Below are positions 1 to 64,000 of a DNA stretch of 64,000 nt, piece by piece. The translations under genes were made by a program, and so were the position numbers. The stretch is taken from NCBI RefSeq assembly GCF_000179615.1, contig NZ_AEDD01000004.1, positions 62,001 through 126,000 on the forward strand, in the 5' to 3' direction. This DNA comes from Paenibacillus curdlanolyticus YK9. GTDB taxonomy: Bacteria; Bacillota; Bacilli; Paenibacillales; Paenibacillaceae. The stretch's first letter is position 1; each line of letters starts with the position of its first letter. The notes beneath the pieces were generated by a model, which was not told where the DNA came from, did not search any database, and was given only the letters and a program-made list of their open reading frames with translations.

Positions 1-596
1 AATGCGGAGAAGAAAAACGTAGCCGCATTAAACACCATCGCCCACACGCCGCCGAAGGTCGCGACCGCTACGCCAGCTAACGCAAGTCCCGAAATGCGGG
101 CAATATTGTCGGTCAAGTATACGGCACTGGTCGCTTGCTCGATCCTCCCCTTACCCGCAAGCTTCGTAATGGAGGCATGGAACGACGGTCCTTGGAACAG
201 GCCAGCGAATGCCGAAATGCATATTAACGCCAGTATCGCCGCGAACGGCAAATGGAACGCATACATGAACAGTGCCAATACGCAGGCCACAACCCCGCGA
301 GACAGATCCGACAGCAGCATAAGCTTGCGGCGGCTCATCCTGTCTGCAACTGTTCCGGCAATAGAGCCGAACAAAACGCTAATCAGCGTGTAGGAAACTA
401 GAATAAACGCCATCCGCTTCGCGCTTCCGGTCGTTTGCAGCACCCAAAGGCTTAATGCAATACCGCTAAAGCAGTCCCCGAATACGGCGACCAAATTTCC
501 TGTCAAAATCGAAACGAATGGCCGATTGCGCCAAAGCGGCCGATCGCCTCCTGCCAGGACCGCATCTCGTCTCTCGAGCGCCTGCATCGTTTCCAT
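1..596 (-). CDS. MFS transporter, N-terminal part (runs off window)
   Basis: The minus strand is open from an ATG at 596 to the window edge (about 198 codons), so only the N-terminal half is present. The translation has repeated hydrophobic helices and the MFS loop between helices 2 and 3, read as GTVADRMSRRK (family consensus G-x-x-x-D-R-x-G-R-R/K). It resembles the EntS/MFS_3 type of drug or siderophore exporters; the substrate cannot be told. The start is supported by an AGGTGAG ribosome binding site just upstream. The gene is divergent from the LacI-type regulator at 770, and a perfect palindrome (631-652) covers its predicted transcription start. Confidence 0.8.
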   Translation of the reverse strand, partial: METMQALERRDAVLAGGDRPLWRNRPFVSILTGNLVAVFGDCFSGIALSLWVLQTTGSAKRMAFILVSYTLISVLFGSIAGTVADRMSRRKLMLLSDLSRGVVACVLALFMYAFHLPFAAILALICISAFAGLFQGPSFHASITKLAGKGRIEQATSAVYLTDNIARISGLALAGVAVATFGGVWAMVFNAATFFFSA

Positions 597-630
597 GCCT
601 CTCACCTCATCTGCATAATTAGATTAACCG

Positions 631-652
631 GTAACTTAACCGGTTAAGTTAC
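631..652. promoter_or_regulatory. 22-bp perfect palindrome, probable repressor operator
   Basis: The half-site GTAACTTAACC is followed directly by its exact reverse complement. The centre is CCGG, so it has the central CG step typical of LacI-family operators; a TetR-type site is also possible. A further ACCGGT core lies at 626-631. The palindrome overlaps the predicted start site of the MFS promoter (657-685, minus). The nearest regulator is the LacI-type gene at 770. Confidence 0.7.
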
Positions 653-656
653 GTTC

Positions 657-685
657 AGTATAGGTGATTGATTTTCTGTTGTCAA
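657..685 (-). promoter_or_regulatory. sigma-A promoter of the MFS gene
   Basis: On the minus strand TTGACA (685-680) and TATACT (662-657) are separated by 17 bases, a near-consensus promoter. Transcription would begin near 650, inside the palindrome 631-652, consistent with simple repression. Confidence 0.7.
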
Positions 686-703
686 CTATCCCCGCGCCCA
701 AAA

Positions 704-732
704 TTGACACCATCTCGTCCCCCTTATATGAT
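704..732 (+). promoter_or_regulatory. sigma-A promoter of the LacI-type regulator
   Basis: TTGACA (704-709) and TATGAT (727-732) with 17 bases between; the start site would be about 30 bases before the ATG at 770. It is back to back with the MFS promoter, with the two -35 boxes about 20 bases apart. Confidence 0.7.
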
Positions 733-769
733 GAGAATACTTATGTCACGGAATTGGAGGACGCCGTTC

Positions 770-1702
770 ATGTCTAAAAAACCGACGCTTCGAGATGTCG
801 CCAAGGAAGCTGGCGTCTCCGTTGCTACCGCAAGCTATGTGCTCAACAAGGTCACCAATCAGACCATTCCCGAGGAAACCAGAAAACGCGTCTACGATGC
901 GGTGGAGAAACTGAGCTACATTCAGAATCTGACCGCTCGCGCGCTCTCCGTCGGGAAAACGAATTTGCTCGGCATTTTGCTTATCGGCAAAGACTCTGAT
1001 CTTATTACGAAGCACATCAGCTATGCTAAATTTATCGATCAGTTGGAACGGCTCAGCCTGGAGCGCCAGTACCGGCTCTTGGTCGCCCGGATCGATCCTG
1101 CGCAGCCGAACTTTGATCTCGTGCTCGAACGAAAGCTGGACGGGGTATTCGTCATCGACGCCAGCGCGAACTCCTTCCACGAAATAGCGAGCAAGTTCAC
1201 CTTCGGCACCCCCATCGTGCTGGTGGACGGCTTGATCGATGACCCTTTATTCCGTCACGTCGTACACGATTACAAGCAGCTGTTCGACATTGTAAACGAC
1301 ATTTGCGATGGACAACCCTATTCGATCGTGCACGAGTGCTACCATAACCAAGCGCTTAACAATTGGCTGCAGCAAGAAAGCCGACTGCCTGCCGATCGCA
1401 TCTGGCCCGCCGCTTCGGATGTTCAGTCGCTGCGCAGCTTCGCTTCCAGCCATCATGGCCAGCCGCTGCTCGTATTAAACGAATTTCTGGCCTTGCAGCT
1501 GGCGTCGTTTGTGAACCCCGCCGATATGATCGTCGTATGCACCTCGGATTGTCCGGAATACGTTCCTCGGGGCGCCCGGTCCATTCGACTTCAGCAGAAC
1601 AAAGCGGAGCAGGCTTATGAGATGATGAAAGCCATACTAAATGATCCGTTCGCAACAGAGCAGAGCGTACTTCTCCCTTTTCATTATGAATCGTCAATTT
1701 GA
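770..1702 (+). CDS. LacI-family transcriptional regulator
   Basis: 310 residues. The N-terminus carries a LacI helix-turn-helix (PTLRDVAKEAGVS, residues ~5-17, then ATASYVLN) and a hinge helix (~residues 48-58), followed by a periplasmic-binding-protein-like effector domain. The domain is a little short and divergent compared with the usual 330-340 residues. The ATG at 770 is chosen over an in-frame upstream ATG at 668 because it directly precedes the HTH, has a GGAGG site 9 bases upstream and follows a good promoter. It may control the divergent MFS gene through the palindrome at 631-652; it is also the only LacI-type protein in the window that could bind the CAAACGTTTG sites, though nothing in the sequence links it to them. 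Confidence 0.88.
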   Translation: MSKKPTLRDVAKEAGVSVATASYVLNKVTNQTIPEETRKRVYDAVEKLSYIQNLTARALSVGKTNLLGILLIGKDSDLITKHISYAKFIDQLERLSLERQYRLLVARIDPAQPNFDLVLERKLDGVFVIDASANSFHEIASKFTFGTPIVLVDGLIDDPLFRHVVHDYKQLFDIVNDICDGQPYSIVHECYHNQALNNWLQQESRLPADRIWPAASDVQSLRSFASSHHGQPLLVLNEFLALQLASFVNPADMIVVCTSDCPEYVPRGARSIRLQQNKAEQAYEMMKAILNDPFATEQSVLLPFHYESSI

Positions 1703-1720
1703 AGGCCATGCTACCCACAA

Positions 1721-1763
1721 GGTACATCCTCGACGCCAAGCCGTCAGAGGATGTGCCTTTTTT
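1721..1763 (+). terminator. Rho-independent terminator after the LacI-type gene
   Basis: GGTACATCCTC pairs with GAGGATGTGCC (one G-T pair) across a 15-base loop and is followed by a run of T. Confidence 0.8.
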
Positions 1764-1803
1764 ATGTTCACATGATCATCAGATCTAAAGGAGAGAGCCA
1801 TGA

Positions 1804-2763
1804 ATGAAGATTGATACCGTCGGCGTCAACCATCACCCTAATTATCGCCACGCGCTCGTGTACAACAGCGCTGATGTCCTCGACTGGGATGAAGCTCATC
1901 ACTCCCGTTACAAGCTTGTGCTCGTGCTTGATGGGACCGGTCTCATTTCCTGCGGCGCCCATGTCTATCCGCTCATTGCTCCAGCGTTTTATTGCCTGAA
2001 CGAGCTAGATGAGCTGAAATGCATTTCCGGGGGGCACTTAACTGTCTGCTCTCTCTTTTTCCATCCCGGCCTCATTAACGCAAAATTCGAATTGGGCGGC
2101 GAATACCCTCCGTCGGAAGCGCTGCTTTCGCCTCCCGAATGGTCGTTATCCGACCAGCAGGATCAATGGTGCCTAGAGCCCTTCATCGAGCGGAGCGACG
2201 CATATTCAGGCTGCATACCAACTGATTCCGCAACCGCCCGCTATGCCCTTTCGATCATGGAGGCAATCGGCGAACAGCTCGCCTCACAGCCTGATTACCA
2301 CTGGCCTTGCCGAAGCCGTACTTACTTGCTGGAGCTGCTTTATTTGACCAGCCGCAAATATCGGCAAGCAGATAGCTTTCCTGAGCAACTGCGTGCCGCA
2401 GAAATCCAGCTTGAGGGCTCTACGGAGGTCAAGGAGCGGATCGATGCCGTCATCCGCTATTTGCATACTCGTTATGCCGAGAAAATTCGAATCGACCAGC
2501 TGGCCCGTATTTTTCATACGAACAAAACGACGCTGAACCAGCAATTCAAGCGTTATACGGGCACAACCGTCATGGCATACCTAAATCAAGTGCGTATGCA
2601 GACTGCAGGCGCTATGCTGCGCAATACGCTGCTGCCCAAGGATGAGATCATGCTCCGGATCGGCATCCGCGATGCCGCTCATTTTCTGCGCCATTTTCGC
2701 AAATTCGCCGGTTATACGCCTACTGAATACCGTAACCGGTTTTGCTGGATGCTCCAAAGCTAG
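1804..2763 (+). CDS. AraC-family transcriptional regulator
   Basis: 319 residues. The N-terminal ~150 residues look like the cupin-type ligand-binding half of AraC proteins. The C-terminal ~100 residues (from ~215) hold the two helix-turn-helix motifs, with the diagnostic second-helix end read as DAAHFLRHFRKFAGYTPTEYR. An AAGGAGAG site precedes the start; an ATG at 1800 is out of frame and stops after four codons. The gene lies between the LacI-type regulator and a lipoprotein esterase on the same strand, so control of the esterase is plausible but unproven. The ligand is unknown. Confidence 0.88.
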   Translation: MKIDTVGVNHHPNYRHALVYNSADVLDWDEAHHSRYKLVLVLDGTGLISCGAHVYPLIAPAFYCLNELDELKCISGGHLTVCSLFFHPGLINAKFELGGEYPPSEALLSPPEWSLSDQQDQWCLEPFIERSDAYSGCIPTDSATARYALSIMEAIGEQLASQPDYHWPCRSRTYLLELLYLTSRKYRQADSFPEQLRAAEIQLEGSTEVKERIDAVIRYLHTRYAEKIRIDQLARIFHTNKTTLNQQFKRYTGTTVMAYLNQVRMQTAGAMLRNTLLPKDEIMLRIGIRDAAHFLRHFRKFAGYTPTEYRNRFCWMLQS

Positions 2764-2887
2764 CGACTCGGACAACCCTGTCGATTTGCATCGTTTCCTT
2801 TTCCATTTGCAATATTCGCCGCCTCGTTTCTTTTCTATGATGATTGGTAGCCATACCATCACTCACGAATAGAAATGAGGTCGCCAT

Positions 2888-3865
2888 ATGAAACGCAAAC
2901 AGCTAGCCGCCGTCTCAGCGGCTTTGCTCGCTTCCGCCCTCCTCCTGCAGGGGTGCGGCCCTTCGACGATTAGCAATAAAACGCCGGACGCTCCGCAGCA
3001 AACCGCAGCGAAGCCTGCTGCTCCCGCAACCGCCGAGTCCGCGTCCGCTGGGGCTCAGATCGCCGGACTGCCGGAGAACGCCAAGCTAATCGCCAAAACG
3101 ACAAGCGTCTATCGCATCCAGTTCGACAGTCCCGCGCTCGGCAAAGAGGTTCGATTCAATCTCTATTTGCCTCCGGGCTATGATGCAACCAAACATTATC
3201 CGACGCTGTACATGCTTCATCCGCTCAATGGCTCCGAGAATTCTGTCCTGTCCTCGACTGGGCTGTCGGCTGCGGCTGATAAGCTCATTGGCGAAGGCAA
3301 AATCCAGCCCTTGCTTATCATTGCCCCTTTGTTGGAAAGCAGCTACGGGCTTAATTTGACAGAGGAAGATGCGAAAACCTGCTCCTCCTGCACGATCGGC
3401 AACTATGAGGATTATTTGATCAAGGATCTGATTCCTTATGTCGACAGCCATTTTGGCACCATTGCAAATAAGAGCGGTCGGTACATCGGCGGCTTCTCCG
3501 GCGGCGGCATTGCGGCACTGCACGCTGCCTTCACGCATACGGATCTGTTCAGCAAAGCAGGCGGGCACAGCGCTTCGCTGTATCTTGACGCTTGGCCGGA
3601 CCTCTATTCCACGCCAGAGCTGCGGAGCCAGAGAGATCCGTTGGCTTTGGCGGCAAATGCAAGCCTGACCGAGCTCTCCGTATACTTGGACTGCGGTGAT
3701 CAAGACCCGTACCGATTCTATGAGGGGGCGGAGAAGCTTTATGAGCTACTGCAAAAGAAACAAGTCAAATCCGAGTATCACCACGGGCCAGGCGCACATG
3801 ACGAGGCCTATTGGGACCCGAACTCGGAAAACTATTTGATGTTCTACACTGGCATTACCTCATAA
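2888..3865 (+). CDS. Lipoprotein esterase (esterase D / enterochelin-esterase fold)
   Basis: 325 residues. The signal peptide ends in the lipobox LLQGC, so the protein should be lipid-anchored on the outer face of the membrane, followed by an Ala/Pro/Thr-rich spacer. The body is an alpha/beta hydrolase of the putative-esterase family (PF00756): nucleophile Ser204 in GFSGG, probable acid Asp273 (DQD) and His304 (GAHDEAYW). The family includes enterochelin, feruloyl and acetylxylan esterases; the substrate cannot be assigned. The start has AATGAGG about 8 bases upstream. The gene follows the AraC-type regulator by 124 bases and ends at a strong hairpin. Confidence 0.82.
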   Translation: MKRKQLAAVSAALLASALLLQGCGPSTISNKTPDAPQQTAAKPAAPATAESASAGAQIAGLPENAKLIAKTTSVYRIQFDSPALGKEVRFNLYLPPGYDATKHYPTLYMLHPLNGSENSVLSSTGLSAAADKLIGEGKIQPLLIIAPLLESSYGLNLTEEDAKTCSSCTIGNYEDYLIKDLIPYVDSHFGTIANKSGRYIGGFSGGGIAALHAAFTHTDLFSKAGGHSASLYLDAWPDLYSTPELRSQRDPLALAANASLTELSVYLDCGDQDPYRFYEGAEKLYELLQKKQVKSEYHHGPGAHDEAYWDPNSENYLMFYTGITS

Positions 3866-3871
3866 ACGACC

Positions 3872-3922
3872 AAGAGGGCGGCCGCCATGTCATCAACGAT
3901 GACACAGCGGCCGCCCTCTTTT
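3872..3922 (+). terminator. Strong terminator hairpin between convergent genes
   Basis: A 14-base outer stem (AAGAGGGCGGCCGC and its exact complement) encloses a 7-base inner stem (TGTCATC/GATGACA) and ends in TTTT. It serves the esterase; the hairpin also lies downstream of the convergent chemoreceptor gene but has no clear T run on that side. Confidence 0.85.
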
Positions 3923-3968
3923 CGCCTTGCTTGCTCGATTACAGGAGGAGCGGACTACCGAAATCGGA

Positions 3969-6032
3969 TTAATTCGGCAGTTCCGACTCTTCCTTGTCCT
4001 CTGGAACGCTCTCCTCTTGCTTGGATCCGAATTGCGCCAGCACCTCAAGCAATTGCCCAGATAAGGAGTCCAACTCGTCCGACAACGTAACGAGCTTCAC
4101 GCTAACGTCCATCTGGCCGGTCGTCAGCGTAGCAACCTCCTCCGAGGATGCCGCTGATTGCTGCGAAACTGCGCTTACGTTCTCGATCGATGCAATAAGC
4201 GTATTTTGCGATTCACCCAACGTCATAACCGAAGCAGTCGATTGCGTAAGCTCTTGCGCGAACAGCCCCATCTGCTCCTTCACTTCGCCAAACAGGTCTG
4301 CCGCTTCCTTCACCGCTGAATTCTGCTCTTCCAGCAGCGGAGAAATCGCTCCGAGTTCGACTACTGTCGCGTCGATTCCATGCTGAATTTCTTCTGTCAT
4401 CTGCTGAACAACGCCGATCGAATCTTTGGACTGCTCAGCAAGCTTGCGAATTTCCTCCGCTACGACCGCGAAGCTCTTGCCGAACGCGCCGGCGCGCGCC
4501 GCTTCAATCGACGCATTCAAGGACAGGATATTCGTTCGCTTCGAGATGTCGTTCATCAAGGTCATAATAGTCCGAATTGAACCCGCGCTCTCTTTGAGGT
4601 TGCCGATTCGGTCAACCAACGACCGCGACAGCCGCTCCGTCTCATCCGTCATGTCAATAAGATCAACCATGTAGGTCGAGCCTTGCTCGCTAAACGTACG
4701 GACGCGCTCAGCCGTTGTGCCCAAACGAGTATTCGTTGCAGTCACAACGTTCATTTTATCGCCAATCGTTTGGGTCAGCAGAATGCCTCGCTCCGCTTCC
4801 TCCGCGAGATTCATCGCACCTTCGGCGATCATCCCCGTCACCTGCGCGATTTCACCAGCCGACGCCGCGGTTTCCGTGGATACCCGCTTCAGTTCTTTCG
4901 CGGATTGGACCAACTGCTGCGCCGACTCGTTCGACCGAGCTACCAGCAGGCCGATTTGCTCCATCATTCGGTTAAAATGCCGCGCGAGCCTCGCAATTTC
5001 GCTCGGCCCTCTCAAATCCATCCGTACGGATAGATCGCCATTCTCGCCTTTCTCCATAAGCCCGCATAGCTTCGCGAGCGGACGCCCGACTTTACGGGCG
5101 ATCAAATAACCCATAATAAGCGCCGAGACCGCCGCCGCCGCAACCATCCACATCGTCAGCTGAAGAATGCGTCCGGAATCACGAACGAGATCATCAAGAG
5201 GCATCGTGCCCACCATATGCCATGGCGTAGCTTTCGACGGCTGCTCCAGTGTAAGCGTGTTTGCTTCGTCTATTGTCGGCGCCGCTTGCCCGATCAGTTC
5301 TGGCGCAGCTGCATAAACAACCTTGTTACTGTTGTCTATAACCATAAGCTGACCGTTATCGCCGATCTTGGAGCTTGCAAATACATCAGTCAACAGCTGC
5401 GCCTTCAGCTCGATGATCAACAGAAACTCCGCGTTCGGATTTTTCAAGTTTTTAAGCAAACGGCCGATCGTAATCGTTGGCTCTGACGAATAGCCGAACA
5501 ACCCTTTTGCTAACGTTGGTACGAAAATAGGTTCTCCCTTGGCATCAATCATTTGTTGAAGCCACGGTTTATTGGCGTCGGTTATCTCGAGCGAATTAGC
5601 GCCGCTCGTTGCCAATGCTTTGGAATTATCCAGATTGCGCGGCACAAGCCGAAGCGCTACCAGATTCGGCTCCGATGAAAGAACGCTGTCCATCCGTTGG
5701 CGAATCGCATCCTGTACCGACTGCTGCTCGCCAACGGAAACCTCGCCTTTCATATGAGTGACTAGCTGTTCGCGCAGCTGCGTATCGACGAGAAACTGCC
5801 GAGACAGCCCTGTATAAGTTGACATTAGGAAGTCCAGCTTGTCCGTCGCCTGCACCAGCGTCTCCTGAGATGCCTGCGAAACCTTATCCTTCAAGATCGA
5901 CTTGGACATCGCATACGAGGCGTAACCAAGAACAGAGACAAGAGCAACAATTCCTGCGAATGTAATGCCGAATAACTGCAGGCCTAACGATTTGCGCGAG
6001 CGGACTATCGATTGGCTTAACCGTCCGATCAT
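3969..6032 (-). CDS. Methyl-accepting chemotaxis protein (Cache-type sensor)
   Basis: 687 residues. There is a transmembrane helix at ~17-38, an extracellular Cache-type sensor at ~45-280, a second helix at ~285-310, a HAMP domain to ~365, and a cytoplasmic signalling domain with the conserved hairpin tip ([16 protein letters not shown], ~500). It should signal through CheW/CheA to the flagella. It lies directly after the maltodextrin operon; only ~40 bases separate the operon terminator from its RBS, with no clear promoter, so it may be expressed by read-through. A role in sensing starch breakdown products is inference from position. Confidence 0.9.
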
Positions 6033-6072
6033 ATAGATATCCCCCTTCGTAAGTCAGTCGTAGGATGTGAAG

Positions 6073-6108
6073 AAAAAGGCCGGAATCCAAAGCTAGGGAT
6101 CCGACCTT
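6073..6108 (-). terminator. Terminator of the maltodextrin operon
   Basis: On the minus strand AAGGTCGGATCC pairs with GGATTCCGGCCTT (one bulge, one G-T) and is followed by TTTTTC. Confidence 0.7.
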
Positions 6109-6113
6109 CTCCT

Positions 6114-7793
6114 TTATTGCAAAATAACAGTGCTGTACGGCGGCAGCTCCAGCTGCCCGCCTTGTAAGGCAATGCCTTCATCCACGCTTTGGAAACGCAC
6201 CTTCGTGAACGGTACTTCCCCGTTCGCATTCAAATCCACCGCTTGCTTGGTTGCTGTCAGATTATGAACGACCAGCAAAGTCGTATCGCCGCTAACTCGC
6301 CCATACGCCAGCACGCCCTCATTGGCAATTTCGAATGGCGCGATGCCGCCGTCGCCTAGCGCAGGTTCCTCATAACGCCACGAGATTAGCTTCTTATAGA
6401 AGTTAAACATCGAATTCGGATCCTTTAGCTGCTCCGCGACGGACACTGTATTCCCATTGCTTGATGCCGCTTCCCATGTGGTTTGCCCATCAGACTTCCG
6501 ATCAGCGGCCCAAATCATCGGCTCACGAAGCCGTTCATCCGGCTTCATGCCTTCCATGCCGACTTCCTCACCATAATAAAGGAATGGGTTGCCCGGCATC
6601 GTCAGCAGCATTGCAGCTGCCATGCGAGCATGATTCGGATCGCTGCCTACCTCGCTCATCACCCGATTCCCATCGTGATTCGACAGGAATGGAGCATCCA
6701 CGAATGCCCCCGCCGATTGCTTGCTGAAGTATGTAAACATCCGATTGAGCGTTGATCCAACTTCATTTGCTCGTTCATTCTTGGCGGAATCAAGCAAAAT
6801 TTTGCTCAGATCAAAATTAAAGCCGGAGTTCAGCGCATGATCGAGGAACGGTCCTACAACGGACATAGAGTCCCAAATTTCACCGATGAGATACGCATCC
6901 TTATTCACGGCGTCCATCCCTTGGCGGAACTCTTGCCACCAAGCTTTGTTCTTAACCGACGTCTGCGGATCATCGACCGATGATTGGAAATCCTCATAGA
7001 TATGCTTGGCAGCATCCAGGCGCAAGCCGTCCATGCCGAATTTCAACCAGAACTGTCCGACCTTCACCATTTCTTGCCGAACCTCAGGGTTATCGAAATT
7101 CAGATCAGGCATGTCCTGTGAGAACATTCCCAAGTAGTGGGACTTGCCGGAAGCATGCAATACCGGCTGTCCGGAAGGTCCTAAGCTGCTTAAGCTAATT
7201 TCTTTGTCCTCGGCCCATGTGTACCAATCACGATGCTTGCTATCCTTGCCCTTCGCTGAGTCGAGGAACCATGGATGCTTGCTGCTCGTATGATTCACAA
7301 CTAAATCCATTATGACTTTAATGCCCCGCTTGTGCGCCTCGTCGAGCAGCCGCTTCAGATCATCCAGCGTGCCGTAATCGGGGTTCACCGCGTATTGATC
7401 CGTAACATCATAGCCATGGTAAGACGGGGAAGGGTTGATTGGCATGAGCCAAATCCCTTTGATCCCCAGCTCTTGCAAATAGTCGAGCTTATTCGTAACG
7501 CCATTCAGGTCGCCGACCCCGTCGCCGTTCGAATCGTTGAACGAGCGAACGAAGAGCTCATACCAGACACCGCTGCTGTGGCCCATCGGAGCCATCGTAT
7601 CGGTGAATGCAAAGCCTTCGGGTTCCTTAACCGCAGCCGCGTTGCCAGCTTCCGTCTTGGGAGCAACCGCTTGGTCCTGCTTGTCCTGCGCCCCACTGTC
7701 CGAACAAGCCGACAATAGGAGCGCAGATGCCAATAGCAGCGCGAGCGAGAGTCCAGCAAGACGTCCCGCCCGCTTCGAGGAGCGGCTCCTCAT
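6114..7793 (-). CDS. Lipoprotein alpha-amylase, GH13
   Basis: 559 residues. A lipoprotein signal peptide ends at LLLSAC, so the enzyme is expected to be anchored outside the membrane. GH13 regions are all present: region I DLVVNH, nucleophile Asp260 in GLRLDAAKH, acid/base Glu305 in IGEIWD and Asp374 in SNHDG. It should cut alpha-1,4-glucans into maltodextrins for the adjacent transporter; exact specificity (amylase versus neopullulanase-like) is open. The start codon overlaps the mdxG stop as ATGA, showing translational coupling. It is the last gene of mdxE-mdxF-mdxG-amylase. Confidence 0.92.
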   Translation of the reverse strand: MRSRSSKRAGRLAGLSLALLLASALLLSACSDSGAQDKQDQAVAPKTEAGNAAAVKEPEGFAFTDTMAPMGHSSGVWYELFVRSFNDSNGDGVGDLNGVTNKLDYLQELGIKGIWLMPINPSPSYHGYDVTDQYAVNPDYGTLDDLKRLLDEAHKRGIKVIMDLVVNHTSSKHPWFLDSAKGKDSKHRDWYTWAEDKEISLSSLGPSGQPVLHASGKSHYLGMFSQDMPDLNFDNPEVRQEMVKVGQFWLKFGMDGLRLDAAKHIYEDFQSSVDDPQTSVKNKAWWQEFRQGMDAVNKDAYLIGEIWDSMSVVGPFLDHALNSGFNFDLSKILLDSAKNERANEVGSTLNRMFTYFSKQSAGAFVDAPFLSNHDGNRVMSEVGSDPNHARMAAAMLLTMPGNPFLYYGEEVGMEGMKPDERLREPMIWAADRKSDGQTTWEAASSNGNTVSVAEQLKDPNSMFNFYKKLISWRYEEPALGDGGIAPFEIANEGVLAYGRVSGDTTLLVVHNLTATKQAVDLNANGEVPFTKVRFQSVDEGIALQGGQLELPPYSTVILQ

Positions 7794-8626
7794 CCTTTTT
7801 CCGCCCCTGCCGTAAGTCCTTCTACTAACATCCGTTGGAAGAAGATGAACAAGAGAACGACTGGAATGGAAACCAATACCGAGCCTGCCGCGAACACCGT
7901 AAATTGCGTCGAGGTTTGCGTGTTAACCAAGTTATACAAGCCGACTGCAAGCGTCTGCTTGTCTTCGGTACGCAGAATCGTTTGGGCGAAAATAAACTCG
8001 CTGAACGTTCCCGCGAATGACGTAACGGCCATGTACACGATCAGCGGACGGGACAGCGGCAGCAGGATGCGGAAGAAAACGCCCCAGTTGCTCGCTCCAT
8101 CGATAATCGCTGCTTCTTCCAAGCTTTTTGGAATCGTGTCAAAGTATCCTTTAACCAACAGGTAACCAACCGCTGCACCAGCCGAAGACACCATGATAAG
8201 CGCCGTATGCGTATTCAACAGCTTCATGTTGTTCAGGATAACGAATACAGCCATCAAACTAAGGAATGAAGGGAAAAGTCCGATAACGAACAGACCGCTC
8301 ATTACGCTCTTCCGCGATTTGAACCGGAACCGTGAGAACGCATAGCCGGTTAACAGCTGGAAGATAACGCTAAGCACCATCGTAATGATGGAAATTTTAA
8401 GCGAGTTGATATACCAAGTGCCGAACGACAATGTCGTGAATAGCTCTCGGTAATGCTCCAATGTCCACTTCTGCGGAAGCAGCGTCTCGCTGAATAGCGA
8501 GCTTCCCTCCCGGAACGAGGAGAACACGATCCACAAAGCAGGGTAAATCGTAACGATAGCGATCAGAATCAGCAGGATATAGCTGATCGCCAACCACAAT
8601 TTTTGACGAAGACGGTATGCATTCAT
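7790..8626 (-). CDS. mdxG: Maltodextrin ABC transporter permease MdxG/MalG
   Basis: 278 residues, a six-helix permease of the MalG family. The cytoplasmic EAA loop that docks on the ATPase is read as EEAAIIDGASNWGVFFRILLP (starting ~170). It overlaps mdxF upstream and the amylase downstream by ATGA. No ATPase gene is in the operon; as in Bacillus, a shared MsmX-type ATPase encoded elsewhere probably energises it. Confidence 0.93.
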   Translation of the reverse strand: MNAYRLRQKLWLAISYILLILIAIVTIYPALWIVFSSFREGSSLFSETLLPQKWTLEHYRELFTTLSFGTWYINSLKISIITMVLSVIFQLLTGYAFSRFRFKSRKSVMSGLFVIGLFPSFLSLMAVFVILNNMKLLNTHTALIMVSSAGAAVGYLLVKGYFDTIPKSLEEAAIIDGASNWGVFFRILLPLSRPLIVYMAVTSFAGTFSEFIFAQTILRTEDKQTLAVGLYNLVNTQTSTQFTVFAAGSVLVSIPVVLLFIFFQRMLVEGLTAGAEKG

Positions 8627-9933
8627 CGCAGCATATCCTCCTCTCTGAACGAACGAGTACGCCGGAAGCTAAGATTCGCGAAGACCGCGATAATAATGAA
8701 CAGGAAGATACTGACGACTGCTGCGAAGTTGTATCTGCCGTTTGTTATGGAAAGGCTGTACAGCCAAGTAATCAAAATATCGGTATGTCCCGCGAATTGG
8801 TATTCGCTATTAGCCGGTCCACCGCTGGTCAACAGGAAAATAACGTTGAAGTTATTGATATTGCCTGTGAATTGACCGATAAAGATCGGCGCAAGCGAGA
8901 ACATAACGCTTGGGAACGTGATTTTTCTAAACTTGTAGGATGCCGAAGCTCCGTCAACCTCCGCTGCCTCATACAGATCGCGCGGAATTGTCGTCAGAAT
9001 GCCAATGATAAGCAGCATGGAGAGCGGATAGCCCAACCAGATGTTAACCATTACGATCGTTGCTTTAGCCCAAGTCGGATCTGTTAACCATTCCGGGCCT
9101 ACGATACCAAGCTTCAAAAGCATAGCATTGATTGGTCCAAACTGAGCGTTGAACAGGTTTCTCATGATCAAGAGCGACAAGAATGCAGGAATCGCGAATG
9201 GAATCATATAAATAGCACGGAAAACCGATTTAAAACGAATGCCCTTTTGCTGAACAAGCAGCGCTACAGCAAATCCGCCAAAGAAAGTCGTAAAGGTCGA
9301 AAGAACCGCCCATACCATCGTCCAAGTGAATACGCCTAAGAACGTATGCGCCCATTGGCTTAAGCCGAGCAAATCCTTGAATGCGCGGAACCCTTGCCAG
9401 TCCACGAGATTGCCTGGTGGTTCATGCGTATTGTTATAGTTCGTAAAAGCGATCAAGACCGAGAAAATAATCGGGAGTACGGTGAAGAAGAATACAAATA
9501 CGAGTGGAATCGTAATGACCAACTGTGGAAACTTTTTGTCTACAATGAACAATAAGGTTTCACGGAAATTGTTGAGCTTCTTTCCTTCTTCGCGCAGCTT
9601 CCCTCCGAAGTACGCATCGCGCACGTTCATCACGAAGAGATAAATGATCAGCAACACGACGAAAATCGTAATCAACCCTTCGATCATTAAAAAGATGGAA
9701 TGGTCACCCGGTACCCTTTGCGTAAGCTTTCCAACTTTTTCCCAGTGTTGCTTCGTTTCGCCGAGCGTTACAATGCCCCATAGCGCATGGCCAAGGTTGT
9801 TAATTGCATAATAAATTGCCGCAGCGTAAAGCACGATGAAAGAGATGCCCTTCGCGAATTGGCGGTTATAAAGTTGGCCAAGGCCCATAAATACAGCAGA
9901 AAGCACTGCTGCCGTCATCCGATGCTGACGCAA
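8623..9933 (-). CDS. mdxF: Maltodextrin ABC transporter permease MdxF/MalF
   Basis: 436 residues. It has an extra N-terminal hydrophobic region (first ~120 residues, including GLGQLYNRQFAKG) as in Bacillus MdxF, then a typical MalF core with the EAA loop (YEAAEVDGASASYKFRKITF). It forms the membrane channel with MdxG. The gene starts ~90 bases after mdxE, and that gap holds a stable stem-loop (9958-9987) that may set the MdxE:MdxF ratio. Confidence 0.93.
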   Translation of the reverse strand: MRQHRMTAAVLSAVFMGLGQLYNRQFAKGISFIVLYAAAIYYAINNLGHALWGIVTLGETKQHWEKVGKLTQRVPGDHSIFLMIEGLITIFVVLLIIYLFVMNVRDAYFGGKLREEGKKLNNFRETLLFIVDKKFPQLVITIPLVFVFFFTVLPIIFSVLIAFTNYNNTHEPPGNLVDWQGFRAFKDLLGLSQWAHTFLGVFTWTMVWAVLSTFTTFFGGFAVALLVQQKGIRFKSVFRAIYMIPFAIPAFLSLLIMRNLFNAQFGPINAMLLKLGIVGPEWLTDPTWAKATIVMVNIWLGYPLSMLLIIGILTTIPRDLYEAAEVDGASASYKFRKITFPSVMFSLAPIFIGQFTGNINNFNVIFLLTSGGPANSEYQFAGHTDILITWLYSLSITNGRYNFAAVVSIFLFIIIAVFANLSFRRTRSFREEDMLR

Positions 9934-9957
9934 ATTCAGACTCTCCTCTCATTAGAG

Positions 9958-9987
9958 AATCACCCGTAACCTCGATTACGGGTGATT
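9958..9987 (-). other. Intercistronic stem-loop between mdxE and mdxF
   Basis: Perfect 12-base arms (AATCACCCGTAA and its complement) around a 6-base loop. No T run follows on the minus strand, so it looks like an mRNA-stabilising or partial-attenuation hairpin rather than a full terminator. Its place after the binding-protein gene matches hairpins in other binding-protein operons. Confidence 0.75.
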
Positions 9988-10020
9988 GTCTATTAAACAT
10001 TATCAGGGCGTTGCCGCCTC

Positions 10021-11346
10021 TTATTTGGCTTGGGAAATGAGCGTCTTCATGTCAGTTACTGCTTTGTCGAGCGTTGCTTTTACGTCTTTGTTATTATCCC
10101 AGATTGCAGGGTATACAGGGCCCATAGCTGTCCAGAACGAACCTGTTTCTGCGATCGAAGGCATTGGCTCAACGTTTTTGAATTGCTCCATGAACGCTTT
10201 AACCAAGTCGTTTTGGAACGCTGGGTCTGCATCCAGGCCTTTACGAGCGGATACAACACCCGTCATTTGGTACATTTTAACTGCTGCTTCTTGGCTCGAT
10301 ACATAGTGAGCGAACAAACGAGCAGCGTTCGGATATTGCGAGAATGCACTTACGAAGTACGACTGTACGCCAGCGAATGGCTTAGGCGATTTGCCGTTAG
10401 GCATTGGAGGCAGTGGAACCGCGCCTACGTCAAAGCCAAGCTTCTCTTTCGTGAACGATCCGAGCTGCCAGATGCCGTCGAGGTCGATTGCCAGTTTGCC
10501 TTTTTGGAACAGGTCCGTTTTTACGTCGCTTGTTGCGTCAGCAACTTTGAACGGCATAACTTCTTTCATGCTTTGCATGAATTTCATGCCTTCGACTGCG
10601 CCTTCGTTGTTCAGGCCGATATCTGCAGGGTCTGTATTGTTTTTACCGAATACATAACCGCCGCTGCCGCCGATGAACGCGTAGTTGAAGTACGAATCGT
10701 CAAGCTTCCACATGATGCCGAATTTTTTCTCAGCAGGATTGTTATATGCTTTGGAGAATGCCTTGATCGAATCCCAAGTCGCGAGATCTTCTGGCTTCAC
10801 CAAGTTTTTGTTGTAGAAGAGAAGGTAAGTTTCAATGTTGCGCGGATAGCCGTAGAGAACGCCATCCGTGCCTGTTACTGCGTTTACAGCCGTATCAACG
10901 AAGTTTGCTTTCGTATCTTCAGCGTAGAAGTCATTCGGGAAAACAACGCCAGCTTGCGCTGCGCGGTTAACTTGGTCATGCGCGAGCATGAATACGTCTG
11001 CGCCTACGCCTGCAGGGCCGTCTTTTTGAATTTTGTTCAGCGCGTCAGCGGAGCTGACTTTTTGGTACTCGACTTTAATGCCATATTTCGCTTCGAAGTC
11101 TTTGCCCATCGCTTCGATGTAATCCTTCTGCTCTTGCGCAGCCCATACAACCAGCTTCGCTCCTGCTTCAGGCGTTACGTCCGCTGCTGGCTGCTCTTCT
11201 GTTGTACCCTCAGTAGTCTTCGTAGTTTCCGTCTGCTCAGTAGTCGTTTTTTCTGGCTCTTTTGGTTTATCCTCGGAACCACATGCCGCCAATGGTACTG
11301 TGAGCATTGCCATCGCAACCAACGTCATCAAAAGCTTCTTTTTCAC
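10021..11346 (-). CDS. mdxE: Maltodextrin-binding lipoprotein MdxE/MalE
   Basis: 441 residues, family 1 extracellular solute-binding protein. The lipobox is read as TVPLAAC, followed by a Thr/Glu-rich spacer of ~40 residues before the folded domain. Typical features include KLVVWAAQEQ at the domain start and FAGVQSYFVSAFS late in the protein. The start codon is GTG (11346-11344), with GAGAGGGG upstream. It delivers maltodextrins to MdxFG. The 463-base region upstream (11347-11809) holds a promoter, a cre-like site, three LacI-type operators and the terminator of the synthetase operon; no gene is convincing there. Confidence 0.93.
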   Translation of the reverse strand: MKKKLLMTLVAMAMLTVPLAACGSEDKPKEPEKTTTEQTETTKTTEGTTEEQPAADVTPEAGAKLVVWAAQEQKDYIEAMGKDFEAKYGIKVEYQKVSSADALNKIQKDGPAGVGADVFMLAHDQVNRAAQAGVVFPNDFYAEDTKANFVDTAVNAVTGTDGVLYGYPRNIETYLLFYNKNLVKPEDLATWDSIKAFSKAYNNPAEKKFGIMWKLDDSYFNYAFIGGSGGYVFGKNNTDPADIGLNNEGAVEGMKFMQSMKEVMPFKVADATSDVKTDLFQKGKLAIDLDGIWQLGSFTKEKLGFDVGAVPLPPMPNGKSPKPFAGVQSYFVSAFSQYPNAARLFAHYVSSQEAAVKMYQMTGVVSARKGLDADPAFQNDLVKAFMEQFKNVEPMPSIAETGSFWTAMGPVYPAIWDNNKDVKATLDKAVTDMKTLISQAK

Positions 11347-11383
11347 TTGAAAGTCCCCTCTCTGTTAAACCAAGTAATGTGCT

Positions 11384-11400
11384 ACGCAAACGTTTGTACA
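11384..11400. promoter_or_regulatory. LacI-type operator in the mdxE leader
   Basis: Contains the 10-base palindrome CAAACGTTTG (11387-11396) with central CG. It lies ~75 bases downstream of the predicted start site, so it could act as a roadblock or as a partner site for looping. Confidence 0.65.
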
Positions 11401-11450
11401 ACAGGTTGGACTTTTCGTGTGAATGCAAGTTCAACCGCTCTTTTCACGTT

Positions 11451-11464
11451 TGGAAGCGCTTAAT
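11451..11464. promoter_or_regulatory. Possible cre site (CcpA) at the mdxE start site
   Basis: TGGAAGCGCTTAAT resembles the CcpA consensus TGWAANCGNTNWCA with a few mismatches. It lies just downstream of the -10 box, where repression would be effective. Confidence 0.45.
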
Positions 11465-11477
11465 GACCGCTTCTTTA

Positions 11478-11504
11478 CTATACACTTTTTCTAGGCGTTG
11501 TAAA
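11478..11504 (-). promoter_or_regulatory. Probable promoter of the mdxE operon
   Basis: On the minus strand TTTACA (11504-11499) and TATAGT (11483-11478), separated by 16 (spacing 15-19 is normal). The -35 box lies inside the operator 11499-11516. Confidence 0.6.
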
Positions 11505-11516
11505 TACGTTTGCACA
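11499..11516. promoter_or_regulatory. LacI/CcpA-type operator overlapping the mdxE -35 box
   Basis: Minus-strand reading TGTGCAAACGTATTTACA, an imperfect palindrome around a central CG, of the same type as the sites at 11384, 11751 and 46744. Confidence 0.55.
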
Positions 11517-11750
11517 GTCCAATTTTCTGAACAATTAACATTATTACTCCCATTTTCGCAGAATTCCTCGAAATACCTCACTATTTCATGCAACATTGAA
11601 AAAATGTCATTTTTATCAATATGGCAGTATGGAATGTAGGATTGCACAAAACTTGTGAAAACTTGCACAGTTTTTCATAGGTTTTGCATGAGAAACCGCT
11701 AGAAATTATTGGTTTATCCACTGACCACATCGGTTTTTCGGTCATTTCAT

Positions 11751-11770
11751 TTGTTCAAACGTTTGCACAA
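11751..11770. promoter_or_regulatory. LacI-type operator between synthetase operon and mdxE
   Basis: A 20-base near-perfect palindrome around CAAACGTTTG with one mismatched pair. Its 16-base core (11753-11768) is identical to the site in the synthetase leader (46744-46759). It is ~250 bases upstream of the mdxE promoter and abuts the terminator of the synthetase operon. Confidence 0.65.
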
Positions 11771-11803
11771 AAAGGACAGCCCAGAAGTTTCTCTGCTCTG
11801 TCC
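11769..11803 (-). terminator. Terminator of the NRPS/PKS operon
   Basis: On the minus strand GGACAG...CTGTCC forms the stem just after the last exporter gene and is followed by TTTTT. Confidence 0.75.
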
Positions 11804-11809
11804 CTGCTT

Positions 11810-12646
11810 TTATTTCTCTAATCTCCAGTCCATTTTATGCGACACAAGCCATAGTGATGCGGAAATAAATCCAAGCAATACGAGCGCATCCACCGTAACG
11901 CCCATCGTCCAGCTCCCCTGAAAGAGCAGCCTAAGCCCGTCAGCCGCGTAGGTGGTCGGGAACAGATAGGATATGATCTGCAGCGGCGCCGGCAGTTGGT
12001 TGATGTCGATCATCACGGGCGTCAAGAAATTAAGGAACACCATCAGCAGATTCGTCAGCATGTTCGCTAAATCCTGATTTGGCGATAAAAAGCCGATCAG
12101 CGTGCCGAAGCCAGCCGAACCCGCAACCGATAGCAGCACCATCGGAATTAGTCCGAACGATAGGTGAATATGCACGTCAAACACAAGCTGCCCAACGATT
12201 GTCATAATGATCACCGAAGGGATGGTCATCAAAAAGCCGCGCAGCATGAAAGCGAACAAAAAATTAATTTTGGAAATCGGCAAAGAAGCGTAGTACGTAA
12301 AATGTCCCTGCTGCCTGCTCCAAGCGATATGGTTGCCTAGGCCGTTAATGCCCATTATGATAATCGGGAATATAATATTGCCGCTCACGATCCGCATCAC
12401 GGCATCCTCGCTGGGCGATTCCAGGAAAAACTTCATGAACAGCAGCGTCGTGAACGGAAATACCGATGCCAGTACGATGACCCACATCCATGTTTCTCTC
12501 ACTTCGGCATATTGAATGCGCAGCAAATAAGTCAATTCGGTCCAAAATGCCCCAAGCCGCCCCGCAATCGAAGATGGCTTCGCGGTCGTCCATGCAGATG
12601 GCGCGCTCATCGCTGCACGGCTATCCGGCGCTTCAGTTGGATTCAT
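11810..12646 (-). CDS. ABC-2 exporter permease of the synthetase operon
   Basis: About 278 residues with six predicted membrane helices of the ABC-2 type; the first ~40 residues are hydrophilic. ATG at 12646 is preferred, since it lies 11 bases after GGGAGG; an in-frame ATG at 12655 is only 2 bases from that site. The start lies inside the end of the ATPase gene, so the two are translationally coupled. As the final gene of the operon it probably exports the product or protects the cell from it. Confidence 0.85.
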   Translation of the reverse strand: MNPTEAPDSRAAMSAPSAWTTAKPSSIAGRLGAFWTELTYLLRIQYAEVRETWMWVIVLASVFPFTTLLFMKFFLESPSEDAVMRIVSGNIIFPIIIMGINGLGNHIAWSRQQGHFTYYASLPISKINFLFAFMLRGFLMTIPSVIIMTIVGQLVFDVHIHLSFGLIPMVLLSVAGSAGFGTLIGFLSPNQDLANMLTNLLMVFLNFLTPVMIDINQLPAPLQIISYLFPTTYAADGLRLLFQGSWTMGVTVDALVLLGFISASLWLVSHKMDWRLEK

Positions 12647-13583
12647 CGGCAACATGTCCTCCCAGCTTCAAATAAACGTCCTCCAGACTAGGCGGAACGA
12701 TCGTATAAGCCGTGCATGCAAGCTCGTCGAGATGCTCCGTAATCTGCGTTACGATATGGCCCACCTCCGTGCGGCTGGCCAGCATCTGGAGCCGATTGTC
12801 GCCGATGGCTTGAACGTCGCCCCATTGCTGAAGAATAGCCTCAGCTCCTGCACGTGCACCTGTTTCCAACGTTAGCTCCACCTTCAGCCGCGGATCTACG
12901 CGGTTTTTCAAATTAGCGACAGAGTCAATGACCTGCAGCTTCCCTTGGTTAATAATTGCCACGCGATCAACGACCTGCTCCGCTTCAAGCACATTGTGGG
13001 TCACCAGAAGAACGGTTGTCCCGTTCTCCCGGTTCTTCTCATGCACAATATCCCACACCAGCCTGCGTTTTATCGGATCAAGCTCATTCGTCGGCTCATC
13101 GAGAATAAGGACAGGCGGATCGCCAACCATGACCGCCGCAAGGCCCGCGAGCCGCCGCTGACCGCCGGAAATCCGCTTAATCATGCGATCAGACAGGCTG
13201 CCCAGCTCCAGCCGCTCCAGCCATATTCCAGTAAGGCGCTCGGCCTCCTGCCTCGAAATCCCGCGCAGTCGCGCCGTGTAAAGGACAGCTTCGCGCACCG
13301 TCAAATTCGCGAGCGCCCAAGCCTCCTGCGCATAGTAGCCCACATGGCGGGCCACCTCACGCGAATGGCGGATAACGTCACGCTGAAACAACGTAATCGA
13401 GCCTGACGTCGGCTTCGCATGCGCCATCATTTGCTTGACAAGGGTCGACTTGCCCGCTCCGTTGGGGCCGAGCACCGACAAGATTTCACCTTCCTCCACC
13501 TCGAAGGAAATATCGTCATTCGCCAGCCGCTTCCCCTTCTTGTACACCTTCCGAACGTTTCGAATTTCGTAAACGCTGCTCAC
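12633..13583 (-). CDS. ABC exporter ATPase of the synthetase operon
   Basis: 316 residues. Walker A GPNGAGKST, signature RISGGQRRL, Walker B PVLILDEPTNELDP and the switch His in LLVTHN are all present, followed by a ~90-residue C-terminal extension usual in drug-exporter ATPases. The start is the GTG at 13583 preceded by GAGGAGGG; the open frame extends further upstream, but that part lies within the thioesterase gene and is not ATPase-like. It lies 11 bases after the thioesterase stop. It pairs with the permease 11810-12646. Confidence 0.9.
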   Translation of the reverse strand: MSSVYEIRNVRKVYKKGKRLANDDISFEVEEGEILSVLGPNGAGKSTLVKQMMAHAKPTSGSITLFQRDVIRHSREVARHVGYYAQEAWALANLTVREAVLYTARLRGISRQEAERLTGIWLERLELGSLSDRMIKRISGGQRRLAGLAAVMVGDPPVLILDEPTNELDPIKRRLVWDIVHEKNRENGTTVLLVTHNVLEAEQVVDRVAIINQGKLQVIDSVANLKNRVDPRLKVELTLETGARAGAEAILQQWGDVQAIGDNRLQMLASRTEVGHIVTQITEHLDELACTAYTIVPPSLEDVYLKLGGHVADESN

Positions 13584-13594
13584 GCAATCCCTCC

Positions 13595-14341
13595 TCACAT
13601 CGGCGGGCGGCTCTGGACAAGCTCTGCCCTGAAGCCGCTCGCCGTTCTTATATCGTTCTGCAGCGCAGCGAGAACGGCTGCCGTCTGCTCGTAGAGGAAA
13701 AAGTGCCCGCCTGCAAACTCGCGAAACTGGCAGCGGCCGGTCGTCACCTGCGCCCATTCCTCCATGCGTTCGCGCGTCAGCTCGTCCTTCTCGCCCGTCC
13801 AGACGAAAATATCGGAGGTCAGCGGCGGAACAATCTCGCTGTACGCATACGTTTCGATCAACCGGTAATCCGCCCGAATAATCGGCAAAAACATGGCCAA
13901 TAGCTCAGCATGCTCGAATACCTCGGCAGGCGTTAAATCGAGTGCCCGGATTGCGTCTGCGAACTCCTGATCAGGCAGCAGATGCAACTGCTTGCGTTTC
14001 GTTGTCACATGGGGAGGCGTCCGGCCGGAGAAGAAGCTCGCGACCGGTTCGCGGAATCCCATGCTCTTAATATGCCTGCACATCTCATAGACGAGCAGCG
14101 TCCCCATGCTGTGGCCAAGCAGCGCATAAGGGCTGTCGCCTGCTTCCTTGACCAGCGCCGGATACAAATCCTGCACAGCGGCTTGGGCGCTCTCATAAAA
14201 TGGCTGCCCTGTTTTGAGCCCGCGCCCGCGGAGCTCCAGCGGGCACAGCTCGATCCCGGGCGCAAGCAGCTTGCGCCACCTGCTGAACCCGGTCACGGAG
14301 CCTCCGGCATGCGAAAAACAAAATAATTTGATAACGGTCAT
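13595..14341 (-). CDS. Type II thioesterase (SrfAD/GrsT-like)
   Basis: 248 residues, alpha/beta hydrolase that clears misloaded carrier proteins in NRPS/PKS systems. Catalytic residues are Ser78 in GHSMG, Asp186 in TGEKDELT and His213 in GGHFFL; the N-terminal CFSHAGGS is also typical. Its ATG overlaps the stop of the preceding synthetase (ATGA). As no integrated thioesterase was found in the three synthetases, a role in product release cannot be excluded, though editing is the usual one. Confidence 0.93.
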   Translation of the reverse strand: MTVIKLFCFSHAGGSVTGFSRWRKLLAPGIELCPLELRGRGLKTGQPFYESAQAAVQDLYPALVKEAGDSPYALLGHSMGTLLVYEMCRHIKSMGFREPVASFFSGRTPPHVTTKRKQLHLLPDQEFADAIRALDLTPAEVFEHAELLAMFLPIIRADYRLIETYAYSEIVPPLTSDIFVWTGEKDELTRERMEEWAQVTTGRCQFREFAGGHFFLYEQTAAVLAALQNDIRTASGFRAELVQSRPPM

Positions 14342-17300
14342 CTTACGTCAACTCCTGTCACGGCATTATGCTCGTTCCCGCTGAGCGACAGCAGCGCAAA
14401 GGCTTGCTCACGCCATTCCGGCAGCATCGCGGCCATCCGGATTCGTATGAGCTCAACCTTCTGCGCAAGCTCCAGCGAGAACGTGCCATACTGGGAGTTT
14501 AGCAGATGTTGGCAGGTTTCGTAAGCATCCGACAGCGTCTCGACAATTTCTTGAACCGGCAGAGAAGCGCCTTGGAACCCGCTGAATTGCTGTCCAAGGT
14601 CGTCGAGCAAGTCCCGCAAGAACACAAAATTGTATTTCCAGTCAATTGACACAGCTTGCATGAGCGATAAGAAGGCTTCATCCGGCATGGAAGACGGCCC
14701 AACGCGAAGCACGCGAGCCCACTCGCCGATGGCGCTGATGCCCGTGAAGCGTGTATAAGCCCTTCCCTCCCATGCATAAGGCAGGCTTTCCAGCCCAAGG
14801 TAACCGTTCACCTGCTCGATGAAGATGCGAAGCGCCCAATCCGGGTCAGCCGTGCGGCCTTCAAGCGGCCGATCCGAGTGGAATACGCGGAAAGCATAGT
14901 TCGCCCACTCCGGCCGATCGTCCAAGCAAGCCATGCTCCAGTAGCCTGTGAACGAGTCATACAGGTCCTGACGCGGGATTTCCCCCATAAAGCCGAAGCT
15001 TGCATCATAGACGATGTACCCCCGCTCCGTCCGGTCGATAACGAGCAAGGAATGGTCAAACGCCATGCGGGACGTATTGGATGCCGCAATGCGCGACCTG
15101 CACTCCTCGTCTGGAAGGCGGTAGTCGGACGTGTAGTTCAAATAATACGAGATGCCTCCGATTGCCGCTACTTCGCCTTTCGCCAGACAGCGATCAATCG
15201 CCGCTACCCCTTCCTCCAGAGAAGGATAGGAGGTGAACTCGAATGTAATGCCCGCTTCCGCCAGCAGCTCCGCCAGCCCCATTGCCGGAACGAATGGAAG
15301 CTTGCGGCATTGAGATGCCTCGACCTCGGCTTCGGCGCCGGTTCCGGCACTCTCGAACTCTAGCGTTGGCAGGACCAGCCCGTCCACTGCAGGGAGGACA
15401 GATCTTGCGAGCGGGAAGCCGTATTGATAATGGATTTTTTCGTATAAGACCGCATTAAAGCATGGATAGTAGTACGGGTATTGATAGTTGACCGCAAACT
15501 GCGCATTATACGTCCGCTTCGGAGCTGCTGTCGTCACGACCGCTGAAGACGCAGCAGCCGGATTAACGGCCGTTTGCCGCTCCCTTAATAGGCGAATAGT
15601 AGGATAATCCCAAATGTCCTTGACGGACAGCCCCAGCTGAAGCGCGTTTGTTCTCGCAATCACTTGAATCGCATGCAAGGAGTGGCCGCCGAGCTCAAAG
15701 AAATTGTCATGCATGCCGACGCGGGCAACGCTTAACACCTCTTGCCAAATGGCCGCCAGCATCGACTCAAGCTCGTCCTTCGGCGCTTCATAAGCCGCTG
15801 AGGACGACGGGATGCCTGCAGGCACAGGAAGCGATTGGCGATCCAGCTTGCCATTAGGCGTAAGCGGCAAAGCGTCCATCTGCACGAAATGCGATGGAAT
15901 CATATAGCTCGGCAGTTGCTGGCTGAGCGCTGCCCGCAGCTGCGACGCGCCCAGCTCCTCCTCTGCTGTGTAGTAAGCGCACAGCAGCTTGCCTCCCGCT
16001 TCGTCGTCCCTTGCGATGACCGCAATTTCCTGTACCGGCGCGAGCTTGCGCACTTGATTTTCGATTTCGCCAAGCTCGATCCGATAGCCGCGGATCTTAA
16101 CCTGATGGTCGGCTCTGCCCAGACATGCCAACGTGCCGTCCGGCAGCCAACGGGCCATGTCGCCCGTTCGGTACATTCGCTTCCCTGGCTCGAATGGATT
16201 GTCTACGAATTTCTCCGCCGTAAGCGCCTCGCGATTGAGGTAGCCTCTTGCCAAACCATCGCCAGCAATGCACAGCTCGCCGACAGCGCCGATCGGCTGC
16301 ATGCGTCCGCCGCTGTTCACGATGTAGATTTGGGTGTTCGCAATCGGCGATCCGATCGTGATGGCACCCTCGGCCGGAACTTCCGCCATCGATGACCAGA
16401 CCGTCGTCTCCGTCGGTCCATACATGTTGAAAATTTTCGCGTGCGTCGCCTTGCTCAAATCATCCCGCAGCTTCGGCGGAAGAGGCTCGCCGCCGACCAG
16501 TACGTCGGTCAGCTGCTTCAATCCATGCTTATGGTCGGGATCGTTCATCCACAACCGCATGCGGGAAGGCGTCATTTGTACGATGTGCACGCCATGCTCG
16601 TTGACAAGGCGGCTAATGCGAACCGGATCGCGCTGATCCTCGTCGCTTCCTAGAATAACCGTGCATCCTTGCGTAAGCGGAACAAGCGATTCCAGCACGA
16701 AAATATCGAATGACACCGTCGTAAGCGACAGCAGCTTGCGGCCGGCTGACAGATCGATCCGCTCGGACATGCCGATGATCAGGTTGACCACGTTGCGGTG
16801 CTCGATCATGACGCCTTTAGGCAGGCCGGTCGAGCCCGACGTATAAATGACGTACGCAAGCGAATCCGATGTATGGCAAGGCTCCACATTAGGCGTATGT
16901 GCGTACGCTAGCCCTCCGGCAAGCTCAGCCTGTCCGTCGTTCGCAGGAACGGCTGAATCGATTCGTACGCCGTCGAAGAACGGCAGCTCCCGGTTCCCAT
17001 CCGCGTACAGATGGCCCGCTCGGCTGTCCTCCAGCATGTATCGAATGCGATCCTGCGGGTATTCCGGATCAATCGGCAAGTACGCGCCGCCAGCTTTCAG
17101 AATAGCCAGCATGCCGATAACGAGCGCAGGCGACCGCTCAACGAGCAGGCCGACGATGCTGTCCGCGCCGACACCCTTGCCGCGCATGATGGCTGCAGCC
17201 TCATTCGCACGCGCGTTCAGCTCCCGATAGGTCAGTCGGGTATCCGCATAGGCCAATGCAATGGCATCCGGCGTACGGGCAGCTTGCTCCTCGAATAGGG

Positions 17301-20300
17301 ACGTAATCGTATGCTTGCTGGAATAACCCCGCTCCGTGCGATTAAACGTATGCTGCACCTGCTCCGTTTCGGACGGCGTCATGATCGCAAGCGATCCAAT
17401 CGGCGCTTCCGGCCGCTCCACGATTGAGCGAAGCAGCTGTACGAAGTGATCCGCCATGCGGCGCACCGTCTCTTCCTTGAACAGGGACGTGCTGTACTCC
17501 AGCGTAGCGTGCAGCATTTGATCCTGCTCGACGACGGAAAGCGTCACATCGAACTTGGCCACGGTTTGCTGAAGCTCGTAAGGCTGGAACATCAACGAAT
17601 CGATGGCAAGCGCGCCCGCTTCGGCATTTTGCAAAATCAGCATCGTATCGAACAGCGGATTGCGGCTGAAATCGCGCGTCGCATGCAGCTTTGCCACCAG
17701 CTCCTCGAACGGGTACTCCTGATGCTCGAACGCCTTCAGCGCATTCGCTTTGACCTCTTCCGCGTACGCAAGAAACGGCTTGTCCTGCGACGGGTAATTG
17801 CGCAGCGCAAGCGTGTTGATGAACATGCCGAACATCGGCTCCAGCTCCGCTGCCACCCTGCCTGCGATCGGCGTGCCGACGACGATGTCCTCTTGGCCCG
17901 TGTAATGGTGCAGCATAGCCGTATAAGCTGCCAGCAGCAGCATGAACAACGTGCCGCCGGTCTGCGCCGCTACCTGACGCACTTGCTCCGTCAGCTCCCG
18001 CTCCACCGCAAACGTGACAGTCGATCCCTCGAAGCTCCGAACGGCCGGCCTGACGTAATCCGTTGGCAGCTCCAGCACCGGCAGCTCGCCTGCGAACGTA
18101 TCGATCCAATAGCGCTCTTGCTCGCGATAGCGGCCATCCGCCATTCGCTGGCGCTGCCACACCGCATAATCGTTATACTGAACGCGCAGCGGAGGCAATG
18201 CCTCTCCCGCGTACAGCTGGGAAAACTCCCGCAGCAGAATGCCCATCGACGTGCCGTCCGTCACGATATGATGCATATCGAACAGCAGCAGGTGGCGATC
18301 TGGCGACAGCTCGCACAGCTCCATGCGGTAAAGCGGCGCCTGGCTCAAATCAAACGGGCGAACGAATGCGCGAACCTTGCGCTCGATATCGTTCTCATTC
18401 AGCTTGCTGTAAGCAAGGCTGAACGACGCTTTCGGATGAATGCGCTGAACAGGCTCCCCGTCGATCATCTCGAAACTTGTCCGCAAAGCGGCATGGCGTG
18501 CCGCCAATTCGCGGAACGTTGCCTCTAGTCGCAAGCGATCCACCGTTCCCTCGACCATGATCGCTGCCGGAACGTTATAGCCGGTGTCGTCGCCGACCAT
18601 TTGATTGAGGATGAACAGCCGTTTTTGGGCAAAGGAGGTTGGATAGTACGCCTGCTCAGCCGCAATCGGAATCGACACATATTCAAGCTGCTGCATGCCG
18701 TCGATCGCTTCCGCCATCTGTTCAAGCGTCGGATATTCGAACACATGCCGCAGCGGGAAGCTGACGCCCATTGCCTTATGCACTTTCGTCGCCAAGGACG
18801 TTGCACGCAAGGAATGTCCGCCAATTTCAAAGAAATGGTCGTGAACGCCGACTTTGTCTACCCCGAGCACATCCGTCCAAATTTTGGCCAGCTGCCTCTC
18901 TGTTGCCGTTCGGGGCGCCGTGTAGGCGGTTCCCATATCCGCGCCATGCTCCGGCTCCGGCAGCGCCTTGCGGTCGATCTTGCCGTTCGACGTAAGCGGC
19001 AGCCGCTCCAGCTGGACGAACGCCGAAGGAATCATATAGCCCGGCAGCCTGCCTGACAAATGCTCGCGCAGCTGCTGCGCCGTGAGTGGCTCGCCTGCTG
19101 CGATATAAGCGCAAAGATAGGCGTTGCCCTGATCGTCCTGCTTCGCAAGCACGACGACCTCCCTTACATCCGGATGCTGCACGAGCTGGCTCTCGATCTC
19201 GCCGAGCTCGACGCGGAAGCCGCGGATTTTGACCTGATGGTCCTTCCTTCCGAGGAACTCCATCTGGCCGCTTGGCAGCATGCGCCCTAAGTCGCCGGTC
19301 CGGTACATCCGCTCCTGCGCCCCATTGCGGAACGGGTTAGGCACGAAGGCGGTGGCCGTCTTCGCTTCATCGTTCATATACCCGCGCGCCACGCCGACGC
19401 CGCCAATGTAGAGCTCGCCCGCTACGCCGAAAGGCACCGGCCTCTTGTCGTCGTTCAAAATATAAAAATAGTTGTTGTTCATCGGCTGGCCATAAGGAAT
19501 GCTCGTCTGCGTCTTGGACACCGAGCCCGGTTGAACCGGATAATAGTTCGACCAGACCGTCGCCTCCGTCGCGCCGCCCAGCGCAATGACTTCCGCATTC
19601 GGGAAGAAATCGCGAATGGCATCCGGGAGCGGAACCGGAATCCAGTCTCCGCTCATGAACACGAGCCGCAGCTCATGCTGAAGGAAGTCCGGCTCTTCCT
19701 GTCTGATCATATTGACGAGATGGTTCATCGTCGAAGGCACGGAATCCCAGAACGTTATGCGCTCTTCTCGCATGAGGCGCATCAGCTCCTCATGGTTCTG
19801 CACCTGCTCCTGCCTTGCGATGACGATCTGGCCGCCGCAGGCAAGCGTACCGAATATGTCGTAGACCGACAGGTCAAAGCACATCGAGGTAATGAACAGC
19901 AGCGTATCCCGTTCCCCAACTTCAAACCGTTCATTCACCCACTGGACCAGATTGACCGCAGCATGATGCTCGATCATAACGCCCTTCGGCACGCCCGTCG
20001 ATCCCGAGGTGTAGATAATATAAGCGAGGTCGTTCGCATCTTTGTCCAAGCTTAGGTTCGCGTCCTCATAAGCGGCATGCGCGCCGTCTGCCAGCACGAT
20101 CGTGTTGTCCAAGCCAAGCCCATAATCGCGATCCGCAAGCAGCGCTGCGATTTCTGCATTGCTGGCGATGTACGCTTTGCGAGAATCCGGGTAAGCCGGA
20201 TCAATCGGCACATAAGCCGCGCCAGCCTTGAGGATGGCGTACATGCCCGCTATCATGTCAAAGCCCCGCTCCGCAATTAGCCCGACGCGATCGCCGGATT

Positions 20301-23300
20301 GGACGCCTCGATCGACCAGCAGCCGCGCGATTTGATTCGCCCGCTGGTTCAGCTCAGCATACGTGAGGGTGCTGCCGTCCTGTTTCAGCGCGATATGACG
20401 CGGCGTCTTCGCCGTCTGCTCTTCCAGCAGCTGATGCAGCGTAGCTGTCCGGGCGTAGTCCGTTTCGGTATCGTTAAAATCATAAACGATCCGCTTCTGC
20501 TCCGACTCCGACAGCAGCGGCAAGTCCCGCAGGCTCATCGCCGGATCGGCGGCCAATTGGCGCAGCACGCGCACGTACAGCTCGAACGCCGTCTGAATCT
20601 CAGATTCGTCGAAGAACGCTTTGGCATATTTGATCTGAATGTGCATTTGAGACATCGCGCACGATACTTCCAAATCGAACAGGGTATTCGTCATTTCGCT
20701 GGATTCGAGCTGAAGCTGGCGACCTGATCCTCTAATGAACGCATTGTCCTCCAGCCCGTCCATGACGTGGAAATCGGTGAAGTTGAACAACGCGTCGAAG
20801 ATCGGATTTTCCCGATCCCCTCTTCCGTCGCCAATCTCTTGCGCGATATCGACGAGGAACAGCTCATGCGCGAATGCGGCATGCATCGACCGCTTCACCT
20901 GCTCCAGCAGCTCCAGCCCCGTCCATGCGCGGTCAATCTCCAACCGGAACGGGAGCGTGTTCAAGAAGCAGCCCAGCATCGCGTCGCCGTCTTCGATCGG
21001 AGGTCGGTCATGGGTAACGATTCCCGTCACCAGATCCTGCTCGGTCGTCAGCGTGTGCATGACGAATACATAAGCGGCAAAACAGATGTCACGCGTCGAA
21101 TACGCATGCTGCTGCGACAGCTTTGTCAGCGCCGCGCTCGTTTCAGCGTCTGCTTGCTTGCGGTAGATCGCGATGCCCGACGCTTCTGCAACGCGCTTGC
21201 CCGCCAGATTGAACGGCAGCTTATTGCGCGTGTACCCGCCGAGATAATCCTTCCAGAAGCGCTTCGTCTCCTCGGACGACTGGCGGGCCATTTGAATCGC
21301 GACATAATCCTTGTAGCTCGCCTTAAGAGCAGGGCTTTGGACAGCTTGCCCTTTCAACAGCGCGCTGTAAGCTTCCGTCAGCTCCTTGTTGAACGAAGCC
21401 ACGCTCCAGCCGTCGAGAACCGCATGATGGAACGAGAGTACGACGCAGAAGTCGCGCGCGCCGAGCCGGAACAGGCGCAGCCGCCAGAGCAGCTCGCCGC
21501 CGCCGAAGCGGAACCGGTCCGACAGATCCTGCTCCATAACGGTCCGAATCGCCTGCTCCTGCGACGCCTCCTCCAGCTCGGACAGATCGGCCAGCTCCAA
21601 CTGGGGCAGCCGCCCGCCGTGCACGATTTGAATCGGAGCGCTATAGCGGTCCAGCTCCATTGATGTACGCAAAATGGGATGCCGCAGCACAACCGTATGA
21701 ATCGCTTGCTGGAACGCCGCCCAATCGAAATTCGGCATATCGAGCATGAAGTAGAACTGATCGTGATAGATCGGCTCCTCCGGCATCATCTGCGAGTAGA
21801 ACACCATGCTCTGCTGAATGCTGCTCAGCGGATAATAGTCCTCGGCGTCCGCCGGGAGCGGACGCTCTGCCGTCTCGCCGGCAATCGCTGCCGTGAAGCC
21901 GGCCAGCAGCTGCTCACCGCTGGCATGGCTGCTTGCAGCGGAGGACCGTGCCGACAGCATGGCTGCCAGTCCAGCGATTGTCGGATCGCGGTAAAAGTCC
22001 GCAACAGCGACCGCAAGTCCAAGCTGGGACTGGATTTTGCTAATAATCCGGATGACCTTGATGGAATCGCCGCCAATGGCGAAGAAGGAATCGTCCAGTC
22101 CGACCTGCGGCAGCTTCAATACGTCCTGCCAGATCGCAGCCAACTGCTGCTCAACTTCGCTCTGCGGCTCTCGGTAAGCCGTGCCAGCGGATACGCCAAC
22201 CTGCGGCTCCGGCAGCGAACGGCGGTCGATTTTGCCATTGGACGTCAGCGGCATCCGGTCAAGCTGAACGAAGTAAGCCGGAATCATGTAGCTCGGCAGC
22301 TCGCGCGCCAGCAGCTCTCTCAGCTCGCTCGTCGTATAAGGCTGGTCCGCTACAAAATAAGCGCACAGCTCCTTCTGTCCGTCTGCATCCTCCCGGGCGA
22401 GGACGATCGATTCGCGCACGCCCGCCTTCAGCAGCTGCGCCTCTATCTCGCCAAGCTCAATGCGGTAGCCGCGGATTTTGACCTGATGATCGATCCGCCC
22501 CAAATATTCCAGATTGCCGTCAGGCAGCCATCTCGCCAAGTCCCCGGACCGGTACATCCGCTCGCCCGGCGCGAACGGATGGTCGATGAACTTCTCCGCC
22601 GTCAGCTCGGGACGATTCAAGTAGCCTCTCGCCAGCCCGTCGCCGGAAACATGCAGCTCGCCGGGCACGCCGATCGGCTGAAGCCGGCCATGCTCGTCCA
22701 GCACATACGCGCGCAAAGTCGGAATCGCGGTGCCGATGTTGCTTTTCGCCTGCGCGATTTCGACCTCCGTAATTTCCTTGTACGTAACGTGAACGGTTGT
22801 CTCCGTGATGCCGTACATGTTGATGAGCTGCGTGCTCGGATATTTGGCTCTCCAGTTTCGAAGCGCGTAGGGGCTCAAAGCTTCCCCGCCGAAAATAACT
22901 TGCCGCAAGCTCAACCGGCCCTCGGCAGCCTCATCCTCTTGGATGATCTGATAGAACGAAGTCGGCGTCTGGTTCAAAATGGTCACCTGCTCCTCCAGCA
23001 GCAGCTGGCGGAACTGCTGCGGGCTTCTCGCCATCAAGGCAGGCACGATGACAAGCTTGCCGCCGTAGAGCAGCGCGCCGTACATCTCCCATACGGAGAA
23101 GTCGAAGCAGAACGAGTGGAACAGCGTCCACGTATCGTCCGGTCCGAAGTCGAACAGGTTACGGCTGTTGAATAGCAGCCGCACGACATTTCGATGCTCG
23201 ATCAGGACGCCCTTCGGCCGCCCCGTCGAACCTGAAGTATAGATCACATAAGCAAGGTGATCCGGTCCGGATACGCTCGCCAGATTGGAGCCATCGGCTG

Positions 23301-24378
23301 CGTAAGAGACTTCCTCGTCGATCGCGATGATGCAGCCGCCGAACCCCGACAGATCCGCCGCAGAGCGCTGCGTCAGCAGCAGCTTGATGCCTGAATCGTC
23401 CATCATGTAGGCGATGCGCTCTTGCGGATAAGTCGGATCGATCGGGACGTAAGCGCCGCCCGCCTTGAGGATGGCGAGCATGCCTACCACCGTATGGATG
23501 GAGCGATCCGCGATTAGGCCGACCAATTGGTCGGCGCACACGCCTTGCTCGCGCAGCGTGCGGGCAAGCTGATTCGCCCGGCTGTTCAATTCCGCATAAG
23601 TGACGCGGCTGCCTTCGCAAACGAGGGCTACCCTCTCCGGCACGGCTGCAGCCTGCTCCTCAAACAGCTGGTGAATCGACTTCTCCCGCGGATAAGCGGC
23701 ATCCGTATCGTTAAAGCCGACCGACAGCAGCCTTCTTTCTTCTGCATCCAGCAGGTCGATTTCGCTTAATGCCATGCCAGGAGAAGACATCACAGCCGTA
23801 TAGAACCGAATAAGCTGCCCTGCGATGGCCTCCACCGTCGACGCATTGTACAGCCCCGCATCATAGTGGAGCGTTATCGTCAGCGCCTCTTCCGCCTTGA
23901 CGAAGGAGAAGCGAAGGTCAGCGTCCCACGCCTCTTCTCCCGCCTGATCCTGTAAGCCTTCGAGCAGGACAGCGACGCCATAGCGGCTTCGCTCCTGCCC
24001 GTGAACGCCATCCTGCTCATGGGCGGCCATAACCGCCCGTTTGATTACAGAAAGCCAGTCCTTGTACGCCATACTGCTGCTTTGTTCAATCGCAATGCCC
24101 AATAAGCCGTTCGCTTCGGACGAATCGGAAACATCGGATGCATCGCTGCGGAACATCGGCGCTCCGATAACGACTTCGCCTTGGCGGGTATATTGGCTCA
24201 ATAAATACGCAACGCCGGATACGAAGATGAGAAACAGGCCATGGCCGGAGCCTTTGCTCGTCGAGAGAAGCTGGGCAGTCAATTCGCCGGGAAGCGCGCG
24301 GCTCCAATTCGCCATCGTCCGCTCGCTGCGGTCGGAACGTGCCATATCGTAAGGAAAGGAGTAAAGTTCCGTCACCAT
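14338..24378 (-). CDS. Three-module NRPS ending in a BtrH/C39-like domain
   Basis: 3346 residues. Order: half condensation domain without HHxxxDG (~1-215); A1 (~225-720), pocket residues DFWNIGMVHK, the known Thr code; PCP1 (GGDS, Ser ~771); C (HHAVLDG, ~983); A2 (~1300-1800), DLYDVMLVWK, Cys-like but altered; PCP2 (GGHS, ~1855); C (HHIVTDG, ~2035); A3 (~2350-2850), DILQLGMVWK, Gly-type; PCP3 (GGHS, ~2899); then ~400 residues (2940-3346) with no GxSxG thioesterase motif. This end instead shows Cys2973 (YYYPCFNAV), His3109 (FDHSLLVID) and Asp3125 (VYDASFG), resembling the BtrH N-terminal acyltransferase fold plus a helical tail. No epimerisation domain was seen. GGAGG precedes the start, 12 bases after the previous gene. 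Pocket residues were aligned by eye to GrsA. Confidence 0.93.
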   Translation of the reverse strand: MVTELYSFPYDMARSDRSERTMANWSRALPGELTAQLLSTSKGSGHGLFLIFVSGVAYLLSQYTRQGEVVIGAPMFRSDASDVSDSSEANGLLGIAIEQSSSMAYKDWLSVIKRAVMAAHEQDGVHGQERSRYGVAVLLEGLQDQAGEEAWDADLRFSFVKAEEALTITLHYDAGLYNASTVEAIAGQLIRFYTAVMSSPGMALSEIDLLDAEERRLLSVGFNDTDAAYPREKSIHQLFEEQAAAVPERVALVCEGSRVTYAELNSRANQLARTLREQGVCADQLVGLIADRSIHTVVGMLAILKAGGAYVPIDPTYPQERIAYMMDDSGIKLLLTQRSAADLSGFGGCIIAIDEEVSYAADGSNLASVSGPDHLAYVIYTSGSTGRPKGVLIEHRNVVRLLFNSRNLFDFGPDDTWTLFHSFCFDFSVWEMYGALLYGGKLVIVPALMARSPQQFRQLLLEEQVTILNQTPTSFYQIIQEDEAAEGRLSLRQVIFGGEALSPYALRNWRAKYPSTQLINMYGITETTVHVTYKEITEVEIAQAKSNIGTAIPTLRAYVLDEHGRLQPIGVPGELHVSGDGLARGYLNRPELTAEKFIDHPFAPGERMYRSGDLARWLPDGNLEYLGRIDHQVKIRGYRIELGEIEAQLLKAGVRESIVLAREDADGQKELCAYFVADQPYTTSELRELLARELPSYMIPAYFVQLDRMPLTSNGKIDRRSLPEPQVGVSAGTAYREPQSEVEQQLAAIWQDVLKLPQVGLDDSFFAIGGDSIKVIRIISKIQSQLGLAVAVADFYRDPTIAGLAAMLSARSSAASSHASGEQLLAGFTAAIAGETAERPLPADAEDYYPLSSIQQSMVFYSQMMPEEPIYHDQFYFMLDMPNFDWAAFQQAIHTVVLRHPILRTSMELDRYSAPIQIVHGGRLPQLELADLSELEEASQEQAIRTVMEQDLSDRFRFGGGELLWRLRLFRLGARDFCVVLSFHHAVLDGWSVASFNKELTEAYSALLKGQAVQSPALKASYKDYVAIQMARQSSEETKRFWKDYLGGYTRNKLPFNLAGKRVAEASGIAIYRKQADAETSAALTKLSQQHAYSTRDICFAAYVFVMHTLTTEQDLVTGIVTHDRPPIEDGDAMLGCFLNTLPFRLEIDRAWTGLELLEQVKRSMHAAFAHELFLVDIAQEIGDGRGDRENPIFDALFNFTDFHVMDGLEDNAFIRGSGRQLQLESSEMTNTLFDLEVSCAMSQMHIQIKYAKAFFDESEIQTAFELYVRVLRQLAADPAMSLRDLPLLSESEQKRIVYDFNDTETDYARTATLHQLLEEQTAKTPRHIALKQDGSTLTYAELNQRANQIARLLVDRGVQSGDRVGLIAERGFDMIAGMYAILKAGAAYVPIDPAYPDSRKAYIASNAEIAALLADRDYGLGLDNTIVLADGAHAAYEDANLSLDKDANDLAYIIYTSGSTGVPKGVMIEHHAAVNLVQWVNERFEVGERDTLLFITSMCFDLSVYDIFGTLACGGQIVIARQEQVQNHEELMRLMREERITFWDSVPSTMNHLVNMIRQEEPDFLQHELRLVFMSGDWIPVPLPDAIRDFFPNAEVIALGGATEATVWSNYYPVQPGSVSKTQTSIPYGQPMNNNYFYILNDDKRPVPFGVAGELYIGGVGVARGYMNDEAKTATAFVPNPFRNGAQERMYRTGDLGRMLPSGQMEFLGRKDHQVKIRGFRVELGEIESQLVQHPDVREVVVLAKQDDQGNAYLCAYIAAGEPLTAQQLREHLSGRLPGYMIPSAFVQLERLPLTSNGKIDRKALPEPEHGADMGTAYTAPRTATERQLAKIWTDVLGVDKVGVHDHFFEIGGHSLRATSLATKVHKAMGVSFPLRHVFEYPTLEQMAEAIDGMQQLEYVSIPIAAEQAYYPTSFAQKRLFILNQMVGDDTGYNVPAAIMVEGTVDRLRLEATFRELAARHAALRTSFEMIDGEPVQRIHPKASFSLAYSKLNENDIERKVRAFVRPFDLSQAPLYRMELCELSPDRHLLLFDMHHIVTDGTSMGILLREFSQLYAGEALPPLRVQYNDYAVWQRQRMADGRYREQERYWIDTFAGELPVLELPTDYVRPAVRSFEGSTVTFAVERELTEQVRQVAAQTGGTLFMLLLAAYTAMLHHYTGQEDIVVGTPIAGRVAAELEPMFGMFINTLALRNYPSQDKPFLAYAEEVKANALKAFEHQEYPFEELVAKLHATRDFSRNPLFDTMLILQNAEAGALAIDSLMFQPYELQQTVAKFDVTLSVVEQDQMLHATLEYSTSLFKEETVRRMADHFVQLLRSIVERPEAPIGSLAIMTPSETEQVQHTFNRTERGYSSKHTITSLFEEQAARTPDAIALAYADTRLTYRELNARANEAAAIMRGKGVGADSIVGLLVERSPALVIGMLAILKAGGAYLPIDPEYPQDRIRYMLEDSRAGHLYADGNRELPFFDGVRIDSAVPANDGQAELAGGLAYAHTPNVEPCHTSDSLAYVIYTSGSTGLPKGVMIEHRNVVNLIIGMSERIDLSAGRKLLSLTTVSFDIFVLESLVPLTQGCTVILGSDEDQRDPVRISRLVNEHGVHIVQMTPSRMRLWMNDPDHKHGLKQLTDVLVGGEPLPPKLRDDLSKATHAKIFNMYGPTETTVWSSMAEVPAEGAITIGSPIANTQIYIVNSGGRMQPIGAVGELCIAGDGLARGYLNREALTAEKFVDNPFEPGKRMYRTGDMARWLPDGTLACLGRADHQVKIRGYRIELGEIENQVRKLAPVQEIAVIARDDEAGGKLLCAYYTAEEELGASQLRAALSQQLPSYMIPSHFVQMDALPLTPNGKLDRQSLPVPAGIPSSSAAYEAPKDELESMLAAIWQEVLSVARVGMHDNFFELGGHSLHAIQVIARTNALQLGLSVKDIWDYPTIRLLRERQTAVNPAAASSAVVTTAAPKRTYNAQFAVNYQYPYYYPCFNAVLYEKIHYQYGFPLARSVLPAVDGLVLPTLEFESAGTGAEAEVEASQCRKLPFVPAMGLAELLAEAGITFEFTSYPSLEEGVAAIDRCLAKGEVAAIGGISYYLNYTSDYRLPDEECRSRIAASNTSRMAFDHSLLVIDRTERGYIVYDASFGFMGEIPRQDLYDSFTGYWSMACLDDRPEWANYAFRVFHSDRPLEGRTADPDWALRIFIEQVNGYLGLESLPYAWEGRAYTRFTGISAIGEWARVLRVGPSSMPDEAFLSLMQAVSIDWKYNFVFLRDLLDDLGQQFSGFQGASLPVQEIVETLSDAYETCQHLLNSQYGTFSLELAQKVELIRIRMAAMLPEWREQAFALLSLSGNEHNAVTGVDVR

Positions 24379-24390
24379 AATTCCTCCATT

Positions 24391-27300
24391 CTAAAAGTTG
24401 AATTCCACGTCCTCGAATACGGTCCGTTTCGGCCTCGGGCGAGCGCCTTGCAGCTCCACATGCCGCGCCTCGGCGGTTGGATCAGCTGCAATTGCACGCA
24501 GGATGCGGACGTAATCGTCCAGCAGCACAGCCATCGTCTCGGGGCGGAATAGCTTGGAGGCATAATCCAGCGCTAGCATGAATCCGTCCTCCGATGCTGA
24601 CGCCTCCAGCGTGAGGTCAAACTTCGCCGTCCTCGGACGGAACGATAGAAGCTCCGCTCGCAGCCCTTCGGCATGCAGCTCGGCTGTCTCTTGATTGTGC
24701 ATGACGAATGCGGCGTCAAATAACGGGTTCCGGCTCACGTCACGCGGAAGGTTAAGCTGCGCGGTCAGTTCCTCCAGCGGGTAGTCTTGATGCTCGAACG
24801 CCGCAATTGTATCGGCCTTGACCGCTTGAAGGAATTGCTCGTAAGGCTGGTCGCCTGCAGGGCGGCAGCGAATGACGAGCATCTGAACGAACATGCCGAT
24901 CAACGGCTGCAAATCAGGGTCGGCGCGTCCTGCGGACGGCGTGCCGATAATAAGATCGTCCTGATTGCTGTATCGTTGAAGCAGCAGCGCGTATGCCGCA
25001 AGCAGCGCCATGTACAGCGTCGCGCCATTGCTCGCTGCGACTGCCTGCAGCTGATCTTGCAGCTCCGGCTCCAGCAGCAGGCTCACGCGGCCGCCTTCGA
25101 AGCTTTGAACGCTTGGACGCGGGAAATCCGTCGGCAGCGCCAAGACTGGAAGCGGACCGCTCAGCGTGCGCTGCCAATATTCGGCGTGGCGACCCATCGT
25201 TCCGTTCTCTACCTGCCGCTGCTGCCATACCGCGTAATCCTTGAATTGAATCCGCAGCTCTGGCAGCTCTTCACCGTTGTATAGCTGGATAAAATCGCGA
25301 ATGAGCACAGCCATTGACACGCCGTCCGACACGATATGATGCATATCGAAGAACAGCGCATAAGCGTCCGCTTCGGTCAGTTTGATAAGCGTTGCCCGCA
25401 ATAGCGGCGCCTGTCCAAGATCAAACGGTTGAATCAGCGAAGCCGCCAATGCTTCCAGCCCCTCTTCCGCTGCCTCGCGGTAACCGAATTGGAACGGCGC
25501 CTCCTGCTGGATGAACTGCATGAATTGGCCGTCCTCGACCGCGAATGAAGTGCGGAGCGACTCGTGGCGGGCAATCAGCGCGCGCAGCGCCTGCTCCGCC
25601 CGTTCACGGTCCAGCGCGCCTTCCAGCCGGAACAGCCCCGGCAGGTTGTAGGCGGTGCTGTCCAACGCCAATTGCTGAATAACGTACAGCCGCAATTGCC
25701 CGGAGGACAACGGATAACAAAGCTGCGCTTCCGCTGGCGTTATGGCCAGCTCCGGCTCCGCTTGCGGCGAAGCTTGCGCAATCGCCTCGGCTTGCTGCCT
25801 GATCGTAGACAGGCGGAACAAGTCCGCGAGCGGCATATTGACGCCGTACGCTTGGAGGATGCGCGAGCGCAAACCGATCGCATGCAGCGAATGGCCGCCG
25901 ATTTCGAAGAACGATTCGGTCATGCCGATCGGGCTTGCCCCGAGCAGCTCGGACCAAATAACGGCGAGCTCCGCTTCCAGCGGGTTGGCCGGCGGTTCGC
26001 CTGCCATATCCTGCGCTTGCAGCTCAGGCGCAGGCAGCGCTTTGAGATCGATCTTGCCGTTCGCATTCAGCGGCAGCGCCTCCAGCTGCTGGAAGCGCGC
26101 CGGGATCATATAGCCCGGCAGCTCTTGCGCCAGCGCTTCCCTGATCGCCGTCACGGTTATCGGACCTGCTGCCACGAAGTAACCGCAAAGGTAAAACTGC
26201 CCTGCCTCGTCGGCGCGGGCGGTTACGACCGCCTCTTGAATGCGCGGCACCTTGCGCAAATGCGCCTCGACCTCGCCGATCTCGATGCGATAGCCGCGGA
26301 TTTTGACCTGATGATCGATCCGTCCGAGGTAGGCAATGTTTCCGTCCGGCTGCCAACGAACCCAGTCGCCTGTGCGGTACATAAGGCCGCCCGGCACATG
26401 CGGGTTGGCGACGAATTTATCCGCCGTCAAATCCAAGCGGTCCCAATACCCGCGCGCCAGCCCCTCGCCCGAAATGCATAGCTCGCCCGGCACGCCAATT
26501 GGCTGCAGCTGCAGCTCGCCGTTCACGATCCATGCCTGGACGTTCGGAAGCGGCCTGCCGATCGGTACATTTGCCCGCGACGGCTCATTCGCCCCCGTCG
26601 TATATCGGGTCGCATAAATCGTCGCTTCCGTTGGGCCGTACAAGTTTTCCAGCTGCGCAGGCAGCGCCGTGCGCTCGTATTGCTCCACCAGCCTGCGAGT
26701 CAACGCTTCGCCGGCTGCGAATATATAAGTCAGCGACTGCAAATGCGCCAGTTGGTCGACCGTCACGCTGTTCAATAGCGCCTGCAGCATCGATGGAACG
26801 AAGTTGATGTGCGTGATGCCATGGCGGCTGATCGCTTGAACGAGCGCATCCGGGTCCTTCTCATCGCCCTGCGGCAAAATGATCAGCTGCCCATTGCCAA
26901 CAAACCAGCCGAACAGCTCGGCCACCGATACGTCAAACGCATACGTCGTTTTGAGCAAATAACGATCATCCGCCTGCAGCGGATACAGCCGCTCTAACTG
27001 GCTGAGCATATGCACGATCGAACGCTGCTCGACCATAACGCCTTTGGGCTTGCCCGTCGATCCCGAGGTAAAGATGACATAAGCCAGATTGGCTGGCGAC
27101 GATATCGGCTCAAGGTTGCGCCCGTCCGTTTCGTACGCTTGCGGATCATCCAGATCGATGGCTTTCCCCGCCGCGAAGCCGCCTCCCGGCAATCGTTCGA
27201 GGAGCCGCCCTTGAAGCAGAAGCAGCTTGGCCCCAGATTCTTGCAAAATCGAAGCGATCCGATCCGCCGGATGCGCCGGGTCAATCGGCACGTACGCGCC

Positions 27301-30300
27301 GCCAGCCTTCATGATGGCAAGAATGCCGATGACCATCTCGAAGGAGCGCTCCGTCATGATGCCGATCAATTGATCCGGTGCAACGCCCTCGTTTCTTAGC
27401 GTACGCGCCAACTGGTTCGCTCTTGTATTCAGCTCGCGATACGTCATCCAGCGGCCTTCATAGAAGACTGCTTCCTGTTCCGGCGTTTGCTTCGCGCGCT
27501 GCTCGAACATGCCGTGAATCGTCTGATCGCCTGCTTCGTATGCCGCGTAGGTCGCGTTGAAGCCGAACATGATTTGCGACCGTTCCTTCGCGTCCAGCAT
27601 TTCCACCTGCCCGATCGCCCGATCCGGCGCTTGGACTGCTGCTTTCAGCAATTGAACGAAATGACGGGAAAGCTGCGCGATCGTGCCTGGCTCGAACAGC
27701 TCGGTCGCATATTCCATATGGGCGCGGAGGCCCTCGCCGGACTCGGACAGCTCCAACGTCAGATCGAATCGGCTTTGCTTCGTATCGTACTTGTAAGGCC
27801 GGAATTGCAGCCCCTCTACCTGCTGGGTCGCCCAATCCATGTTCTGGTACACGAACATCGTGTCAAACAGCGGATTGCGGCTCAAATCACGCGGCACGTT
27901 CAGCCGCTCTACCAGCATTTCGAACGGATACGCCTGATGCTCCATCGCGCTCATCGCATTGTCCTTCACTTCGCGCAGAAACTGCCGGAACGGCTTCTTG
28001 CCTTCCGGCTGGCTGCGCAGCGCCAGCGTCTGGACGAACATGCCGACCATCGTTTGCAAATCCGAATGCTCCCTGCCAGCGACCGGCGTACCGACCACGA
28101 CATCCTCTTGCCCGGCGTATTTGGCAAGCAGCATTTGGAACACGGCCAAATAGATCATGAACGGTGTAGCGCCAGCCTCGGACGCCAGCCGCTTGACGCC
28201 TGCTTGCAGCTCAGTCGGCAGCTCAAATGCATACCGCCGTCCCGCGAAGCCGCGGACAGACGGGCGAGGCGCATCAAGCGGCAGATTCAAGACGGGCACG
28301 CCGTCCGCGAATACATTGAGCCAATAGTCGGCTAAATGATCAAGCTTGTGCTGCTGAAGCAGCTCGCTTTGCCAGAAGGCAAAATCGCGATACTGCACGC
28401 GCAGCTCCGGCAGCGCTTCGCCGCTATACAGCTGCATGAACTCCTTCATGAGCAGGCTGATCGACACGCCGTCTGCTGCAATATGATGCATATCGAATAA
28501 GAGCAAGTGCTTGGACGCTTCCATTCGGATCGCCCCGGCACGGAATAATGGCGATTGCTTCAGGTCAAATGGACGGATGAAGGATGCGATCGCTTCCTCT
28601 AGGTCGCCTTCGCCCAGCTCGATATAGTCAATAGTTGGCTCTGCCTTCGAGCCATCAGCGATGCTGCCGACAAAGCCTTCCTCCTCCACCCAGCGATATG
28701 CGGTAGATAGAATCGCATGTCTGCGTACAAGCGCTTGGCATGCTGCACGGAACTTCCCTACATCCAGATCACCCTCAACAACGAACAGGATTGGCTGGTT
28801 GTAGGCCAAGCTCGGCACATCCATTTGCTCCAGCACAAGCAATCGTTTTTGAGCGGAAGTGACCGGATAAGCTCCGCTTCCTGCCGCAGGCTCAATAGCC
28901 TGATGCCGCATGCGGTCGGCGCCGTCGATCCGTCTGGACAGCTCGCGAACCGTCGGCGCGGCGAACAAATCGCGCAGCGAAACCGTCACGCTGAACTGCT
29001 GATGGATGCGTGAAGCAAGCGAAACCGCCTGCAGCGAATTGCCGCCAATGGCGAAGAAATGGTCCAGCGCGCCGATCGGCCGCCTGCCGAGAATATCCTC
29101 CACGATTGCGGCGAGCGCCGTTTCCGTTGCCCCAACCGGTTGGTCGAAGGGGCCGGCATGCGACGCAGCAGCCGTTGTCGGCTTCGGCTTATGAAGCGCG
29201 AGCAATTGGTCGCCCCTGTGATGCTGCAGCGGAAGCAGCTGATGGCGATGCTTCAGCTCCGCCGCGTCAGCGCCGGGAACCTCCCAATGCCGCAGCTCGG
29301 CTGTTGCGAGCGCTAATGCCAGTGGCTGCTTCGCAGCTTCATCGCGATTGCGCTCATCGGCATTGCTCGACAATCCAGCGGCAACCTGCTGCTCGGAGGC
29401 GAATGATTCTGCTTCGTCCTCCCACTGCGCGACAAACTCGGCTTCATCCGGAATGCTCGTTAACGGCAGCACATAACGCTCTGGGCTTTGACGGGAGCTT
29501 GGGCTAGAGCGTTGGCCGGAGCCTTGTCCTGCCCCATCGGCCGCATTTGCTCCATCAGCTGTCTCGCCCGAAACTGTCCAGCCTGCTTCCTGAAGGAACA
29601 GACGGAACGGCTCGTTCTTGTCCGTCGCAACATAATTGGCTGCCAGAGCGACAGCCCCTTGGCCTGCTGCAAATCGCTTCAGCTCGCATAAAATCGCATG
29701 TTCGACGCGCCGGCCAAGGACGCGGCAGCTCAGCAGGAACGTATCCAACGCGAGAAGATCATCCTCCACAGCGCCGATGACCAAGCCGACAAAGCCGTAA
29801 TCGCCGAAGCGATCCGCAACCTCGATCCCCCAGCACGCTATTGCCGAATCGGCTGCGAGCCTGCGCAGCTCATCCTCGGTACGGCGAATCGTGCTGAGAT
29901 TAAACTGGTTCGTTCGCTGCGTCAGCTGCGAAGCCCGAGCGATCTGGTCCGGCCCGATTAGGCGCATCTTCATCCGCAGGTTCAGCCCTGCGAGGAAAGC
30001 GTCCATTGCCGCTGGCGCCGCGCTTCCGCTTTCATCAGAGGCCGCGCGCGCTTCCGGCTGCGCCGCCTGCTGGGCACTGCGCCGCTGCGACTCCGCGCGG
30101 TAATAGTCGGACCTTCTGCGGTCCTCCTCCGTCACCGTCAGCTTGTCAAACGCCCAAACATGCTGGAGATAATGCGGAATAAGCGCCGCGTCCTCCGGCA
30201 CTTGAAGCGAAAGGACGGAAGGACAGCCCGCCATCATCTCGCTGATCTCCTTCGGATTGTCGTCGACGAAAATAAAGCTGTCCAAGCCAAGGTTCAACTG

Positions 30301-33300
30301 CTCAGCGAGCAGGCGAAGATTGTCCGCCTTAGGCTCCCAATTGAGCTGCGCCGCTACGAAATGCTCCCGCTTCAGCAGCATGCCCGGGTTGCGGTCGAAC
30401 ACTTCCCACACGTCGGCTTCGTTGTTTTTGCTGCTTAACACAAGCAGCATGCCGTCGCTCAAGCGGTCCAGCATAAATTGCTGCAGCGCGGCGTAAGGTC
30501 CTTCAACGGAAACGCCGAGCGGGCCGTCTTCTCCGCAGATGCCTTTCCATAACGTGTTGTCGCAATCCAGCGCAATGACCTTGAACGGGCTCGCTGCATG
30601 CAGACCGATAACCGTACGGGCAACCGTCGTCCCGATCGCGGCATAATACGCTTCCGTAAACGGCATATGCCCTTCATGGTCCATGACCGGATCGTAGATA
30701 ACTGGCACTTGATATAGGGCAGCAAGCGATTCATCGAAAGCTGCCATACGAACGTTGTCCATCGCAGCAAGCGTTGCGCGCCATTGTTCGTTCAATTGCT
30801 CCAAATGAGCGATGACTTCCGCGCTGTATGGCAGCCCCGGCGTTACCGGGAATGTGCCGACCACATACGTGCCGCGCGCGCTTCGATTGCGCATCGCCTG
30901 CTCCAGCTCGCCATAAATGCGATCCAGCTTCGCTTTTAATACAGCCGCAGGTGAATCATCCTCGCGAATCCAGTCCTCGAACCGCGCAAGCAGCACATTG
31001 ATTCCGTCATTGGTCGAAATCATGCTCGACGGGTCCAGCAGCTGCTGGAACACTTGATGGTACGGGGCAAAAGCAACGGTTACGTCCCGTTGGAACTGCT
31101 GGCACCACCATGCAATCGGCTCGGCAATTGGCTCAGCCGTAAACGTCGCGCTAACCGCGACCGTTAGCTCGGCGGTTGACGCCGCGCCTAATCCGTCATT
31201 CACCGCCGCGTCCTGCGCGCTGTCCATTCTTGGCAAGCCCATCAGGCTTACCGACGGCTGCTCTGCTACTGCACCTGCCATCGCTACGAAGGTTTCCAGC
31301 CATTGCCGAACCGTCTCTTCTTTGAACAACGCCGTATCGTATTGCATGACAAGCGTCAGACTGTCCGAATCGGACACGCCGTTCCACACATCCAGCTTGA
31401 AGTCTAACGGCGCAGCAGCATGTTCCAGCGGATATTCCTCGAACCGCAAGCCCGCCTCTTCCATTCGCAGCTGGTCGGTCGGGTTCATGGCAAACTCGTT
31501 ATGGTACACGAACATCGTGTCGTAGAGCGGATTGCGGGAGCGATCCGCCGTAGCCTGCAGATCCGATACCATCCAGTCGAACGGGTAATCGTGGGCATAA
31601 GCCTCGAGAACGTTCCGATGCACCTCATTGGCAAAATCGGCGAAGGCTTGCTCCGCTGGCACGTTCAGCCGCACCGGCAGGAAGTTAATAAACATGCCGA
31701 TGACCTGCTCCAGCTCGGGATGATTGCGGCCTGCAACGAGCGTACCGACAACCAGATCCTCCTGATTCGAAAACTGGCGCAGCATCCATCCATAAACCGC
31801 GAATAGCAAGGAGTTCATCGTCCAGCCGCTCCGCTGAGCGAGCTTCTCCAGCTTCCGCTTCAATTCGGCAGGAAGCTGCGTTTTCAACGACCGACCTTGC
31901 AGCGACTTCTGTCCCCCGCGTTCAAAATCAGCCGGCATGCTCAGCAGCGGAAGGCTGCCGGACAACCGGCTGCGCCAGTATTGCTGCTCCCGCATAAAGC
32001 CGCCGCGATCGAGCGTATCCTGCTGCCATACGACAAAGTCGACGTATTGGAGCGGCAGCTCCGCAAGCGTTCCGCCTTTATAAAGCTCGCAAAACTCCTT
32101 GATCAAAATGCTCGTCGATACGCCATCGGACGCGATATGATGCAGATCGATCAGAATCAAATGGCGGCTGCTCTGGTTATCCTGCTCACCCTGATCGCCT
32201 GATTGGCTTACAAGCCGCACCAGCCCGACGCGAAGCATCGGAGGCGCCGCTAGGTCAAACGGGCGAATAAAGTCGTCCAGCACCGACTGAACGCCTTCCT
32301 CCGAGCACCGATATTGCTGCACATGGAATTCCGTTTCGGCTGCGATGCGCTGAATGACTTGACCATCCTCGAAAACGAAGGAGGCGCGCAGCGATGCGTG
32401 CCGCTGGAGCAATTGGCGGAAAACCGCTTCTAGCCGGCTTGCATCAAGCTCTCCATGCGCCATGATTCCGAACGGCGTATTGTTGCCCGTGCCGATTGAA
32501 GCGAACTGCTCCTGAATATAAACGCGATATTGGGACGGCGTCAGCGGATAATGCAGACGTTCCGCGGCTTTCGCCAGCGGCTCCCTGCGGTATCCTGATT
32601 GCGCAGCCTCTGGCTCCAGCTCAACTAGCCCTTCCACATATGCGGCGAGCTCGCTAATCGTTGCATGCTTCAGCAGATCAGCAACTTCGACGCGAATCGC
32701 CAGCAGGCTGCTGGCCCGGTTCACGATCTTGAGCGCGAGGATGGAATCCCCGCCTGCTTCGTAATAATTGTCGCGTAAGTCCACGCTGCGAAGGCCAAGC
32801 GTCTCGCCCCAAGCTTGGGCAATGCCGAGCTCAGCCTTCGTGTAGCTGCCATCCGGCTTCCCTGTCAAGGTAACGGCATGCGATGTGCCAACCGCCGCAG
32901 CGGCAGCCATCGCTCCGCGATTTGACGCATCGTTTGCGGACGCCAATGAAGCCGGCGCTTCAAGCCAGCAGCGGCTCGGTTCAAACGGATACGTTGGCAG
33001 CGGCAGCCGCGCATGTCTTCGCCCTGCGTACTGGCGTCCCCAGTCGATGTCGGCTCCCGCTGCATAGCTGGCGGCTAATGCGGCTGTGCCGCCGCTCTCG
33101 CCGCCAGTTATTTCCCCGTAATAAATACCGCGCGACGGCTCGCCTATTAAACCCTGATCGACGATCGATGCCAGCTGCCCGGCTAGCTCCTCCGCCGATT
33201 CAAATACGAATGCGAGCCGATGCTCATAATGATCCCGGCCCGTATTGGCCGAGTAGCACAGATCCGCTAGCCGACTCTGCCCCAGCTCTGGCATGCACTC

Positions 33301-34782
33301 GCTGTATTGCAGCACCAACCGTTGCAGTGCCGATTCGCTCTTGGCGGATAAGGCAAGCAGGTTGGCTGTCGAATCGCCAGCCTCCCATCGCTCGTCGCTC
33401 TCCCGTTCCATGGCTTCAGGCGCTTCCTCCAGCACGACATGGGCGTTCGTGCCGCTCATGCCGAAGGCGCTGACGCCGCAGCGGCGAGGGGCGTCGCCCC
33501 GCTCCCAGTCCATCAGCCGATCCGCCACATAAACGGGCGATTCGATGAAATGAATAGCTCTGTTCGGCCTTGCAAAATGCGCCAGCGGCGGAATTTGGCG
33601 ATGCTTCATCGCCAAAACCGCCTTCAGCAGGCCAGCCATGCCTGCTGCGTGATCCAAATGTCCGATGTTCGCTTTCACAGAGCCGACGGCGACGAACTGC
33701 TTCCGGTCGGTGAATCGCCGGAAAGCGCGGGTCAAGCCGTCGATCTCAATCGGATCGCCGAGCTTCGTGCCCGTTCCGTGCGCTTCAATGTAGCCGATCG
33801 TTTCCGGATCGATGCCCGCATGCTGCCATGCGCGGGCAATGACCTCTTCCTGAGACGCCACATTCGGCGCGGTCAGGCCGACGGAGCTGCCGTCCTGATT
33901 GACTGCGCTGCCTTTAATGACCGCATGGATGTGGTCGCCATCCTGCTGCGCTTTATGCAGCGGCTTCAGCACGAACGCAATCGCGCCTTCGCCCGCTCCC
34001 GTGCCGTCGGATGAATCGTCGAACGTATGGGCGCGCCAGTCGGAGGCTTCGATCCCGATCTTGACCTCATTGCTGAGCGGAAGCAGGTTGACCTTCACGC
34101 TGCCAGCCAGCGCCGTCTCGCATTCTCCGTTTCGGATCGCTTGGCAGGCGAGATGCACCGCCACCAAGGAAGAGGAGCATGCCGTATCCACGTTAAGACT
34201 CGGCCCTTTCAGATCGAGCAAATAGGACAGCCTGCCGGCAATGATCGAGCTCAGATTGCCTGGTATCGCGAGCGAAAGCGCATCCGGCTCGGATTCCGAT
34301 ACCATTCGTTTATAATCGTAAAGCGTATCCGCGTTATATCCGACGTAGACGCCCGTCTTGCTGCCAGCCAACCTGCTGCGCCCGTAGCCGGCGTCCTCGA
34401 ACGCCTTCCATGCGGTCTCAAGAAAAAGCCGCTGGTTCGGATTCATCAGGCTCGCTTCCTTCGGCGACAAGCGGAAGAACGCATAATCGAACTGATCAAT
34501 CGCGTCCAGATAAGCGCCGTCAAAATAATCAGGCGGCCGCCCGTCTGACACTCTGCCTTTGGCGTAAGCCTCGACATCCTTGCGCCTTGACTCCGGGAAA
34601 GGGGAGATAAAATCGGCGCCCTTGCTCACTAGCGTCCAAAACTCCTCTACGCTGCCGACAAGCGGCAGCTTCGCCGATATCCCGATGATTGCAATATCCT
34701 TGGCCGACAATTCCTCCATCGTTTCCGCTTCGGCCTGTTCAGACTCCGCTTCCTCCCAATCCAGCAGATCAAAGTTCAGCAT
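24391..34782 (-). CDS. Hybrid PKS/NRPS: KS-ACP-C-FkbH-PCP-C-A-PCP-C
   Basis: 3463 residues. KS (~28-450) has intact Cys (DTACSSS, ~201), EAHGTGT and NIGHLDHAAG. No AT follows, only a post-AT-linker remnant (LPTYPFEPSRCW), so it needs the free transacylase. ACP1 has GGDS (~679); there is no KR or DH. C1 HHIASDG (~880). An FkbH/HAD domain follows (~1210-1735): ALDCDNTLWKG (~1405), SSKNNE, FVDDNPKE (~1503). PCP2 GGNS (~1915); C2 HHIAADG (~2098); A (~2410-2900), pocket DVANIALIYK, no confident substrate; PCP3 GGHS (~2964); C3 HHIVSDG (~3147). The protein ends with a complete C domain, and the next begins with half a C domain. FkbH proteins make glyceryl-carrier protein from 1,3-bisphosphoglycerate, so glycerate is probably incorporated. 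Start overlaps the membrane gene by 14 bases. Confidence 0.94.
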   Translation of the reverse strand: MLNFDLLDWEEAESEQAEAETMEELSAKDIAIIGISAKLPLVGSVEEFWTLVSKGADFISPFPESRRKDVEAYAKGRVSDGRPPDYFDGAYLDAIDQFDYAFFRLSPKEASLMNPNQRLFLETAWKAFEDAGYGRSRLAGSKTGVYVGYNADTLYDYKRMVSESEPDALSLAIPGNLSSIIAGRLSYLLDLKGPSLNVDTACSSSLVAVHLACQAIRNGECETALAGSVKVNLLPLSNEVKIGIEASDWRAHTFDDSSDGTGAGEGAIAFVLKPLHKAQQDGDHIHAVIKGSAVNQDGSSVGLTAPNVASQEEVIARAWQHAGIDPETIGYIEAHGTGTKLGDPIEIDGLTRAFRRFTDRKQFVAVGSVKANIGHLDHAAGMAGLLKAVLAMKHRQIPPLAHFARPNRAIHFIESPVYVADRLMDWERGDAPRRCGVSAFGMSGTNAHVVLEEAPEAMERESDERWEAGDSTANLLALSAKSESALQRLVLQYSECMPELGQSRLADLCYSANTGRDHYEHRLAFVFESAEELAGQLASIVDQGLIGEPSRGIYYGEITGGESGGTAALAASYAAGADIDWGRQYAGRRHARLPLPTYPFEPSRCWLEAPASLASANDASNRGAMAAAAAVGTSHAVTLTGKPDGSYTKAELGIAQAWGETLGLRSVDLRDNYYEAGGDSILALKIVNRASSLLAIRVEVADLLKHATISELAAYVEGLVELEPEAAQSGYRREPLAKAAERLHYPLTPSQYRVYIQEQFASIGTGNNTPFGIMAHGELDASRLEAVFRQLLQRHASLRASFVFEDGQVIQRIAAETEFHVQQYRCSEEGVQSVLDDFIRPFDLAAPPMLRVGLVRLVSQSGDQGEQDNQSSRHLILIDLHHIASDGVSTSILIKEFCELYKGGTLAELPLQYVDFVVWQQDTLDRGGFMREQQYWRSRLSGSLPLLSMPADFERGGQKSLQGRSLKTQLPAELKRKLEKLAQRSGWTMNSLLFAVYGWMLRQFSNQEDLVVGTLVAGRNHPELEQVIGMFINFLPVRLNVPAEQAFADFANEVHRNVLEAYAHDYPFDWMVSDLQATADRSRNPLYDTMFVYHNEFAMNPTDQLRMEEAGLRFEEYPLEHAAAPLDFKLDVWNGVSDSDSLTLVMQYDTALFKEETVRQWLETFVAMAGAVAEQPSVSLMGLPRMDSAQDAAVNDGLGAASTAELTVAVSATFTAEPIAEPIAWWCQQFQRDVTVAFAPYHQVFQQLLDPSSMISTNDGINVLLARFEDWIREDDSPAAVLKAKLDRIYGELEQAMRNRSARGTYVVGTFPVTPGLPYSAEVIAHLEQLNEQWRATLAAMDNVRMAAFDESLAALYQVPVIYDPVMDHEGHMPFTEAYYAAIGTTVARTVIGLHAASPFKVIALDCDNTLWKGICGEDGPLGVSVEGPYAALQQFMLDRLSDGMLLVLSSKNNEADVWEVFDRNPGMLLKREHFVAAQLNWEPKADNLRLLAEQLNLGLDSFIFVDDNPKEISEMMAGCPSVLSLQVPEDAALIPHYLQHVWAFDKLTVTEEDRRRSDYYRAESQRRSAQQAAQPEARAASDESGSAAPAAMDAFLAGLNLRMKMRLIGPDQIARASQLTQRTNQFNLSTIRRTEDELRRLAADSAIACWGIEVADRFGDYGFVGLVIGAVEDDLLALDTFLLSCRVLGRRVEHAILCELKRFAAGQGAVALAANYVATDKNEPFRLFLQEAGWTVSGETADGANAADGAGQGSGQRSSPSSRQSPERYVLPLTSIPDEAEFVAQWEDEAESFASEQQVAAGLSSNADERNRDEAAKQPLALALATAELRHWEVPGADAAELKHRHQLLPLQHHRGDQLLALHKPKPTTAAASHAGPFDQPVGATETALAAIVEDILGRRPIGALDHFFAIGGNSLQAVSLASRIHQQFSVTVSLRDLFAAPTVRELSRRIDGADRMRHQAIEPAAGSGAYPVTSAQKRLLVLEQMDVPSLAYNQPILFVVEGDLDVGKFRAACQALVRRHAILSTAYRWVEEEGFVGSIADGSKAEPTIDYIELGEGDLEEAIASFIRPFDLKQSPLFRAGAIRMEASKHLLLFDMHHIAADGVSISLLMKEFMQLYSGEALPELRVQYRDFAFWQSELLQQHKLDHLADYWLNVFADGVPVLNLPLDAPRPSVRGFAGRRYAFELPTELQAGVKRLASEAGATPFMIYLAVFQMLLAKYAGQEDVVVGTPVAGREHSDLQTMVGMFVQTLALRSQPEGKKPFRQFLREVKDNAMSAMEHQAYPFEMLVERLNVPRDLSRNPLFDTMFVYQNMDWATQQVEGLQFRPYKYDTKQSRFDLTLELSESGEGLRAHMEYATELFEPGTIAQLSRHFVQLLKAAVQAPDRAIGQVEMLDAKERSQIMFGFNATYAAYEAGDQTIHGMFEQRAKQTPEQEAVFYEGRWMTYRELNTRANQLARTLRNEGVAPDQLIGIMTERSFEMVIGILAIMKAGGAYVPIDPAHPADRIASILQESGAKLLLLQGRLLERLPGGGFAAGKAIDLDDPQAYETDGRNLEPISSPANLAYVIFTSGSTGKPKGVMVEQRSIVHMLSQLERLYPLQADDRYLLKTTYAFDVSVAELFGWFVGNGQLIILPQGDEKDPDALVQAISRHGITHINFVPSMLQALLNSVTVDQLAHLQSLTYIFAAGEALTRRLVEQYERTALPAQLENLYGPTEATIYATRYTTGANEPSRANVPIGRPLPNVQAWIVNGELQLQPIGVPGELCISGEGLARGYWDRLDLTADKFVANPHVPGGLMYRTGDWVRWQPDGNIAYLGRIDHQVKIRGYRIEIGEVEAHLRKVPRIQEAVVTARADEAGQFYLCGYFVAAGPITVTAIREALAQELPGYMIPARFQQLEALPLNANGKIDLKALPAPELQAQDMAGEPPANPLEAELAVIWSELLGASPIGMTESFFEIGGHSLHAIGLRSRILQAYGVNMPLADLFRLSTIRQQAEAIAQASPQAEPELAITPAEAQLCYPLSSGQLRLYVIQQLALDSTAYNLPGLFRLEGALDRERAEQALRALIARHESLRTSFAVEDGQFMQFIQQEAPFQFGYREAAEEGLEALAASLIQPFDLGQAPLLRATLIKLTEADAYALFFDMHHIVSDGVSMAVLIRDFIQLYNGEELPELRIQFKDYAVWQQRQVENGTMGRHAEYWQRTLSGPLPVLALPTDFPRPSVQSFEGGRVSLLLEPELQDQLQAVAASNGATLYMALLAAYALLLQRYSNQDDLIIGTPSAGRADPDLQPLIGMFVQMLVIRCRPAGDQPYEQFLQAVKADTIAAFEHQDYPLEELTAQLNLPRDVSRNPLFDAAFVMHNQETAELHAEGLRAELLSFRPRTAKFDLTLEASASEDGFMLALDYASKLFRPETMAVLLDDYVRILRAIAADPTAEARHVELQGARPRPKRTVFEDVEFNF

Positions 34783-36412
34783 GGAGCTCGCCCCCTACGC
34801 GATCGCTTTGACCGGTTGGGAGGGATTGCTCGTTCTCGCGGCCAGTCTCGCGGTTTTTCCACAAGTACACCATGAGGCCGATGACGACCACCGAGCTAAT
34901 GCCCAGCGCCCACACAACTCCGGGGCCATATGCGACATTCAGCTTCCGAATGCCGTAGTACGCCGCGAACACGAAAAACTCGTTAATGATCGGCGCCCAG
35001 ATCGACTTGTACCATTCGAACATGAAGCTGAAAATAAGCGCGCCAAGCGTCGCATAGATCGTCAGGGCGATGTCCCAGTTGAAGAACAAGCCGCCGTAAA
35101 CGATGCCTGTCCCGATGACAGATACCCACACTGGCATAGCGGTGCGGAATACGTTGTAGATCATCGCGCGGAAATAAATTTCTTTATACATGGAGTGAAC
35201 GATCAGGAACGCGAAATAAACAAGGAAAAGTGCATCGGTCAAATAAACGGTTAACTGGTCGAATTGCGGGTAGTTCTTCTCGAAGTAAGGGATTTTGAAA
35301 AACATTTGGACCCATACGCCCATCGCAATGCCCAATATGGAGATCAATACGGCATTTTTCAGGGAGATGCGCGAGAAATTGCTCACTTGAATGAGATCCT
35401 TCTTATTGACCCACTTCATGATGTAGTAATAGATGACGAAGGCCAAGATATCGTAAGGAATGAAGCCGATAACATTGTTCCGTCCAAGCCACGGCGAGAT
35501 GGCGTCGATGCCCATCACATATTGATTCCATACGATGAAGATGAACGGATAATAGAATGCGGAATAAACAAACGTCCATAGGAGCAGGTTGCCGATCATC
35601 CGGAGATCGACCGATTTGTTGTCGCCTTTCCACACTGCACGAACCAGCACGATCATGAAGAACAGGGAAACGCCGGCGATTAGCATCAAAATATGGTCCG
35701 GACAGTCCGAGAGGAAGTCCAGCACGCCATATTGCTTCGCCACGAAGATGACCGTGTTCATGAAGCCTGCCGCAAGCAGCGTCGACCAGATCGACTTCAG
35801 GCGGTAGTAGAGAATGCCGTACATGATGGCAAGGAAGAACGAAATGAACTGAACGCTCAGATTAGGCTGGCAGTACGCATAGAAGACAGCTTGTACGACC
35901 AGCGCGAAGATGAATGGCATTTTGCGGCGCATAATGTTGAACAGAATGCCGCGGAACAGTACCTCTTCGAACAAGGGCCCGATAATCGACAAGCCGATAA
36001 TCGTAACGATGAAGGACTGGGAGTTCATAAACATGTTGATGTAGTTGTCGAAGTCGGGCGTCGCCTCTTCAATGAACGACAACTTAATGAAACAAATAAA
36101 GAATATGCCGGTGAAAATGCCGACGAGGGTTGTAATTGTCGCGTCGAGCTTGCTTATTTTGGAGAAGTTGCTCATCTGAACGATGCTTTCGTAACGTTCC
36201 TTCACGATCCGCTTCTTCACTTGGAAGATGATTGCTATAAGCGCTGACGTAATCGCAAACATCACGGTAATCCAGATCGGCAGGTTCTTGCCTACAAACT
36301 CGCCGTAAGCGCCCGAATTCGGCACAATGATATCGTTATGAACAATGGAAACCCCAAGGAAAGTACCCAGCAGCAGTACCAGTTCCCCTATCATCGTCAA
36401 ATATTTTTTCAT
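34769..36412 (-). CDS. Duplicated CPBP-fold membrane protein in the synthetase operon
   Basis: 547 residues, with about a dozen or more hydrophobic helices in two similar halves. The first half carries the CPBP (CAAX protease / bacteriocin processing) motif EEVLFRG (Glu149, Glu150, Arg154); the second has a decayed copy, KEIYFRA (~410). The histidines expected in motifs 2 and 3 of active CPBP proteases are not seen (FYAYCQ and AGFMN in the first half), so activity is doubtful. ATG at 36412 is chosen, with AGAGGA 9 bases upstream; an in-frame TTG at 36430 is less likely. Lying between the transacylase and the hybrid synthetase, it is probably pathway-specific (immunity, membrane scaffold or processing); the role is unknown. 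Confidence 0.8.
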   Translation of the reverse strand: MKKYLTMIGELVLLLGTFLGVSIVHNDIIVPNSGAYGEFVGKNLPIWITVMFAITSALIAIIFQVKKRIVKERYESIVQMSNFSKISKLDATITTLVGIFTGIFFICFIKLSFIEEATPDFDNYINMFMNSQSFIVTIIGLSIIGPLFEEVLFRGILFNIMRRKMPFIFALVVQAVFYAYCQPNLSVQFISFFLAIMYGILYYRLKSIWSTLLAAGFMNTVIFVAKQYGVLDFLSDCPDHILMLIAGVSLFFMIVLVRAVWKGDNKSVDLRMIGNLLLWTFVYSAFYYPFIFIVWNQYVMGIDAISPWLGRNNVIGFIPYDILAFVIYYYIMKWVNKKDLIQVSNFSRISLKNAVLISILGIAMGVWVQMFFKIPYFEKNYPQFDQLTVYLTDALFLVYFAFLIVHSMYKEIYFRAMIYNVFRTAMPVWVSVIGTGIVYGGLFFNWDIALTIYATLGALIFSFMFEWYKSIWAPIINEFFVFAAYYGIRKLNVAYGPGVVWALGISSVVVIGLMVYLWKNRETGRENEQSLPTGQSDRVGGELHAEL

Positions 36413-36462
36413 TCTTTTCCATCCTCTCAAATGGCAAATATTGAATCTATTTCATCGCAATG

Positions 36463-37695
36463 CTACACACGTTCCGCAATCGAGGCCGCTTCGTGCAGGA
36501 GTGATTCCCGCTCCGCTTCTACCGTCCCTTTGGCCGTCAAAATCGTACGAAGGCTAGCCAGCGCCGCGTCAACCTCAGCAGCGGAAGGCAGACGGCCGGA
36601 TTGCTCAAGCTCCTGCTGCATGCGGCTAATCACCCGATAGGGCGCGATGACGCCTGCCTCATACGCAGCAGGATCTCCGTTCGTATTGCGCGTCGTTACG
36701 GCGATTGCCAAGCAGCGGTCGATAAAGCTCGGCTGCCGCCTGCCCAGCTCCAGCATGCGGGCATGGCCATCCGCATCATCCCATGCATAGGCCTGCATAT
36801 TGCGGGCCGTTCTGCGCACCAGCTTGGTCAGCACCGTGTTCGGACCTAGCTCAATGGCATGCGACACGCCTTGCCGCTGCATATAACGAATCGATTCCGC
36901 CCAGCGCACGGGAAGAACAAGCTGACGGGCCAAGCCATCAATCATCGCCTGCTTGCCTGCCTCAGTATCCATGGCAAAAGGCTCGGCGGTTACGTTGGAC
37001 ACGACAGGGCAGCTTGGACGCATCAGCTCATACTGCGCCAGCTGCTCCCGCAGCCGCTCCGCCGCAGGCGCCATAAGCGGCGTGTGGAACGGGACGCGAG
37101 ACAGCAGGGGCACGACGCGCCCTCCCATTTGAACCAGCGCTTCCGAAGCCGCGCTGACTGCCTCTTGGTGTCCCGCGATGACCGTCTGGTCCGCTGCATT
37201 GCGGCAAGCAATCCAGACGGCCTGCTCCGCGCCGCCAAGATTAAGCCGCTCGCATTGCGCCGCTACGATCGCAGCGTCCAGCCCATTGACCGCTGCAAGC
37301 GCCCCTCCGCCGACAGGCGTCGCCGCCTCCATTGCCTCGCCCCGAAACCGGACGAGCTCCGCCGCGTCCCGCAGCCGTAGCACGCCTGCGCAGGTTAGCG
37401 CCGACAGCTCGCCCAAGCTATGGCCAGCCATGAAGGCCGGCTTCACGCCGACCTGCTGCACGTACACTCGGTACGCGGCTACGCTGCTAATGAGCATCGC
37501 TTGTTGGGCGTACGCGATGCTCTCTTGCTCTCGGAAGCCTTCCTTGAAGCACATGGCCGCCATCGGGATGCCCAGCGTATCCGCCGCTTCCTCGAAGGTT
37601 TCGCGAACGGCGGCATACCGTTCATGCCACTCGCGCATCATTCCGATGTACTGCGCCCCCGTTCCCGGGAACAATAAAGCCGTTTTTCCAATCAT
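36463..37695 (-). CDS. Trans-acting malonyl transacylase (FenF/FabD-like)
   Basis: 410 residues. FabD fold with FPGTGAQY at the N-terminus, active Ser93 in GHSLGE, Arg in RFRGEAM, and His204 in VPFHTPLM. A ~100-residue C-terminal extension beyond the core gives a length like FenF of the mycosubtilin system. It should load malonyl onto the ACP that follows the AT-less KS. Start ATG 37695 overlaps the stop of the upstream synthetase (ATGA); the open frame extends upstream inside that gene but is not FabD-like. Confidence 0.92.
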   Translation of the reverse strand: MIGKTALLFPGTGAQYIGMMREWHERYAAVRETFEEAADTLGIPMAAMCFKEGFREQESIAYAQQAMLISSVAAYRVYVQQVGVKPAFMAGHSLGELSALTCAGVLRLRDAAELVRFRGEAMEAATPVGGGALAAVNGLDAAIVAAQCERLNLGGAEQAVWIACRNAADQTVIAGHQEAVSAASEALVQMGGRVVPLLSRVPFHTPLMAPAAERLREQLAQYELMRPSCPVVSNVTAEPFAMDTEAGKQAMIDGLARQLVLPVRWAESIRYMQRQGVSHAIELGPNTVLTKLVRRTARNMQAYAWDDADGHARMLELGRRQPSFIDRCLAIAVTTRNTNGDPAAYEAGVIAPYRVISRMQQELEQSGRLPSAAEVDAALASLRTILTAKGTVEAERESLLHEAASIAERV

Positions 37696-40600
37696 TGCGC
37701 TCCTCCTCCCGATACGGCTGATACGCTCTCTTCCAGCTGCGCGAACCAGCGAATCAGCTTCGTATAGCCCTGCATAAGCAATTTCACTTTGCCTTTGCGA
37801 AGCCGTTCGGCGGCATGCTCGCAATACAGCACGACACGGCGGCTTTCGATCCGGTAGGACACAGCCAAATCGAAGATGTCCGTCAGTCGATCCCGCGATT
37901 GGAAATGGTCTTGATGGTAGAACAATGCTGCAATCCCGTTAGCCGGCTTTTGCAGCGGCTGCTTGACAGCCATTTTCCAATCGAAGCCTTCCTCATGTGC
38001 AGAAGCCTGTCGAATCGCGGATGCAATCGTGTGCACGATTGGCGAAAAATGTTCCGCTTGCCGCAAGTCGACGTCTACCGGCAATATCCGGTCTCCCGCA
38101 TGGCCGTAATGGACGGCCTGCTCGGCATTTTTCGTCACTTGGGCGAATAAGTAGCCATAGAGCGCAAGCAGGATTGGACCTACCCCATCGCCGCTTGCTG
38201 CTCCGGCCCGGATCAACTGCTCGGATAAATCGGCTTCGAGCTGAATTCGGAGCGTCGTCCCCGCTTCTTCTCCCTCCGAGCGGTTCGTGAAGAAATCTTC
38301 CGGCAGCTCGATGCAGCGCATGGAGACCGAAGACGACGCGCTGCCCGTCCGATCCGCAATAACGGCGGCAAGCTTCTCAATCGTCGGATAAGCGAACAGA
38401 TCCGTAACCGTCAGCATGCCTGGGAAGCTCTCCTCCAGCTTCGCGTGCATGCGGAGCAGCAGCAGAGAATGTCCGCCGAGCTCGAAGAACTGGTCATGAA
38501 TGCCCACCCGTTCCACGTTCAGCAATTCGCTCCACACCTGCGCAAGCTGCTCCTCTACCGCATTGCTTGGCGCCGCGTACTGCTGCTGAGCGGAGAGATT
38601 CGACTCCAGCTTGGCGAGCATGCCGCGGTTCGCCTTGCCGCTCGCGGTTAACGGCATCGTCTCCAGCATCGTGTAGGAGGCTGGAATCATGTAGTCTGGC
38701 AGCATCGTGCCTAGATGGCGCCGAATATCGGCCACGCTAACGTCCTGCTTGGCTACGATATAAGCGCATAGCCGGCTGTCGCCTTGCGGCGCCTGCTTCA
38801 CCAGCACAGCCGATTCGGCGATGCTCTCATGCTTCAGAAGAGCGGCTTCGATTTCCCCAAGCTCGATCCGGTATCCCCGCAGCTTCACTTGATGGTCTAA
38901 GCGGCCCAAATATTCGATGTTCCCGTCAGGCAGCCATCTCGCCAAATCGCCCGTGCGATACATGCGCGTCCCGGGTACGAACGGATTGCTGACGAACTTC
39001 TCGGCCGTCAGCTCCTCCCGATTGCGGTACCCCCGCGCTAGCCCGATACCGGCAATGCACAGCTCTCCTTGCAGCCCTTCCGGCTGCAGGCGATCATGCT
39101 CATTGACGATGTACAGCTGGATGTTGTCGATCGGCCTTCCGATCGGCACCGAATCCAGCTCCCCGTTCGGCAAACAATCGTAGAAGGAAACGTCGATCGC
39201 CGCCTCGGTCGGGCCATACAGGTTGATCAGTCTGGTCGAGCGGTCCATGCGGTTAAGGAGCAATGCATAGAACCGTTCCATGACAGGAACCGGCAATGCT
39301 TCTCCGCTGGCGAATACGCGGTTCAGGCTGGCAAGCTTGTCCGATAAGGATGCAGCAGCGCCCGTGCGCTCAGGCTCAATTTCAAGCTGCCGGTCCACAT
39401 AGTCGAGGAATAAGTGCAGCATCGACGGGACAAAATGCATCGTCGTAACCCGGCGGCGGCCAATCGTCGAGACGATCGCTTCCGGGTCCTTCTCCTGTCC
39501 CGGCTCCAGCAAACAGACTGCAGCGCCTGCGAAGCTCCACCAGAACAGCTCCCATACCGACACATCGAACGTATAAGGCGTCTTTTGCAAAATGACATCA
39601 TCGGAACCAAGCGGATACCGCTGCTGCATCCAACAAATTCGGTTGACGACCGCCCGGTGCTCGATCATTACGCCCTTCGGATTGCCCGTGGAGCCTGACG
39701 TGTAGATGATGTAGGCAAGATCGTCGGCGCGCACATCCGTGTGCAAATTGGACTCGTCTCCTTGCAGCTGGTCGAGACGTTCAAGGCTGATCGCCGCAAT
39801 TCCCCTCGACTGCGCCAACGGCAGCCATCGCTCTCTCGCAAGCAGCAGCATCGCGCCGCTGTCCTCAAGCAAGTAAGCGATCCGCTCTTCCGGATCGTCT
39901 GGCGATATCGGCAAATAGGCGCCGCCCGCCTTCACAATCGCAAGGATAGCGATTATCATCTCCGGCGAACGGGCAGTCAGGACGGCAGCTACGCGGTTTG
40001 GCCCAAGGCCGTCCTTCGCCAGCTCGCGCGCCAGCCGATTCGCCCGGGCATTGAGCTCCCCATACGTCAGCTCGATGTCGCCAAACCAGAGCGCCGGGCG
40101 GTCAGGCTGCTGAAGCGCCTGCTCTTCGAACCAGCTGTGGAGAGGGCGTTCAACCGGATAGTCGCGGGTCGTATCGTTAAACGTATGCAGCACCCGCTCC
40201 CGCTCTCTTGCGGACAGTATTTCGATTTCGCCGATTCGCTGCTCCGGCCTCGCTGAAACTTCCGCAATGATCGCCCGGAAATGGCGAATAAGGCGGCCGA
40301 TCGTTTTGGGCATAAATAGCGCAGTCGCGTATTCAAACTTGCAAGCGAGCCCGCCCTCATGCTCGGAAACCTCCAGCGTCAGGTCAAATTTCGCGCTGCG
40401 ATGCGGCAGGTCGATCCGCATCATGCTTGCGCCGCCGAGCGCCAACTCGGGAATGTCCATGTTCTGCATGACAAACATGACGTCGAACAGCGGATTACGA
40501 CTCGTATCCCGGCTGAGCGGCAAGCTGCCGACCAACTCCTCGAACGGGTATTCCGCATGCTCGAATGCCGCCAAAACGTTGCCCTTTACTTCCTCAAGGA

Positions 40601-43600
40601 AGTGAAGGAATGTTTTGCCTGCGGCAGGATAATGGCGAAGCGGCAAGGTTTGGACGAACATCCCGATCGAATCTCGGAGATCCGCATGCGGACGCCCCGC
40701 AACCGGCGAGCCGACCACAACATCCGACTGGCCCGAATAACGAGACAACAGCACATTAAACATCGCCAAGATGACCATGTATAACGTCGTTTGCGATTGA
40801 AGCGCCAGCTGCTTCAGGGCGAGCGTTTCTCCGTCGCTTAAGCGGAATAACGATACATCCCCTTCATACGATTGCATCGCTGGACGCTTGAAGTCGGTCG
40901 GCAGCTGCAGCACAGGCGCGCCGTCCTCAAATTGGCTTAGCCAATATTGCCGCTGGCTCTGAATGGAAGGGCTGGCTAAGCGATCAAGCTGCCATGCCGC
41001 AAAATCGGTATATTGAACGGGCAGCGCCGCCAGCTCGCGCCCCTCGTAGAGGGCAGTAAAGTCTTGGACCAGCACCGCCATCGATACGCCGTCAGAGACG
41101 ATATGATGCATGTCGAACAACAGGATTTCGCTGCTCGCCGTTTCATCCGGCAGCTCCAGCAAGCCGACGCGCAGCAGCGGAGCCTTCGCAAGGTCGAATG
41201 GCCGTACGAACGTGCGGAAAACATCTGCAACAGTGGCTTCATCCCCTGCAACATACGTTTCCAGCTGCACGGAGGCATGCGCATGAACCTTTTGCACGGG
41301 GACGCCATCGATCTGCTCGAACGCTGTTCGCAAGCTTTCATGCCTCGCGATTAGCGATGCGACAGCCCGTCTCAAGCGCTCCCGATCAATCAGGCCTTCC
41401 GCCTGCAAGGCTACTGGCAGATGATAAGCCGTTCCGATCTCTTGGAATTGCTGCAAAATATAAAGCCGGCTCTGTGCGGACGACAGCGGATAATGCTCGC
41501 GCTTCTCCACTCGCGGAATCGGTTCGAATGCCATTGGCGCGCGATGGTCGATCACCTCGGCCATTGCCTGCACCGTCGGCGTGTGGAAAATCTCGCGCAG
41601 CTCAAGCTGCACATGGAACGCGCGGTGCACCGCTTCGATGAGGTGAACGGCTTTGAGGGAATGCCCGCCCAGCTCGAAGAAATTGTCCGTGATGCCGACG
41701 CGCTCGACGTGAAGAATGTCCCGCCACAGCGCGGCAAGCTTCGCTTGCGTCTCCGTGCTTGGCTCCACGTATGTTTTCCCGAGCAGCAGCGTCGCCTCCA
41801 TCGCGGCCAACGCGTGTCGATCGGCTTTGCCGCTTGCGGAAAGCGGCATTCGCTCGATCTGGGAGAAGTACGCCGGAACCATGTATTCCGGCAGCCTTCG
41901 AGCCAAATAAGCGCGCAGCGCAGAAGCATCGAGCGGCTGCACGGCTACCAAGTAAGCATGCAGCGCCAGCTCTCCGTCAGCATCCGGCTCCGCCAGCACG
42001 ACGGCTTCCCGCACTTCCTCCATTTGCAGCAAGTGATGCTCGATCTCGCCTAGCTCCATTCGGAAACCGCGAATTTTGACCTGATGATCCAGCCGGCCCA
42101 TATAGATAACTTGTCCGTCTGGTCGCAGCTTCGCCAAGTCGCCTGTCCGGTACATGCGCGTTCCCGCTTCGAACGGATTCGGTACGAACCGCTCGGCCGT
42201 CAGCTCAAGGCGTTCCCAATACCCACGCGCCAGTCCCGCGCCGCCTATGCACAGCTCGCCCGGTACGCCCGGCGGGCAGAGACGCAATGCCGCATCAACC
42301 ACGTATAGCTGCGTGTTGGCGATGGGCTTGCCGATTGGAACGGCATGCAGCTTACCAGCTGTCGAGCAGTCAAAATGGGAGACGTCGACGGTCGCTTCGG
42401 TCGGCCCATATAAATTGATCAGACGCGTGCCATGCTGCGCATGCAGGCGGGCATTGAACCGCTCCGCCTGCCGAAGCGGCAATGCTTCGCCGCTGGCGAA
42501 TACGAGCCGCAAGCTGGCGAGCGCTGCCGCTTGCTCGGGGCGAGCCTCGAGATAGGCCAGCATCAGCTGCAGCATCGACGGCACGAAGTGCATGGTCGTA
42601 ATGCCGCGCTGCGCGATGGCTTGTACGATCGCTTCAGGCTCTTTTTCGCCGCCAGGCGCGAGGAAATGAACGGATGCCCCCGCCTGCGCCCACCAGAACA
42701 GCTCCCACACCGAAACGTCGAACGTGAAGGCCGTTTTTTGCAAAATAACATCGCTGTCGCCGATCGGATAAGCGCTCTGCATCCACTCGATCCGGTTAAT
42801 GACCGAACGATGCTCGATCATGACACCCTTCGGATTGCCAGTCGAGCCGGATGTGTAGATCACGTATGCCAAACTGTCGGGCTTCGCTGCAGCTGGCAGA
42901 TTGCCGGCTTCTCCTTCGTAGAGGCTCTCGTCATCCAGCTCCAGCCTTGTTCCTGCGAATGGGATCGACCCAAAGCGCCCATCCTGCACAAGCAGCAGCT
43001 CGGCCCCCGCATCCTCCAGCATGTAGCGGATACGTTCCTCCGGCAGCTCCGGCGCAATCGGCAGATACGCGCCGCCCGCCTTCAGAATAGCCAGGATGCC
43101 GGCAATCATTTGCGGAGAACGCTCGGTCATAATCGGAACGATGCGGTCCCGCTTAACGCCGCGCCGCCGCAGCTCGCGCGCCAGCTGGTTCGCTCGCGCA
43201 TTCAGCTCACCATACGTGAGCGCAGCCGCATGATCGAATGTTGCTGCGACCCGATCGGGATGTGCCTCCGCCTGCATCTCCACCCACTCATGCAGCAATC
43301 GCGATTCCGAGAATGGCGTCGCTGTCGGATTATAGGCGAGCAATTGCTGCTGCTGCTCTTCTTCTGATAGCAGCCCAAGATCGGCAAGCCGCGTATGCGG
43401 CGAAGCAACCGCCTGCTCAAGCAGGCGCAGGAATTCATTGCCCAGACGCGCGACGGTCTCTTCCGCGAACAAGTCTGTGTTGTATTCCCAAGCCAGCTCC
43501 CATTGCGCGCTGCCATGCAAGTACACGTCCAGCTTCAGGTCCAGCTTCGCAGTGCCACCGGGAAGCGCATAATGCGCAGCCGTAACCTCGTTGGAGGCCA

Positions 43601-46600
43601 GCTTGCTCGCAAAATCCGATTGGTTATGCAGCACAACCATCGTATCGAACAGCGGATTGCGCGAAGGATGCGCCTGATGGCGCGTCAGCGCTGCTATTTC
43701 CTCATAAGGAAGCTGCTGATGGGCAAAATCCTGCTCAATCTCCTGCTCCGCATGCTGTACGTATTGCGCCCAGCTCGTGCTTGCATCGATTCGGAACCGA
43801 ATCGGCATATATTCGATGAAAGCGCCAACGATTTTGGACAGGTCCGCATCGTTGCGGCCCGCAACCAATGCCCCGATGATCAGGTCTTCTTGGCGGGCGT
43901 ACTTGTGCAAAATAAAGGAAAAGGCGGACAGCAGCACCGTATGGAGCGAGATTTGCTCCCGCTTCATCCATGCTTGCAATTGGGAAGAGAGCAGCTCCGG
44001 CACTTGCACGCGGATCAGGTCCCCGTTATAGGTGCGGCGCTCTGGCCTTTCGTAATCCGTCGGCAAATCCAATACCGGAATCTCGCCCTGCAGCCGCTCG
44101 GACCAATAGCTGGCGGCGGCTTGCCGGCGCTGCTGCTCCCGTTGTTGTTGATGCATAGCCTCGATGCTGTCGCCGCCATAGCTGTCATGGCTGCCAGCGT
44201 CGGCGAGGGCTTTGCTCTTGTTATGCAGCCAGACCGCGTAATCGCGGTACTGCAGCTCTGGGACTGGAAGCGTCTCCCCTTGGTACAATTGGAACCATTC
44301 GACTAGCATAATGTTTGCCGAGATGCCGTCGCAGGCAATGTGATGTATGTCTAGGTGTAAAATATGGTAGGGCTGTTTAGACTGAACATAGATGAGGGTA
44401 GATCGTAGTAGAGGTAAGCTATGCAAATCAAAAGGTTGAATCAATTGCGCCAGAAACTTAGGCAATTGCGCCTCGTCCAGTGATTGCTTGTTTAACGTCA
44501 AGCTTGCATTCGAATGCACCGTTTGGCGAACTTCGCCATCGATCATCCCATAGGTGGTGCGCAGCGCTTCATGCCGGTTAACCAGCTGCTGCAGCGCTCG
44601 TTCGAGCCGCTCCGCATCGATCGGTCCGGTCAGCTTCACCGCGAACGGCATATTGTAGGCCGTTCCCGTATCCCCGAGCAGCTGCTGCACGTACATGCGC
44701 TTCTGCGTAGGCGTAACGGGATCATGGCCTCCCGGGCCAGCCTGCTCTGCTTTGTTGATCAGTACGGCCGCAGGTCCCGCCTCCGACTGAAGGATCTTCC
44801 GCGCCAGCGCGCGGATGCTTGCATTGGCTGCGAGCTGCTTAGGCGAAATTTCGACATGAAACTGCTGGTGAACACGCGATAGCAGCCACGAGGCTTTCAG
44901 CGAATCGATGCCATAGTCGTGGAAGGAGGCCGCCAACGAAATCGGGCGCTCCATTACATCCAGCCATATCTCTCTTAGAAGCTGCTCTGTTTCATTCCAT
45001 GGCTCTTCCTGCTCTCCTTCCATGCTTGCGCGGCTGGCGATCAAGCGGCTATACAGCTCCTCCTGCTCGCGGAATTCTCCGCTTACATACTGCTCCACCA
45101 GCTTATAACGCTGCGGCTTGCCGCTTGTCGTCTTCGGAATTTGCCGGACGGCAATGACGCAGCCAAGCTGCAGCCCGATACTTAAGCTAATATGGCTCGT
45201 CAATGACAACACGAGTGCGGCGAAAGCCTCTTCCTTCCCTCTGAACTGGACGAAAGCGACAAGCTCCTCCGTGCCCGAGGCTGTGTTTGCTACGCCGCAG
45301 ACCGCGATTTTGCCCAGCTCGATGCCGTCGATCTCAAGCGCCAGCTGCTCCAGATCATGCGGGAAATAGTTGCGGCCCCCGATGAAAATAATGTCCTTCT
45401 TCCGTCCGGTAATGACCAGCCTGCCGCTTCGCATCAGCCCGATATCGCCGGTATCCAGCCATCCATCTTCGGTAATTAACGCCTGCGTAGCCGCTTCATT
45501 GCGATAATAGCCTTTCGTTACGTTGCCGCCCTTGATCTGAATATGTCCGATCCGATGCTCGCCAAGCGGGCTTCCGCTCTCATCGCAAATGCGAACCTCG
45601 CAATGGCTGACGGGAAAGCCTACATCGGCGAATGTGACGGTCGTATCGCTGCTCTCGCTGCTGAACTGTACGGCCGAGCCTACGCTGATCGACTGCCGCT
45701 CCACATGCACGCTCAGCAGTTCCTCCTCCACCGGAGGGAAGGTGATCGCCAAACTCGCTTCGGCCATGCCATAGACCGGGAACATCGCTTCGCGCCGCAA
45801 TCCGTACGGCGCCATTCGCGTGAGAAACTCATCTGCCAGCGGAGCGGATATCGGCTCTGCCCCGTTGAACAACAGCTTCACGCTGGACAAATCCCAGTCG
45901 ATCTCGCTATCGCTCCCCAGATGATTCAGCACATGCTTGTACCCGAAGTTCGGCGAAGCTAGCTGGGTAATCCGGTAGTCTGACGCTTTCTGCAGCCATA
46001 AGCGCGGGCGCAGCAGGAACAGCGCGGGCTGCATAATCCATTGGCTCATCCCATTCGCCAGCGGGGTCAAATGAAAGCCGATCAACCCCATGTCATGCGT
46101 GAGCGGCATCCAGCTGAGCGCCCTGTCGTCAGCATTCGCCTTTGATCCTTCGACAATTGCCGCAATATTCGTCAATAAATTCCGATGCGTGAGCATCACG
46201 CCTTTGGGATCGCCGGTCGAGCCCGAGGAATATTGGATAAATGCCAAGTCGTCGGAATGTGCGTCGTGGATAATGCCCGGTGAATGATCCGCTTCTTCCG
46301 CCGTGAAGGCACCGGTGTCCCACAGCTGCTCCTGAAAACCGCATTCCGCAAGCGTCGGATACACCTTCGATGAAGCGATTACGAAAGGCCGCTCTGTAAG
46401 CTCCCAGATCCGAGCGACCTTGGCACGCTGCTCTGGCGTTGCGCCTACGGTGACCGGTACTGGAACGATGCCGCCCAGCAAGCTGGCCCAGAAGAACGGG
46501 AGAAAGAGCTCCGGCTCTTCGATCTGAAACAAAAGAAGATCGCCCGCTTTCATCCCCCTGCCTTGCAGTTGGCCTAGCAGCGAACGAGCTTCCTCGTACA

Positions 46601-46712
46601 GCCTCCGATATGGCAGATAAACATCCTCGCGTTTATCGATAAAGGTAATTCCATGCTCCGATTGTGCAGCTCTTGCTAAAGCCTCGTTCATCGTCGCGCA
46701 CACCATGGTCAT
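37692..46712 (-). CDS. Lipo-initiating NRPS: FAAL-ACP-C-A(Ser)-PCP-C-A(Ser)-PCP
   Basis: 3006 residues, first gene of the operon. The N-terminal ~575 residues form a fatty-acyl-AMP ligase (YSSGSTGDPKG ~160, HDMGLIG, NGAEPI), not an amino-acid A domain. ACP follows with DYGIDS (Ser ~604); C1 HHIACDG (~789); A1 (~1110-1620), pocket DVWHVALVDK, Ser-like; PCP1 GGHS (~1684); C2 HHIVSDG (~1868); A2 (~2180-2690), pocket DVWHVALIDK, Ser-like; PCP2 GGHS (~2748); then ~215 residues resembling the second half of a C domain, lacking HHxxxDG. It should start the chain with a fatty acid and add two Ser. The ATG at 46712 lies 6 bases after GGGAGG; an in-frame ATG at 46739 would lie upstream of that site. 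Pocket residues read by eye. Confidence 0.93.
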   Translation of the reverse strand: MTMVCATMNEALARAAQSEHGITFIDKREDVYLPYRRLYEEARSLLGQLQGRGMKAGDLLLFQIEEPELFLPFFWASLLGGIVPVPVTVGATPEQRAKVARIWELTERPFVIASSKVYPTLAECGFQEQLWDTGAFTAEEADHSPGIIHDAHSDDLAFIQYSSGSTGDPKGVMLTHRNLLTNIAAIVEGSKANADDRALSWMPLTHDMGLIGFHLTPLANGMSQWIMQPALFLLRPRLWLQKASDYRITQLASPNFGYKHVLNHLGSDSEIDWDLSSVKLLFNGAEPISAPLADEFLTRMAPYGLRREAMFPVYGMAEASLAITFPPVEEELLSVHVERQSISVGSAVQFSSESSDTTVTFADVGFPVSHCEVRICDESGSPLGEHRIGHIQIKGGNVTKGYYRNEAATQALITEDGWLDTGDIGLMRSGRLVITGRKKDIIFIGGRNYFPHDLEQLALEIDGIELGKIAVCGVANTASGTEELVAFVQFRGKEEAFAALVLSLTSHISLSIGLQLGCVIAVRQIPKTTSGKPQRYKLVEQYVSGEFREQEELYSRLIASRASMEGEQEEPWNETEQLLREIWLDVMERPISLAASFHDYGIDSLKASWLLSRVHQQFHVEISPKQLAANASIRALARKILQSEAGPAAVLINKAEQAGPGGHDPVTPTQKRMYVQQLLGDTGTAYNMPFAVKLTGPIDAERLERALQQLVNRHEALRTTYGMIDGEVRQTVHSNASLTLNKQSLDEAQLPKFLAQLIQPFDLHSLPLLRSTLIYVQSKQPYHILHLDIHHIACDGISANIMLVEWFQLYQGETLPVPELQYRDYAVWLHNKSKALADAGSHDSYGGDSIEAMHQQQREQQRRQAAASYWSERLQGEIPVLDLPTDYERPERRTYNGDLIRVQVPELLSSQLQAWMKREQISLHTVLLSAFSFILHKYARQEDLIIGALVAGRNDADLSKIVGAFIEYMPIRFRIDASTSWAQYVQHAEQEIEQDFAHQQLPYEEIAALTRHQAHPSRNPLFDTMVVLHNQSDFASKLASNEVTAAHYALPGGTAKLDLKLDVYLHGSAQWELAWEYNTDLFAEETVARLGNEFLRLLEQAVASPHTRLADLGLLSEEEQQQQLLAYNPTATPFSESRLLHEWVEMQAEAHPDRVAATFDHAAALTYGELNARANQLARELRRRGVKRDRIVPIMTERSPQMIAGILAILKAGGAYLPIAPELPEERIRYMLEDAGAELLLVQDGRFGSIPFAGTRLELDDESLYEGEAGNLPAAAKPDSLAYVIYTSGSTGNPKGVMIEHRSVINRIEWMQSAYPIGDSDVILQKTAFTFDVSVWELFWWAQAGASVHFLAPGGEKEPEAIVQAIAQRGITTMHFVPSMLQLMLAYLEARPEQAAALASLRLVFASGEALPLRQAERFNARLHAQHGTRLINLYGPTEATVDVSHFDCSTAGKLHAVPIGKPIANTQLYVVDAALRLCPPGVPGELCIGGAGLARGYWERLELTAERFVPNPFEAGTRMYRTGDLAKLRPDGQVIYMGRLDHQVKIRGFRMELGEIEHHLLQMEEVREAVVLAEPDADGELALHAYLVAVQPLDASALRAYLARRLPEYMVPAYFSQIERMPLSASGKADRHALAAMEATLLLGKTYVEPSTETQAKLAALWRDILHVERVGITDNFFELGGHSLKAVHLIEAVHRAFHVQLELREIFHTPTVQAMAEVIDHRAPMAFEPIPRVEKREHYPLSSAQSRLYILQQFQEIGTAYHLPVALQAEGLIDRERLRRAVASLIARHESLRTAFEQIDGVPVQKVHAHASVQLETYVAGDEATVADVFRTFVRPFDLAKAPLLRVGLLELPDETASSEILLFDMHHIVSDGVSMAVLVQDFTALYEGRELAALPVQYTDFAAWQLDRLASPSIQSQRQYWLSQFEDGAPVLQLPTDFKRPAMQSYEGDVSLFRLSDGETLALKQLALQSQTTLYMVILAMFNVLLSRYSGQSDVVVGSPVAGRPHADLRDSIGMFVQTLPLRHYPAAGKTFLHFLEEVKGNVLAAFEHAEYPFEELVGSLPLSRDTSRNPLFDVMFVMQNMDIPELALGGASMMRIDLPHRSAKFDLTLEVSEHEGGLACKFEYATALFMPKTIGRLIRHFRAIIAEVSARPEQRIGEIEILSARERERVLHTFNDTTRDYPVERPLHSWFEEQALQQPDRPALWFGDIELTYGELNARANRLARELAKDGLGPNRVAAVLTARSPEMIIAILAIVKAGGAYLPISPDDPEERIAYLLEDSGAMLLLARERWLPLAQSRGIAAISLERLDQLQGDESNLHTDVRADDLAYIIYTSGSTGNPKGVMIEHRAVVNRICWMQQRYPLGSDDVILQKTPYTFDVSVWELFWWSFAGAAVCLLEPGQEKDPEAIVSTIGRRRVTTMHFVPSMLHLFLDYVDRQLEIEPERTGAAASLSDKLASLNRVFASGEALPVPVMERFYALLLNRMDRSTRLINLYGPTEAAIDVSFYDCLPNGELDSVPIGRPIDNIQLYIVNEHDRLQPEGLQGELCIAGIGLARGYRNREELTAEKFVSNPFVPGTRMYRTGDLARWLPDGNIEYLGRLDHQVKLRGYRIELGEIEAALLKHESIAESAVLVKQAPQGDSRLCAYIVAKQDVSVADIRRHLGTMLPDYMIPASYTMLETMPLTASGKANRGMLAKLESNLSAQQQYAAPSNAVEEQLAQVWSELLNVERVGIHDQFFELGGHSLLLLRMHAKLEESFPGMLTVTDLFAYPTIEKLAAVIADRTGSASSSVSMRCIELPEDFFTNRSEGEEAGTTLRIQLEADLSEQLIRAGAASGDGVGPILLALYGYLFAQVTKNAEQAVHYGHAGDRILPVDVDLRQAEHFSPIVHTIASAIRQASAHEEGFDWKMAVKQPLQKPANGIAALFYHQDHFQSRDRLTDIFDLAVSYRIESRRVVLYCEHAAERLRKGKVKLLMQGYTKLIRWFAQLEESVSAVSGGGAQ

Positions 46713-46743
46713 GAACGTCCTCCCTTGAATAAAAATCATGATT

Positions 46744-46759
46744 GTTCAAACGTTTGCAC
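46744..46759. promoter_or_regulatory. LacI-type operator in the synthetase leader
   Basis: 16 bases around CAAACGTTTG with one mismatched pair, identical to 11753-11768 near mdxE. It lies ~90 bases after the predicted start site and ~30 bases before the start codon. Confidence 0.65.
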
Positions 46760-46776
46760 GTAAAATAAAAATAAAA

Positions 46777-46798
46777 TGTGTTCAATCGCTTAAACACA
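46777..46798. promoter_or_regulatory. Second operator-like palindrome in the synthetase leader
   Basis: TGTGTTCAA and TTAAACACA flank a central ATCG/GC step, an imperfect 22-base palindrome ~20 bases from the CAAACGTTTG site. Confidence 0.5.
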
Positions 46799-46853
46799 TT
46801 TTTTCAATCGGAATAACATTCGTATAATTTTTTACATTCCTAGCTTCGATGAT

Positions 46854-46883
46854 ATTCTATCACCTAAATTTGCAAATTGACAA
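46854..46883 (-). promoter_or_regulatory. Promoter of the NRPS/PKS operon
   Basis: On the minus strand TTGTCA (46883-46878) and TAGAAT (46859-46854) separated by 18 bases. This gives a leader of ~135 bases that contains both operator-like sites. The 397-base gap 46713-47109 otherwise contains only the upstream operator and the terminator of the small gene. Confidence 0.65.
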
Positions 46884-46991
46884 GCATATGTTGCGTATAA
46901 CAGCATAAGCATTGCTGCCGAAGGATCGCCTCTCATTTTGGATGAAATTGATTTCAGTTCCAAGTAAATTGTTGGTTGTTAGGTTATTTAA

Positions 46992-47005
46992 CGCAAACGT
47001 TTTCT
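46992..47005. promoter_or_regulatory. Operator-like half site upstream of the synthetase promoter
   Basis: CGCAAACGTTTTCT carries one good half (GCAAACG) and a weaker second half, ~110 bases upstream of the -35 box. Together with 46744 it brackets the promoter. Confidence 0.45.
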
Positions 47006-47049
47006 ATTACATTGCAAATGCGTGTTTACCTCCCTTTCCCCAAGGCATG

Positions 47050-47083
47050 CGAAAAGGCAGCCGGTTCAATGAACCGACTGCCT
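47050..47083 (-). terminator. Terminator of the small membrane-protein gene
   Basis: On the minus strand AGGCAG-CGGTTC pairs with GAACCG-CTGCCT (one internal mismatch) and ends in CTTTTC. Confidence 0.75.
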
Positions 47084-47109
47084 GATGTAAGTTGCGAAAA
47101 CGATTTCCT

Positions 47110-47208
47110 CTATTGTATTTTCTTTAATCGAACCGTCAAAAGCGTGTATACAAACCCGACCACACCGATGCCCACCATCGCGCTCTGGATAAGATCATTC
47201 ATGTTCAT
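47110..47208 (-). CDS. Small membrane protein (32 residues), paralogue of 61660-61845
   Basis: An unannotated-size ORF with AAAGGAG 8 bases before its ATG and a terminator 27 bases after its stop. The peptide begins MNMNDLIQSA, has a single hydrophobic helix containing GIGVVGFVYTLL and ends in a basic tail (RLKKIQ). The pattern ND-x8-GxGVVGxVYxL-basic-IQ is shared with the small protein at 61660, which supports both being real. An extended -10 (TGGTATCAT, ~47246-47254) could drive it alone. Function unknown. Confidence 0.72.
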   Translation of the reverse strand: MNMNDLIQSAMVGIGVVGFVYTLLTVRLKKIQ

Positions 47209-47316
47209 AGGTAGGACTCCTTTACGGTTAATATCTGTTATATTCATGATACCATCTCATAAAGTCCTATTGCGCATCAGAATTTGAACACTCTTAGACA
47301 ATCTTGCCGCGCCGCT

Positions 47317-48108
47317 CTAGTTCCCCGTACTCGAGAATGCTCGAAGGCCTCTGTTCCAGAGCATGTAAGCGACGGTTAAGCTGACAGCTGCCACGATAGG
47401 AGACAGCACCGCGAAGTGCTTAAACCCTTGCGGATCAAGGAAAACAGCTGCTGGATAAAAAGCGGTAAAGCCATAAGGAATAATCCAGGTCAGAACGAAC
47501 CGAATGCCTTTATTGTAAATACTGAGCGGATAGCGCGCGAAATCGCTAGTCCCGTGAACAGCCATCATGATCGGCAGGCTGTCTACCATCCAGAACGAGA
47601 ACGAAGCGAAGAACAAGTTAACCGCCAGAAACACTGCAGAGCTGGAAACGATCATGACGATCAGCAGCAAAATGTCGGCCAAGCCCCAGTCGATGCCTAA
47701 ATGGGGTGAAGAGGTAACCAACACGATTAACCCGATGAGCAGATTGCCGACGCCGTCCTGCTGTACGCGATCCGCGATTATATGGAACAGCACATTAACC
47801 GGCCGAATCATCAGCCGATCAAAATTGCCGGGGCGGATGTAGTTAAAGCCGATCGTCCATAAATTATCGAAAAAAATATGCTCGATCGAACGGCCCAGCA
47901 GCGCGATCGCATAAATAAACATGATTTGATGATAAGTCCAGCCATGCAAGGCATCAATCTGATTAAATACGATGTTGACGAACAGAATAGACGTGCCTTG
48001 AATAAAAAATACGGAGAAGACGCCGATCAGGAAGTCCACTCGATATTCCATCATCACCTTCAAACGCGCTTTGAAAAACTGCCAATACAGCTTGCTATAA
48101 CGCTTCAC
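47317..48108 (-). CDS. ABC-2 family exporter permease (second of pair)
   Basis: 263 residues, about six helices, of the ABC2_membrane_6 type (RPGNFDRLMIRPVNVLFHI is characteristic of the pair). GTG start with GGGGGAG upstream, 22 bases after the preceding permease. It forms a three-gene exporter with 48131-48928 and the ATPase; the substrate is unknown. Confidence 0.85.
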   Translation of the reverse strand: MKRYSKLYWQFFKARLKVMMEYRVDFLIGVFSVFFIQGTSILFVNIVFNQIDALHGWTYHQIMFIYAIALLGRSIEHIFFDNLWTIGFNYIRPGNFDRLMIRPVNVLFHIIADRVQQDGVGNLLIGLIVLVTSSPHLGIDWGLADILLLIVMIVSSSAVFLAVNLFFASFSFWMVDSLPIMMAVHGTSDFARYPLSIYNKGIRFVLTWIIPYGFTAFYPAAVFLDPQGFKHFAVLSPIVAAVSLTVAYMLWNRGLRAFSSTGN

Positions 48109-48130
48109 GCATACTCCCCCTCCCGCTTCC

Positions 48131-48928
48131 TCAGCCGCCGAATATGGTCACCCTGCGGATCGCAACGGACCATGCCAATCGAATGGCAATATAAATGGCT
48201 GCGAGCCATAACACTTGCCCCAGCACCGCATAGAGCGCATCGCTTCCGGCCAACTGACCCGTATAGATCGACGTCGGCACGTAAACCATAGACTGGAACG
48301 GAAGAAACCGGCTGACCGTCTGAAGCCATTCCGGAAACATCGAAATCGGCAGCAGCGCCCCCGAGAAGAACAAGAAAATCGCGTTGCGCAGCACGCGAAG
48401 CCCCCACACGTACAATAACCAGAAAGCCGCAATGCCGATCACGAGATCAAGCTGCGTCCCGATTAGAATCCCAAGAATGGCGCTAAACAAAAATAACAAA
48501 AAGCTGCTCCAGCTAGCCGGCCCGTTAATGCCAATGAACAGATAAGCGACCAGCAGCATCGGAAGCGCTTCACGGAGCGTCCCCGTCACCTTATTGCCTA
48601 GATCCAACGCGACCAGCTTATCAAGCAGGTTATAAGGCCGCATAAGCTCGATAGCAACGCTCCCATCGCGAACGTTGCTTGCCAGCTGAGTGCCGACGCC
48701 TGCGACATAATTGTTGATCGTCATCGCGATAATGACATAGGTAATCATCGTGCTGAGCGGCATCCCGTCGATCGTCGTCTTGTTCTCGTACACCGCATGC
48801 CAAAATGCGTAGATGATCAGCAAACGAAAAATGGACGAAGCGGTTCCCGCCCAATACCATACGTTATATGCGGTATCGACTTTGATCTGAGACTTCATAA
48901 GCTCCCAATATTTTCTCGCTTTTCTCAC
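48131..48928 (-). CDS. ABC-2 family exporter permease (first of pair)
   Basis: 265 residues, about six helices, with the related loop RDGSVAIELMRPYNLLDKL. GTG start, two bases after the ATPase stop, so translationally coupled. Such permeases usually occur in pairs with one ATPase; its partner follows directly. Confidence 0.85.
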   Translation of the reverse strand: MRKARKYWELMKSQIKVDTAYNVWYWAGTASSIFRLLIIYAFWHAVYENKTTIDGMPLSTMITYVIIAMTINNYVAGVGTQLASNVRDGSVAIELMRPYNLLDKLVALDLGNKVTGTLREALPMLLVAYLFIGINGPASWSSFLLFLFSAILGILIGTQLDLVIGIAAFWLLYVWGLRVLRNAIFLFFSGALLPISMFPEWLQTVSRFLPFQSMVYVPTSIYTGQLAGSDALYAVLGQVLWLAAIYIAIRLAWSVAIRRVTIFGG

Positions 48929-48930
48929 CG

Positions 48931-49917
48931 TTAGACCCCCCGCTCGTAAATTTCCTGTACGATGGTCTCGATCTTCGGGTCGGCGATCGTTAAGTCGCGA
49001 ATCCGGTATTGCTGCATCACTTCCGTGATCACTTCAGCTGCGGTGATATCTTGACTGCTGAAGGATACGCTAACGATGCCTTCCTCATCGACGCTGAAGT
49101 CTGCCCGACGCGAGAGCGAATCGGGAAGCTGGAAGCTGCGCTCCACATCCAGCTCAAAATGAATGACCCGTTTGTGCCCAAATTGGTCTTTGATCGATTG
49201 CAGGCTGCCATCGTAGAGCACTTTGCCTTCGTCAATAATGATGATGCGATTGCAAATCTCCTCGATATCCTGCATATCATGCGTTGTCAAAATGACCGTC
49301 GTGCCCTTTAGCTGGTTCATTTGTTTGATAAACTCGCGTATTCTCGCTTTGACTGCCACGTCGAGGCCGATCGTAGGCTCATCGAGGAACACGATAGACG
49401 GGTTATGCAGGAAGGCCGCCGCAAGCTCGCAGCGCATCTTCTGTCCGAGCGACAGCTGCCTCACCGGCACGCCGAGAAGCGGTTCAAGCTGCAGCACCTC
49501 GGTGAACATCGCGATGGTCTCCTGATATTCCTTTTCTGGAATTTCGTAAATATGCTTCAGCAGGTCATAGGATTCCCGAACTGCAATATCCCAAAATAAC
49601 TGCGTCCGCTGGCCGAAAACGGCGCCGATGTTATGGGCGTTCTTCTGTCTGTCCTTGCTGGGAACGATGCCGTTGACGAGCACCTCGCCGCTGCTTGGCG
49701 TAAGAATGCCGCACAGCATCTTGATCGTAGTGGACTTGCCTGCGCCGTTAGCGCCGATATAGCCGACCATCTCGCCTGGGCGAATCTGAAAGCTAATGTC
49801 ATCCACTGCTTTCTTGACTTGATACTCCCGCGAGAACAGCCCTTTAATCGCTCCTGACAGTCCCGGCTTCTTCTGGGCAATACGGTAATGCTTCGATAAT
49901 CCGCTCACTTGAATCAT
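48931..49917 (-). CDS. ABC exporter ATPase
   Basis: 328 residues from ATG 49917. Walker A GANGAGKST, signature LSLGQKM, Walker B SIVFLDEPTIGLD, switch His LTTHD; a ~100-residue C-terminal extension follows. AAGGGGCGG precedes the chosen start. The same frame is open upstream to an ATG at 50022 that has its own AAGGG, but the extra 35 residues run through a terminator hairpin and do not look like ATPase sequence; they may be a leader peptide. Confidence 0.9.
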   Translation of the reverse strand: MIQVSGLSKHYRIAQKKPGLSGAIKGLFSREYQVKKAVDDISFQIRPGEMVGYIGANGAGKSTTIKMLCGILTPSSGEVLVNGIVPSKDRQKNAHNIGAVFGQRTQLFWDIAVRESYDLLKHIYEIPEKEYQETIAMFTEVLQLEPLLGVPVRQLSLGQKMRCELAAAFLHNPSIVFLDEPTIGLDVAVKARIREFIKQMNQLKGTTVILTTHDMQDIEEICNRIIIIDEGKVLYDGSLQSIKDQFGHKRVIHFELDVERSFQLPDSLSRRADFSVDEEGIVSVSFSSQDITAAEVITEVMQQYRIRDLTIADPKIETIVQEIYERGV

Positions 49918-49940
49918 AGATGCCGCCCCTTTATATAAAC

Positions 49941-49981
49941 AAAAATAACCCCGACTTCTCTGTAACAGAGAGATCGGGGTT
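49941..49981 (-). terminator. Attenuator-like terminator in the ABC exporter leader
   Basis: On the minus strand AACCCCGA pairs with TCGGGGTT, with an inner CTCTGT/ACAGAG stem, followed by ATTTTTG. It lies downstream of the predicted exporter promoter and 24 bases before the ATPase ATG. A second hairpin (AAACCGG/CCGGTTT, 49988-50018) precedes it and contains the tandem repeat GCAAGTAT. Confidence 0.65.
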
Positions 49982-50079
49982 GATAATAAACCGGATACTT
50001 GCATACTTGCCCGGTTTAACATGCATTGCCCTTAGCTTGTCTAGCCAATAAATATCACAGTCAATAAAAAGATAAATAG

Positions 50080-50108
50080 ATTGTAAATGTAAAAGTTTAC
50101 CTCGTCAA
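50080..50108 (-). promoter_or_regulatory. Probable promoter of the ABC exporter genes
   Basis: On the minus strand TTGACG (50108-50103) and TACAAT (50085-50080), spacing 17. The palindrome GTAAA-CT-TTTAC lies between the two boxes, a possible repressor site. Confidence 0.6.
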
Positions 50109-50150
50109 TAAAAAACCGCCAGCTTCCTTCATGGGAAGAAAACTGGCGGT
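50109..50150 (-). terminator. Terminator of the pullulanase gene
   Basis: On the minus strand ACCGCCAG and CTGGCGGT pair, with an inner CTTCC/GGAAG stem, followed by six T. Confidence 0.85.
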
Positions 50151-50179
50151 CAAACGCAAATCGAACGACTGGTCTTGTT

Positions 50180-53100
50180 CTAGAACTTCTTCAACAGATT
50201 ATAGACAGCTTGCGCGCTTTCGGCACGCGACATCGTTCCCTTAGGCAGGAAGGTCCCATTTGCATTGCCTTGAACAAGGCCAAGCTCCGCTGCGATCGCA
50301 ACGGCTGGAGCCGCCCATGCGCTAATTTGACTGTTGTCCGAGTATGCAGCTGATGGTGAAGACGCAGCTGCTTCCTTCCCTGTCTTCGTCTCATATGCCC
50401 GAACGAGCATAGCAGCCATTTCCTCGCGGGTTACCGTATCGTTCGGCGCAAACGTCTTGTCGGCGCGTCCTTGGACGATGCCGAGCTTGCTTGCTGCCGC
50501 CACGTATGGCGCATACCATTTGTCTGCTGCAACGTCAGTGAAAGCAGCTGTGCCTTCTGCCTTCACGCCGAGCGCGCGGACGAGAAGTGCTGCGAATTCA
50601 GCGCGCGTCACATTTGCTTTCGGCGCAAATTGCTGATCGTTGATGCCCGTTACAATATGCTTAGCGGCCAACGCCTTGATCGCTTGCGAAGCCCAATGGC
50701 TAGCTGCGACATCGGTGAAGGACTTATCGTATTCCAGCACCGCGTACTTGCTGAAATGCGAGACTTGCGCTGTCGCAATATTGCCAGCCAAGCTACCGCC
50801 GATGTACGTAAGCTCTCCGTTATCGCTTACATGGTAGATGCCTGCAAGCTCTTTGTCCGTGTTCGCATTCATGCTGATTGCCAGCGTGATTGGCGAATCG
50901 AAGGTGCTGACCGTCGTCGTCTTGCCATCCTTCGCAATGATGCTCAAGCGGAATTCATAAACCAACGAAGCGGCATCCGCTTTCGTTTGGCTGTCGCCTG
51001 CTTGCCCCAGCAGCGCCTTGGCTGCTTCTGGCTTGAGCGGTCTTGCTTCCAGCACGATGCGCGCACCGGATGCTTCGCCCGCTGAAACGCGCGATTGCAA
51101 GGAAGCCAGTAATTTATTCGGTACGGTAACCGTTACGCCGTTCGCGATGATCACAAGATCATTGGTTGCCAGCAAAGACGCGGCATCAACTGGCAGGCTG
51201 ACCGCATTGTAGCCATCCTTCAATTGAATCGAAACTTTGCCGTCCGTTCCTTTGACAGCAAGGCTGCTTGCATCAACCAACTGAACGTCAGACGCAGCTG
51301 GCGTCGTTGGTACCGTTGGCGTTGTCGGCGTTGTTGGTGTCGTCGGGGTTGTTGGCGTCGTCGACACGCCGTCTTTGACTTGAATAATAACAGCCGTCAG
51401 CGGATCGATCGTAATCGATTGGCTCGAGAGCGTGAAGCCCGATGGTGCAGACACAGCTTGCACGCCAGCCTCGTCATTATCGACAAGCACTGTGCCTACC
51501 GTCAGGTCTTCCGACAGTGCGAGCGTTCTGGACGCGCTGTCGCCATTGACGAATACGTAATAGGTGCCCGTTCCGTCCGTCGCTTTGTTTTTGTAGCCGA
51601 TGACAAGGTCCTGCTCTTTGATATCTTTGGAGTCGATCAACGTTACGTTGGAGTTAACGAGATCTCTTTCGCCTAAGCGGAATGCATTCGTGTGCTTGCG
51701 AAGCGCCAATAAGCCGGATGTAAACGCTTGTGTAACATGGTTAACCGGGTATTGCACCGCGTTCGTAGCCTTCTGCCAATCGAATTTGTTAATCGCATCG
51801 GTCGAATCATACGAATCATGGACCAAGTAGCCGACCGTATTGTTGTTCTCATCCTTGAGCTCATGATACTTCTGCTCCGGTACGCCTGCCCCGAACCATT
51901 GCTTCGTTCTGCCGTACTCTTGACCGGCATGCAGGAACGCCGTGCCCTGTGACGTCATCATGAGTAGGTTGCCCAACCGGACGCGCTTGTGGATTTCCAG
52001 ATTGTTAGCCGGGATAGTCGGGTCCTTCTTGATCGATTGCGCGATAATATCGTACAGCGGCAGGTTGTCATGCGCCTCGATATACGGCACCATATCGCCC
52101 GGATCATCAGCCGGCGTGTTGCTTGGCTGCGCCTTAATATTGCTCAGAATCGTTTGGATGTTTCTAGCGCCGCCCGTCAGGAAGCGCGGTTCGCCCTCCG
52201 AGCCGTAGCCGGACTTCAGTTCATTGCGGATTTCATCGGAGAATACGCCGACATTATCCGTTTTGTCCATCCAGTCCTGCGTCGCGCCTTTGCCAGCCAA
52301 TGAAGGATCAGCAATGTCGCCTTTGAACGTTCTCCAGCCTTCGCCGATGAACAAAGCCTTCGGATTAATCGCTGCTGCTGCATTGTAAGCATCCTGCACA
52401 GCGCCATACGTAGCGTCGCCCATCATATCCCAGCGCATGCCATCGATTTTGTACTCGTTGAACCAGTATTTCACGGAATCGACCATCAGCTTCTCAGCCA
52501 TCTTGTGCGTCGTTGCCAAGTTGTTGCCGAAATCGCCAAGGTTATTGCCGTTCGCATCCTGGAACGCGTAATAGTTAGGCACGATGTCGTTGAGGAAGCT
52601 TGCTTTTGCCATATGCGTGTACACAACGTCAAGGATAACGCCCATGCCCTCGTCGTGAACGGCATCAATTAAGCCTTTAAGCTCCTTGATCCGAAGCTGC
52701 GGATCCTTGGCATTCTCCGAATATGCGCCATCCGGCGAGAAGTAGCTGTGCGGGTCGTAGCCCCAGTTGTATTCGTTGTTAAGCGTCGAATACTGGTCTT
52801 CCCGTTCGCCCATGCGCGATTCATCGCCATAGTACCAAGCCATAACCGGCATTAATTGAATATGCGTGATGCCGAGCGATTTGAGATAAGACAGCTTATC
52901 CTTAAATGCGGTAAATGTGCCGAATCTCGCGTTCAAATCGCCTGCGATCGTAGGATCTGAGGTAAAGTCACGGACATGCACCTCGTACACAATCGCATCT
53001 TCTCGCTTCTGATAACCGTCAATGTTAGCAAAGCCATAGTTTGGCGAAGGGTTCGTTCCGCTGAGGTCAACGATTGCCGCTTTACCGACATTATCGCCGT

Positions 53101-54472
53101 CAGGTCCAGTCTCCCCTTTGGTATTCACCATGAACTCCGCCATCGATTTCGCATAAGGGTCAAGCACCGGCTTCGTTACGCCATCATTCGTTACCTGATA
53201 TTGATAATAATAGCCAACCAAATCAGTGATGGCAGGGTTCCCAAGGTCTGCAGGCGCGATTGCAGCCGACCATACGCCTTTATCGCCCTTCACCAGATTA
53301 ACGCTGCCTACGAGCTGAGTGGCGTCGTTGCGGTCGTATACGTTGGCCGTAACCGAGCTTGCTTTTGGCGCCCACAGCTTTAATGTAACGCTGCCCGCAT
53401 CGTAAGTCGCTCCCAGATCATTGCCCTCGTAGTCGTACATTTGGTCCAGCATCCGCCAGCCCGTGGAAGCCGTTACCGTCGTGCCCATGTAAGTGACGCT
53501 GAGTGGCGCATTATCCAGCACGATGTTAGCCGTTACGCGCGCAGTCTTCTTGTCATCATTAAGCGTTACGGCTTGAATGTCGACGTTAGCGCCATTCTTA
53601 TCCGCGATCGTGATTGCGGATTTCAAGTCATCTGCTGTAACGCCGTCCGTTAACGTAAATCCGAGCAGCAGCTCTTGATCGGACAATAGCTCAGCGGACA
53701 GAAGCCCCGTAGCCTGCTCCCAGTATGGGGAGATATATACGGTATTGTCGTTTTGTTTAATCCATACTTGATTGTATCGATCGAGCAGCGAGAATACGCG
53801 GTCCGCTCCGTCCTTATCGCCTGTTGTGCGATTGACGACGACGAAGCCTATTTTCTTCGCCTGATCTAGCAGCGGAACGTCGATATAGCTGCCATAACGG
53901 TCTGTGTTCTGGAAGGCGGATGCGCCCGACGGCCAATTCGCCGATGGCGCGGCAACATCGTTAAACAGCCACAGGCCGAAGTCGCCTTGCGCTTGGTCAT
54001 CCCGCACGTAGTGAACGCGAACCGTATTCGCCGGTAGGCTTACGGGCTCGTAGTAAGAGATTTGATCGCTTCCTTGCTTGATCCAAACTTCGTTCACTTC
54101 CGGCTTGCTGATCGTGACCAATTTGTCTCCGCCATCCTTGGAGCCGTCGTTGCGGTTCACGACAACCATCCCCACTTTTTTGGCATTCGCTGCAAGCGGG
54201 ATATCCATGTAAACGCCATAAGCATCTTGCTCTACGAAAGCTGTTGCGCCCGATGGCCAGTTCGCAGAAGGTGAAGCAACATCGTTAAAAGACCAGATCC
54301 CTAAATTCGTATACGTAGCGTCCGTACGGTTATAGTGAACACGAAGATGCTGATCCGGCACGGGACTTGCACCGCTATTTGCTAGAGCTGGAATCGCCCC
54401 AAATATGGACCACAGCATCGATGCAATAAGCAAAAATGATAGCGTTTTCTTTTGTTTTAACGCGATATTCAT
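50180..54472 (-). CDS. pulA: Surface-anchored type I pullulanase with SLH domains
   Basis: 1430 residues. Signal peptide ~1-31; two CBM41-like starch-binding domains (~40-140 and ~145-245), similar to each other (both with FNDVA-PSANWPSGA); an Ig-like stretch to ~345; CBM48 (~350-460); GH13 catalytic domain with the pullulanase-type YNWGYDP (~566), nucleophile Asp682 (MRWDMMG), acid/base Glu711 (IGEGW) and Asp802 (EAHDN); a beta domain; a Thr-Pro linker (~1037-1057); a ~190-residue spacer; and three SLH domains (~1250-1430) that bind secondary cell-wall polymer. It debranches pullulan and amylopectin at the surface, feeding the maltodextrin importer. GGGGAGGG precedes the ATG. It has its own promoter with cre-like and operator-like sites. 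Confidence 0.94.
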   Translation of the reverse strand: MNIALKQKKTLSFLLIASMLWSIFGAIPALANSGASPVPDQHLRVHYNRTDATYTNLGIWSFNDVASPSANWPSGATAFVEQDAYGVYMDIPLAANAKKVGMVVVNRNDGSKDGGDKLVTISKPEVNEVWIKQGSDQISYYEPVSLPANTVRVHYVRDDQAQGDFGLWLFNDVAAPSANWPSGASAFQNTDRYGSYIDVPLLDQAKKIGFVVVNRTTGDKDGADRVFSLLDRYNQVWIKQNDNTVYISPYWEQATGLLSAELLSDQELLLGFTLTDGVTADDLKSAITIADKNGANVDIQAVTLNDDKKTARVTANIVLDNAPLSVTYMGTTVTASTGWRMLDQMYDYEGNDLGATYDAGSVTLKLWAPKASSVTANVYDRNDATQLVGSVNLVKGDKGVWSAAIAPADLGNPAITDLVGYYYQYQVTNDGVTKPVLDPYAKSMAEFMVNTKGETGPDGDNVGKAAIVDLSGTNPSPNYGFANIDGYQKREDAIVYEVHVRDFTSDPTIAGDLNARFGTFTAFKDKLSYLKSLGITHIQLMPVMAWYYGDESRMGEREDQYSTLNNEYNWGYDPHSYFSPDGAYSENAKDPQLRIKELKGLIDAVHDEGMGVILDVVYTHMAKASFLNDIVPNYYAFQDANGNNLGDFGNNLATTHKMAEKLMVDSVKYWFNEYKIDGMRWDMMGDATYGAVQDAYNAAAAINPKALFIGEGWRTFKGDIADPSLAGKGATQDWMDKTDNVGVFSDEIRNELKSGYGSEGEPRFLTGGARNIQTILSNIKAQPSNTPADDPGDMVPYIEAHDNLPLYDIIAQSIKKDPTIPANNLEIHKRVRLGNLLMMTSQGTAFLHAGQEYGRTKQWFGAGVPEQKYHELKDENNNTVGYLVHDSYDSTDAINKFDWQKATNAVQYPVNHVTQAFTSGLLALRKHTNAFRLGERDLVNSNVTLIDSKDIKEQDLVIGYKNKATDGTGTYYVFVNGDSASRTLALSEDLTVGTVLVDNDEAGVQAVSAPSGFTLSSQSITIDPLTAVIIQVKDGVSTTPTTPTTPTTPTTPTVPTTPAASDVQLVDASSLAVKGTDGKVSIQLKDGYNAVSLPVDAASLLATNDLVIIANGVTVTVPNKLLASLQSRVSAGEASGARIVLEARPLKPEAAKALLGQAGDSQTKADAASLVYEFRLSIIAKDGKTTTVSTFDSPITLAISMNANTDKELAGIYHVSDNGELTYIGGSLAGNIATAQVSHFSKYAVLEYDKSFTDVAASHWASQAIKALAAKHIVTGINDQQFAPKANVTRAEFAALLVRALGVKAEGTAAFTDVAADKWYAPYVAAASKLGIVQGRADKTFAPNDTVTREEMAAMLVRAYETKTGKEAAASSPSAAYSDNSQISAWAAPAVAIAAELGLVQGNANGTFLPKGTMSRAESAQAVYNLLKKF
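51301..51362 (-). repeat. Short tandem repeats encoding a Thr-Thr-Pro linker
   Basis: About seven imperfect 9-base units encode a TTP/TVP repeat between the catalytic part and the C-terminal anchor part of the pullulanase. Repeat number is likely to vary between strains. Confidence 0.8.
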
Positions 54473-54520
54473 GTCAGGCCCTCCCCAATATAAAAATGAA
54501 CTTCAAATCTCTTAAAAATG

Positions 54521-54534
54521 TGCAATCGTTTGCA
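54521..54534. promoter_or_regulatory. LacI-type operator in the pullulanase leader
   Basis: TGCAATCGTTTGCA, an imperfect palindrome with central CG and the GTTTGCA half also seen at mdxE and the synthetase operon. It lies ~55 bases downstream of the predicted start site. Confidence 0.55.
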
Positions 54535-54575
54535 GTAATGACGAAAGAGTCGTACCTCCCCCTCGATTCATAAAA

Positions 54576-54589
54576 TGAAAGCGGTTACC
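54576..54589. promoter_or_regulatory. Probable cre site (CcpA) at the pullulanase start site
   Basis: TGAAAGCGGTTACC matches the CcpA consensus TGWAANCGNTNWCA at all but the last position and begins right at the predicted transcription start, the usual place for catabolite repression. Confidence 0.6.
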
Positions 54590-54596
54590 GACTCTC

Positions 54597-54625
54597 ATCT
54601 TAATGCAGAAACGGGCAGTCGTCAA
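54597..54625 (-). promoter_or_regulatory. Promoter of the pullulanase gene
   Basis: On the minus strand TTGACG (54625-54620) and TAAGAT (54602-54597), spacing 17. Confidence 0.65.
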
Positions 54626-54685
54626 ACTATTTTCGCTGATTTCTACCCATTAACTTACAAATATCTGTTCATATTTCATATTGCG

Positions 54686-54698
54686 ACAACGTTTGCAC
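54686..54698. promoter_or_regulatory. Operator-like half site upstream of the pullulanase promoter
   Basis: ACAACGTTTGCAC has one complete GTTTGCAC half and a shortened other half. With 54521 it brackets the promoter, as at the synthetase operon. Confidence 0.4.
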
Positions 54699-54714
54699 AA
54701 ATGGGCCGACGAAT

Positions 54715-56583
54715 TCAGTCTATGGACACTTGGTTTCTTCCCCTAGATTTGGCTCGATATAAATGCTCATCCGCCAGTTGAACCATTTGTTTAACTCCCT
54801 TCTCTGCTTCCAAAGCCGCTGTCGCCGCGCCGATGCTAATCGTAAGGAACGGTGCAGCCTCCGAACCGGTATGCGGAATACGAAGCTGCCGAACCGAATC
54901 GCACATCTCATCCGCAATCCGCTTCGCCCGCTCTTTGCCGCAGCGCGGCAGGATGACTGCGAATTCCTCTCCGCCATAACGCGCGACCAGACCGCCGCTG
55001 TCTGGGTCCAGACAAGCTTGAATCGCATTCACAACAATCTGCAAAATCGAATCCCCTTGAATATGTCCGTAATGGTCATTGTAACGTTTGAAAAAATCTA
55101 TATCGATCATAAGCAGCGTGAACGGCGTTCCCTCTTCTGCACTCAACACAAGCTGGCTGCTCAAATATTCATCAAAATGGCGGCGGTTAGAGACGCCAGT
55201 CAGCCCGTCCACCATCGACCATTCCTGCAGCTGGCGATTCAGCTCCTCCAGCTTTGCATTGGATGCCGCAATGGCGGCGGTACGCTCGCGCACCTTCCTG
55301 TCCAAGCCTTCATTAAGCTCCGCTAGCTCGATCGCTAATTGCTGCGCCATTTTGAACGAGCTGGCCAGCTTCTTCGATAGAACGAAAGCGAAGCATGCAA
55401 TGAAGGTAGCCACACCCACGGAGTAAATGACTTGCCCCGTAGAGGAGAAGATGAAAGCAAACAGGTCGACTGCTGCAGTCAGCGTGAAAAACGAAAAGCC
55501 GACCAAAGCGTAGACCGCCCCTTCCTTCTTCCGGAGCGAAGCCCATATAAACACGAATAAAGCATAGACGAGCGTCATCGCGACAAACAGCTGGTAATAA
55601 ACCAAGAGACGGTAATAGATCTCGGCATTCGCGATCAACGTAACGAGCGTGTACGCAGCTGCCATGGCAACCGTAAGAAGCGTGACTCTCCGAGAAGACT
55701 CCTCGAGGAACAGCTTGCGTATAAACAGCGCCATTAAAGGAACCATCACATACAGCGTGATGTACTCCAGCTTCATCTGGATTTCCCATGGAAAATTAGG
55801 AATGGCTCTGGTCAGGAGCACTTCTCCGGTTAACGTATTGCGAAACGCGGCCGTCAAACAAAACAAACCGAAAAGCAGAAGCGAAGCGTCCTTCCTATAA
55901 AACATCCCTAATCCAATATGATAAATGCCGGACAAAAGGATAATGCCGAGCAGAATACACTGTTCCGCCAGCTTCCAATTATGCTCGCTCTGGATGGCTT
56001 CGGCGGAGCCATAACCGATCGGCTCCCACATTCCGCCTTCGTAATTGTGGAAGTTCGATATTTGCATCACGATTTGCACTTGCTCCGACCGAGGGGAAAA
56101 ATAGACGACGTTCGTCCTTTTCTGCGGGATGCTGCTCGCTTGATCTGTCCCAACCTGCCCGCTCGTACTAATCAGCTGATTGTCTATCCATATTTTATAA
56201 TTCGAGTACATGACAGGCAGAGCGAGCCCTTTGACTTGCTCCGGGTCAGAGATGTTCAATCGCAATACGAATGTGGCATAACCGGTGCGAGGCAGGTTAT
56301 CCGCTCCGCGTTTAAACTGATTCCAATTGTTTGGCATATCCAGATAGCCCGTCAGCTGCCCTGCTCCGACTTGCAAATCTTCAGGCTCCAGCAATTGATT
56401 CCAATAAAACGACCATTCTCCATTCAACTCGATCGGCTTGCTCGACGCCGCTTCAGCTTGCGCAGCATCCATCGCGCCCTTCGTCGCCCTAGGAGCCTCC
56501 TTCGCATTCGTTATCGATCCCGAGCATCCCGTAAGCAAAGCTATAGCAACAACAAGAACCAGAAGCAGTCTATGCCGTCCCAT
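54715..56583 (-). CDS. 7TM-DISM lipoprotein diguanylate cyclase (GGDEF)
   Basis: 622 residues from ATG 56583, preceded by AGGGGGAGGGG; a longer frame from 56628 is possible. The signal region ends at LLTGC, a lipobox. An extracellular jelly-roll-like domain follows (~50-190, the 7TMR-DISMED2 type), then seven helices (~205-400), a short coiled coil (~410-445) and a GGDEF domain with GGEEF at ~536 and DIDFFKRYND, so cyclic-di-GMP synthesis is expected. The extracellular domain of this class resembles carbohydrate-binding folds, which fits the neighbouring glucanases. The ligand is unknown. Confidence 0.88.
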   Translation of the reverse strand: MGRHRLLLVLVVAIALLTGCSGSITNAKEAPRATKGAMDAAQAEAASSKPIELNGEWSFYWNQLLEPEDLQVGAGQLTGYLDMPNNWNQFKRGADNLPRTGYATFVLRLNISDPEQVKGLALPVMYSNYKIWIDNQLISTSGQVGTDQASSIPQKRTNVVYFSPRSEQVQIVMQISNFHNYEGGMWEPIGYGSAEAIQSEHNWKLAEQCILLGIILLSGIYHIGLGMFYRKDASLLLFGLFCLTAAFRNTLTGEVLLTRAIPNFPWEIQMKLEYITLYVMVPLMALFIRKLFLEESSRRVTLLTVAMAAAYTLVTLIANAEIYYRLLVYYQLFVAMTLVYALFVFIWASLRKKEGAVYALVGFSFFTLTAAVDLFAFIFSSTGQVIYSVGVATFIACFAFVLSKKLASSFKMAQQLAIELAELNEGLDRKVRERTAAIAASNAKLEELNRQLQEWSMVDGLTGVSNRRHFDEYLSSQLVLSAEEGTPFTLLMIDIDFFKRYNDHYGHIQGDSILQIVVNAIQACLDPDSGGLVARYGGEEFAVILPRCGKERAKRIADEMCDSVRQLRIPHTGSEAAPFLTISIGAATAALEAEKGVKQMVQLADEHLYRAKSRGRNQVSID

Positions 56584-56661
56584 CTTGTCCCCTCCCCCTC
56601 TCGCGCTCCCGTGTTGAAGATTCGACAATTTTCTCCAAATTCCTCTCTGTCTCTTTCATTC

Positions 56662-56707
56662 AAAAAAACAAGCAGCCTGCCCGGATAACCGGACAAGCTG
56701 CTTGTTC
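56662..56707 (-). terminator. Terminator of the alpha-1,3-glucanase gene
   Basis: On the minus strand AACAAGCAGC and GCTGCTTGTT pair with an inner CCGG/CCGG stem, followed by seven T. Confidence 0.88.
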
Positions 56708-56740
56708 ACTTTCATCTTCCATGATAACGAGCGATCGTAA

Positions 56741-59700
56741 TTACCAGTTGTTGCCTGCGCCCTTCGTAATAACGAAGTTCGGGCAACGGTCAGCGCCGTA
56801 AACGGCTTGAACGCCTGGGTTGTTGATTTTGACATTCGTGAAGCTTGCTGCGCCAACGACAGGTCCTTGGCCGGACTCTGCGCTAACGACGAATTTGATG
56901 CCGTAACGCGTTGCGTTGTTAATGTTGATGTTCTCGAAGCGGATGTTGGACATTGCCAGGTTTTCTGGCGATTTCGTTTGGAACATCAAGCCGTAGTATA
57001 CGGAGTTGTTGATGTCCACGTTTTTCACCAAAATGTTTTTAAGCGCACGGTCTCCGCCGAAGATCCATACCGCGCCGAAGTTTTGGTAGTCGTTGATTTT
57101 GTCGTCTGCACCGTTGCTGGTCCAGAAGTCGCCGCCCGTACGGTCGAGCGTGATGCCGTCGAATACGGAGTCTTTGTCGCCAAAGCCAAGCGTGTTGTAG
57201 CCGAAGCTCAAGCTGCTGATCGTCAGGCCTGGGTACGTGAGCGTATCAGCTGCATACAGGTTTTGGTACAGGTTATCCGAACCGCCGTAAGCTGCGAATG
57301 CCGCTGCGCGACGTACGCAAGTAGCCGTCAGGTTCGTGTACTTGTTGCCTACGTTGTATGAACCGCCAGCATCTACTGCACTGAACAGCGCGAAGGAGTC
57401 ATCGCCCGTAGCACGTGCGTAGTTGTTGTCGATCACGTTGTAAGACGAGCCGTTCGTCATGTTGATGCCGTCTGCGAACGTGTTTTTGATACGGTTGTCT
57501 TTGAACGTGTTGTACGAGGAGTTAACGCCCCAGTACAAGCAAATGAAGTGCTCTGCCCACACGTTTTGGATCGTTACGTTTTGCATGCCGTTGCCGTCGA
57601 TGAATTTGCCCGGTCCGTCTGTTCTGTACACATAGTTGCCCCATGCGGACAGGTCTTTAATCGTCGTGCCGTTCGCCGTCGAAGCGATGTTGAAGCCAAC
57701 ATCGGTGTTCGATTGGTCTTGCGGCGCTACCAGTTTCGTATGCCATGGACCTGCACCGATAATTTCCGTTGCACGGCCATAGAGGAAGATTTTCGAGTTG
57801 ATCGTCCACTCGCCTGCTGGAATGAAGATACCTTTTTTCGTTGGATCTTGTCTGAACTCGTTCAATGCAGTCTCGATCGATTTCGTAGCCGAAACTTGAA
57901 CGTATTTCGTTGGATCCGGGTTCGTTGCTGCTGGAGCAACATTTTCCGTTTCAATCATGTCCACATAAATCCATGATACGTCACCCGCATCTTTTTGGAT
58001 TTTGATTTTCGTACCTGCTGGGTAAACCGTGTCGAGCATCAGTTGCGAATCTTCGTACAGCCAGTATGCTTTCGTACCCGAGTTGTCATAGCCCAGACGG
58101 CCAAGCGTGCTTGGCGTTGCGTACAGGTAGGAGAACTTGGACGATACGTTGAATTTGCCTTTGCTTACGCCGTTAGCATAGATGCTAACCGTGCCGTTCG
58201 TGTTCTCCGCAACAGCGTTGCGAAGCACGAATGCGTTCGCAGGAGCCGTCAGCGTGAACTCGACATACTCGCCAGTTGCATCCAATTGGACAGCCGAACG
58301 GCCGGATGCTTCACCTGCGAAGTCGCCAGGCGTGAAGTTAGGTACAAGGCGCGTGCCGTTGGTTGCGTTGGAAGCTGCTTCAGCTTCCAGGATTGTGAAA
58401 GGCATGTTAGCGCCACGGCCGACATACAGGCTCGTCGAGCTCGTATTGTTCGCTTGTTTTGCCGCAATTTCGTTTGCGTCATTGGCAACTGTTGCCGTAA
58501 CCGAGTAGCTGCCGTTAGCCGCAGTCCACGTGCCAACGTTAACGTTGACGGAATCGCCAGCTGCCAGAGCGCCGCTGTACGAGCCGTTCATCGTCGAGAT
58601 CGTCGTGCCTGCCGAGTTTTTCAGCACAACCGTGATCGCATGTGCGCCACCAGCGGAAGCAACATTGCCTTGGTTTTTCAGGTTAACGACGAACGTAGCC
58701 GTGCTGCCCGCGCTTGGGTTGCTCGGAGTCGTAGAAGCCGAAACGATCAAGTCGGAGCTTGCTACCGGCGAAACCGTCAGCGACGTCGCGCTCGTGAAGC
58801 TATTGTTGTTCTCATTTTGCTCCACGATTGCATTGCTTTCGTCTACTTTCGCAACAACCGTATACGTGCCCGCGATTTTCGCGCCCGCGTTCAGCGATAC
58901 TGTCGTCGAAGCGCCTACTGCCAACGCGCCAACCGGAGCGGAGCCAACAAGCGTGTTGTTCAGGTAGAAGTTAACCGAAGTAGCTGCCGAAGCGAGCGTA
59001 CCGTTGTTTTTAACCGTTGCATTCAACGTGATGTCGTTCGTTTCGATCGGGGAAGCTGGCGTCCAGTTCAAGCCCGTAACCGTCAGGTCAGGGTTTGCGC
59101 CCGGCGTACCGTATACTTCAAACTCAGCAATTTGGCCAGCGCCAGAGCCGGAGTTCGACGTAATGTTCAGTTGCAAGCGCTTAACTGTTGCTGTAACCGG
59201 AATCGTAACTTTGTTGCCCGAAGCCGGGTTGAACGTGTACGATTGCGCGGAAACGAGGTTGCCGAACGTCGTCGTGCTTTGGTCATGACCAAGCACTTGG
59301 ATCGTTTGCGTACGCGTGCTCCATGCGGAGGACGGGTTCAGCTTCAGTACAACCGCTGTTACGTTGTGGTTCGTACCGAGGTCAAGCGTCAGCATGCTCG
59401 GATTGCTGCCGCCTTCCCAGTACGTGTTCACGTCGTTGTCGTTAGCGTTCGTTGCTACGAACGTGAATGTGCTGGAGGAAGCCGTGATCGATTTGCCTAC
59501 CGCTACGTTCGTGCCCGTTGGATCCGGGTTCGGATTCGGGTTTGGATCTGGATTCGGATTAGCGGTCGTCGCTTCAACCAGGATTTGGTCCAGGTTCACA
59601 TTGCCGGAATCCGTCGTATCGTATTTGTAAGCGATCGTGTTGTTGCCGGCGTTCAGCGCAACAACTTCCGCTTGCGTTCCCCAAGTGTCCCAGTTCGCCA

Positions 59701-60493
59701 GGTTGGCCAGCGTCGTCGTTTTCACTTTCGTGCCGTTGACGAATACGCTCAGCGTTTTGCTGCCGCCCGAAGCGTTCGCATATTTCAACGTCGAGTTGTA
59801 GTTGCCCGCCGTTGCAACGTTCACCGTGAAGGTTGTCGTTGCGCCTTGCGTCCAGTAGCCGTCAACGAAGCCCGTGCCAGCGAAGCCAGCATGGTCCGTG
59901 TTTACTTTCGCTCCGCCGGAAAGCGCAGCGGATTCCGCTTGGTACGAGCCAGCAGGTGCCGGATTCGTCGTTCCGCCGCCCGCGCCATAAATTTCGAATT
60001 CAGAGAACTGCGCTGCAGGCCAAGCCGTGTTAGCGGTTACATTTAATCGAACGTAACGCGTGCTAGCCGCTGTAAAGTTAATCGTTACCGTATTGTTCGA
60101 TACTGCAGGATTGAACACATAGCCAGCGGAGCCGACGATGTTCGTGAAGTTGGAGCCGTCCGTGCTTCCTTGCACAGCCAGCGTTTGCGTACGCGTTTCC
60201 CAGCCGGCAGGCAGCTTCAGCACGATTTGGTCAATGCTCGTCGCAGCGCCCAGATCGACTTGAACCCATTGCGGGAATGTGAAGTTCGCGCTCTCCCAAT
60301 ACGTCGCTTGATTGCTGTCTCTTACATTGCTAGGCGCATACGTCTGTGATTGGCCGCTCGCCGTTACCGTTTTACCTAGAGCCAAATTCGTTCCGCCGGC
60401 CGCCGAAGCGGATTGAGCAGGACCTACAACAAACAAACTCGAAATCAACATGGTTAAGACCAGTGACCATGCTACATACCTGTTACTACGCAT
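56741..60493 (-). CDS. Secreted multidomain alpha-1,3-glucanase (GH87-type)
   Basis: 1250 residues. Signal peptide ~1-32; discoidin domain ~35-175; CBM6/35-like domain ~185-310; Asn-Pro-Asp linker (~310-325); second discoidin ~328-465; two CARDB domains (~466-578 and ~578-695); another CBM35-like domain (~698-850); and a C-terminal right-handed beta-helix (~860-1250). The order discoidin-CBM6-linker-discoidin-UCD-catalytic domain matches bacterial GH87 mutanases. Asp1008 (ADGIN) and Asp1031/Asp1032 (TGDDS) reproduce the 23/24-residue spacing of the catalytic aspartates I recall for that family. It should cut alpha-1,3-glucan of fungal walls or dental-type mutan. AAGGAGG lies 6 bases before the ATG. 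No SLH anchor is present, so it is freely secreted. Another beta-helix family remains possible. Confidence 0.82.
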   Translation of the reverse strand: MRSNRYVAWSLVLTMLISSLFVVGPAQSASAAGGTNLALGKTVTASGQSQTYAPSNVRDSNQATYWESANFTFPQWVQVDLGAATSIDQIVLKLPAGWETRTQTLAVQGSTDGSNFTNIVGSAGYVFNPAVSNNTVTINFTAASTRYVRLNVTANTAWPAAQFSEFEIYGAGGGTTNPAPAGSYQAESAALSGGAKVNTDHAGFAGTGFVDGYWTQGATTTFTVNVATAGNYNSTLKYANASGGSKTLSVFVNGTKVKTTTLANLANWDTWGTQAEVVALNAGNNTIAYKYDTTDSGNVNLDQILVEATTANPNPDPNPNPNPDPTGTNVAVGKSITASSSTFTFVATNANDNDVNTYWEGGSNPSMLTLDLGTNHNVTAVVLKLNPSSAWSTRTQTIQVLGHDQSTTTFGNLVSAQSYTFNPASGNKVTIPVTATVKRLQLNITSNSGSGAGQIAEFEVYGTPGANPDLTVTGLNWTPASPIETNDITLNATVKNNGTLASAATSVNFYLNNTLVGSAPVGALAVGASTTVSLNAGAKIAGTYTVVAKVDESNAIVEQNENNNSFTSATSLTVSPVASSDLIVSASTTPSNPSAGSTATFVVNLKNQGNVASAGGAHAITVVLKNSAGTTISTMNGSYSGALAAGDSVNVNVGTWTAANGSYSVTATVANDANEIAAKQANNTSSTSLYVGRGANMPFTILEAEAASNATNGTRLVPNFTPGDFAGEASGRSAVQLDATGEYVEFTLTAPANAFVLRNAVAENTNGTVSIYANGVSKGKFNVSSKFSYLYATPSTLGRLGYDNSGTKAYWLYEDSQLMLDTVYPAGTKIKIQKDAGDVSWIYVDMIETENVAPAATNPDPTKYVQVSATKSIETALNEFRQDPTKKGIFIPAGEWTINSKIFLYGRATEIIGAGPWHTKLVAPQDQSNTDVGFNIASTANGTTIKDLSAWGNYVYRTDGPGKFIDGNGMQNVTIQNVWAEHFICLYWGVNSSYNTFKDNRIKNTFADGINMTNGSSYNVIDNNYARATGDDSFALFSAVDAGGSYNVGNKYTNLTATCVRRAAAFAAYGGSDNLYQNLYAADTLTYPGLTISSLSFGYNTLGFGDKDSVFDGITLDRTGGDFWTSNGADDKINDYQNFGAVWIFGGDRALKNILVKNVDINNSVYYGLMFQTKSPENLAMSNIRFENININNATRYGIKFVVSAESGQGPVVGAASFTNVKINNPGVQAVYGADRCPNFVITKGAGNNW

Positions 60494-60588
60494 TAGAACC
60501 CTCCTTAGAAATGTGGTAATCCAGAAAACGAATGAACCTTGAGTAATGCAAAGTTGGCATCAGGTTAAAAGTCATAACGTCTCTAAGA

Positions 60589-60602
60589 TGTAAGCGTTTA
60601 CG
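60589..60602. promoter_or_regulatory. Probable cre site (CcpA) in the glucanase leader
   Basis: TGTAAGCGTTTACG differs from the CcpA consensus only at the last base. It lies ~75 bases downstream of the likely start site, where CcpA would act as a roadblock. Confidence 0.6.
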
Positions 60603-60682
60603 AAAATACACTGTTCGTTATCACCCTCCTTGCCGATGAAGAAAAATGCAGCAATCCTCCTTTCGTTTGGCGGTACATCACC

Positions 60683-60711
60683 ATTATAGTGATTCGCCAA
60701 CTTTCCAATAA
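60683..60711 (-). promoter_or_regulatory. Possible promoter of the glucanase gene
   Basis: Perfect -10 TATAAT (60688-60683) with a weak -35 TTATTG (60711-60706) at spacing 17 on the minus strand. The 376-base gap 60494-60869 also holds the cre site and the terminator 60764-60832; I see no credible gene in it. Confidence 0.5.
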
Positions 60712-60763
60712 GAAGCAATTCTACGGAAGTTAGGAGTGATGTTATGCAGGTGGTGGGGAGGCA

Positions 60764-60832
60764 TAAAAAAAACACCTCCTAGTTGTCCATGGGCAGCCTG
60801 GGGGCTGGTGGCCATGTTCGTTTAGGAGGCGT
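60764..60832 (-). terminator. Terminator after the signal-peptidase-like gene
   Basis: On the minus strand CGCCTCCTA pairs with TAGGAGGTG, with inner CATGG/CCATG and CAGCC/GGCTG stems, followed by eight T. It has an unusually long arm for a terminator. Confidence 0.8.
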
Positions 60833-60869
60833 GTGCAGATCAGATGCGACAAGGTAGAGATATGGCAGC

Positions 60870-61502
60870 TTACTTTTTAATCCCGACCACTTTACCTAAA
60901 ACATTCCCTGTATCTAATGGGCCAAAGTCCATGCTTCCGAGCCCCCGTAATGGGTTATCCGCAATAATAAAAACAGACCCAGTTGGAACCTTAACCTCTA
61001 ATTTCGTATCGAAAAATTGTTTGCGCGTTTGCAGGCAATCTGCTGCGCATCCAGGATCCTTTTCAATAATAGAAAACTCTTTTATACGCAGCCCATCGAC
61101 CATGAGCATCCCATAAAAAGTGTCTAGTCTCTTGTTATTGATATAGATCTGGCCTTTTTTCAAGGACACTGTTTCTCCTTCTAAACCAATTACTCTTGAT
61201 ACGTCGGATTCTAATGTAGTTGGTATGGTGTTGGAATCGGGAATTCTGAATTGTATGATGTCGCCACGCTGCATTTCATGCGTTTTATAGTAATCGGGGC
61301 TGACAACAAGTTTCTTATCGTACAGCTCGGCTAGTTTTCTGACCATGCTATCATTTCGAAATGTGATTACTTCATCATCTTCACCTGCAGCTACAAATGG
61401 AATGTCTTCAGGAGTAGCGTTGTCTACGATAACCTCCTCTTTTGTGCACGCAGCAGTGATCAGCAGTAGTGTAATTACGATAATGAATGTTTTTAAGTTC
61501 AT
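60870..61502 (-). CDS. Signal-peptidase-I-like lipoprotein, probably without the catalytic Lys
   Basis: 210 residues from ATG 61502, preceded by AGAGGAG; the longer open frame upstream contains a terminator and promoter and is not used. The N-terminus is a lipoprotein signal (LLLITAAC). The rest resembles S26 signal peptidases: a Ser in NDSM (Ser52), a GDIIQF box, SRVIGLEGETV, KKGQIYINN, VPTGSVFIIADN and a final GKVVGI. In active enzymes the RVIG box is preceded by the general-base Lys (KRVIG); here the residue is Ser102. That suggests a non-catalytic or altered protein. A TGCTATAAT extended -10 lies at 61560-61568. Confidence 0.78.
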   Translation of the reverse strand: MNLKTFIIVITLLLITAACTKEEVIVDNATPEDIPFVAAGEDDEVITFRNDSMVRKLAELYDKKLVVSPDYYKTHEMQRGDIIQFRIPDSNTIPTTLESDVSRVIGLEGETVSLKKGQIYINNKRLDTFYGMLMVDGLRIKEFSIIEKDPGCAADCLQTRKQFFDTKLEVKVPTGSVFIIADNPLRGLGSMDFGPLDTGNVLGKVVGIKK

Positions 61503-61559
61503 AGGGCTCCTCTCTCTACTTAAGCCTGTATATATGTAGTTATCCTTTATTCCCCTTTT

Positions 61560-61568
61560 ATTATAGCA
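61560..61568 (-). promoter_or_regulatory. Extended -10 promoter of the signal-peptidase-like gene
   Basis: TGCTATAAT on the minus strand, ~60 bases before the start codon and just after the upstream terminator; no good -35 box was seen. Confidence 0.5.
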
Positions 61569-61598
61569 TCTTACTCTTAAAAACCTCATTACCACATC

Positions 61599-61629
61599 AA
61601 AAAAGCCTGCTGAGAATTTCTCAACAGGC
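61599..61629 (-). terminator. Terminator after the small membrane-protein gene
   Basis: GCCTG-TGAGAA pairs with TTCTCA-CAGGC (one mismatch) and the minus strand continues with six T. Confidence 0.85.
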
Positions 61630-61659
61630 CATAACTTATTATCGCTTAACAAACTGAGT

Positions 61660-61845
61660 TCATTGAATAGTATTCTTTCTAAGTTTCGTCTTCGCCAACC
61701 CATACACGCAGCCAACGACTCCAACTCCAGTTACGATCCCATGAACAAAATCATTCAGCTCCACGCCGAACCGGGAAATTACAGGCGTTGACATAATGAG
61801 CACCATGCCAATGAAAAGTGCTGCTTTACTCATCGCAACAATCAC
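61660..61845 (-). CDS. Small membrane protein (57-61 residues), paralogue of 47110-47208
   Basis: Two hydrophobic segments and a basic end. The C-terminal half (LND...GVGVVGCVYGL...KLRKNTIQ) matches the 32-residue protein at 47110. The start is uncertain: GTG at 61845 lies only two bases after AGAAGG, while ATG at 61833 lies ~14 bases after it. It begins ~18-30 bases after the ABC permease stop and ends at its own terminator, so it is probably the last gene of that operon. Function unknown. Confidence 0.7.
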   Translation of the reverse strand: MIVAMSKAALFIGMVLIMSTPVISRFGVELNDFVHGIVTGVGVVGCVYGLAKTKLRKNTIQ

Positions 61846-61863
61846 AACCTTCTATTGGACTTT

Positions 61864-63186
61864 TTAAAACTTATAAGCCTTCATCGCTTTACGCAATTCC
61901 TTCAGCGTCGGGCGCTTGCCGTACATCAGCACGCCTGTGCGATAGATCTTCGCCGACAGCCAGCCTGCGACACCCGTCGTAATAACGAGAACAACCAAAG
62001 ATATAATGATCTGCCACGTAGGCGGCTCTACCATGCCGACGCGGAGGAACATAATGTACGGCGTGAAGAACGGAATGAACGAGGCAACCTTAATCAGCAT
62101 GCTGTCTGGTGCATTCAGGCCGAAGATGCCGATATAGAATCCGCCTAACGATGTAAACATCAGCGGCATGACCGCTTGGCCAAGCTCCTCCGTCCGGCTG
62201 ACGAGCGAGCCGACGCCCGCGTACAGCGTTGCGTAGAGGAAGAAGCCGATGAGGTAGAACAACAGCGCATAGATGTAGAGCGAGACCGGAATATCGCTCA
62301 TATGAATGCCCATGTCGCTCAACGGATTTTCGTTATAAGGAAGCGACAGATTCACGGCAATGACAGCCACATAGAATAGGATCTGCGATAGTCCGACGAG
62401 GAAAATACCGAGAATCTTGCCGAACATCTGCTTAAGCGGCGACACGCTTGTAATGAGCACTTCCATAACGCGCGAGCTCTTCTCCGCCGTTATTTCTGTC
62501 GCGATTAGCTGGCCTGTCGTCATGATGGACATGAAGAGCAGGAATAAGATGATATAGACGACGCCATACATCGATGCGGGACGTTCTTCGCTTTCCTCTA
62601 CGGTTGAAGCGCCATCCGCATTCACGTTGAGCTTCACGCTATCCACGACAGCTGGCGCGAACAAGGCTTGCTTCTGTGCATCATCCAGCCCTAGCCCTTG
62701 CAAGGAAACCTCCATCTTAATGGCTTGCAGCGCGGTTTGAAGCGTTGACGCTTCGGAAGTGTTGTATTCATTTTCCGATTTAATGATCATTTGCGGGAAT
62801 CCGCTTGGCTGATCCTCTTGGTTGAACGTAATGTATGCATCAAGCTCGCCAGCCGCGAGCTTGTCGACGAGCGCTTTCTCATTCGCTTCAGGCGAGCCTT
62901 GGTCAGCCACTTTCACAAACTCGTAGCCTGGCTCATCCTGCTTCTTGAAGTACGTCTCTAACTGTTCGCCAATGGTAGCGATCGACACGCTGCTTGCTGC
63001 TGCTTGCTCCGTCGAACCGATATATCCAACCTTATCCGGCGTATTGGAGCTGAATTGGCTGATCAGGTACGGTAAATTCACAACAACACTAAGAATGATT
63101 GCAATAATAATGCTCGAAATGAGGAACGCTTTCGTTCTCACCTTATTCCGTATCGTAAACCCGACGACTGTCCAGAAATTACTCAT
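61864..63186 (-). CDS. ABC-2 exporter permease (NatB/YhaP-like)
   Basis: 440 residues from ATG 63186. One N-terminal helix (~17-40), a large extracellular domain (~45-210), then five to six helices, the layout of NatB/YhaP-type permeases. AGGTGATC precedes the ATG, which lies inside the last codons of the ATPase gene; a GTG at 63195 is an alternative. The substrate is unknown; members are linked to sodium or [17 protein letters not shown] efflux. Confidence 0.88.
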   Translation of the reverse strand: MSNFWTVVGFTIRNKVRTKAFLISSIIIAIILSVVVNLPYLISQFSSNTPDKVGYIGSTEQAAASSVSIATIGEQLETYFKKQDEPGYEFVKVADQGSPEANEKALVDKLAAGELDAYITFNQEDQPSGFPQMIIKSENEYNTSEASTLQTALQAIKMEVSLQGLGLDDAQKQALFAPAVVDSVKLNVNADGASTVEESEERPASMYGVVYIILFLLFMSIMTTGQLIATEITAEKSSRVMEVLITSVSPLKQMFGKILGIFLVGLSQILFYVAVIAVNLSLPYNENPLSDMGIHMSDIPVSLYIYALLFYLIGFFLYATLYAGVGSLVSRTEELGQAVMPLMFTSLGGFYIGIFGLNAPDSMLIKVASFIPFFTPYIMFLRVGMVEPPTWQIIISLVVLVITTGVAGWLSAKIYRTGVLMYGKRPTLKELRKAMKAYKF

Positions 63187-64000
63187 GGCGATCACCTACC
63201 GTCTTAATGAATATTTCGTTCAAGGTCGGCTCCATAATTTCGAACCGTTCGATATCCGACTGGCTGATGGCATGGTTCAAAATGCGCTTCGCCGCCGCCT
63301 CCGACGCAATCCCGATCTCCGTCACATTCTCATGCTGCTTCACGTAACGAACGCCTTCGATCGAGTCCAGCCCCACCACTTCCTTACTTGTCGCCAGCAT
63401 AACACGCTCTCGCGGATACTCCTTCTTAATGTCCTTCACGCTGCCCTGCACGATCGGATTGGACCGGTGCATGATCGTGATGTTGCGGCACAGCTCCTCG
63501 ACATGCTCCATCCGGTGCGTGGAGAACAGGATCGTTTTGCCGGAATCACGCAGCCCCTTCACCGCTGTCTTCAGCAGCTCTACATTAACGGGATCGAGGC
63601 CGCTGAACGCTTCATCGAGAATGAGAATTTGCGGATCGTGAATGACGGCCGCGATGAACTGGATTTTCTGCTGATTGCCTTTAGACAGCTCCTCGACTCG
63701 CTTGTCGTAATACTCCATCACTTCGAATTGCTCCAGCCACTTGCGCAAGCTGCCTTCTGCCGCCTTCTTGTTCATCCCCCGCAGTCTTGCGAGGTAGATG
63801 AGCTGATCGGACACCTTCACCTTCGGGTACAGTCCGCGCTCCTCTGGCAAATAGCCGAGGTTATGCAGCTGCTCCTTGCTATATGGCTGCCCGTTATATT
63901 GAATCGATCCTTCATCGGGATAAATAAGGCCGAGCACCATGCGCATCGTTGTCGTTTTGCCCGCACCGTTGGCGCCCAGCAGACCGTAAATCTCGCCTTC
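63179..64000 (-). CDS. ABC exporter ATPase (NatA/YhaQ-like), N-terminus beyond window
   Basis: The frame is open through the window edge; 273 residues are visible. Walker A GLLGANGAGKTT is at the very start, so only ~35 residues are missing. Signature is read as ELSKGNQQK, Walker B ILILDEAFSGLDP (Ala in place of the more usual Pro), switch His FSTHRM. The last ~85 residues form the DUF4162-type C-terminal domain of this class. It overlaps the permease start by 8 bases. Confidence 0.9.
   Translation of the reverse strand, partial: EGEIYGLLGANGAGKTTTMRMVLGLIYPDEGSIQYNGQPYSKEQLHNLGYLPEERGLYPKVKVSDQLIYLARLRGMNKKAAEGSLRKWLEQFEVMEYYDKRVEELSKGNQQKIQFIAAVIHDPQILILDEAFSGLDPVNVELLKTAVKGLRDSGKTILFSTHRMEHVEELCRNITIMHRSNPIVQGSVKDIKKEYPRERVMLATSKEVVGLDSIEGVRYVKQHENVTEIGIASEAAAKRILNHAISQSDIERFEIMEPTLNEIFIKTVGDRHE

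Follow-up and report, generated by a model that had tools for sequence, protein, structure and literature searches.

C-FkbH-PCP modules, in which an FkbH unit stands between a condensation domain (C) and a carrier protein (PCP) and glycerate is handled without an adenylation (A) domain, are already in print, to judge from what is described for vioprolide, cystomanamide and corramycin. The vioprolide module is described as having an ester-forming C domain with glycerate as acceptor, and a corramycin glycerate module of the same order has been published (PMC8949500, PMC10099666); module 4 of the cystomanamide synthetase is presented as a mid-chain, A-free C-FkbH-PCP module for glycerate (PMC9581180). 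In malleicyprol biosynthesis, the C domain of BurF is reported to esterify a hydroxy acid, bound to a carrier, with a fatty acid-polyketide chain. From its description we read the BurF order as C-NEX-T-Red behind a polyketide module; only the NEX part is said to be kept, and its authors assume that another protein transfers the hydroxy acid. The role of FkbH enzymes in extender-unit and tetronate pathways is described as well established (PMC7489565).

Here we analyse a 64,000-nucleotide stretch of Paenibacillus curdlanolyticus YK9 (the window), for which the initial annotation had put forward an amino-acid-free synthetase module fed with glycerate. A C-FkbH-PCP module lacking an A domain is indeed found here, but given the systems above its kind is not new.

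RESULTS

Domain organization of the synthetase and its gene neighbourhood

In the 3463-aa protein Pfam recognises three C and three PCP stretches besides a single KS and a single A, and none of its 11 Pfam families is an AT or KR. The order C-FkbH-PCP-C without an A domain, as initially annotated, was confirmed on the minus strand by Pfam, TIGR01686 and HMMs built here: FkbH sits in the place of an A domain between C and PCP, and neither Pfam nor our HMMs place an A domain anywhere from the first C to the second carrier of the ORF. The HMMs used for domain order were trained on this genome's own domains, so distant domains may escape them. The range originally given for the feature, 29583–31150, covers the FkbH unit but leaves the PCP and both C domains outside. 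The C domain ahead of FkbH retains an intact HHxxxDG motif (HHIASDG, 32122–32142). The KS-ACP module that precedes it was absent from the initial annotation. An assembly error behind this order is unlikely, because the same order recurs in a congener locus of 84% identity and in other genomes, and it was rejected as an explanation.

Table 1. Features of the biosynthetic locus in the window
Feature	Position	Strand	Basis
ABC transporter ATPase and permease, two overlapping ORFs	11810..13757	minus	Pfam
Thioesterase, separate protein	13595..14341	minus	Pfam Thioesterase, 136.7 bits
Downstream NRPS, half C-A(Thr code)-PCP-C-A-PCP-C-A(Gly-like code)-PCP-unknown C-terminal domain	14338..24378	minus	Pfam, HMMs, codes
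Hybrid PKS-NRPS, 3463 aa, KS-ACP-C-FkbH-PCP-C-A-PCP-C	24391..34782	minus	Pfam, NCBIfam, HMMs built here
C-terminal C, HHIVSDG	24466..25713	minus	HMMs, motif
PCP of A module	25780..25977	minus	HMMs built here
A domain, code DVANFALIYK	26035..27507	minus	Pfam, HMMs, anchor motifs
C, HHIAADG, proposed to take glyceryl-PCP as amide donor	27607..28866	minus	HMMs, motif
PCP after FkbH, IGGNS 29035–29049, proposed glyceryl carrier	28924..29124	minus	Pfam, HMMs, motif
FkbH unit: NEX-like N-terminal extension (by position), HAD phosphatase part, acyltransferase-like part	29548..31110	minus	TIGR01686; alignments
C preceding FkbH, HHIASDG, proposed to form the ester	31234..32547	minus	HMMs, motif, tree lineage
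ACP of KS module, EAGGDS	32632..32823	minus	HMMs built here; motif
KS, active-site ACSSS 34168–34182, no AT/KR found in module	33148..34707	minus	Pfam ketoacyl-synt, 223.6 bits; motif
Tandem CPBP (Rce1-like) membrane protein	34769..36430	minus	Pfam; gene-order comparison
Stand-alone FabD-like acyltransferase	36463..37824	minus	TIGR00128, 261.1 bits, cut-off 260.9; same position in relatives
Upstream NRPS, FAAL-like ligase-ACP-C-A(Ser code)-PCP-C-A(Ser code)-PCP-half C	37692..46739	minus	Pfam, HMMs, codes
ABC transporter, ATPase and two ABC2_membrane_6 proteins, upstream of NRPS genes	47317..50022	minus	Pfam

The ligase of the upstream NRPS has fatty acyl-AMP ligase as its best NCBIfam match (378.7 bits, below the cut-off of 600), and the half C at the end of this protein is a weak match. 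A-domain codes were taken from anchor motifs at the presumed GrsA code positions, and the Ser, Thr and Gly-like assignments are likewise presumptive. The stand-alone FabD-like acyltransferase is the probable trans AT of the KS module; its ORF overlaps the adjoining gene and the true start may lie inside it. The CPBP gene immediately precedes the KS gene both in the window and in relatives, and a literature search for CPBP together with nonribosomal peptide and Paenibacillus found no paper.

The FkbH unit and its recurrence

The FkbH unit scores 276.4 bits with NCBIfam TIGR01686 (cut-off 146.65; aa 1401–1736), with DCDNTLWKG at 30541–30567 and FVDDNPKE at 30247–30270 on the minus strand. Two alignments, of 15 and of 40 sequences, show in it the HAD motifs DCDNT, SSKNN and VDDN as well as SCR of the acyltransferase part; D182, D184, T186, S227, K261, D283 and SCR (C462) are invariant in the 40 aligned units, and D284 is kept in 90% or more of them. 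DAD stands in place of DCD in 2 of 28 FkbH units (L010, L012) and in 5 of those from the 80 best-scoring relatives (L065, L066, L068, L069, L091), counts from the two locus sets not being additive since L036 and L048, and likewise L037 and L050, appear identical (contigs of equal length, with scores equal or nearly so). With Ala at this position, an essential role for the Cys of the DxD motif is not supported. A literature search on the OzmB cysteine found nothing relevant, and the FkbH unit had no match among the viral contigs searched.

The same C-FkbH-PCP order, which the initial annotation had suggested looking for elsewhere, does occur in other genomes. Among the 80 best of 536 relatives, C is the nearest recognised domain ahead of FkbH in 35 loci; five of these (L055–L058, L083), with 437–546 aa between C and FkbH, were left out of the strict count of 30, where the distance is at most 67 aa and a PCP follows in the same frame in 23. 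KS-PCP-C-FkbH-PCP is present in 13 of the same 80 loci, with C-A next in 10, and the full KS-ACP-C-FkbH-PCP-C-A order was found in ten named Paenibacillus/Cohnella loci. The genome of the window itself holds two related arrangements: a sister locus, L005, reads KS-ACP-C-FkbH-PCP-Red (reductase by Pfam), and L006:9419–14977 has the architecture FAAL-ACP-C-FkbH-PCP. A reductase likewise follows FkbH-PCP in L054, from Halalkalibacter.

Lineage of the C domains ahead of FkbH

In a tree of 160 rows that includes all 44 C domains labelled as preceding FkbH and all 91 other C domains, half of the former (22 of 44) fall into one 23-row set with a single other member and a local support of 100; the remaining 22, among them five that do not adjoin FkbH, lie outside it. 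The grouped domains are all 19 that stand behind KS-ACP and three behind A-PCP; the exception is the first C of the window's upstream NRPS, which would join a fatty acyl group to Ser. An 89-row tree, with all 44 and 20 of the 91 others (14 of those 20 picked at random), recovers the identical set with an SH-aLRT of 83, nested in a group of 28 pre-FkbH C domains plus the same exception (SH-aLRT 93). In both trees the label covers the five C domains that are not adjacent to FkbH (L055–L058, L083). The shared lineage of the 22 fits a specialised acceptor site, presumably for a hydroxyl; it may also stem from joint inheritance of C and FkbH as a unit and not from hydroxyl specificity.

DISCUSSION

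It is likely that FkbH loads D-glycerate on the PCP, that the C domain in front esterifies it with a beta-ketoacyl chain and that the next C domain forms an amide. Going by family membership and intact motifs, the FkbH unit would take 1,3-bisphosphoglycerate, dephosphorylate it and place D-glycerate on the adjoining PCP. The C domain ahead would then take as acceptor one of the glyceryl hydroxyls, most probably the 2-OH, and the chain would move from the ACP of the KS module into an O-ester, as precedent and C-domain lineage suggest. The donor would be fatty acyl-Ser-Ser with one malonyl-derived C2 unit, predicted to be beta-ketoacyl because KR and other reducing domains are absent from the KS-ACP module and a separate gene encodes the FabD-like AT; this oxidation state is uncertain, as a ketoreductase could act in trans. 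The next C would join the carboxyl of glycerate to the amino acid carried by the module that follows, giving an amide and, in the end, a lipodepsipeptide with an internal -CO-CH2-CO-O-CH(CH2OH)-CO-NH- unit. The glycerate acceptor and ester link of the initial annotation remain the best reading, with vioprolide and cystomanamide as precedents, but with a KS-ACP polyketide module as donor the predicted bond is a beta-ketoacyl ester of glycerate and not a peptide-carboxyl ester.

Several other fates of the glyceryl group were weighed. Since FkbH is well known, as described, for its part in extender-unit supply (PMC7489565), and a KS is present in the same polypeptide, glyceryl-PCP might be oxidised to hydroxy- or methoxymalonyl for its own KS module, as in the FK520 type. 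We hold this for highly improbable: Pfam detected no acyl-CoA or 3-hydroxyacyl-CoA dehydrogenase in the 25 ORFs scanned out of 63 window ORFs of at least 150 aa (many of them overlapping frames), none of the 12 3HCDH_N matches of the genome lies on the window's contig (C36), and the PCP is bordered by FkbH on one side and C on the other. Moreover, a separate stand-alone FkbH with a DLD motif exists elsewhere in the genome (C37:457303–458226), near a 3HCDH_N match at C37:460009. Service to extender-unit enzymes, which the initial annotation had named as a competing possibility, was rejected on the dehydrogenase and 3HCDH_N results. A Dieckmann reaction of glyceryl-PCP and the beta-ketoacyl ester would instead yield a tetronate and leave the downstream modules to a second chain; this is very unlikely, as C-A follows within one and the same protein both in the window and at 10 of the 13 loci of the KS type (among the 80 best of 536), and for BurF the malleicyprol study is reported to have ruled out a tetronate route.

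FkbH-PCP without a recognised domain ahead of it in frame makes up 30 of the 80 loci (best of 536), among them FkbH-PCP-C-A in Planktothrix (L079), and a glyceric acid loading domain is described for Planktothrix cyanopeptolin synthetases (PMC2533009). FkbH could accordingly act as a starter loader, glycerate opening a separate chain with the C ahead unused, yet the intact HHIASDG of this C, and the conservation of KS-ACP-C-FkbH in 13 of the 80 loci, unexpected if the C were dead, make this an improbable account of the window. We assign a similarly small chance to an inactive FkbH, with a different hydroxy acid supplied to its carrier in trans. The BurF description, with NEX only and an assumed transfer in trans, and the DAD variants among relatives speak for it; the intact HAD and acyltransferase motifs of the window unit speak against it.

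More tentatively, and with somewhat less than even confidence, we suggest from domain order that Paenibacillaceae and their relatives share KS-ACP-C-FkbH-PCP as a portable cassette for beta-ketoacyl glycerate esters, which C-A would turn into internal beta-keto depsipeptides, as in the window, and a reductase into self-loading glycerate-derived butenolides, as in L005 and L054. For L005 its architecture predicts a glycerate-derived butenolide. If the cassette is real, the L005/L054 type would correspond to BurF with an intact FkbH, and A-factor-like small molecules would arise in these bacteria by a thiotemplate route. What had been a trait of a few products, the myxobacterial vioprolides and cystomanamides among them, becomes a recurrent module with a clear prediction, namely that a sugar-derived three-carbon acid is built into a lipopeptide in the form of a beta-keto ester. 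The lineage formed by C domains ahead of FkbH offers a defined set for testing hydroxyl versus amine acceptance, and the pairing of the window with L005 in one genome makes it possible to compare what becomes of such an intermediate when a reductase is present and when it is not.

Family and motifs link the window FkbH unit to the stand-alone FkbH-type glyceryl transferase-phosphatases, but these serve a free ACP whereas the window unit is fused between C and PCP. As far as published descriptions allow comparison, VioA and ComK (FAAL-ACP-C-FkbH-PCP) share with it C-FkbH-PCP and have the glycerate acceptor that is predicted for the window; in vioprolide, however, a fatty acyl starter acylates glycerate, while in the window the chain would come from a KS-ACP module. 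Cystomanamide module 4, compared on the same footing, resembles the putative glycerate module of the window in being A-free and placed mid-chain in an NRPS, but the module that serves as its donor is listed as C-A-PCP-E, without a KS ahead (PMC9581180). BurF, also compared by its description, resembles the window protein in having a C and a carrier behind a polyketide module; judged by position, the N-terminal extension of the window's FkbH unit may correspond to the FkbH-type NEX of BurF. BurF is without the phosphatase and acyltransferase parts, both of which are intact in the window, and it ends in a reductase where the window protein continues with C-A-PCP-C; L005 resembles it more closely in order, with an intact FkbH unit.

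Architecture and conservation of the FkbH module

The initial annotation proposed that FkbH replaces the adenylation domain in a C-x-PCP module, and this order is borne out by Pfam, NCBIfam and HMM searches alike. The hybrid KS/NRPS gene contains a ketosynthase, three condensation domains, one AMP-binding domain and three carrier stretches according to Pfam, while the NCBIfam FkbH model (TIGR01686, cut-off 146.65 bits) scores 276.4 bits over aa 1401-1736. With HMMs trained on domains of the P. curdlanolyticus YK9 genome itself, the gene reads KS-ACP-C-FkbH-PCP-C-A-PCP-C, and the same scan places no A domain in the stretch from the first C to the second carrier. The range first assigned, 29583-31150, holds for the FkbH unit; the remainder of the module lies outside it. 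Characteristic motifs are HHIASDG in the C domain before FkbH, IGGNS in the carrier and ACSSS in the KS.

When 40 FkbH units (that of the window and 39 from the best 80 of at least 536 confirmed stretches) are aligned, the phosphatase residues D182, D184, T186, S227, N229, K261 and D283 are invariant, D284 and K228 are at least 90% conserved, and the acyltransferase-like end keeps SCR with its invariant Cys. BF1531 (3slr) is the sole solved-structure match to the unit at E ≤1, covering its phosphatase part (E 2e-25). At L010, L012, L065, L066, L068, L069 and L091 the first HAD motif of the FkbH unit reads DAD, not DCD.

Features of the FkbH clusters in the window and at related loci (L numbers)
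Feature	Position	Strand	Remark
Hybrid KS/NRPS ORF	24391-34782	-	3463 aa
FkbH unit	29548-31110	-	HMM domain placement
C-terminal domain, last NRPS	14341-15558	-	weak BtrH_N match, E 0.036
Half C, end of NRPS before KS gene	37695-38348	-	
Half C, start of NRPS after KS gene	23700-24378	-	
Tandem CPBP (Rce1-like) membrane protein gene	34769-36430	-	directly before KS gene
KS-ACP-C-FkbH-PCP + NAD_binding_4 reductase	L005:5971-12963	+	HMM order, Pfam
FAAL-like ligase-PCP-C-FkbH-PCP	L006:9419-14977	-	third fused copy
Stand-alone FkbH	L062:13842-14888		
Stand-alone FkbH	L067:13837-14886		
Stand-alone FkbH	L044:12246-13295		

Neighbouring genes and proposed chemistry

On the same strand, the upstream NRPS reads FAAL-like ligase-ACP-C-A-PCP-C-A-PCP plus a half C, and both of its A domains carry DVWHFSL(V/I)DK, which we take to be a serine code (code positions were taken from anchor motifs throughout). 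The top NCBIfam match of the ligase is fatty acyl-AMP ligase (378.7 bits, under the model cut-off of 600), and fatty acyl-adenylate ligases are among its solved-structure relatives. A FabD-like acyltransferase and the tandem CPBP protein are also encoded upstream of the KS gene. The downstream NRPS, half C-A-PCP-C-A-PCP-C-A-PCP plus a C-terminal domain, shows the codes DFWNIGMVHK (presumably threonine), DLYDFSLVWK and DILQLGMVWK (presumably glycine-like), and is followed by a thioesterase and then ABC transporter genes.

In the best reading FkbH would use 1,3-bisphosphoglycerate to place glycerate on the PCP, the C domain before it would acylate a glyceryl hydroxyl with the chain from the preceding ACP, and the following C would form the amide between glycerate and the next residue. 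The transferred chain is predicted to be fatty acyl-Ser-Ser plus one ketide; since Pfam finds no reducing domain in the KS module, it should be beta-keto, giving a beta-keto ester.

HHxxxDG is not visible by eye in either half C, and half-C-like stretches occur at matching junctions in several relatives; the pair are possible docking parts. The last NRPS has a C-terminal domain that may act in chain release or transfer; it was detected in the window and in genome G002 only, with many relatives' loci stopping short of it. A full-length tandem CPBP directly precedes the KS gene in 13 distinct cases (the window, L040, L042, L048-L052, L063, L066, L068, L069, L091), and L046 has half its length only. 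Between the window and its closest congener CPBP is 96% identical and FkbH 84%. CPBP-like pairs also occur in G054, a genome with no FkbH match, and so are not exclusive to FkbH clusters; immunity or maturation are guesses at their role.

Distribution and C-domain lineage

FkbH matches were found in 17 of 59 chosen relatives (16 above cut-off) and in 18 of 398 genomes drawn phylum-wide (14 above cut-off), the YK9 genome counted in both sets. Among the 31 loci from these sets and the own-genome search, C-FkbH-PCP lies within one frame in 12 and is split across two ORFs in 1 more. A wider genome scan matched at least 588 stretches, at least 536 of them confirmed, and the following counts refer to the best 80 of these. 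C is the nearest recognised domain before FkbH in 35 loci, at most 67 aa away in 30; 28 of those 35, and 23 of those 30, have PCP as their next in-frame domain. Another 30 of the 80 have FkbH-PCP with no recognised preceding domain in frame. The C-type loci belong, as we take it, to Bacillota, Bacteroidota, Cyanobacteriota, Acidobacteriota, Aminicenantes, Latescibacterota, Chloroflexota and others. Thirteen of the 80, all labelled Paenibacillus, Cohnella or Halalkalibacter, show KS-PCP-C-FkbH-PCP, and in 10 of them C-A comes next. Closest among the matches listed is Paenibacillus sp. MMS18-CY102 (FkbH 84% identical), and G002:C25 has the same three large genes as the window. At three loci (L062, L067, L044) a second, stand-alone FkbH lies shortly downstream of the KS-ACP-C-FkbH-PCP gene.

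A FastTree phylogeny with 160 C-domain rows groups 22 of the 44 pre-FkbH C domains in one 23-row set (local support 100). These are all 19 found behind KS-ACP plus 3 found behind A-PCP; the lone other row is the first C of the upstream NRPS (ORF 37692-46739 (-), fatty acyl to Ser). The remaining 22 are placed elsewhere. A second tree (89 rows, mixture model) recovers the identical set (SH-aLRT 83), nested in 28 pre-FkbH C domains plus the same exception (support 93). C domains that follow FkbH-PCP are dispersed more widely over the 160-row tree, with 12 changes in 23 rows versus 4 in the 19 KS-preceded pre-FkbH rows. This pattern fits C and FkbH moving as a unit, and also a specialised acceptor site, short of proof that an ester is formed.

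Other FkbH copies and known systems

A stand-alone FkbH of the YK9 genome has DLD in place of DCD, and close to it lies a match to 3-hydroxyacyl-CoA dehydrogenase, the setting one would expect of an extender-unit pathway, while the three fused copies are each C-FkbH-PCP; this suggests a division of labour. At L005, a second fused locus of the YK9 genome, the KS gene ends in an NAD_binding_4 reductase. Before it lie an AT gene and a gene reading FAAL-like ligase-ACP-half C, whose half C scores 26.0 bits where Pfam asks for 30.6; ApbA-like and PapA/condensation-like genes come after it. L054, from Halalkalibacter, shares this reductase terminus.

In the open-licence literature, surveyed in part, we found no report of the KS-ACP-C-FkbH-PCP-C-A order or of a C-FkbH-PCP module in Paenibacillus. 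The module itself is of an already known kind, since module 4 of cystomanamide is described as C-fkbH-PCP (PMC9581180) and vioprolide and corramycin as FAAL-ACP-C-HAD-T (PMC10099666), the latter being the architecture of L006. The glycerate-module reading survives in part, and most of it has precedent in print. In BurF of malleicyprol biosynthesis (PMC12304814) the C domain forms the ester joining a fatty acid-polyketide chain to a bound hydroxy acid. BurF also carries an N-terminal extension of FkbH type and ends in a reductase that yields a butenolide; loss of the remaining FkbH parts is "conceivable" to its authors. L005, with KS-ACP-C-FkbH-PCP-Red, resembles BurF but its FkbH is intact, and by analogy, in the boldest reading, glyceraldehyde esterified with a beta-keto acid would close to a glycerate-derived butenolide.
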